From a virus, in IMG/VR virus record IMGVR_UViG_3300044611_000881, positions 1-26,922 of that record: 26,922 bases of DNA; one strand, 5' to 3'. This document shows, one piece after another, positions 1 to 26,922 of the stretch. Both the position numbers and the translations under genes were made by a program. The first letter of the stretch is position 1; the number at the start of each line of letters is the position of its first letter. The notes under the pieces are model-generated. The model saw nothing but the letters and a program-made list of their open reading frames with translations, made no database searches and was not told the DNA's origin.

Positions 1-24
1 TTACTTATATGAACTCATTTAAAA

Positions 25-471
25 ATGAAAAAAGGAAAAACATTCAAATTAGAATTGTTTAAAGATGCCAAATGTTATTTTGGTAGTGTCAACACGACAG
101 AATTAAAATCAATTTATTTAGTATTACAAACATGGGTGACACCAAAAGTGGAAAAGGAAAATTGGAGTATCACCGTAGGTTCTATAACAAGAACAATAAA
201 ACACAAAATATTAGAAATATCAAATAAAAAATTATTTAAAGACCACTTTATAGTTGACATGGATTTAAGAACAAGTGGTATAAGATTAAAAAAATCATCA
301 TTCTTAAATTTAGAAATAACTTTTTTTACAAAACAAGATGTCGATTTTAAATCAAATGAAATATCTGAAGAACTAATAAAAATAATTAACAAAATATACA
401 ACGAGGTTTTATCTGATTCAAAATATTTTACAATTCAATATGCCAAAACAAAAGAAAAAATGAAAGTTTAA
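25..471 (+). CDS. Unknown 148-aa head-cassette protein upstream of the prohead protease
   Basis: I do not recognise this protein. It is lysine-rich, has no signal peptide or membrane segment, and seems to alternate beta-type stretches with a C-terminal helix (about residues 115-135). The start is fixed by an in-frame TGA at bases 10-12 and the first ATG at 25, preceded by an A/T-rich stretch without a Shine-Dalgarno box. It ends one base before the hairpin that leads into the protease gene. In T4 the genes just before gp21 are the small prohead core proteins gp67 and gp68 (gp68 is about 140 aa), so position and length would fit a core or head-assembly role. I see no sequence similarity that proves it. 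Confidence 0.75.
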   Translation: MKKGKTFKLELFKDAKCYFGSVNTTELKSIYLVLQTWVTPKVEKENWSITVGSITRTIKHKILEISNKKLFKDHFIVDMDLRTSGIRLKKSSFLNLEITFFTKQDVDFKSNEISEELIKIINKIYNEVLSDSKYFTIQYAKTKEKMKV

Positions 472-504
472 ATAGTCCTTATATTTATAATGAAAAAGGA
501 TTAT
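472..504 (+). promoter_or_regulatory. Putative late promoter motif inside a start-codon-sequestering hairpin (protease gene)
   Basis: The 9-mer ATATTTATA occupies 481-489. It sits in the 15-nt loop (481-495) of a stem formed by 472-480 and 496-504: nine pairs, one of them G-U. The 3' arm holds an AAGGA stretch and the first two bases of the ATG at 503. If the motif is a T4-like -10 box, RNA would start near 495 and lack the 5' arm, leaving the start free. RNA read through from upstream would hide it. The pairing is seen directly; promoter function is inferred. Confidence 0.5.
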
Positions 505-1225
505 GAAAATTTTAGGACCAAACGAAACTGGTAAAGGTATATTAATTGAATATGATGCGGGTAGTATTTCTTGGAAAGATTCTTTAAACGAGAATTTTGG
601 ACAAGCAAATAAAACTCAAATTGACCATTCAAAACCTTTTGTGTTTTACGCGACTTTACAAAAGTATGGGGTACCAAATAGAAACGGCAGAGTTTACCCT
701 GAAAAAATATTAAGAAGAGAAGCGGATAAATATAAATCATTAATTCAAAAAGGTTTATCAACTTCAGAATTAAATCATCCTGAATCTTCCCTAATTGATT
801 TGGACAGAGTGTCACACATAATTGATGATGTATGGTGGGATGATAATATTTTAATGGGTAAGTTAAGATTATTAACTTCACCAGGTTTTCATGAAAGAGG
901 TGTTGTATCTACAAAAGGAGATATCGCGGCCAATCTAATGAGACAAGGTGTTACTATGGGGATATCTTCAAGAGGAGTTGGTTCTTTAGCAAAAAAAGGC
1001 GAACACAACGAAGTTCAAGATGATTTTGAAATTATATGTTTTGATTTGGTTATGAATCCATCTACACCAGGTGCGTATCTTTATTCTAATAAAGATGATA
1101 GAAAATTGTATGACGAAAATATAGATGTAGACAAAAAAGACAAACAAGAACCAAGAATTGATGGCGGATTAGGAAAATCACTTGACTTAATGACAAAATT
1201 GAACGATTATTTGGGACATAGATAA
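503..1225 (+). CDS. 21: Prohead core protease, T4 gp21-like
   Basis: This is the serine protease that matures the prohead by cutting scaffold, core and capsid proteins after short (Leu/Ile)-x-Glu sites. The 240-aa protein, close to the length of T4 gp21, shows the family pattern. There is an N-terminal 'NRNGRVYP' block (residues 59-66), a histidine in 'SELNHPE' (His92), a serine in 'MGISSRG' (Ser155/Ser156) and a following 'FDLVMNPSTPGAY' block (180-192). These match the His/Ser active site of the assemblin-fold S77 proteases. The gene order protease, small protein, scaffold, capsid follows T4 genes 21-22-23. ATG 503 is chosen because the homologous blocks follow directly; another ATG at 490 is out of frame. 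The lysine/aspartate-rich C-terminus (from about 195) is not part of the conserved core. Confidence 0.93.
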   Translation: MKILGPNETGKGILIEYDAGSISWKDSLNENFGQANKTQIDHSKPFVFYATLQKYGVPNRNGRVYPEKILRREADKYKSLIQKGLSTSELNHPESSLIDLDRVSHIIDDVWWDDNILMGKLRLLTSPGFHERGVVSTKGDIAANLMRQGVTMGISSRGVGSLAKKGEHNEVQDDFEIICFDLVMNPSTPGAYLYSNKDDRKLYDENIDVDKKDKQEPRIDGGLGKSLDLMTKLNDYLGHR

Positions 1226-1235
1226 AATTAAAATT

Positions 1236-1445
1236 ATGGACGAAAAATATTTTGTAGCAAAAGTTCAATACGACTTGATTGACGAAAATTCAGGAAAAAT
1301 TAAAAAAATCAGAGAAGAAAAACTTGTTAAAGGTTATAACGTTACCGATGTTGAAGCCAAAGTAACAGAAAAATTTAAAGGATTTCAACATGATTGGAGA
1401 ATAACCGCAGTTGCCGAAAGCAAAATTGACGAAGTTTTTGAATAA
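1236..1445 (+). CDS. Small DUF4494-like protein
   Basis: A 69-aa protein with the pattern F-x-x-K-V-x-Y ... K-x-x-E-x-x-L-V-x-x-Y-x-V-T-D-x-E-A, then a helix and a final 'IxxxxxSKIDEVFE'. From memory this resembles DUF4494 proteins of Bacteroidota and their phages, which have a similar length and end in a Lys-x-x-x-Tyr-x-Glu-Ile-Phe type tail. Function is unknown. It follows the protease by 10 bases, preceded by A-rich sequence, and is followed by a strong terminator, so it closes that transcription unit. No catalytic residues stand out. The family match is from recognition only and is moderately secure. Confidence 0.75.
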   Translation: MDEKYFVAKVQYDLIDENSGKIKKIREEKLVKGYNVTDVEAKVTEKFKGFQHDWRITAVAESKIDEVFE

Positions 1446-1470
1446 AAAATTTTAAATTTAAAAGTTAATT

Positions 1471-1497
1471 AAAACCCGAGAAATCGGGTTTTTTTAT
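1471..1497 (+). terminator. Rho-independent terminator after the protease unit
   Basis: A nine-pair stem, AAAACCCGA (1471-1479) and TCGGGTTTT (1484-1492), closes a GAAA tetraloop and runs into a T tract (1489-1495). A possible late promoter follows 41 bases downstream, so the scaffold gene starts a fresh transcription unit. Confidence 0.9.
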
Positions 1498-1537
1498 TTT
1501 AGCACCCGTTCAAAACTAACTTTTTTGGTAAATGGAT

Positions 1538-1546
1538 ATATTTATA
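1538..1546 (+). promoter_or_regulatory. Putative late promoter core for scaffold and capsid genes
   Basis: An exact copy of the 9-mer ATATTTATA, located between the terminator at 1471-1497 and the scaffold start at 1578. A terminator followed at once by this motif supports a promoter role. The capsid gene has no copy of its own and is probably transcribed from here. Base 1546 also begins an ATG that opens an 11-codon frame ending at 1581. Confidence 0.5.
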
Positions 1547-1577
1547 TGGAAAATAAAACAAATTTTTATTGCAAAAA

Positions 1578-2963
1578 ATGAATTCAGAAAAAAAATCATT
1601 AGTTGAAGAAGCTCTTTTACAAATGAAAAATTTGGAAAATGTGGTTTCTGAAAACGCAAAAGGAATACTTGCTTCTACAATGAAGGAAGAAATCGAAGAA
1701 TTAGTAAAAGAGTCTTTATACGATAAGACTGAGGAAGAAATGATGGCAGATGAATCTTACAACACAGAAGGTACTCACATGAGTATGTATGAAGATGAAG
1801 ACGAAGATTCTATGACTATCGACATGACAGCATCTGACGACGCTGGTGATGAAATGTCAATGACAGATGACATCACTATGATGAACGATGATGATGACAT
1901 GATGGATGATGAAATCGAACCTTTAAACATGGTTGGTGCATCAGATGAAGAATTAATGAAGATTGTTATGGGTATGGGTGACAGTGACAGACTTATCGTT
2001 CAAAAAATGGGTGATGAGTTAGATGTTGATGTTTTATCTCAAACAGACACAATGACATTTCCTATTGGTGGTGGTGAAGATTTATCAGAACCATCAATGG
2101 ATGATGATGATTCTAATGATGAACTAGCAGAAGAAGTTGTTTATGAAATTGAAATCTCTGATGATGATGAAGATGGAATAAGTGACTATGATGATGAAAA
2201 AGAAGGTATGATGGAATCTAAAGAAAAAACCTATGTAGGAGTAGGTATGGGTAAAGGACCTGGTAAGGTATCGTTCAAGGGTGAAAACATTCACAAAGGG
2301 CCTCATGGTAAATCAGCACCTGAAGCTAAAAAATACGTAAAAGGTGAATTTAAAGAAGGTCAAGGTTATGATGACCATGAAGATGAAAAAGAAGGAATGG
2401 AACATGGAGCGTTATCTAAGAAAGATTTAAAATCAATGAAATCAAGAAGAGATGATGCTGGTTTTGAGACACGTGAAGATGAAATGAAAGAAGCTTCAAG
2501 AACCTATGGTAATGGTTCAAGAAATTACCCAGGTAGAGGTCTTCCTAAAATGAAAGTTGTTACTAACAAAGCTTTAGAAGAAGAAGTTAGAGTTTTAAGA
2601 CTTAAAAACGAAGAATACAGAAAAGCTTTGAATATCTTCAGAGAAAAACTTAACGAGGTAGCGGTTTTCAATTCAAACTTGGCATACGCAACTAGATTGT
2701 TTACAGAACATTCTACAACTAAACAAGAAAAAATAAACATCATGAGACGTTTTGATAACGTCGAAACAATCAAGGAATCAAAAAATCTTTATTCACAAAT
2801 AAAAAATGAATTAGGTGTTAAAGAAAATACAGTTGTTAAAGAATCTATCGTAGAATCTATTGATAGAACACCAACTAAAGGTTCAACAAACTTGGTTGAA
2901 AACAAGACATATGAAAATCCACAATTCTTAAGAATGAAAGATTTGATGTCAAAATTAAAATAA
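1578..2963 (+). CDS. 22: Prohead scaffold (core) protein, T4 gp22-like
   Basis: This protein forms the inner core on which the capsid protein assembles, and it is later digested by the prohead protease. From ATG 1578 it has 461 residues, against about 270 in T4. Roughly the first 220 residues are extremely acidic, with runs of Asp and Met-rich stretches. A Gly/Lys-rich linker follows (about 220-320). The C-terminal part (about 330-415) is a long coiled coil starting 'KALEEEVRVLRLKNEEYRK' and continuing through 'LNEVAVFNSNLAYATRLF', which looks like the conserved gp22 region. I prefer ATG 1578 over the in-frame TTG at 1569. Position directly before the capsid gene supports the call. The acidic N-terminal half is the variable part and could not be aligned to T4 by eye. 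Confidence 0.85.
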   Translation: MNSEKKSLVEEALLQMKNLENVVSENAKGILASTMKEEIEELVKESLYDKTEEEMMADESYNTEGTHMSMYEDEDEDSMTIDMTASDDAGDEMSMTDDITMMNDDDDMMDDEIEPLNMVGASDEELMKIVMGMGDSDRLIVQKMGDELDVDVLSQTDTMTFPIGGGEDLSEPSMDDDDSNDELAEEVVYEIEISDDDEDGISDYDDEKEGMMESKEKTYVGVGMGKGPGKVSFKGENIHKGPHGKSAPEAKKYVKGEFKEGQGYDDHEDEKEGMEHGALSKKDLKSMKSRRDDAGFETREDEMKEASRTYGNGSRNYPGRGLPKMKVVTNKALEEEVRVLRLKNEEYRKALNIFREKLNEVAVFNSNLAYATRLFTEHSTTKQEKINIMRRFDNVETIKESKNLYSQIKNELGVKENTVVKESIVESIDRTPTKGSTNLVENKTYENPQFLRMKDLMSKLK

Positions 2964-2991
2964 ACTAAACAAAACTTAAAAAAATAAAAAA

Positions 2992-4818
2992 ATGGGAGCA
3001 TTATTAGAATCAGGTCTTGTTGGTAACATTGGTCTTAAGCACCTTAAAGTTATCAAAGAAGATACAATCAACAAATGGGACAGACTTGGGTTCCTAGAAG
3101 GTTTGAGAGGTCATGTTAAAGAAAACATCGCTCAACTTTATGAAAACCAAGCATCACACTTAATAAACGAAGCTGCTAGCACATCTTCAGACGGTTCTTT
3201 CGAAACGGTTGTATTCCCAATCGTAAGAAGAGTTTTCTCTAAGTTGTTAGCTAACGACATCGTTTCTGTACAAGCAATGAACTTACCTATCGGTAAATTG
3301 TTCTACTTTGTACCTAAAATTCAAGGTTACACAACAGGTCAACAAGACCCAACCACTGGTGGCTACCACTATTCACCTTTTGGAGCACCTAACGGACCTT
3401 CTTCACCTGACACTGGTTATGGTGCAAATGATAAGAATTTATATGATAGATTCTATGAAGGTACTGAACCAGATTTAGACCCACCTGGATTATTTGATTA
3501 TTCTAAAGGAGCATTCTCAGCTAGAACAGTTACAGGTTGTACACAAGTTTGGAATGGAGGTCAATTAGTTAATTCAGGTTATACTACAACTGGTGGTCCA
3601 TACAGAAAAGTTTTAGTAGCTTTCTCAGGATTTAACTACAGTGGTGCTGGTAAATTAATCGGACCAAACGGTAATGAAATGGATACTGAAGAATTCTTGG
3701 CTGGTATGACAATCGCACCAATCACAGAAGCAGGTGTTAACCACCCATTCTCAGGAATGTCAGCTCCATGTTTGTTCAGAGTTGTTACTCAAAAATATGG
3801 TAAAGGTATTGTACAATATGGTTCAAGCACAACTACAAACTTCCCTAACACAAGTGGTTCTAACCCTGGTGGTAACGGTGGTACATATGATAATATCTGT
3901 GATGCAGACGGTATTATTTACTTAGAAGTTGATGCTCAAGTTCCATGTTCAATCGGAGCAGGTTCATTAGACGGATATTCTGGTTTAACTACAACAGTAA
4001 GCTCAACTAATGGTTTAGATTTCTCAATGACTTATAGAATCTATAAAGAATTGGAATTTGAAGACCAAATCGGTGAAGTTTCATTTGACCTTGAATCTGT
4101 TACAGTATCAGTTACTGAAAGAAAATTAAGAGCTCAGTGGTCACCTGAATTAGCACAAGACGTTGCAGCGTTCCATAATATTGATGCTGAAGCTGAATTA
4201 ACTGCTTTATTGTCAGAGCAAGTTGCTGCTGAAATCGACAGAGAAATCTTGAGAGACTTAAGAAAAGGTGCGGCATGGACTTTACGTTGGGATTACAACG
4301 GATGGAAGAGAGGTACAACCGCAAATCCATTAACTCAATATACTCAAAAAGATTGGAACCAAACGTTGATGACAGCAATCAACCAATTGTCGGCTCAAAT
4401 CCACAAATCTACATTAAGAGGTGGAGCTAACTGGATTGTTGTATCTTCTGAAATCAGTGCAATTTTTGATGATTTGGAATACTTCCACGTATCAAACGCA
4501 GCACCTGAGCAAGACCAATACAACATGGGTATTGAAAGAGTAGGTACATTGGCAGGTAGATACCAAGTCTACAGAGACCCTTATTTCCCACCAAACACAT
4601 TGTTGTTGGGTCACAAAGGTAACTCGTTGTTAGACACTGGTTATGTTTACGCACCATATGTTCCTCTACAATTAACTCCAACAATGTATAACCCATTCAA
4701 CTTCACACCAATCAAAGGTATCATGACAAGATACGCTAAGAAGATGGTTAACAACCGTTTCTACGGTAAAGTGACTGTTGATGGTGTTAGAACATTTGAT
4801 TTGAGAGAATTGAGATAA
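2992..4818 (+). CDS. 23: Major capsid protein, T4 gp23-like
   Basis: The 608-aa precursor of the head hexamer protein. The N-terminus ends in 'SHLINE/AAST' (residues 56-64). The site Ile-Asn-Glu60/Ala61 fits the T4 protease consensus and sits almost where T4 gp23 is cut (after residue 65), giving a predicted mature protein of about 548 aa. Conserved gp23-type blocks follow, such as 'VVFPIVRRVFSKLLANDIVSVQ' around 73-94 (first 20 residues decisive), and a C-terminal half with 'AAEIDREILRDLR' and 'GANWIVVSSEISAI'. Residues about 112-320 are rich in Gly, Thr, Pro and Tyr and make the protein longer than T4 gp23 (521 aa); they probably form a surface insertion. Codon choice is more ordered (more C-ending codons) than in neighbouring genes, as expected for the most highly expressed gene. 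Confidence 0.95.
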   Translation: MGALLESGLVGNIGLKHLKVIKEDTINKWDRLGFLEGLRGHVKENIAQLYENQASHLINEAASTSSDGSFETVVFPIVRRVFSKLLANDIVSVQAMNLPIGKLFYFVPKIQGYTTGQQDPTTGGYHYSPFGAPNGPSSPDTGYGANDKNLYDRFYEGTEPDLDPPGLFDYSKGAFSARTVTGCTQVWNGGQLVNSGYTTTGGPYRKVLVAFSGFNYSGAGKLIGPNGNEMDTEEFLAGMTIAPITEAGVNHPFSGMSAPCLFRVVTQKYGKGIVQYGSSTTTNFPNTSGSNPGGNGGTYDNICDADGIIYLEVDAQVPCSIGAGSLDGYSGLTTTVSSTNGLDFSMTYRIYKELEFEDQIGEVSFDLESVTVSVTERKLRAQWSPELAQDVAAFHNIDAEAELTALLSEQVAAEIDREILRDLRKGAAWTLRWDYNGWKRGTTANPLTQYTQKDWNQTLMTAINQLSAQIHKSTLRGGANWIVVSSEISAIFDDLEYFHVSNAAPEQDQYNMGIERVGTLAGRYQVYRDPYFPPNTLLLGHKGNSLLDTGYVYAPYVPLQLTPTMYNPFNFTPIKGIMTRYAKKMVNNRFYGKVTVDGVRTFDLRELR

Positions 4819-4836
4819 TCTAACATATCTAACTAT

Positions 4837-4867
4837 AAAAAAAGGGACGATTATTCGTCCCTTTTTT
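4837..4867. terminator. Bidirectional terminator between convergent genes
   Basis: A long stem, AAAAAAGGGACGA (4838-4850) and TCGTCCCTTTTTT (4855-4867), closes a TTAT loop. A runs on the left and T runs on the right make it usable in both directions. It ends the capsid unit on the plus strand and the 78-aa gene on the minus strand, whose stop codon lies at the hairpin loop (4851-4853). Confidence 0.9.
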
Positions 4868-5087
4868 CGTTTACATCCGATTGATTTTCATTCGGTGAAT
4901 ACAGTTTTCTAATACATTTAGAAATTAATTCTGATTCCTCTAATGTATAAACACCTTGTCTATTAGCATGTTTTACAGAATTTATTAAAAAATAGATAGA
5001 TTGTTCTTTATTTAAAGAATCTAGTAATGTTTGAAATTCTTCGTCATTTTTAAATTTAAAAATATCAAAAATATTATAATTAACCAT
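4851..5087 (-). CDS. Small unknown protein encoded against the head cassette
   Basis: A 78-aa mostly helical, acidic protein with no recognisable domain. The body (about residues 13-64) looks like three amphipathic helices, and the last 14 residues are polar and probably unstructured. I accept it as a gene because it fills the whole space between the capsid terminator and the next promoter. It also ends exactly in the shared terminator and has ordinary amino-acid composition. It is the only minus-strand gene inside the plus-strand head block and is divergent from the modular protein at 5121. Its own promoter is not clear. Confidence is moderate because no family supports it. Confidence 0.6.
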   Translation of the reverse strand: MVNYNIFDIFKFKNDEEFQTLLDSLNKEQSIYFLINSVKHANRQGVYTLEESELISKCIRKLYSPNENQSDVNEKRDE

Positions 5088-5095
5088 AGTTTGAA

Positions 5096-5104
5096 ATATT
5101 TATA
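5096..5104 (+). promoter_or_regulatory. Putative late promoter core for the internal-protein candidate
   Basis: An exact ATATTTATA, 16 bases before the ATG at 5121 and 8 bases beyond the divergent start at 5087. Read on the minus strand it contains TATAAATA, the T4 late consensus, so it could in principle serve the 78-aa gene. The other four copies read ATATTTATA in gene direction, so I assign it to the plus strand. Confidence 0.45.
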
Positions 5105-5120
5105 TAATGATAGAATTAAA

Positions 5121-6290
5121 ATGTCAAAAGATAAAGTAATATACAAGGATATAAAATCAAATGATTTTACTGTTTGGGAAAATATAAATGAAGCTACGGT
5201 ATCAGGTGGTTCTGGTAGTTATAAACCGCCAATTAGTCCTGGTCTAATGGATTGGGAAAAAAATGCTTTATCACCTTTTATCGTACCAATCTCAAAATAT
5301 GAAAGTGCTGAAGTTAATTACGATAGTTTAGATGGAATAATAGATTCAAAAAACGTAAAAACAAAAGAACATATAGCACATAAAATGGCTAAAAAACTTA
5401 AACACAAATTTCAAGGAGTTGATAGTGATGGATTGGGAGATGGTGATAACGCTGGCGGTGAATCAGGCGGTAGTGTATCTGAACAAATTTTAAATTTAGT
5501 TAATTTGCTCACTGAAGATTTGGCGGTTTGGTTTGGAACTAAGAAAAAACCAAAAGGAAGTAAACAACCAAAAGGTCCTTGGGTTAATATTTGTAGAAAA
5601 GTAGATGGTAAACATCCACCATGTGGAAGACCTGATACGTCTAAGGGTGCATATCCAAAATGTAGAGCGGCGGGTGTTGCAGGTAAAATGTCTGACTCAC
5701 AAAAAAAATCTGCGTGTTCACAAAAAAGGAAAGCGGAGAAAAAAGACACACAAACAGGTAAAGGTCAAAAACCAATATATACATCTTATAAACCAAAAAA
5801 AGAAAGTATATTAAGTAAAAGCGTGATTTCTGAAAAGTTTAAAGTTGAACCACATGAATATATTAAACTTTTTGAAAATGATGATTTTTTACTAGTAATA
5901 CCTTTGACGTTTGACGCATCATGTAAATATGGTGCGGGAACAAAATGGTGTACAACATCTAAAGATAGTGATGATATGTTTAAGAAACATAATAGAATGG
6001 GTTCTTTAGGTTATATAATAATAAAAAATAAAGAATTACAAGCCAAATTAGAATCTTCTAAATTTGGTATGTATATAAACAAACCAGGTGAAAATTACTT
6101 AGGTGGTAGATATCCATCACCACAAGGAATTATTTTTTATAACGATATTAATGACCCAATGGATTCTAACAAAATCATGAACTTATTTGACAAAACAGAT
6201 AAGTACGGTCAATTAATGAATATAATTAGAAAATTTACTGATTATAGTGAAGATAAATTTAAAAAAATTGACGATTTAAAAATCAATTAA
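5121..6290 (+). CDS. Modular protein with candidate capsid-targeting peptide, Cys-rich module and KYGAGTKWC domain
   Basis: A 389-aa protein of unknown function in four parts. Residues 1-24 end in 'ENINE/A', an Ile-Asn-Glu/Ala site like that in the capsid protein here and close to the Phe-Ile-Ala-Glu/Ala end of the targeting peptides of T4 internal proteins. Residues 25-100 are followed by a Gly/Asp/Ser linker (101-118). Residues 135-220 hold a basic module 'WVNICRKVDGKHPPCGRPD' with four cysteines (158, 168, 181, 199), a module I recall from other marine phage proteins. Residues 240-389 contain 'KYGAGTKWCTTSKD' (269-282), a domain seen in phage proteins without assigned function. The frame stays open upstream to 5031, but that part overlaps the 78-aa gene, and the promoter motif sits just before 5121. 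Inference: a protein packaged in the head and cut by the prohead protease. Confidence 0.8.
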   Translation: MSKDKVIYKDIKSNDFTVWENINEATVSGGSGSYKPPISPGLMDWEKNALSPFIVPISKYESAEVNYDSLDGIIDSKNVKTKEHIAHKMAKKLKHKFQGVDSDGLGDGDNAGGESGGSVSEQILNLVNLLTEDLAVWFGTKKKPKGSKQPKGPWVNICRKVDGKHPPCGRPDTSKGAYPKCRAAGVAGKMSDSQKKSACSQKRKAEKKDTQTGKGQKPIYTSYKPKKESILSKSVISEKFKVEPHEYIKLFENDDFLLVIPLTFDASCKYGAGTKWCTTSKDSDDMFKKHNRMGSLGYIIIKNKELQAKLESSKFGMYINKPGENYLGGRYPSPQGIIFYNDINDPMDSNKIMNLFDKTDKYGQLMNIIRKFTDYSEDKFKKIDDLKIN

Positions 6291-7018
6291 CAATAAGGTG
6301 GTGAACACCTTTTTTTTCCGTCTAATCCTTTAATTTTACCTTTACATACTTGAATTGCATATCCATTAGCGTACGCAGAAGGGTAAACATCAAATTTTGC
6401 TTTCGCAGCCGATTTGCCTCTACTACAAAGTTTTGTTCCTGATTTCTTTTTTCCTTCATGTACCATTAATCTTTCAATAACTTCCTTTGAAAAAACTGAT
6501 GGGTCATCGTGAAGCGGTTTCATTTCTTTTTGAACTTTTTCTATATTATCAATAAAATAAATTGCTCTAGCGGCATTAGTTAGTGTTCCTAATAATGGAA
6601 CATCTAAATCTTGTGGAATGTACTCCTGAATTGTATCAATAAGCTCTTCTATTGTCATCTTCAAAAGTAATGGTGCGATACCCGACGCTAGAGAACCTAA
6701 AGGACCTGTTGGGGTTAATTCAACAAAACCTTGTAAAGTATCAATAACGTCTACTTCCAAATCGTTTCTAATGTCTAACATTTCTTCTTTTAGACTCTCA
6801 TAGTTTAATTCCATTTCAGGACCTAATAATTGATTTTTTAAATTTTCAAATCTTTGAAGGGTTTCTTCTATTTCATTGTAGTTTTTCACTAACGATGCAA
6901 TTACTATTGGGTCACCTAAAACGTCAACAGCACCTGCGGTTTGTCTGGCTAAGTCACCCACAAAATTTGATATGGTGCTCCAAAAATCGAATGCTTCTTT
7001 TACTATTTGTTTTTTCAT
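6287..7018 (-). CDS. Unknown helical protein with C-terminal Cys-rich phage module
   Basis: A 243-aa protein. Residues 1-185 are helical with amphipathic and mildly hydrophobic stretches (about 100-130, 'LGSLASGIAPLLLKM'), possibly membrane- or tail-lumen-associated. The C-terminal 50 residues form a distinct basic module: 'GTKLCSRGKSAAKAKFDVYP', then 'AYANGYAIQVCKGKIKG', then 'RCSPPYC'. I recall this KLC...YPSAYANGYA...CKG module from the ends of many marine phage proteins; its role is not established. The gene starts four bases inside the end of the upstream structural gene (ATGA overlap), so it is probably made with it. Its stop overlaps the stop of the convergent gene at 5121-6290, and its last codons contain the plus-strand terminator. 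Start 7018 is the only reasonable ATG. Confidence 0.8.
   Translation of the reverse strand: MKKQIVKEAFDFWSTISNFVGDLARQTAGAVDVLGDPIVIASLVKNYNEIEETLQRFENLKNQLLGPEMELNYESLKEEMLDIRNDLEVDVIDTLQGFVELTPTGPLGSLASGIAPLLLKMTIEELIDTIQEYIPQDLDVPLLGTLTNAARAIYFIDNIEKVQKEMKPLHDDPSVFSKEVIERLMVHEGKKKSGTKLCSRGKSAAKAKFDVYPSAYANGYAIQVCKGKIKGLDGKKRCSPPYC
6295..6317 (+). terminator. Plus-strand terminator embedded in the opposing gene's 3' end
   Basis: The stem AAGGTG (6295-6300) pairs with CACCTT (6306-6311) around a GTGAA loop, followed by an unbroken T run to 6317. It begins five bases after the stop of the plus-strand gene. It lies within codons of the minus-strand gene for its Lys-Lys-Arg-Cys-Ser-Pro-Pro-Tyr-Cys tail. 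It works only for plus-strand transcription. Confidence 0.75.
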
Positions 7019-8514
7019 TTCTTATTTACTATTTCAAATTTAAGTTGTCTTTTATAAGTATCTACTTCTCCCGAAGAAAGAACTTTTATGTCTACAAAAT
7101 ATTGGTTTGGAACTTTATCTTTTGTATCAAAGATAAAATAATATTCATTTGATGTTTGATTTATTCTAGTCCAATCTTGGACAATAACTTCAGTTGTACC
7201 TTCGTTAACAAATACTCTGTAGTATGCCTTAAAATCAGGATATACAATATTTGAAGAATAAGCCTGTTTAATAGTTACCACAACTTTTCTTGTATCGGTA
7301 TTTAATATTTTTTCATCTTGTTTAATACCTGAAAAACTAAACCCGTAAGTTTCAGGGTTTTTTGATAGAGTACCAATTTGATAGTACTCGGTTGCGGGTC
7401 TTAGAATAAATTCATTGGTTATATTACCAATTGCTCTTCCATTTAGTGTACAGTTAACCCAAATATCGTTAAATTGACATGGTGTTGAATATCCTGTAAT
7501 TGCAGGTATTTCTACTTCGTATATACCTTGAGTTCTTAAAACTGTTGTTAAACCCGTTAAAGAAGATATTAAATCTTCATTTGAGTCTGCAATATTAACT
7601 GTTGGGTTAAAATCTAAATTCGTTGGTGTGCCGTCTATATAAGAATATAAGTATAATTTATTTACTTTATTCTCAAAAAATTTAGTTCTATCATCTAAAA
7701 TTAAATCATCATATGTTGTTTCTAAAAATGGTTCGTAGAATGTTTGTGTATGTCTTGTAAAGAAACCTACCGAATAATTTTCAGTTAATCCTGTTATATT
7801 TTCTATTTCGGGGTCAAATGAAATAATATATCCTGTAACACCTGTTGTTGCACCCGTTAAAATATTATTAATTTCATTAGTCATGTTAAATTCAATATTC
7901 TCATTACCAAATTCAAAATATTGAGTATCGACTAATGTTAAGGCTGAAAAATTTATAACATTTCCAATACCGTTATTTAAATTGTTATAAACACCATTTG
8001 TACTCCACCCACTAATTGTTGTTGAATTAAACCAATTTGATGGTCGATTAGAATATGACTTGTCATTATCCCTGTAGTTTCTTGATGTTAAACTAGCGTT
8101 AGAAGAATTTAAATTATTATTGTTGTAATAATCATAACCAACACCTTCATCCCAATTTTGTGGTGTACCTGTTAAATTAAATTTAGGTATTCTAAACAAA
8201 TTTAAATTAAAACCCGTGGCTCTTCTTCTATTGTCAGATGTTGTTGTGTTTAATAATTCATAATTAAACATTATCGTATTGGTCATTTTAAACACATGAG
8301 TCATTGGACTTCCTGTGTAAACAATCCCATTTGTGATTTTTTCTTGTAGTTGTGACAAATCTATGTCAAAAATAAATCTTGAATATCCTGGTGTGGATAA
8401 AACATTATCAACCCTACCAAAAAATAATTCAGTTACAGGATTTTGTCCTGTATTTGTAGTACCGCTAGAAATAATTGTGTTATTTCTATTTAGATATGAT
8501 TTGTGTATAGACAT
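7015..8514 (-). CDS. Putative beta-rich virion structural protein
   Basis: A 499-aa protein rich in Asn, Thr, Tyr and Gly with almost no charged clusters, typical of beta-structured tail or baseplate proteins. It has no signal peptide. The middle part (about 205-310) reads 'FNMTNEINNILTG', then 'GYIISF', then 'SVGFFTRHTQTFYEPFLETTY'. That order loosely recalls DNRLRE/CBM96-like beta sandwiches, in which a final 'F-x-S/T-R ... P-x-L-x-x-x-Y' strand is usual. I consider this only a hint. The C-terminal 100 residues ('QDWTRINQTSNEYYFIFDTK', then 'FVDIKV') look like a separate beta domain. It has its own late-type promoter motif and shares an ATGA overlap with the 243-aa gene that follows. A baseplate, fibre-attachment or decoration role is inferred from context. 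Confidence 0.75.
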   Translation of the reverse strand: MSIHKSYLNRNNTIISSGTTNTGQNPVTELFFGRVDNVLSTPGYSRFIFDIDLSQLQEKITNGIVYTGSPMTHVFKMTNTIMFNYELLNTTTSDNRRRATGFNLNLFRIPKFNLTGTPQNWDEGVGYDYYNNNNLNSSNASLTSRNYRDNDKSYSNRPSNWFNSTTISGWSTNGVYNNLNNGIGNVINFSALTLVDTQYFEFGNENIEFNMTNEINNILTGATTGVTGYIISFDPEIENITGLTENYSVGFFTRHTQTFYEPFLETTYDDLILDDRTKFFENKVNKLYLYSYIDGTPTNLDFNPTVNIADSNEDLISSLTGLTTVLRTQGIYEVEIPAITGYSTPCQFNDIWVNCTLNGRAIGNITNEFILRPATEYYQIGTLSKNPETYGFSFSGIKQDEKILNTDTRKVVVTIKQAYSSNIVYPDFKAYYRVFVNEGTTEVIVQDWTRINQTSNEYYFIFDTKDKVPNQYFVDIKVLSSGEVDTYKRQLKFEIVNKK

Positions 8515-8536
8515 TAACTATAAATATTAGTTAATG
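8512..8536 (-). promoter_or_regulatory. Late promoter motif within a perfect inverted repeat over a start codon
   Basis: On the plus strand CATTAACTA (8512-8520) and TAGTTAATG (8528-8536) are a perfect 9-bp inverted repeat around TAAATAT. Read on the minus strand, ATATTTATA (8527 down to 8519) fills the loop and runs two bases into the 3' arm. That arm also holds the ATG of the structural gene starting at 8514. The 5' arm is the end of the hub gene including its stop codon. Read-through RNA from the hub gene would fold the start codon into the stem. Confidence 0.55.
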
Positions 8537-10086
8537 CGTAAGTTTTTATTTAAAATTTTACTATCGGCATCGTAAAGTTTTGTTAAAATAGTTTGTACTT
8601 GTGTACCATCAACACTTTGTGAATCTGGACCCATATTATGGTATGGATGTACGTGAGAAACTAAAAACCTAACAATTAATTCTATAAGGTCCAATAATTG
8701 TTCACCTCTCACCATAGAATTAGTATTTGGAATCATAATATTTTCAATAAATTGTTGCGGTATTGTTGTTCCTGAAAAATCTATAGTATCAAAATCAATT
8801 TTGGTTACACCTACTTGTGTATCATGTGAAAGAAAAAAAGAAGTATTGGCAACATTTATTCCGTAAACAATAGGGTTAAATTCGTATTGTTCATTAGGGA
8901 TTTTATATGTCTGAAATGATTTTAGTGGTCCTAATCTATCTTTTTCTGAAACGTATCCAATACCTCTAGTTGAGTCTTGCTTGTTTAAGTATATACCTTC
9001 AAAGAATCTCCTTAAGTTTATAACTTCAGTTGCTGAAACATCAACATTTAATTCGTATTTATCCCAAAAATTTTTTGATGGTTGGAAAACGAAAGGTATT
9101 GGTTCATTTATTGTTGTTCCTGTTCCCCCCAAAGAAAACGAACCACTATTCATAAGTGATATTACATTATTAATACCAGATATAATGTCATCACGAGAAT
9201 CAAATGTAAAATCTTTTTGATATACAGGACCAATTAAACTTTCTTCAGGAAAACTATAAAAACCATTTAAAACACTTGTTGAGTATACGGGTCTATAATC
9301 AGATATTTTATATATCCTAACGTATCCCGAAAACCTACCCAATAAACTACCAACACCACCATATACATCATACTCAACCAAATATTTTATTTTTTGTACT
9401 ACATTTCCTTGTTCTGTAAAAGTTTGATTAGTATTTTCAACTTTTCTCGTATCAAATTTTTGTAATCCAACCATACCAAATTTTTTGTTAAAGATTGGAT
9501 TACCATTTTCATTCACATTTTTTTTGTATACTCTAAACATTGCTGAGTCAGGAGGTAATAACATATCAGAATTATTTCTACCTAAAATCCCAATTGTTTT
9601 TACATCTGGATATAATCCTGACTGTGATGTTTCTTTCATTGAACCATCTTTATTTCTAATATCTTGTGGTAGTTTGTTTCTTTCCCCTTTTGATGTAAAT
9701 GCTTGAGAAGATTCAAAAGGTTCTCCAATTAATTCGTTTGGACTTGAAAACATACCTTGTATGTAGTACTTATTTCTGTCTTGGTAATCTAAATTATAAT
9801 ATACGACATGAACTGATTCATTTATTTGTGGTACTTGGCTAAAAAATTGTGGTAATAACGGCATAAAAACCAATGGGTCAACATCGGTCCAATAGTCATT
9901 TTCTGTTAAAGGTTTACCTGTTACAGGGTTTTTAAACGAATTAATAATATCTTCATTTTGCCAGTTATCCACTTGCAAACGAATTCTGCCCAAATTCATT
10001 GGGTCTTTGTTGTCAATTACTCTACCAAAATTAAAAACCTGTGTATATTTTTTTGGTAAATTTGTATAATCATTAAAACGATTCAT
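8527..10086 (-). CDS. Baseplate/hub protein with gp5/VgrG-type OB-fold N-terminus
   Basis: A 519-aa protein. Its N-terminus 'FNFGRVIDNKDPMNLGRIRL' (residues 18-37) is the hallmark of the OB domain of T4 gp5, P2 gpV and VgrG-like proteins (pattern G-x-V-x-D-x-x-D-P-x-x-x-G-R-x-x-V). This OB domain continues to about residue 125 ('NKYYIQGMF'). A large middle region is beta-rich and unrecognised. Near the C-terminus is 'SHVHPYHNMGPDSQ' (about 480-493), which resembles the His-x-His metal-binding tip of gpV-type spikes. I see no lysozyme domain, unlike T4 gp5. The gene overlaps its upstream neighbour by one base (TAATG). The role as a central baseplate/hub or spike component is well supported; the exact T4 counterpart is not. 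Confidence 0.8.
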   Translation of the reverse strand: MNRFNDYTNLPKKYTQVFNFGRVIDNKDPMNLGRIRLQVDNWQNEDIINSFKNPVTGKPLTENDYWTDVDPLVFMPLLPQFFSQVPQINESVHVVYYNLDYQDRNKYYIQGMFSSPNELIGEPFESSQAFTSKGERNKLPQDIRNKDGSMKETSQSGLYPDVKTIGILGRNNSDMLLPPDSAMFRVYKKNVNENGNPIFNKKFGMVGLQKFDTRKVENTNQTFTEQGNVVQKIKYLVEYDVYGGVGSLLGRFSGYVRIYKISDYRPVYSTSVLNGFYSFPEESLIGPVYQKDFTFDSRDDIISGINNVISLMNSGSFSLGGTGTTINEPIPFVFQPSKNFWDKYELNVDVSATEVINLRRFFEGIYLNKQDSTRGIGYVSEKDRLGPLKSFQTYKIPNEQYEFNPIVYGINVANTSFFLSHDTQVGVTKIDFDTIDFSGTTIPQQFIENIMIPNTNSMVRGEQLLDLIELIVRFLVSHVHPYHNMGPDSQSVDGTQVQTILTKLYDADSKILNKNLRIN

Positions 10087-10286
10087 TATTTTCTTTTCTT
10101 ATATTCTTCCAAAATTTTATTATAAGAATTTTCAAGTTTATCTACTTGATATGTCATTTGTATGATAGACTCTTTAACTTTTTCATGTTCGTTTGCAAGT
10201 ATATCCATACATTCCATAAGTTCTTTATTATTAAAACTACTTGGTTCTGAAATTATTTTTTCTATTTTTTCTAAATCTATAATCAT
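10086..10286 (-). CDS. Small coiled-coil protein in the baseplate operon
   Basis: A 66-aa highly charged protein that is nearly all helical. Residues about 24-64 ('ECMDILANEHEKVKESIIQ' onward) have heptad-like spacing of Ile, Met, Val and Leu, so a coiled coil is likely. It is tied to both neighbours: it starts inside the end of the 724-aa gene (ATGA) and its stop overlaps the start of the hub gene (TAATG). Such tight coupling suggests a fixed ratio and a role as a small baseplate or chaperone-like partner, but the family is unknown. Confidence 0.75.
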   Translation of the reverse strand: MIIDLEKIEKIISEPSSFNNKELMECMDILANEHEKVKESIIQMTYQVDKLENSYNKILEEYKKRK

Positions 10287-12457
10287 AAAACATTTCCTTT
10301 TATTTTAACAAAACCAGTTTGTGATATTATACCTATTTCTTTTGCGGTTACGGTTGTTTGAGCATAACCATTTTGTGTCATTTCGTCAATTATTGCCTCA
10401 TTTAAACTTTTAGTCATTAATAACCCAATATTTGGTTTTCCACTTGGCATATCACCTGTTGGAACTCCTTGCTCCTCCATTTTTTCAATAAATTTTGTTA
10501 ATATGCTAGTTGGGCTCATGCCTGGTTTTGTTGCCGCGGCTATATAGTTTATTATTGTTGGTACGTCAGAAGATGTTCCTCTTAGTGCGTTTTTTAGTGC
10601 TAAACTTAAAGAAACAATATTCAATAATTCATCAACAACGTTTTTACATCTTCTAAAATCTTGAATTGTTGCAAGTGTGGTCAGAGCTAAATTAACACCA
10701 GCTAATATTAGTTTTTGTTTATTTGTTAATATTTCATCTGCGGTCTGTCTCACAATTGATGCCATCAAAGATTTTAAATTTTGTTTTATCGCAATAAAAA
10801 GTTGTTTAACAAAAATCGCCTGTATTTTAGAAGTAATGTTTATAACCATTTTTCTAAATTCTTTAAAGAAATCTTCAGTTGTATCAATACCATCAACATA
10901 ATCTTTTTGTAATGCCTTTGCCATTACAAATAATGGAAATAAATGTTTTGGAGATAAAACTGAATTTAAAACTGCTATTGGTAATAGATTTATAAATTCT
11001 TCATTAATGATATTTGAAAAATTAAATTGCGGATATTCAACTAACCAATCGGGATTTGAACCTAAGCTGTCTAACATGTTTTGAGCTGCTTTATCTGCAT
11101 CCTGAGCGGTCATATCTTCAACTAAAAATTCATCAATTAACGATAATGAACCATCAACATTTACAGGTAATGACAACGCACCACAATCCTTATACTGCAC
11201 TACGTTTTCTTGAATATTTTTTATTTTATTTTCAATTTCTAATAAATCTTCTTCTGTTAATTCAAAAAAACTATCATCAATTTGGTCTGAAGAATCTAGT
11301 TTACCAGTTCCTGTAACATCTATTTCTTGTTTATTGTCAAAACATAAACCAAGAACTCTTTGTATTAGTTTTTCAAATACTGTTTGATTTCTTAAATCAT
11401 CATAACCAATCAAATTTTTCATGTTTATTGAACCAATCAACAGATTTAAAACATTAGAAAAAAGTTCGTTAAAATTAAGAACATCAATTGTGTTTAGATA
11501 GTCCAATAAAAATTCTGCGACACTGTTTCCACCAATTCTTTTTTTTAGTGTAACTTTAAAAAATTCACCTGTTAATGTTGGTGTTGGGTCTTTAATGAAT
11601 TCAATATCAAATAAGTCTTGTCCTGAAACCCCAACATACGGTGTACTGTATTCATCCTCATAAGTTTGCCCTTCTTTTTGTATTCTATTCCATAATTCGC
11701 GATTAAACGACCTTGGAATTGAAGATGCGGTAAATGGTTTAAATTCATAAACGTACTTACCAGGAACTCCATTTGGATTTGTTTGTAATGTTTTTCCAAA
11801 TATATCTATATTTGATACTTTTATATAAATTTCTTTGTCTTGGTAATTTTGTTCCTGAGAACACCCTAAAGCACTTACATATTCATTTTTTAATATGTCT
11901 TTTATTTCGTCTTTAGTTCTAGTTACGGCTTGAATAAGTGAGTTTCTTAAAGCTGCAATCGCGTCTTTTTTGGTATCTGTTTTAAAAACATTAAGTTCAG
12001 CTCTTCTAATATCTTTTTTAGTCTTTTCTAATAACCCATTTAATCTTTTTTGTTCAGGGACGTTATTAGTTACAACCGCATTGGTTAATTCTTTTTGAAA
12101 TTGTGCTTCTTTTTGTTTTAACTCTTTTATTTTTTCTGTTTCGTTATTTATATTTTTACCATCAACGTCGTTATTTTCTTTTGATGTAATATATGTTTGA
12201 ACCAATTTTCTTAATTGATTTTCACTATTTTGTTTAAAAGATTTTGGTAAATCTTTTGCCTTTTGAGTGTAAGTCTCAACTTTCTTTTTTACTTTAGATT
12301 CTGTGGCCTCAATTTCTTTAGATGTTTGACTATTGGAATTTTGAGGATTTTTTCTTAGTTCTTTTTGCTGTTCATTAATTCTTTTTGTTTTTTTATATGA
12401 ATTAATGACTTTATTTAATTTTTTATAATCTTCCGTAGTTGTTGTTGATTCGGACAT
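10283..12457 (-). CDS. Large putative tail/baseplate structural protein
   Basis: A 724-aa protein I do not recognise. Residues about 1-190 are very charged and form long helices or coiled coil rich in Lys, Glu and Gln. Residues about 200-310 look globular and beta-rich ('GKYVYEFKPFTASSIPRSFN'). The rest is helical. A hydrophobic stretch at about 565-605 ('LILAGVNLALTTLATIQDF') could be buried in the tail or be membrane-active. Its place between a late promoter and a hub protein, and its length, suit a baseplate hub component or a short tape-measure-like protein. T4 gp29 (590 aa) and gp27 are conceivable equivalents by position only. Start ATG 12457 follows the upstream gene after 10 bases. 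Confidence 0.75.
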   Translation of the reverse strand: MSESTTTTEDYKKLNKVINSYKKTKRINEQQKELRKNPQNSNSQTSKEIEATESKVKKKVETYTQKAKDLPKSFKQNSENQLRKLVQTYITSKENNDVDGKNINNETEKIKELKQKEAQFQKELTNAVVTNNVPEQKRLNGLLEKTKKDIRRAELNVFKTDTKKDAIAALRNSLIQAVTRTKDEIKDILKNEYVSALGCSQEQNYQDKEIYIKVSNIDIFGKTLQTNPNGVPGKYVYEFKPFTASSIPRSFNRELWNRIQKEGQTYEDEYSTPYVGVSGQDLFDIEFIKDPTPTLTGEFFKVTLKKRIGGNSVAEFLLDYLNTIDVLNFNELFSNVLNLLIGSINMKNLIGYDDLRNQTVFEKLIQRVLGLCFDNKQEIDVTGTGKLDSSDQIDDSFFELTEEDLLEIENKIKNIQENVVQYKDCGALSLPVNVDGSLSLIDEFLVEDMTAQDADKAAQNMLDSLGSNPDWLVEYPQFNFSNIINEEFINLLPIAVLNSVLSPKHLFPLFVMAKALQKDYVDGIDTTEDFFKEFRKMVINITSKIQAIFVKQLFIAIKQNLKSLMASIVRQTADEILTNKQKLILAGVNLALTTLATIQDFRRCKNVVDELLNIVSLSLALKNALRGTSSDVPTIINYIAAATKPGMSPTSILTKFIEKMEEQGVPTGDMPSGKPNIGLLMTKSLNEAIIDEMTQNGYAQTTVTAKEIGIISQTGFVKIKGNVL

Positions 12458-12467
12458 ATCTTAAAAA

Positions 12468-12845
12468 TTATTTGTTAAGTTTATATCCTTCGTCTGTTGT
12501 ATTTGAAATATCTTTCAATAGTAAATCTTGGATTAGTTTATCGTCAAAATCGCTCACAGAAAAATTTTCTTTATCATTTTTATTGATTGCCTTTTCCCAA
12601 ATAGTTGATTGTAGTTTAGATAATGTTAATTTTTTTTCAACAGTATCGTTTACAATCTTTTGTTGTTCTTTAATTATTGGTCCAATTATTGCCATATCAG
12701 AACTGTCTTTCATCATTGACAACATTTTATTTTGAATTCTTATTGCGGTTGCTCTTTGTTCAACCAATTCATTATATATTTCTTGCATTAAAGACAATAT
12801 AGATTCTTTGTTTAAAAGTATTTCTTTTTTTTTAGGTCTTGTCAT
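12468..12845 (-). CDS. Small helical protein opening the late baseplate operon
   Basis: A 125-aa protein beginning with a basic patch (Arg-Pro-Lys-Lys-Lys) followed by helices. About residues 12-80 are amphipathic, and the C-terminal third is acidic with 'DFDDKLIQDLLLKDI'. No family is recognised. It is the first gene after the promoter motif at 12849-12857, whose end is only 3 bases from the ATG. It sits next to the late sigma gene but has a separate promoter, so it more likely belongs with the structural genes that follow. The acidic leucine-rich C-terminus superficially recalls clamp- or polymerase-binding tails such as T4 gp33, but I would not assign that. Confidence 0.7.
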   Translation of the reverse strand: MTRPKKKEILLNKESILSLMQEIYNELVEQRATAIRIQNKMLSMMKDSSDMAIIGPIIKEQQKIVNDTVEKKLTLSKLQSTIWEKAINKNDKENFSVSDFDDKLIQDLLLKDISNTTDEGYKLNK

Positions 12846-12848
12846 GCT

Positions 12849-12857
12849 TATAAATAT
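12849..12857 (-). promoter_or_regulatory. Putative late promoter core for the baseplate operon
   Basis: On the minus strand this is an exact ATATTTATA, ending 3 bases before the ATG at 12845 and lying in the 26-base gap after the sigma gene. If spacing follows T4 late promoters, RNA would begin at or inside the annotated ATG. The message would then be leaderless, or the true start would lie further in. Confidence 0.5.
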
Positions 12858-12871
12858 TTTATTATCACTTT

Positions 12872-13630
12872 TTATCTTAAATCTATTTTTTTGACAAAAT
12901 CAAAATAAAGTTTTTTATACCTTTTCATACTTAATCTTATTTCTTTGGTTGACAGATTGGTCATTTCTCTTAAAGACAATAAAACTAAATTTTTATTAAA
13001 CTTTTTATTATCGTGAGCAACAAAAATTTGGTCGTATGTTTCAAATAATTGAAGTAATGCTTCTCCTAGTCTTGTTTCATTCTCGTTTAAATTACTGTTC
13101 TTAATAAATTCTTTTAACATACCAATATAATCAGATATTATTTTATCCGATTCAACAGCGTCGTTTTCAATATAATAAACCATATCTGGTCTATTTTCTA
13201 AGTTAGATGATATATCCTCATAAGATACTTTTCGGTTTATTTCTTTTTGGTCTTTAATAATTTGACCCATTAAATAATTTTTACAAATTGTACCGAAATA
13301 AGAATACGCCTTTTTATTTTTATCAGGAACAAATTTATCTGATTTAGTTATTAAAAACGAATGAGTGTCGTTTAATATTTCATCAAACGACATATCTTTC
13401 CTATAAAGTTTGTACCTTCTAATAATAGAAGAAACCATTTTTTCGATAGGTTTCTTCAAAAACTCATTGTAAATCTTATTTCTTTCTTCAATAGTTTCCG
13501 CATTTAGAAAAAGAACTACCGCATTTTCTTCTCTAACATCAAAATAATTAGTTGTAGAAGTATTTTTTTTTCCACGTTTACTTTGATGGTCTTGCGTAAT
13601 ACCAGTTGAATTGATATCTTCTAAAATCAT
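12872..13630 (-). CDS. 55: Late-transcription RNA polymerase sigma factor, T4 gp55-like
   Basis: This protein directs host RNA polymerase to phage late promoters. The 252-aa sequence contains a sigma region 2-like segment (about residues 60-130). It runs from 'EKMVSSIIRRYKLYRKDMSF' through 'DKFVPDKNKKAYSYFGTICK' to 'KNYLMGQIIKDQKE', matching the F-D-P-x-K-x-x-x-x-A-Y-x-Y-F pattern of gp55 and other sigma factors. It is longer than T4 gp55 (185 aa) because of an N-terminal 55-residue extension and a C-terminal segment. Residues about 218-246 of that segment ('LREMTNLSTKEIRLSMKRYK') look like a helix-turn-helix. No typical hydrophobic clamp-binding tail is seen at the very C-terminus. It overlaps the upstream glycosyltransferase stop (TAATG) and lacks the late motif, so it is probably expressed earlier with that operon. 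Confidence 0.85.
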   Translation of the reverse strand: MILEDINSTGITQDHQSKRGKKNTSTTNYFDVREENAVVLFLNAETIEERNKIYNEFLKKPIEKMVSSIIRRYKLYRKDMSFDEILNDTHSFLITKSDKFVPDKNKKAYSYFGTICKNYLMGQIIKDQKEINRKVSYEDISSNLENRPDMVYYIENDAVESDKIISDYIGMLKEFIKNSNLNENETRLGEALLQLFETYDQIFVAHDNKKFNKNLVLLSLREMTNLSTKEIRLSMKRYKKLYFDFVKKIDLR

Positions 13631-14439
13631 TAAGAATTTGTTTCTTCATATTTTATATTTCTATCGGAATTGAAAAAATATTCTTTTTTTGCGGTATCAA
13701 TCCAAAATTTAACTTCATTGTCAGACATTGGTGTTTTACCATTTTTATAACTCCAAAAAATTGAAGACTCTCTCATGTTGATATGTTTGTAACCAAGTCT
13801 CGGTATTGTCATAATTCTTGCCGAATTATAAGTTAGTCTAAGTAAAAATTCATAAACAAAAGTTAATTTCATTGATTTTTTGAATCCACCAAAATTATCA
13901 ATTAATGATTTTTTTAACACCATACCACTAGATTGGAAATTTTGATACATGTTTAATAAATCATTTGTTAAAATACCAATCTCAGTATTAAATGATGCTG
14001 CAAATGTTGCTTCGTTTGTGTATCCTGCAAATATTCCTTTTTCATCTACATCAACAACGATTGGTAAAAATCCATCACATTCAGGGTGATAATTTATATA
14101 ATCTTTAACATTTTTAAACCAAATAAATGAATATTCATCATCGTATTCAAAAAAACTAACCCAATCATATTTTGAATTTTTAACTCCTAAATTTATTTGA
14201 CTTGCATAATCCGTGTCCGAACTTGTATTTAAAACTTTATTAACTGTTAAATCTTCAAAATCGTAAGAACTTAAAAAGTTACAAAGGTTTTCTTCATCGG
14301 TATGTACAATAACTAATTCACCCACACCAACTGATTGTTTTTTTATTGATTGTATTGCTTTATCAAAAAGCTCTTCAAAATCTTTTCCAAATGAAGAAGA
14401 TATTGGAAGTATTACTGATATATCTAATTTAGTATTCAT
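13630..14439 (-). CDS. Family 2-like glycosyltransferase (GT-A fold)
   Basis: A cytosolic 269-aa protein starting 'LDISVILPISSSFGKDFEEL', the usual first strand and helix of GT2 enzymes. It has an acidic metal/nucleotide site 'FFEYDDEY' (residues 96-103) after the conserved 'YASQINLGVKNSKYDWV'. A later segment 'SSGMVLKKSLIDNFGGFKKS' corresponds to the acceptor-side loop of this fold. It should transfer a sugar from a nucleotide donor to a glycan; donor and acceptor cannot be read from the sequence. It is the last gene before the sigma factor and overlaps it by one base, and it lies 2 bases after the next transferase gene. Confidence 0.85.
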   Translation of the reverse strand: MNTKLDISVILPISSSFGKDFEELFDKAIQSIKKQSVGVGELVIVHTDEENLCNFLSSYDFEDLTVNKVLNTSSDTDYASQINLGVKNSKYDWVSFFEYDDEYSFIWFKNVKDYINYHPECDGFLPIVVDVDEKGIFAGYTNEATFAASFNTEIGILTNDLLNMYQNFQSSGMVLKKSLIDNFGGFKKSMKLTFVYEFLLRLTYNSARIMTIPRLGYKHINMRESSIFWSYKNGKTPMSDNEVKFWIDTAKKEYFFNSDRNIKYEETNS

Positions 14440-14441
14440 AA

Positions 14442-15497
14442 TTAATTTAATTGTATTTTTTCTAATTGCTCTTCAAAATTCTGAAGTCTTTTGTTTATAT
14501 ACTTTGAAAATAATTCTACTGTGTCATTTTCAAATTTTTGAACATCACTAAATTTTTTAGCTGTTTCCATTGAAGATTCATATAATTTTTCAGAAATGTT
14601 GTCTTCTAACCAATTCTGTATAAATTCCGCCAAAACATCAACAATTAACAAAGTATCATTTACCCAAATACCGTTATGTTCATCCATCCAACTAGGTTTT
14701 ATATTTGGTATTTTACCAATTACAGGTGTTTTTGTCTTCATGCTTTCTAACGGGAAAGTACCAAAAGATGATTCATTGTCTATCCAAACAGAAACAAAAG
14801 AATCCTTTAAAAGCTCAGCAAATTCACTTTCACTTAAACCTCTCATATCTCTAAAAGTAAACCATCTGTATTGTGGGTATTTTAGATAAAAAGTTTTAAT
14901 TAATTTCATTGTATCTCTTTGGTCTCTAGTGTGAACAGAAATAATTGGTTTTGCAGGTATTTCTTTTTCTTTAAAAGACTCACTTATTGTTGGTGTTAAA
15001 ATATCATACGAAATATTTTTCATTATTTTTTCTAAATAATCTTTTTGTTCTTCTGATGTTGTAATACACTTCAAAAATCCATATTGGGACCAAGTGGCGC
15101 CTGGAGATAAAGTTTCTAACATATAATCATATGATTGTGAAATCACAATTTTTCCACAAGGGAATTTAGAAATTTGTTCCATAACGTGTCCATATAATTC
15201 AGGAATAACTAAAAAATCTTCAGGAGACAACTCTAAATTTTGGTCTTCAATCGATTTATGTGGTAACTCCATGTATTTTTCAGATAACCAAGAAGATACT
15301 CCTTTATAATCATTCTGCTCGTGCATGATGATTGAATTAAATCCGTTTTGTTTTAGGGTGTATGCAATTTCATAGATAAATCTAACTGACGCTTTTGCAT
15401 TGCCTTTTGTGTCTTGTACTAAAAAATAGATTCTACATTCTTTATTTTTTAGTTTTTGAATTGATTCTTGAATTTTTGGGATAAGTTCTGTATTCAT
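14442..15497 (-). CDS. GT-B type glycosyltransferase-like protein
   Basis: A 351-aa protein with the two-domain look of GT-B enzymes. The N-terminal half has 'ASVRFIYEIAYTLKQNGFNS' (about 36-55), the usual donor-independent Rossmann start. The C-terminal half has 'PIISVHTRDQRDT' (about 183-195) and 'SSFGTFPLESMKTKTPVIG' (about 245-263), which corresponds to the nucleotide-sugar-binding E-x-F-x-x-x-x-x-E-A-M-x-x-x-x-P-V motif of GT4/GT1. The family-typical motif is clear although the exact family is not. Sugar specificity is unknown. The C-terminal 40 residues are a charged helix. It follows the 88-aa gene by 3 bases. Confidence 0.8.
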   Translation of the reverse strand: MNTELIPKIQESIQKLKNKECRIYFLVQDTKGNAKASVRFIYEIAYTLKQNGFNSIIMHEQNDYKGVSSWLSEKYMELPHKSIEDQNLELSPEDFLVIPELYGHVMEQISKFPCGKIVISQSYDYMLETLSPGATWSQYGFLKCITTSEEQKDYLEKIMKNISYDILTPTISESFKEKEIPAKPIISVHTRDQRDTMKLIKTFYLKYPQYRWFTFRDMRGLSESEFAELLKDSFVSVWIDNESSFGTFPLESMKTKTPVIGKIPNIKPSWMDEHNGIWVNDTLLIVDVLAEFIQNWLEDNISEKLYESSMETAKKFSDVQKFENDTVELFSKYINKRLQNFEEQLEKIQLN

Positions 15498-15500
15498 ATT

Positions 15501-15767
15501 TTAAAATGATTGTAATATATTATATCTTATTAAAGTGTTAAATGCTATTTTAAAAGGGATTGTAACATCATTACTTCCTTTCATTAACATTTTATCATCT
15601 AATTCTGTTGATTCAGTAAATAAAACATCTAACATAGTTTTTATTAGTTCAAATTTAACAATACTAATGTTTTGTTCTGTATCTCCTGTGGTTTCCTGTT
15701 TGATTGTTATTATTTCCTCAATTTTTTGAAAATCAACGAAATATTCTTCACCTAATACTTTTAACAT
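15501..15767 (-). CDS. Small unknown protein between glycosyltransferase and HAD-like genes
   Basis: An 88-aa protein with no recognisable family. It starts with a beta-type stretch (residues 1-30), then a helical middle (40-60, 'VKFELIKTMLDVLFT') and an acidic helix before a hydrophobic C-terminus. It starts 20 bases inside the end of the HAD-like gene and ends 3 bases before the next start, so it is part of the same message. The order with HAD-like and PhoH genes suggests it belongs to the phage core set and not to the glycan enzymes. Confidence 0.7.
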   Translation of the reverse strand: MLKVLGEEYFVDFQKIEEIITIKQETTGDTEQNISIVKFELIKTMLDVLFTESTELDDKMLMKGSNDVTIPFKIAFNTLIRYNILQSF

Positions 15768-16371
15768 GTTTTAAATTTAATTGATTATATAATGAAGTAA
15801 AATCTTCTATGGTATCTATGTTGAAATCCGCGTTTATATTTTTGTTATATTCTGTTGAAACTTTTATTGAAATTTTATTTTTTGGTTTACATTCTAATAA
15901 TTCTGGGTTTGATGTTACAATAACATCAAATTTACTCCACATCTTTTTTAAATTTTTTTTGTTGTAAAAAATAACTTCATCTACTTCGGTTCCGTATTTT
16001 GAAAGGAAAAAAAGTGTTGCGGGTTTTTGTTTTGCAATTGCCTTTGCAATGATAGTTAGTTTATCTTTTTTCTTTAATGTTGTTTTTTGAATTGCTGATA
16101 ATGTATTAAATGTGTTAGCGGAAATTGAAGGTGCGTGACCACAAATATTCATTGGAAAATCCATATACATAAAATTTATGTAATCATTATCTGAAGGGAA
16201 TTTAAAATGGTCTGAAAAATTATAGGAATTAATCGGTTCTATAATTTCATATTTGAACTCTTCTTCGCCTTCTTCATATACGTAATCTTCAATAAAGAAT
16301 TTTTCATATACTGCAGACATTTTGTTGAGTGTGTCTCTCAAAACTTCGTCAGTATCAAAAGCGAACTTCAT
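15748..16371 (-). CDS. HAD-like protein, possibly degenerate nucleotidase
   Basis: A 207-aa protein opening with 'MKFAFDTDEVLRDTL'. Its Asp6-x-Asp8 pair matches HAD motif I (D-x-D-x-x-L) as in 5'(3')-deoxyribonucleotidases. A strand ending in Ser124 ('TLFFLSKYG') would be motif II, and 'KKNLKKMWSKFDVIVTSNP' (138-156) corresponds to the last strand. The acidic residues that normally coordinate Mg in motif IV are replaced by Thr-Ser-Asn, so activity may be reduced or changed. The role could be nucleotide salvage, or binding without catalysis. It overlaps PhoH by 17 bases and the 88-aa gene by 20. Fold call moderate, substrate unknown. Confidence 0.7.
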   Translation of the reverse strand: MKFAFDTDEVLRDTLNKMSAVYEKFFIEDYVYEEGEEEFKYEIIEPINSYNFSDHFKFPSDNDYINFMYMDFPMNICGHAPSISANTFNTLSAIQKTTLKKKDKLTIIAKAIAKQKPATLFFLSKYGTEVDEVIFYNKKNLKKMWSKFDVIVTSNPELLECKPKNKISIKVSTEYNKNINADFNIDTIEDFTSLYNQLNLKHVKSIR

Positions 16372-17104
16372 CTTCGTATTTCTTTAAGATTTTAGTTATT
16401 AATGGGTTTCTAACAATATCTTTTTCACTAAATTCAAATACACCAATTTCGTCCATGTCTCTAAATTTAGACATCGCGTCCCACAAACCTGAATGAGTTT
16501 TGTCTTTGTATCTATCAGTTTGTTCTAAATCTCCTGATATAAAGAATTTACTGTTAAACCCAATTCTTGTTAAAAGAAGTTTCATTTGTTTTGGTGTACT
16601 ATTTTGAGCTTCTTCAAAAATTAAAATAGTATTATCTATATTCCAACCTCTAATATAAGCTAAAGCTTGCACCTCAATAAAGTCTAATTCAATTAATTTT
16701 TCTCTGTTTTCTTTTCCTATTAATTTATTTAAAAGATAATAAGACGGACTTATATATGGGTCTAATTTTTCTTCTAACGCACCAGGTAATGAACCTAATT
16801 TTTCTTCAGCCTCAACCGCTGGTCTAACAATCATAATTTTCTCATACGAGTTATTTGGGTCTTGTAATAAATCAACTGCCGCTTTCATTGCAATATATGA
16901 TTTACCAACACCCGCAGGTCCTGAACAAATAGTTATTTGATTTGATATTAAAATATTATAGTAAAGTCTTTGATTTTCAGTTAAAAATTTTTCCTTAGTT
17001 TGTTTTTTTATTATTTGTGAAATTAATTCTTTTCTTGTCTTATAAGATTGTATTGTTTCACCGCTCAAAGAGCTTGTTCTTTTTTTTGTTTGTTTTTTTT
17101 CCAT
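16355..17104 (-). CDS. phoH: PhoH-like P-loop ATPase
   Basis: A 249-aa ATPase of the PhoH family, common in marine and T4-like phages. It carries Walker A 'GPAGVGKS' (62-69), the following 'PAVEAEEKLGSLPGALEEKL' block (95-114), Walker B 'ILIFEEAQN' (160-168) and 'FISGDLEQTDR' (188-198), all in the family order. Walker B has Glu where most PhoH proteins have Asp (EEAQN and not DEAQN). No PIN nuclease domain is attached. The in vivo role in phages is unsettled; phosphate response and RNA metabolism have both been proposed. The basic N-terminus (residues 1-40) is variable. It starts directly after the TAA of the upstream transferase (TAAATG). Confidence 0.95.
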   Translation of the reverse strand: MEKKQTKKRTSSLSGETIQSYKTRKELISQIIKKQTKEKFLTENQRLYYNILISNQITICSGPAGVGKSYIAMKAAVDLLQDPNNSYEKIMIVRPAVEAEEKLGSLPGALEEKLDPYISPSYYLLNKLIGKENREKLIELDFIEVQALAYIRGWNIDNTILIFEEAQNSTPKQMKLLLTRIGFNSKFFISGDLEQTDRYKDKTHSGLWDAMSKFRDMDEIGVFEFSEKDIVRNPLITKILKKYEDEVRF

Positions 17105-18034
17105 TTAAATAATTTTGACAAATTTATCTATTATCACTTCCCAACTAAAATTATCCATACCATACTGTCTAATTTTTTCTCTCATTTCTAATGACTTGTT
17201 TCTATTATTAATAATAATATTTTTCACATAATCAATATCTTTTATTTTTGATTCAGGAATTACATCTATAAAAGGTAATGATAAATCTAAATTAGCGGTG
17301 CTATATTCAGAGATAACTAAACCTAATCCCGACATTAAGGCTTCTTTAGTTACAAGAGGGTCCGCTTCACCATCACTTAATAATACTAAATTCGCATAAT
17401 CAGTTAAATTATCGTATAATATTTCTTTACTCCATTCACCTAAATAATTTGGTGAATTAAGATTAAACCTATTATCGTCTGAATTACCAGCAAAAAATAA
17501 ATTTTCAATATTTTGATATAGGTACTGTCGTTTTCTATCTGTAATTTTAGCTAAGTATATACTTCTGTCTTTATGTTGAGGATTGTCTGTATATCTGAAA
17601 AGGTCATGTCTGGCACCATTAGGTGTCACCTCAAGACGAGATGGGTCACAACCAAATTTTTGATATGTATTTTTAATTCCTTCTGACAAACAAAAAATTC
17701 TAAAATCACCTTCAATAAACGCTCTCATTAGATGTATGTAACCTCCATACTTCATAGGTTGTTCTAAATAACCAAAATGTGTTGTTGCTGCTTTATTTTT
17801 ACAATTAATGTGTGGTAATATACCGACAAAATTATCATATTGTAAATGAACAAAGTCAGGTTTAAAATTATTAACTAAATTTATTATTTCTTGTTGGTTT
17901 GGCGTGTTAACTATCTGAATTTCATGTCCTAACTTTTCAAGTTCTATTTTGTAATCCCAAATTAAAGCTTCTACAGCTCCCCAACCTTTAGGTGGTATTG
18001 GCATTATTCCTGGTCCTATTATTGATATTTTCAT
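17105..18034 (-). CDS. GT4-like (GT-B) glycosyltransferase
   Basis: A 309-aa transferase. It begins 'MKISIIGPGIMPIPPKGWGA' and 'VEALIWDYKIELEKLGHEI', the N-terminal nucleotide-independent domain of GT4 enzymes with its Gly-rich loop. 'SRLEVTPNGARHDLF' (about 151-165) is the linker motif (V-x-P-N-G-x-D) at the domain junction. 'ADPLVTKEALMSGLGLVISE' (about 233-252) is the donor-binding E-x7-E-like motif, here with Asp replacing the first Glu. The protein is shorter than most GT4 members (usually 350-400 aa), mainly in the C-terminal domain. It would add a hexose-type sugar to a glycan in the cytosol. Acceptor unknown. Confidence 0.88.
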   Translation of the reverse strand: MKISIIGPGIMPIPPKGWGAVEALIWDYKIELEKLGHEIQIVNTPNQQEIINLVNNFKPDFVHLQYDNFVGILPHINCKNKAATTHFGYLEQPMKYGGYIHLMRAFIEGDFRIFCLSEGIKNTYQKFGCDPSRLEVTPNGARHDLFRYTDNPQHKDRSIYLAKITDRKRQYLYQNIENLFFAGNSDDNRFNLNSPNYLGEWSKEILYDNLTDYANLVLLSDGEADPLVTKEALMSGLGLVISEYSTANLDLSLPFIDVIPESKIKDIDYVKNIIINNRNKSLEMREKIRQYGMDNFSWEVIIDKFVKII

Positions 18035-18036
18035 AC

Positions 18037-18717
18037 TTAATTATAAATTTGTTTCCCGTGTATTATTTTACTATTTGAATTCATACAATTTGAATTTCTA
18101 TGCGTTTCACATAAAAACACATTATCATCATATGTTGAGTTACATAACATGTATAAAACAGGCATGAACATATCTAAATAACCAAACTGAATTTGATGTA
18201 ATTTTTGTACCTCATCAAAACTATCTTCAATAATTTTAATAAAATTATTAAAATTATTTAAAAAAAATTCAACTTTATATATTGTTCCTCCACACGCCCC
18301 ATACATTTTAGAAGTAAATGTTGTTTTGTATTTTTTTTCAAAATAATCAATTATACTTTGGTTGATTAAATTTACTTTTAAACCTAAAATATTTGAGTCA
18401 AAATTAATATCAATTCTATTTCTTACTAAAACGTCATCTTCAAGATAAATTAAATATTTTGACGTAGATTTTTCAAACGCATTATAAAATCTATTCAACC
18501 ATTCTATTGTTTGGTCTTTATTAAAACCTTTTGGGTCATTACCTGTTTTAAATGTACTGTGTAAATAATGACAATTAAATCTATTTGATAATTCTGTTAG
18601 GTCTTCACCATCATCAGAAACTAAAGTTATATTTGAGTTTGGATATGTTTTTCTAAAATTTTCTAAAACAAAGTTAACTTTGTAATCATCTTTTATAACC
18701 TGTATATAAGCGTCCAT
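18037..18717 (-). CDS. GT-A fold glycosyltransferase-like protein
   Basis: A 226-aa protein starting with a GT-A-like strand and helix ('YKVNFVLENFRKTYPNSNIT', 'LVSDDGEDL') and containing 'KYLIYLEDDVLVRN' (87-100). Here Glu-Asp-Asp at 93-95 takes the place of the DxD metal/donor site. 'MYGACGGTIYK' (about 138-148) corresponds to the catalytic-loop region. This organisation is shared with small transferases of LPS and phage glycan clusters. No membrane segment. It overlaps the methyltransferase stop by one base and is followed after 2 bases by the GT4-like gene. Sugar unknown. Confidence 0.8.
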   Translation of the reverse strand: MDAYIQVIKDDYKVNFVLENFRKTYPNSNITLVSDDGEDLTELSNRFNCHYLHSTFKTGNDPKGFNKDQTIEWLNRFYNAFEKSTSKYLIYLEDDVLVRNRIDINFDSNILGLKVNLINQSIIDYFEKKYKTTFTSKMYGACGGTIYKVEFFLNNFNNFIKIIEDSFDEVQKLHQIQFGYLDMFMPVLYMLCNSTYDDNVFLCETHRNSNCMNSNSKIIHGKQIYN

Positions 18718-19337
18718 TATTTTTCTAATAAAAAAAATCCATTACCATATTGGAACTGTTTGGTCCATTTTATTTTAATTTCACCCATATTATAATCAAA
18801 GTTTTTTAACTTGTAACCCGATTTTCTAATTTTATTTATCCACCATTCTTCATCTTTTTTTGTAACGTGTGTGACATCCATTTCGTATTCTCTAATTCTA
18901 AATTTATCATTATCACCTAAAGGTATAACTAATAACACTTGATTAGATATTGAATAAAAATCGGATAATATGACATCAATTTTATCTTCATGAATGTGTT
19001 CTAATACATCTTTAGCAATAATTAAATCTACTGATTTTATAGCTTCGGATGCTAATTCATTTATCTTATATAATTTATTCTTAACTTGGGGTAACCCATT
19101 CTCAATTGCATACTCACTAATATCAACACCATAAATTTCTTTATCTGTTAACATATTTAAAGCATGTACTAAAAATCCTTTTGCACAACCATAATCTAAA
19201 GCACTTTCAAATTTAATATTATTTTTTATTGTTATTGCTTCAGGAATACTTCTGGTTGGTATCCATTGATAATTTTCGTACCCACTTATTTTTTTCTTTA
19301 CTCCGTTTTCGTAATAATCTTTATTAAATAAATTCAT
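18717..19337 (-). CDS. SAM-dependent class I methyltransferase
   Basis: A 206-aa enzyme of the Methyltransf_23/UbiG-like type. Motif I is 'ALDYGCAKGFL' (46-56), with acidic strand 2 at 'IYGVDISEYAI' (about 68-78). 'LIIAKDVLEHI' (about 104-114) is motif II/post-II, the VLEHI segment being characteristic of small-molecule and sugar methyltransferases. In a row of glycosyltransferases its likely substrate is a sugar hydroxyl or a glycan end, but the sequence does not show which. It is preceded by a 39-base very AT-rich gap after the radical SAM gene, in which I see no clear hairpin or promoter. Confidence 0.9.
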   Translation of the reverse strand: MNLFNKDYYENGVKKKISGYENYQWIPTRSIPEAITIKNNIKFESALDYGCAKGFLVHALNMLTDKEIYGVDISEYAIENGLPQVKNKLYKINELASEAIKSVDLIIAKDVLEHIHEDKIDVILSDFYSISNQVLLVIPLGDNDKFRIREYEMDVTHVTKKDEEWWINKIRKSGYKLKNFDYNMGEIKIKWTKQFQYGNGFFLLEK

Positions 19338-19376
19338 AAATTATAAAATAATTAAAATATATATTAGGTAAATAAA

Positions 19377-20420
19377 TTACGCAAATTCATTATGTTGTGT
19401 ATCAGTTAATATGTCATCAATCAATTCATTTTGAATTGCATACTTACAATACATACATGCGTGATGTCTTACCGAAGACGGTTTAGAATAAAATTCTTCA
19501 ATTCCGTCAATATCACAAACCATAAATTGTGATTCAGGAACATAATTGTAATTGTTCTCAATAGAAAGTTCAGCAGATGGACATACGTATACATAACCAT
19601 CAGTAAATAAAAATGGTTTTACCATGTGCATATAACAATGGTCATTCCTTCTTTCCCCTTTGTAATTAAAATCGGATAAAAATGCATATTTTAAATCCAT
19701 ATCTTTAATAACTTCTTTAATTTTTTCAATGTCTTTTTTAACCTCATCTATTTTTTTAATTGCATTAAATGCTATACGAGTTGGTATTTTGTGTTGTTCA
19801 ACCCAATCAATCATTTGTAAAAAATTTTCTGTTTTTTGAAATTTAGTTGCTAATTTTTTCTTGTTTTTGTCGGTCCATTCTCCCGTTACATTTGGATTAC
19901 TTGAAGTGTCAATTGATTCATCCCACACATACGCAGCTGACACTGTGGTTTCAGTACCATCAAAAACTGATAAGTCGTATTCATATCCCTCATAAAAACC
20001 ATATAAACCAAGCCTAACCCAAGAAAATAATTTTACAATGTCTTTACCAATTTTTTTTCCTAAATCCTTACCATTAGTACATAGTCCTAATTTAAACCCT
20101 AATCCATGCGCATATTCGGATATTTCTTTAAAATTAGGGTGTAATGTCGGTTCTCCACCACCAGTAAATTCAATACCAGTTACACCAATTTTTTTAAAAG
20201 AGTCTAATGCTTGTTTAACCTTTTCAAATGATAATCTATCTGTTAAATCTCTATTTGCGAAACAACAAAAACTACATGTTAAATTACATGCATTTATTAA
20301 TGATATGTGCGCCATGACTGGTGAAGGGGTCTTTCCTTCTTGAATCCTTTTTAATTTATCTAAATGTTTTAGCAATTTAACACTGTTACTAGTAAAACTT
20401 CTTCCCTGTACTTTTTTCAT
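19377..20420 (-). CDS. Radical SAM protein with C-terminal SPASM-like cysteines
   Basis: A 347-aa enzyme. The canonical cluster motif C-x3-C-x2-C is 'CNLTCSFC' (Cys45, 49, 52), followed by 'GIEFTGGGEPTLHP' (82-95), the SAM-binding GGE segment. The C-terminus has 'YVCPSAEL', 'FMVCDI' and 'HACMYCKYA', a set of cysteines typical of the auxiliary iron-sulfur cluster of SPASM/twitch enzymes. Such enzymes modify peptides, sugars or nucleosides by radical chemistry. In this setting a sugar or glycan modification is likeliest. An insertion around residues 150-190, rich in Thr and Asp, is unlike ordinary twitch domains. A very short frame sits just upstream (20425-20481). Confidence 0.9.
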   Translation of the reverse strand: MKKVQGRSFTSNSVKLLKHLDKLKRIQEGKTPSPVMAHISLINACNLTCSFCCFANRDLTDRLSFEKVKQALDSFKKIGVTGIEFTGGGEPTLHPNFKEISEYAHGLGFKLGLCTNGKDLGKKIGKDIVKLFSWVRLGLYGFYEGYEYDLSVFDGTETTVSAAYVWDESIDTSSNPNVTGEWTDKNKKKLATKFQKTENFLQMIDWVEQHKIPTRIAFNAIKKIDEVKKDIEKIKEVIKDMDLKYAFLSDFNYKGERRNDHCYMHMVKPFLFTDGYVYVCPSAELSIENNYNYVPESQFMVCDIDGIEEFYSKPSSVRHHACMYCKYAIQNELIDDILTDTQHNEFA

Positions 20421-20424
20421 TTTA

Positions 20425-20481
20425 TTATTTTTTAATTAATTTATTGTAATATGTTTTATTATATATTTCTAAGGTTTTCAT
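20425..20481 (-). CDS. Possible 18-residue peptide before the radical SAM gene
   Basis: The frame MKTLEIYNKTYYNKLIKK fills the 64-base gap almost exactly: its ATG is 3 bases after the TAA of the GT-B-like gene, and its TAA is 4 bases before the radical SAM ATG. Such spacing is normal in this operon, but a short open frame in AT-rich DNA can arise by chance. 'IYNKTYYNK' resembles the start of small methyltransferases (the one at 18717-19337 begins with 'LFNKDYYENG'), so it may be the remnant of a lost gene. A peptide substrate for the radical SAM enzyme is the more exciting but less likely reading. Confidence 0.25.
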   Translation of the reverse strand: MKTLEIYNKTYYNKLIKK

Positions 20482-20484
20482 AAA

Positions 20485-21456
20485 TTAAACCAATTTGAGT
20501 ATTGATTGTACTCGATTTATATATGTGTGATTTTCTTTTATGTAATCCATACCATCTTTTATAAATTTATAGTTAGTTCTATTCTCCATTGCTTTATAAA
20601 ACAATTTTGATGTGTCTGTTTCTAAAATACAATGACCTTCCATTTCATTATAAACTTCGGGAGAATTAGTCATACCTAAATGTCCATACGACATACTTTT
20701 CATAACCCTACAAGGTATATAACCATTTTTAATGTGTTCAGGTCCTCGGACATCAACACCCAATATTGATTTTTTAGTTCGATTTATAATTTCTTCTTTC
20801 GGTAGAGGATTAATCCAAGGATTATTTATTTTAAATTCAATATTATTTTTTTTACATTCTATTATAAAATCTTTAAAAGTACTGAAGTTTTCACAAACAC
20901 CGTTATTAGATAAATTACCACAAAAATAAATTATATTATCTCTTTTATAATTTATATCATCATAATTAAATTCATTTGGTAACAAATCTGTCGCCCATGA
21001 AATATATACTTTATCATAATCATCAATTTCATAATTAAATCTTTGGTTTTCAACCAAAACTTTATTGTTTGTTTTTTTCTCATAGTAACAAACAGGTCCT
21101 AATTTTTCATATTTTGATTTATCCATTGTGTACGAATAAACATGGTCTTTAATCCAAATATTATTACCTCTGACATCGAAGAATTTTTTAACACCAGCGT
21201 CAATGTATTTTTTAGGATTTGGACATACATGGACAAAATATATACTACTATCATTGAGCGGTATTTCATTATCCGCAAATCCTTCTGTCCAAAATATGCA
21301 ATTGGAAAAATCAAAATCTTTAGGGTAATTTTTATCATCAAACCAATAGGTGTCAAAACCTAAGTGTTTGAATCCTTGATAAAAACCGTAATGAATATAC
21401 GAATGAGTGTGTGAATAAAGAGGGTAACCCCAAATTATAACTTTCTGTTTTTTCAT
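20485..21456 (-). CDS. Putative glycosyltransferase (GT-B-like C-terminal domain)
   Basis: A 323-aa protein starting 'KVIIWGYPLYSHTHSYIHYG' and 'FYQGFKHLGFDTYWFDDK', a Rossmann-like N-terminus with the helix that follows strand 1 in GT-B enzymes. The C-terminal part has 'LGVDVRGPEHIKNGYIPCRV' and 'MKSMSYGHLGMTNSPEVYNE' (about 232-273). This corresponds to the R-x-x-E-x-x-x-x-G-x-x-x-x-S-x-x-x-x-V/E region in CgeB/GT1-like transferases. I assign the class but not the sugar. It starts four bases inside the carbamoyltransferase gene end (ATGA) and so is translated with it. Confidence 0.75.
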   Translation of the reverse strand: MKKQKVIIWGYPLYSHTHSYIHYGFYQGFKHLGFDTYWFDDKNYPKDFDFSNCIFWTEGFADNEIPLNDSSIYFVHVCPNPKKYIDAGVKKFFDVRGNNIWIKDHVYSYTMDKSKYEKLGPVCYYEKKTNNKVLVENQRFNYEIDDYDKVYISWATDLLPNEFNYDDINYKRDNIIYFCGNLSNNGVCENFSTFKDFIIECKKNNIEFKINNPWINPLPKEEIINRTKKSILGVDVRGPEHIKNGYIPCRVMKSMSYGHLGMTNSPEVYNEMEGHCILETDTSKLFYKAMENRTNYKFIKDGMDYIKENHTYINRVQSILKLV

Positions 21457-23024
21457 TTTTTAATTAACGTATCTTTTATTATAACATAATCCAATTCAGT
21501 GTTATCCAATACAAATAGTGCGTCATCAATCGTTGATAGAATTGGGTTACCACGTATATTAAATGACGTGTTTAGTAAAACATTAGTATCAGATATTTTA
21601 GAAAATTCTTTTAATAAATTATAGAAAAAATTATGACTTTCTTTAGTTACACATTGTAATCGTGATGAATTATCTTCATGTGTTATTGACGGTAATTTTT
21701 CTTTATATTCTTTTTTAACAACAGGTGCGTAACCCATATATTCTAAATTATTAAAATTTTTAGATTTAAAATATAAATTAGCATCTTCAATTAAACAAAA
21801 TGGTGCAAACGGTCTATACCATTCTCTAAATTTTACTTTAGAATTTAATATGTCTTTCATATTTGGAAATGACGGGTCACAAATTATACTTCTATTACCT
21901 AAAGCCCTTGGACCAACTTCAGAATCTTCATTACAAACTCCAATAATTTTACCCTCTTTTAATAAATTGGCGATTTTAGAAAATGTCGTTTTTTCATGAT
22001 TTCTACCAATCAATTTTTTTTCCATATCTTCTTCATCAAGCAATGGTAATCCGTTATATGCGATATTAACTTTTGTTTTTGGTTTGTAATATAAAAAATT
22101 CGAACCAAGCGACAATCCGCAATCATTTGGATTTGGTGGAACAAATAAATTAACATTATATTCATTTTTTATCCGTTCATTTAACAGAACGTTTAGTCCT
22201 CCACCACCAGTAATACAAACATTATTTACTGAATATTTTTTTAAAACCCCTTCAAAGATTCCAATAAAGGCATTTTCATATCCTTTTTGTGCTGTGGCAG
22301 CAAAATTAAATCCTTCTTGTCCTGATAAAAAATAATTGTCCAATGGATTTAACCAAGGAGACTCTAAATTTTTTAAATTATAACCTGTTTTTTCTGACAG
22401 TTTTTTCCAATTTTTATCAAAGTAAAACTGTGAAAAATATTTTGTTTTAGATTCATCTACAATACCATAAGCACATATACCCATCATTTTACCCGCTAAT
22501 GATAACATGTGTCTGGAATCTTTTGTAACTTCAGTAATACAACTTGATGCTAATAAATAACCACCACCAAAATCAGATGGTATGTTTTCAAGAAAATGTA
22601 TACCATTTTCATCTCCCATGTATATATTAAAATGTCCATCATCACCTCCACCATCGTATGAAATAATTAATGATTTATTAAATGGTGACTGATAGAACGC
22701 ACATGCTGCATGACTAAGGTGATGTCTACCATATCGAATATATTCTTTAGAATTAAAAACTTGTCTTAGAATGTTATGGTCTATCCAACCATCGGCAACA
22801 TCCATAACAACATCATAATCGTTACTAAATCCCCAATGTTTTTCGGCTATGTCTCTACAATCAGATAATATTTTTATGATATCTTCAGTTGAGTTGTCAA
22901 CATGTAACCTAAAATATCTTTTTTTAACAAGTCTTTCAATTTCAATAACGTGATAACTATTTTTTTCAGAGTCAAAAAACGTTATATTGGCATCGTGTCC
23001 AGCAAATAAACTAACTATTTTCAT
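21453..23024 (-). CDS. NodU/TobZ-type O-carbamoyltransferase
   Basis: A 523-aa enzyme that moves a carbamoyl group from carbamoyl phosphate, via carbamoyl-AMP, to a hydroxyl of a sugar or nucleoside. The N-terminal YrdC/Kae1-like domain begins 'VSLFAGHDANITFFD' and carries the metal-binding 'HHLSHA' (101-106). Also present are 'SYDGGGDDG' (122-130) and 'TGGGGLNVLLNERI' (272-285). The C-terminal domain has 'EVGPRALGNRS' (369-379), 'REWYRPFAPFC' (400-410) and 'LLNTSFN' (483-489). All catalytic blocks of the family are intact and the length is typical. In a glycan cluster the product is most likely a carbamoylated sugar. Confidence 0.95.
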   Translation of the reverse strand: MKIVSLFAGHDANITFFDSEKNSYHVIEIERLVKKRYFRLHVDNSTEDIIKILSDCRDIAEKHWGFSNDYDVVMDVADGWIDHNILRQVFNSKEYIRYGRHHLSHAACAFYQSPFNKSLIISYDGGGDDGHFNIYMGDENGIHFLENIPSDFGGGYLLASSCITEVTKDSRHMLSLAGKMMGICAYGIVDESKTKYFSQFYFDKNWKKLSEKTGYNLKNLESPWLNPLDNYFLSGQEGFNFAATAQKGYENAFIGIFEGVLKKYSVNNVCITGGGGLNVLLNERIKNEYNVNLFVPPNPNDCGLSLGSNFLYYKPKTKVNIAYNGLPLLDEEDMEKKLIGRNHEKTTFSKIANLLKEGKIIGVCNEDSEVGPRALGNRSIICDPSFPNMKDILNSKVKFREWYRPFAPFCLIEDANLYFKSKNFNNLEYMGYAPVVKKEYKEKLPSITHEDNSSRLQCVTKESHNFFYNLLKEFSKISDTNVLLNTSFNIRGNPILSTIDDALFVLDNTELDYVIIKDTLIKK

Positions 23025-23803
23025 TTTGATAAGTAATTAAATAACGGTAAGTGTGAACCGTTTAATATTATTTTTAAATCTACAATCTCAGGATAAAGTT
23101 CAAATAAAATTGATAATGCAAATTGCTCATTATTAACACAATTATTTTTAATCATATAATTTTCAAAAATTTTATTTATTTCATTATAAATCCTAATCAT
23201 GATATCGGTACCACCGCCAAATAAAGTACCAACGGTTGTACAGTTATTATCCCATATATAATTTTCAATATCTAAATTAGGAAAATATTTTAATGTGTTT
23301 TGGTTTCCTTGAATTATGAATTTATCTTTTTTTAATTTTGATGTGTTTGGCCACGTATTATTTAAATCAAAATTATCGAAAAACCTACTACAACCAGCAT
23401 CCATCCATAAAAAGTAATCCGAACCAAAAACATTATCTTCAATTGATTTTTTAATCCAACCAAATTTAGAATATTGTATTACATTATATAGTGATGTCTT
23501 ACATTCTATTCTATCGGTATCTTTCATTTTTGATTTAAAAAAATCACTATTTATTATTTCATCAATTTTTTCATTCCATTTAAAAAATGGAATTTCATCA
23601 AGTTTTTGTACAAAAATTTTAGTATTACTCAAGTCCCGTCTTTGTTTAACAAAGTCAACTAAATCTTCTTCTATGAAGATAGACATTGGGGTTTTTAATT
23701 TTAATGTTGTGTCAAACCATTCTAAATATTGTGACATTTTTCTCCCGTCACCATTTTTATCTCGGTTAATATTGAATAAGGCTGTAACTATTTCAGGTTT
23801 CAT
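23021..23803 (-). CDS. HtrL/YibB-family putative glycosyltransferase
   Basis: A 260-aa protein. 'EIVTALFNINRDKNGDGRKM' (4-23) is followed by 'YLEWFDTTLKLKTPMSIFIE' (26-45), then 'SLYNVIQYSKFGWIKKSIED' and 'YFLWMDAGCSRFF' (about 129-141). This order is that of the HtrL/YibB family, whose members occur in LPS and capsule clusters (WlaTC-like) and are regarded as GT-A-type transferases. The Asp of 'WMDAG' is probably the donor/metal-site residue. It overlaps the carbamoyltransferase by 4 bases and the GT6 gene by 1, so all three are translationally coupled. Confidence 0.85.
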   Translation of the reverse strand: MKPEIVTALFNINRDKNGDGRKMSQYLEWFDTTLKLKTPMSIFIEEDLVDFVKQRRDLSNTKIFVQKLDEIPFFKWNEKIDEIINSDFFKSKMKDTDRIECKTSLYNVIQYSKFGWIKKSIEDNVFGSDYFLWMDAGCSRFFDNFDLNNTWPNTSKLKKDKFIIQGNQNTLKYFPNLDIENYIWDNNCTTVGTLFGGGTDIMIRIYNEINKIFENYMIKNNCVNNEQFALSILFELYPEIVDLKIILNGSHLPLFNYLSK

Positions 23804-24510
23804 TAACTTCTTAATTTTTCTTTATTCATGTATTTCCATTTATCTCTTTGTATCATAATTGGATTCATGTCAGGTAAATTCATACCTTCAGGATAAATGT
23901 AATTGTATGATAACAATAATGGATTTTTTTTATTAAAATACCAATTTAAATAAGATTCATCATGCCAAACAGGTATTTGATTATTTTTTAAATCATTATC
24001 AATATTTTCAGATAAAATTTTTGACATTGCTAAAAATTCTTCAACTCTTCCACCATTAAAACATCCTTGATAATAATATTTTCCTTCGGTATATGGGATA
24101 CTACATGATATTTCAGATTTTCTTTCATACGGTAAAAAATGAGGTGCTTGATGGAAGTGTAATGGGTGATTACAACCAACTAAAAAATCATTATCAATTT
24201 TTGGTAAAACCTCGTCACCAATTTTTTGAACCGCCAACATGTTAACATTAAAAAAAAATATATAATCAAATTTAGATATTTCATCTTTAATTTTATTTAA
24301 CAAATGAAATCTCATCATTGAGTCATATGGCCAACCCATTTTTTCTTGTTTAATCTGAATCAGATTTGATTTAGATTCAAACATTTTATCTGTAAATAAA
24401 AAAAATGTTTTGTCGTGAGCAGGTAAAAAATTAGTATTTACACTATTGTAAAAATCATTAAAAAAAATATCATATTTACCTAAAGATATTGTGAATATGG
24501 CGATTCTCAT
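23803..24510 (-). CDS. Family GT6 glycosyltransferase with NVN in place of DxD
   Basis: A 235-aa enzyme of family GT6, the family of human ABO and alpha-1,3-galactosyltransferases. GT6 enzymes add alpha-Gal or alpha-GalNAc to a galactose end. Recognisable blocks are 'FFLFTD' (36-41), 'GWPYDSMMRFHLL' (59-71), 'FFFNVNMLAV' (85-94), 'YYQGCFNGG' (146-154) and 'VWHDESYLNWYF' (181-192). The position of the metal-binding Asp-x-Asp is Asn88-Val-Asn90, as in bacterial GT6 enzymes that work without a metal. There is no membrane anchor, as expected for the compact bacterial/phage type. A GT6 gene is also known in the cyanophage P-SSM2, so phage carriage is established. Confidence 0.93.
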   Translation of the reverse strand: MRIAIFTISLGKYDIFFNDFYNSVNTNFLPAHDKTFFLFTDKMFESKSNLIQIKQEKMGWPYDSMMRFHLLNKIKDEISKFDYIFFFNVNMLAVQKIGDEVLPKIDNDFLVGCNHPLHFHQAPHFLPYERKSEISCSIPYTEGKYYYQGCFNGGRVEEFLAMSKILSENIDNDLKNNQIPVWHDESYLNWYFNKKNPLLLSYNYIYPEGMNLPDMNPIMIQRDKWKYMNKEKLRS

Positions 24511-25337
24511 TTTAAAATTCTATTTTCAATTTTTCTTGTTTCTTGAATAATGTCTGAGTGTCTATCCCAAACAATTTTCATATTTTTGTGGTTTGATTTA
24601 TAAAACCAAGGTTTATGACCCCCTGTCGTGTTATGTGTACCACCCCAAGAAAAATCACTTATAAAATCTGTCCAATAACAACCAACAACTTTATTTAATT
24701 GTTTAGCCATTCTGAAACATAAATCATGGTCATCCATATCTAAAGGTGCAAATTTTTCGTCTAAATAATTTAAATCATATAAGTCATCGTGATTAATCGC
24801 TAAAGGACCTCGATTAACACATTGTCTAATTGCAAAAACATCACGAGACAATCCCCAAGGACGACCTGCGTGGTCAACATGTTGAATTATGTCACACCAA
24901 CAATTATCTAAATCTTCTTCCATTCCCAAATGTTTGCTATTTGGATTAAACACCCAATTATGTGAACAATTAGATGAAACGGCAAAAACATCATTATATG
25001 TTCTAAAAGGTTTTGTTAATCTTACGTTCCATGCATCTTCATTCATCAACATGTCGTCTTGAATTATTATTACATGGTCAGATTCTGCCCTTTTTAATCC
25101 AATGTTATTTGCTTTAGTTTCAAATACGTCATCTGCGTATTCTAAAACTATTTTCATCTTTGGATTTTGTTTTATGAAAGTTTTGGTAATTTCTTCACTG
25201 TTATCAGAACAACCATCTAATACGATTATTGTTTCATAACTACCTTTTGTTAATTTTTTTATTCTTTGTAAGCTCTCATCTAATAAAAAACCTTTATTAT
25301 GTACTGTAAGAATTAAAGAATAACTTGTTGTTGACAT
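24507..25337 (-). CDS. GT2 family glycosyltransferase
   Basis: A 276-aa GT-A enzyme with a textbook start: 'YSLILTVHNKGFLLDESLQR' (6-25), then 'TIIVLDGCSDNSEEI' (36-50, with the nucleotide-binding 'DGCSDNS'), then 'KANNIGLKRAESDHVIIIQD' (75-94) and the donor/metal site 'QDDM' (93-96). 'LDMDDHDLCFRM' (about 198-209) is the ED(D)xD-type acceptor-side block with the catalytic base. A tail rich in Trp, His and Gly ('SWGGTHNTTGGHKPWF') is typical of phage members. It overlaps the GT6 gene by 4 bases. Sugar specificity is unknown. Confidence 0.9.
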   Translation of the reverse strand: MSTTSYSLILTVHNKGFLLDESLQRIKKLTKGSYETIIVLDGCSDNSEEITKTFIKQNPKMKIVLEYADDVFETKANNIGLKRAESDHVIIIQDDMLMNEDAWNVRLTKPFRTYNDVFAVSSNCSHNWVFNPNSKHLGMEEDLDNCWCDIIQHVDHAGRPWGLSRDVFAIRQCVNRGPLAINHDDLYDLNYLDEKFAPLDMDDHDLCFRMAKQLNKVVGCYWTDFISDFSWGGTHNTTGGHKPWFYKSNHKNMKIVWDRHSDIIQETRKIENRILK

Positions 25338-25338
25338 T

Positions 25339-26124
25339 TTATAATTTTAGTGATTTTTTCCAAAGATTCAATATTTCAATATTAGATAAAGTTGAAACTT
25401 CGTTTTCAGTTTCTTTATTACCAAAAAACTCAGTACCCGTTAAAAAACATTCGTCTTTAACTAAACAGGCAACCTCACCTAATGAAGAATGATATACTCT
25501 ACCAACCATATCATACATTTCTTGTTTATTGGTTGTGTGTCCATACTCTATAATTTTTTCATTTAAAAGAGGTTTAACAAATTTATCATAATATGGTTGT
25601 TCACCTATGTGACCAAATAAATATATTTTTTCGCATCCATCTTTTAATGCTCGTATTATTGACATGTGTGTTTGTTTTCTATGTTCTATAGAACCGATAA
25701 CACCTGCAATTTTATTTAAATTATTTTTATCTGTTTGGTGTAAATTTTCTTTTAAGTTAGGAATTATTGAAAATTTACCGTTGTATTCAGAATGATACTT
25801 TCTATGTTCATTGTGTAAAAAAACAGCTTCGTCCCAATACTGTTTTATTTTCCCAACAGGAAACCACCATTTTTCATGACACGATAAAAGAACAACATCA
25901 ACATCAGGCCTTTTTTCTAAATTATAAAAATGATAAATTAATTTATCATTTGGCTTTAAAGTTAAATCATTTTCAATATTACCTGATTTACATTTGTCTC
26001 TATGCCAATTTTGATTACCATATAAAGTACACTCTAAACCATTCTCATTAAAAAAATTACATAGGTTTATCAATGCGACTGTTGAACCTCCTTTATCTGT
26101 ATATCCCGAAACAATCTTAATCAT
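25339..26124 (-). CDS. Short GT-B-like glycosyltransferase or glycan-binding relative
   Basis: A 261-aa protein. The start 'MIKIVSGYTDKGGSTVALIN' and 'LCNFFNENGLECTLYG' is the GT4-type N-terminal strand, Gly-rich loop and helix. 'AGVIGSIEHRKQTHMSIIRA' (about 139-158) and 'EKIYLFGHIGEQPYY' are the beginning of the C-terminal nucleotide-binding domain. The normal donor-binding E-x7-E block is only weakly represented ('YHSSLGEVACLVKDECFLTG'). It is about 100 residues shorter than standard GT4 enzymes. It sits one base before the GT2 gene and overlaps the partial upstream gene by one base. Confidence 0.75.
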   Translation of the reverse strand: MIKIVSGYTDKGGSTVALINLCNFFNENGLECTLYGNQNWHRDKCKSGNIENDLTLKPNDKLIYHFYNLEKRPDVDVVLLSCHEKWWFPVGKIKQYWDEAVFLHNEHRKYHSEYNGKFSIIPNLKENLHQTDKNNLNKIAGVIGSIEHRKQTHMSIIRALKDGCEKIYLFGHIGEQPYYDKFVKPLLNEKIIEYGHTTNKQEMYDMVGRVYHSSLGEVACLVKDECFLTGTEFFGNKETENEVSTLSNIEILNLWKKSLKL

Positions 26125-26922
26125 TATTTAACTATTTTTATATGTTGATGTATTTTTTTATTTTTTTGAATTTCTTGTAAGAATATTTGAAAATCTGGCC
26201 TTATTGTTTCAATAAGATTTAAATTTTCGTATGTTCTATCAATAACAAATGAAGAATTATCAATAAAAATATTTTTGTTATGTTTACTTAATTTAGTACT
26301 AAAATCATTAAAAATTAATGATGTTTCATAATCAGATTTAAACCAATCATTTAGTTTTATATTAGAAGGTGTAGTACAAATAAAGTTAACTAAATTACCA
26401 AACGGATTTGTCGTGTTGTTTGAAAAAATGTTATATTGTGAACCATTATTTAACAAATGAAATCCATATTGATTATCTCCTGTTGTTGTTAAAATTAAAG
26501 AAGTACTGAATATAGATTTATTTGTGTTGTACGATGTTGGAAATTGACAACCAAAATTATTTTTATTTTTTTTGTAGGTTTTAAATGAATTGGAAAAAAC
26601 GTCATTAATTATTTCTACGTTATCATTAGTTATAAACACTAATTCAAACCCATCTAATAAATTTTCTTCATATTTTATGATGTCTAGATTTTTTTGTAAA
26701 TCATCATAAAACCCATTTATAAGTTTAACATTTTCTAATGATTGCAATTCTTCAAAATTATGTGAATTAGAAATTATAATAATGTTAGCATTATCATTTA
26801 TTTTTTTTATGTTATCTAATACTGATTTTGTTTTATCAAAATTGGAAGATTGTACTATTACACCAAATTTAAAATTTTCTTTTTCTGAGTCTGTTGGTAT
26901 ATCAGGAACATAAATAATTGGT
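26124..26922 (-). CDS. Partial gene running off the window, unknown glycan-cluster protein
   Basis: The minus-strand frame stays open from its stop at 26124-26126 to the end of the window, so the gene is cut and its start is not visible. A TTG at 26745-26747 is only an internal Leu codon: the 58 codons upstream of it read as ordinary protein ('KFGVIVQSSNFDKTKSVLDN', 'NANIIIISNSHNFEEL'). The visible part has a repeated alpha/beta layout (strand, helix, 'FELVFITNDNVEIINDVF') that would suit a GT-A-like transferase N-terminus. I see no DxD site, and the rest ('NKSIFSTSLILTTTGDNQYG') is unfamiliar. A glycosyltransferase is possible from context only. Confidence 0.75.
   Translation of the reverse strand, partial: PIIYVPDIPTDSEKENFKFGVIVQSSNFDKTKSVLDNIKKINDNANIIIISNSHNFEELQSLENVKLINGFYDDLQKNLDIIKYEENLLDGFELVFITNDNVEIINDVFSNSFKTYKKNKNNFGCQFPTSYNTNKSIFSTSLILTTTGDNQYGFHLLNNGSQYNIFSNNTTNPFGNLVNFICTTPSNIKLNDWFKSDYETSLIFNDFSTKLSKHNKNIFIDNSSFVIDRTYENLNLIETIRPDFQIFLQEIQKNKKIHQHIKIVK

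Follow-up and report, generated by a model that had tools for sequence, protein, structure and literature searches.

To judge from its sequence, the gene at positions 23803–24510 of the viral DNA analysed here (the window: 26,922 nucleotides, IMG/VR record IMGVR_UViG_3300044611_000881, positions 1–26,922) encodes a real, intact and probably active glycosyltransferase of family 6 (GT6), predicted to be of the metal-independent kind and found in an unusual place. The reading favoured here, held with modest confidence, is that this metal-independent NxN enzyme would transfer galactose (Gal) within a phage glycan cluster, where it would have taken the place of a DxD GT6, with the donor-site triplet QGC kept. 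The gene and its key residues are located as follows.

23803–24510, minus strand: GT6 glycosyltransferase of 235 aa; intact ORF with ATG start (Pfam, NCBIfam, PDB search, AF2 model)
24241–24249, minus strand: NVN replacing DxD (Asn88-Val89-Asn90), aligned with BoGT6a Asn95-Ala96-Asn97
24061–24069, minus strand: donor-site triplet QGC, residues 148–150; Cys150 aligned to BoGT6a Gly157 and ABO Ala268
23956–23967, minus strand: WHDE (Trp182, His183, Asp184, Glu185), with Glu185 as the predicted catalytic residue from the alignment
23839–23841, minus strand: Lys224, aligned counterpart of BoGT6a Lys231, a diphosphate contact according to the available text of PMC3961637

The GT6 identity proposed in the earlier note was borne out by matches of the ORF to Pfam PF03414 (Glyco_transf_6; E 3.6e-26, 92.1 bits against a cut-off of 25), to NCBIfam NF041524, 'family 6 glucosyltransferase' (261.4 bits against a cut-off of 250), and to phrog_3317 of PHROGs (1.8e-44), by a PDB sequence search in which BoGT6a of Bacteroides ovatus was the best solved relative (4ayj, E 6.6e-50), and by an AF2 model (pLDDT 96.1) with a TM score of 0.96 to BoGT6a 4cj8, indicating a GT-A fold of the GT6 kind. 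Another IMG/VR record (IMGVR_UViG_3300042347_000649, 36.1 kb) carried the same locus, with 3 mismatches across the 9117 bp compared.

The preserved core blocks and the Asn-Val-Asn in place of Asp-x-Asp, both described earlier from the letters alone, were recovered in the alignment, where the position of the catalytic Glu was occupied by Glu in 84 of 84 NxN rows and 95 of 95 DxD rows. Judged by the table of substrate contacts of BoGT6a in the available text of PMC3961637, the contact residues were retained at Y13, W60, R67, N88, H115, W182-H183-D184-E185 and K224, and replaced at T10 (by L), N69 (D63), T70 (S64), A96 (V89), T134 (P127) and G157 (C150); also conserved was N90, which is not itself a substrate contact in BoGT6a. 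The tail of the window enzyme reads KEKLRS, and BoGT6a His239 and Arg243 fell outside the aligned fragment; Arg234 is likely the counterpart of Arg243. Since the same source describes BoGT6a as a metal-independent NxN enzyme using UDP-GalNAc, it can be soundly inferred by analogy that the window GT6 would need no metal. As a soluble, retaining enzyme of this type it would hold the ribose and diphosphate by Asn88 and the peptide backbone in place of an ion, use Glu185 as the catalytic residue, and have the departure of UDP aided by Lys224 and probably also by Arg234.

The window GT6 stops 11 residues beyond Lys224. Viral GT6s had a median of 7 residues after this Lys and at most 20 in 92 of 96 cases, against a median of 39.5 in bacterial GT6s, with at least 30 in 64 of 78. 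The long C-terminal stretch of BoGT6a is likened to lipid-binding domains in the available text of PMC3961637, so the short-tailed phage GT6s are probably soluble. The tail Arg, present in the window, was found in none of the 51 phage DxD-QGC rows, in 40 of the 77 other viral DxD rows and in 58 of 77 bacterial NxN rows; because of its occurrence in those 40 viral DxD rows and its absence from 19 bacterial NxN rows it is not diagnostic of metal independence.

GT6 proved to be far from restricted to the modest bacterial set and cyanophage P-SSM2 that the earlier note had listed beside the vertebrates: tblastn detected it in 71 phage records out of 50,697 (64 of the 71 being named as phages of Synechococcus or Prochlorococcus), and an alignment scan returned 488 IMG/VR stretches and 218 stretches in genome contigs. 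The comparison with P-SSM2 was, moreover, misleading, its GT6 carrying DVD and not NxN. The loci analysed were those most like the window, 80 from each scan (of 488 viral and 218 genome stretches), a choice which biases the motif counts; these were made without two copies of the window (L001, L004) and a split ORF (L074). The 98 viral GT6 ORFs besides that of the window comprised 93 DxD, one DxE and four NxN (DVD in 45 of the 98 and DAD in 42 more), while the 80 bacterial loci comprised 75 NxN, four NxT and one DxD. With DxD or DxE in 94 of 98 viral and NxN or NxT in 79 of 80 bacterial cases, it is the NxN site, rather than the phage setting, that makes the window gene an exception. In the available text of PMC3961637 (2014), nearly all bacterial GT6s are given as NxN and two cyanophages are counted, and GT6 and GT11 have already been reported in phages (available texts of PMC12016548 and PMC12053484). 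Among the matches listed in the open-licence literature, no title or start of an abstract describes a GT6–HtrL cluster or a phage NxN GT6. In the P-SSM2 locus (L009) a GT11 gene is annotated at 5740–6534 and passes Pfam; in the available text of PMC12016548, the GT11 described there is presented as the first from a phage genome. Two human faecal scaffolds labelled as phage (L006, L010) carried NxN GT6s grouping in the tree with those of gut Bacillota, and these scaffolds may be bacterial DNA.

A close relative was found in L186 (IMGVR_UViG_3300025674_007494), an independent metagenomic phage contig whose NIN-QGC GT6 was 59.7% identical to that of the window and lay in the same gene order (GT1–exonuclease–dUTPase–GT2–GT6–HtrL–carbamoyltransferase (NodU)). 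A third locus, L187, contained a NAN-QGC GT6 with 43% identity. The three GT6s formed a clade with support 100/96 and were the only aligned rows with LNW after the catalytic block. The neighbouring genes of the window are given below.

24507–25337, minus strand: GT2 glycosyltransferase upstream of GT6 (PF00535, 4.5e-12; 76% to L186)
23021–23803, minus strand: HtrL_YibB family protein, predicted GT-A glycosyltransferase (PF09612; AF2 model)
21453–23024, minus strand: NodU/TobZ-like O-carbamoyltransferase (PF16861, E 1.7e-57; TobZ 3ven, E 3.5e-47)
20485–21456, minus strand: 323-aa protein, a recurrent neighbour of HtrL (56 loci with homologues, reaching 64% in the rows shown)
19377–20420, minus strand: radical SAM protein (PF04055, 2.8e-13; 70% to L214, the sole locus matched)
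18717–19337, minus strand: methyltransferase (59% to L214, the sole locus matched)
18037–18717, minus strand: 226-aa protein (homologues in 24 loci, 24–32% in the rows shown)
17105–18034, minus strand: GT4-like glycosyltransferase, phrog_33732 (E 1.7e-123; homologues in 62 loci, 53–63% in the rows shown)

The GT2, GT6, HtrL_YibB, GT4-like, O-carbamoyltransferase, radical SAM and methyltransferase genes would together form a glycan-building cluster, in which the radical SAM protein is perhaps a sugar-modifying enzyme. By their coordinates the junctions are as tight as claimed before, with overlaps of 4 bp between GT2 and GT6, 1 bp between GT6 and HtrL and 4 bp between HtrL and the carbamoyltransferase, which presumably couple translation. 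The window also contains T4-like phage markers (prohead protease, major head protein, PhoH); the best 15 of 2492 relatives of its capsid protein were scattered across several phages. Near the capsid genes, at 6287–12457, lie four large minus-strand genes (243, 499, 519 and 724 aa) in which no Pfam family was found above the cut-off. Two genes at 25339–26921, GT2-like and encoding a 261-aa protein, respectively, seem equivalent to a single 616-aa gene of L186 (2624–4474).

The proposal that GT6, HtrL and the carbamoyltransferase act on the same end group held up only as a recurring neighbourhood of the first two. An alignment scan of IMG/VR with HtrL returned 52 loci including that of the window, as compared with the window's own locus alone in a single-sequence scan, and 42 of the 52 (41 of 51 without the window's) had a GT6 at most 6 kb from HtrL, as did 23 of 30 HtrL clusters at 90% identity. 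All 42 pairs were on the same strand, HtrL preceding GT6 in 30 of them and following it in 12. Within the same distance of HtrL, GT11 was found in 38 loci and carbamoyltransferase in 8, just 4 of which, window included, had GT6 as well. In the reverse view, HtrL was within 6 kb of GT6 in only 5 of 96 viral loci, again including the window. The QGC triplet occurred in all 39 readable HtrL-linked GT6 rows (of 41; 22 of 22 clusters) and in 14 of the 59 GT6 scan clusters; inside the scan set it was present in 4 of 4 HtrL-linked versus 10 of 55 unlinked clusters (Fisher p 0.002, with related sequences being non-independent).

In the 6-kb flanks of all loci, homologues were counted for the GT4-like (62), HtrL (56), 323-aa (56) and 226-aa (24) genes; the carbamoyltransferase had 7, and the radical SAM and methyltransferase genes one (L214), and thus only the GT6, HtrL, GT4-like and 323-aa genes recur widely. 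L214, the home of the 70% radical SAM match, is a cyanophage-like cluster; it unites homologues of seven of the eight genes that lie between 17.1 and 24.5 kb in the window. The window carbamoyltransferase was 58–60% identical to genes of three cyanophages or marine viruses and matched the Pfam carbamoyltransferase domains, its score for the NodU equivalog NF041651 being 158.5 bits against a cut-off of 1000. The genomes of Bellamy, SynMITS9220M01 and AG-345-E15 had HtrL and carbamoyltransferase alongside a QGC-type GT6. Stenotrophomonas and Xanthomonas phages carried HtrL and carbamoyltransferase, and no phage so named appeared in the GT6 tally, indicating that this pair can travel without GT6.

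As to the origin of the NxN gene, locus pairs with an HtrL identity of 32–47.5% were compared. The GT6 identity averaged 54.7% in D–D pairs (66 pairs, lowest 34.9%) and 33.0% in D–N pairs (63 pairs, highest 37.6%), the ranges overlapping at 34.9–37.6% and all 63 D–N pairs coming from three NxN rows. Such GT6 divergence beyond that of HtrL fits replacement by a bacterial-type gene. In a tree built without the DxD and QGC columns, the trio of window, L186 and L187 joined the bacterial NxN rows, BoGT6a and two faecal scaffolds with weak support (86/54). On these comparisons it appears likelier that a bacterial-type NxN GT6 replaced the DxD GT6 usual beside HtrL, with QGC kept, than that the site was altered in place. 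The latter course, in which the HtrL-linked GT6 lineage would have changed its own metal site without gene replacement, either in the window trio and L002/L023 (DxD to NxN) or in cyanophages (NxN to DxD), is rather unlikely, albeit with several points in its favour: one clade of all 19 phage QGC rows was not rejected (p 0.307 with the motif columns out, p 0.645 with QGC in) and stood 8.4 log units above the free tree when the QGC columns were included, the minimum number of D/N changes on the tree was 2, and both QGC and the HtrL link are common to the two site types. Against it, the free tree was 21 log units better with the motif columns out and placed the trio with the bacterial NxN rows, and the excess of GT6 over HtrL divergence in the D–N pairs would be left to account for. 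In the first tree the window was alone on a branch of 1.03 inside a clade with bacterial NxN rows (95/91); this placement was dropped because, once L186 and L187 were included, the branch became shorter and the grouping was lost (38/2). Later trees were computed without L003, which has a long branch.

In the favoured reading, the enzyme would most likely use UDP-Gal and attach galactose by an alpha linkage to an acceptor of the beta-galactoside type on the glycan built by the phage cluster. Gal rather than GalNAc is the better guess for the donor from the sequence: according to a hypothesis in the available text of PMC4692239, GalNAc use requires Gly at ABO position 266 or 268, and QGC, which corresponds to 266–268, has Gly at neither. 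GalNAc or another sugar is a distinctly less probable donor; it would agree with the use of UDP-GalNAc by the nearest solved enzyme, BoGT6a, and no QGC enzyme with a known donor was found in this analysis, but the position of Gly157 in BoGT6a is taken by Cys150 in the window. Phage glycosyltransferases have been argued to modify the host O-chain (available text of PMC7029224); the glycan of the window's phage may be carried by either the host surface or the virion.

The window GT6 need not use the fucosylated acceptor of BoGT6a, as a search at E up to 0.1 found no GT11 in the 26.9-kb window or in the 36.1-kb record behind L001. Elsewhere, our own HMM placed a GT11 no more than 6 kb from GT6 in 66 of the 96 viral loci, directly adjacent in 27, and in 60 of the 80 genome loci, directly adjacent in 41. 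Pfam confirmed GT11 in all eight proteins checked (L184, L214, L002, L009, L013 and three fusions, L114, L142 and L150). Among ten annotated cyanophage records, six had a gene labelled GT11 or alpha-1,2-fucosyltransferase lying one or two genes upstream of GT6. Single-chain GT6–GT11 fusions were recognized by Pfam in bacterial proteins from a Hoeflea MAG (L114, 647 aa) and from Planctomycetota (L142, 543 aa; L150, 547 aa), a strong sign that both enzymes act in sequence; such fusion proteins would build an A/B-type antigen by two successive reactions. Other fusions included a bacterial 953-aa ORF combining GT6, GT2 and GT1/GT4 domains (L123, 6001–8862) and an NxN GT6 domain behind an FkbM methyltransferase in L002 (4739–5998) and L023 (5392–6702), both of which records also contain a GT11 gene. 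The HMMs for GDP-mannose dehydratase and GDP-fucose synthase both matched 76 viral and 21 genome loci and, being indistinguishable, were not used.

That the phage recently acquired an ordinary LPS or capsule glycosyltransferase from its host, without any particular link to the adjacent genes, is improbable: the best bacterial GT6 was indeed nearer to the window (45%) than the best viral DxD GT6 (41%), and the bacterial genes often adjoin GT11, as counted above, but the GT2–GT6–HtrL–NodU order is repeated in L186, the tail is of the short phage type, and LNW and QGC are common to the well-supported trio. Decay or inactivity of the gene is the least credible of all, since its departures at 14 of the 55 columns conserved among NxN rows, the highest of all rows (9 being the next highest among 84 others) and a reason to think that specificity may have drifted, are partly common to L186 or L187 and occur in an intact ORF with retained catalytic residues, a confident model close to ligand-bound BoGT6a and a dN/dS of about 0.17 against L186 (NG86; dN 0.33, with dS of 2.0 saturated).

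The HtrL_YibB neighbour matched PF09612 with 65.7 bits (cut-off 24.1), a family annotated by Pfam as of 'unknown function', and scored 64.1 bits against the 264.9 of the YibB equivalog TIGR02192. By sequence its best PDB match had E 0.77, nothing notable, and no match to PF03414 was listed at E up to 1, its likeness to GT6 being in fold alone. An AF2 model from 32 sequences, across which a W-x-DAG motif was invariant, reached pLDDT 93.5; Foldseek against the PDB returned GT6 enzymes as the 20 best (best E 6.4e-7, TM about 0.5, rmsd 6.1), and VIA-align placed BoGT6a at the top (Z 13.0, rmsd 3.7, 191 aligned), with LARGE1 (Z 12.8) and the PBCV-1 capsid glycosyltransferase (Z 12.2) tied within 1. 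The model thus points to HtrL_YibB as likely a second GT-A glycosyltransferase with GT6 folds among its closest, which suggests a concrete candidate function for a family so far annotated without one; the available text of PMC4172580 places it in bacterial LPS/LOS loci.

The wider value of the analysis is in the recurring gene cluster and the HtrL fold prediction. Blood-group-type (ABO-related) enzymes are common in phages, pointing to ABO-like glycans of phage make. It is a tentative, somewhat doubtful proposal that in one branch of a mobile phage glycan cluster centred on two enzymes of GT6-like fold (GT6 proper and HtrL_YibB), a metal-independent GT6 took over from the metal-dependent one, the QGC donor code staying unchanged; if true, a single pathway would have naturally switched its cofactor use by an isofunctional swap, and the phage of the window would make a blood-group-B-like, carbamoylated glycan. 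Similar clusters allow comparison of two natural forms of what is seemingly a single pathway step, one having the metal site and one lacking it.

Compared with known systems, the window GT6 resembles BoGT6a in its NxN site, catalytic Glu, conserved Lys and fold, but differs from it by an identity of about 40%, in having QGC and Leu in place of AGG and Thr10, and in lacking the long bacterial C-terminal tail. The HtrL protein shares its Pfam family with E. coli YibB, albeit below the equivalog cut-off. The human ABO transferase and bovine alpha3GT have the fold and WHDE core in common with the window GT6, with 24–25% identity in the structural match, but are metal-dependent DVD enzymes anchored in the membrane (available text of PMC3961637). 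P-SSM2 has a phage GT6 (PSSM2_268) with a similarly short tail and LRS end, in contrast with a DVD site, an AGG triplet and a position in the basal viral group of the tree. The cyanophage QGC-type GT6s (Bellamy gp202, S-PRM1, S-CAM9 and others) share QGC and the short tail with the window, yet have a DAD site, no tail Arg, mostly 27–39% identity and, often, GT11 nearby.
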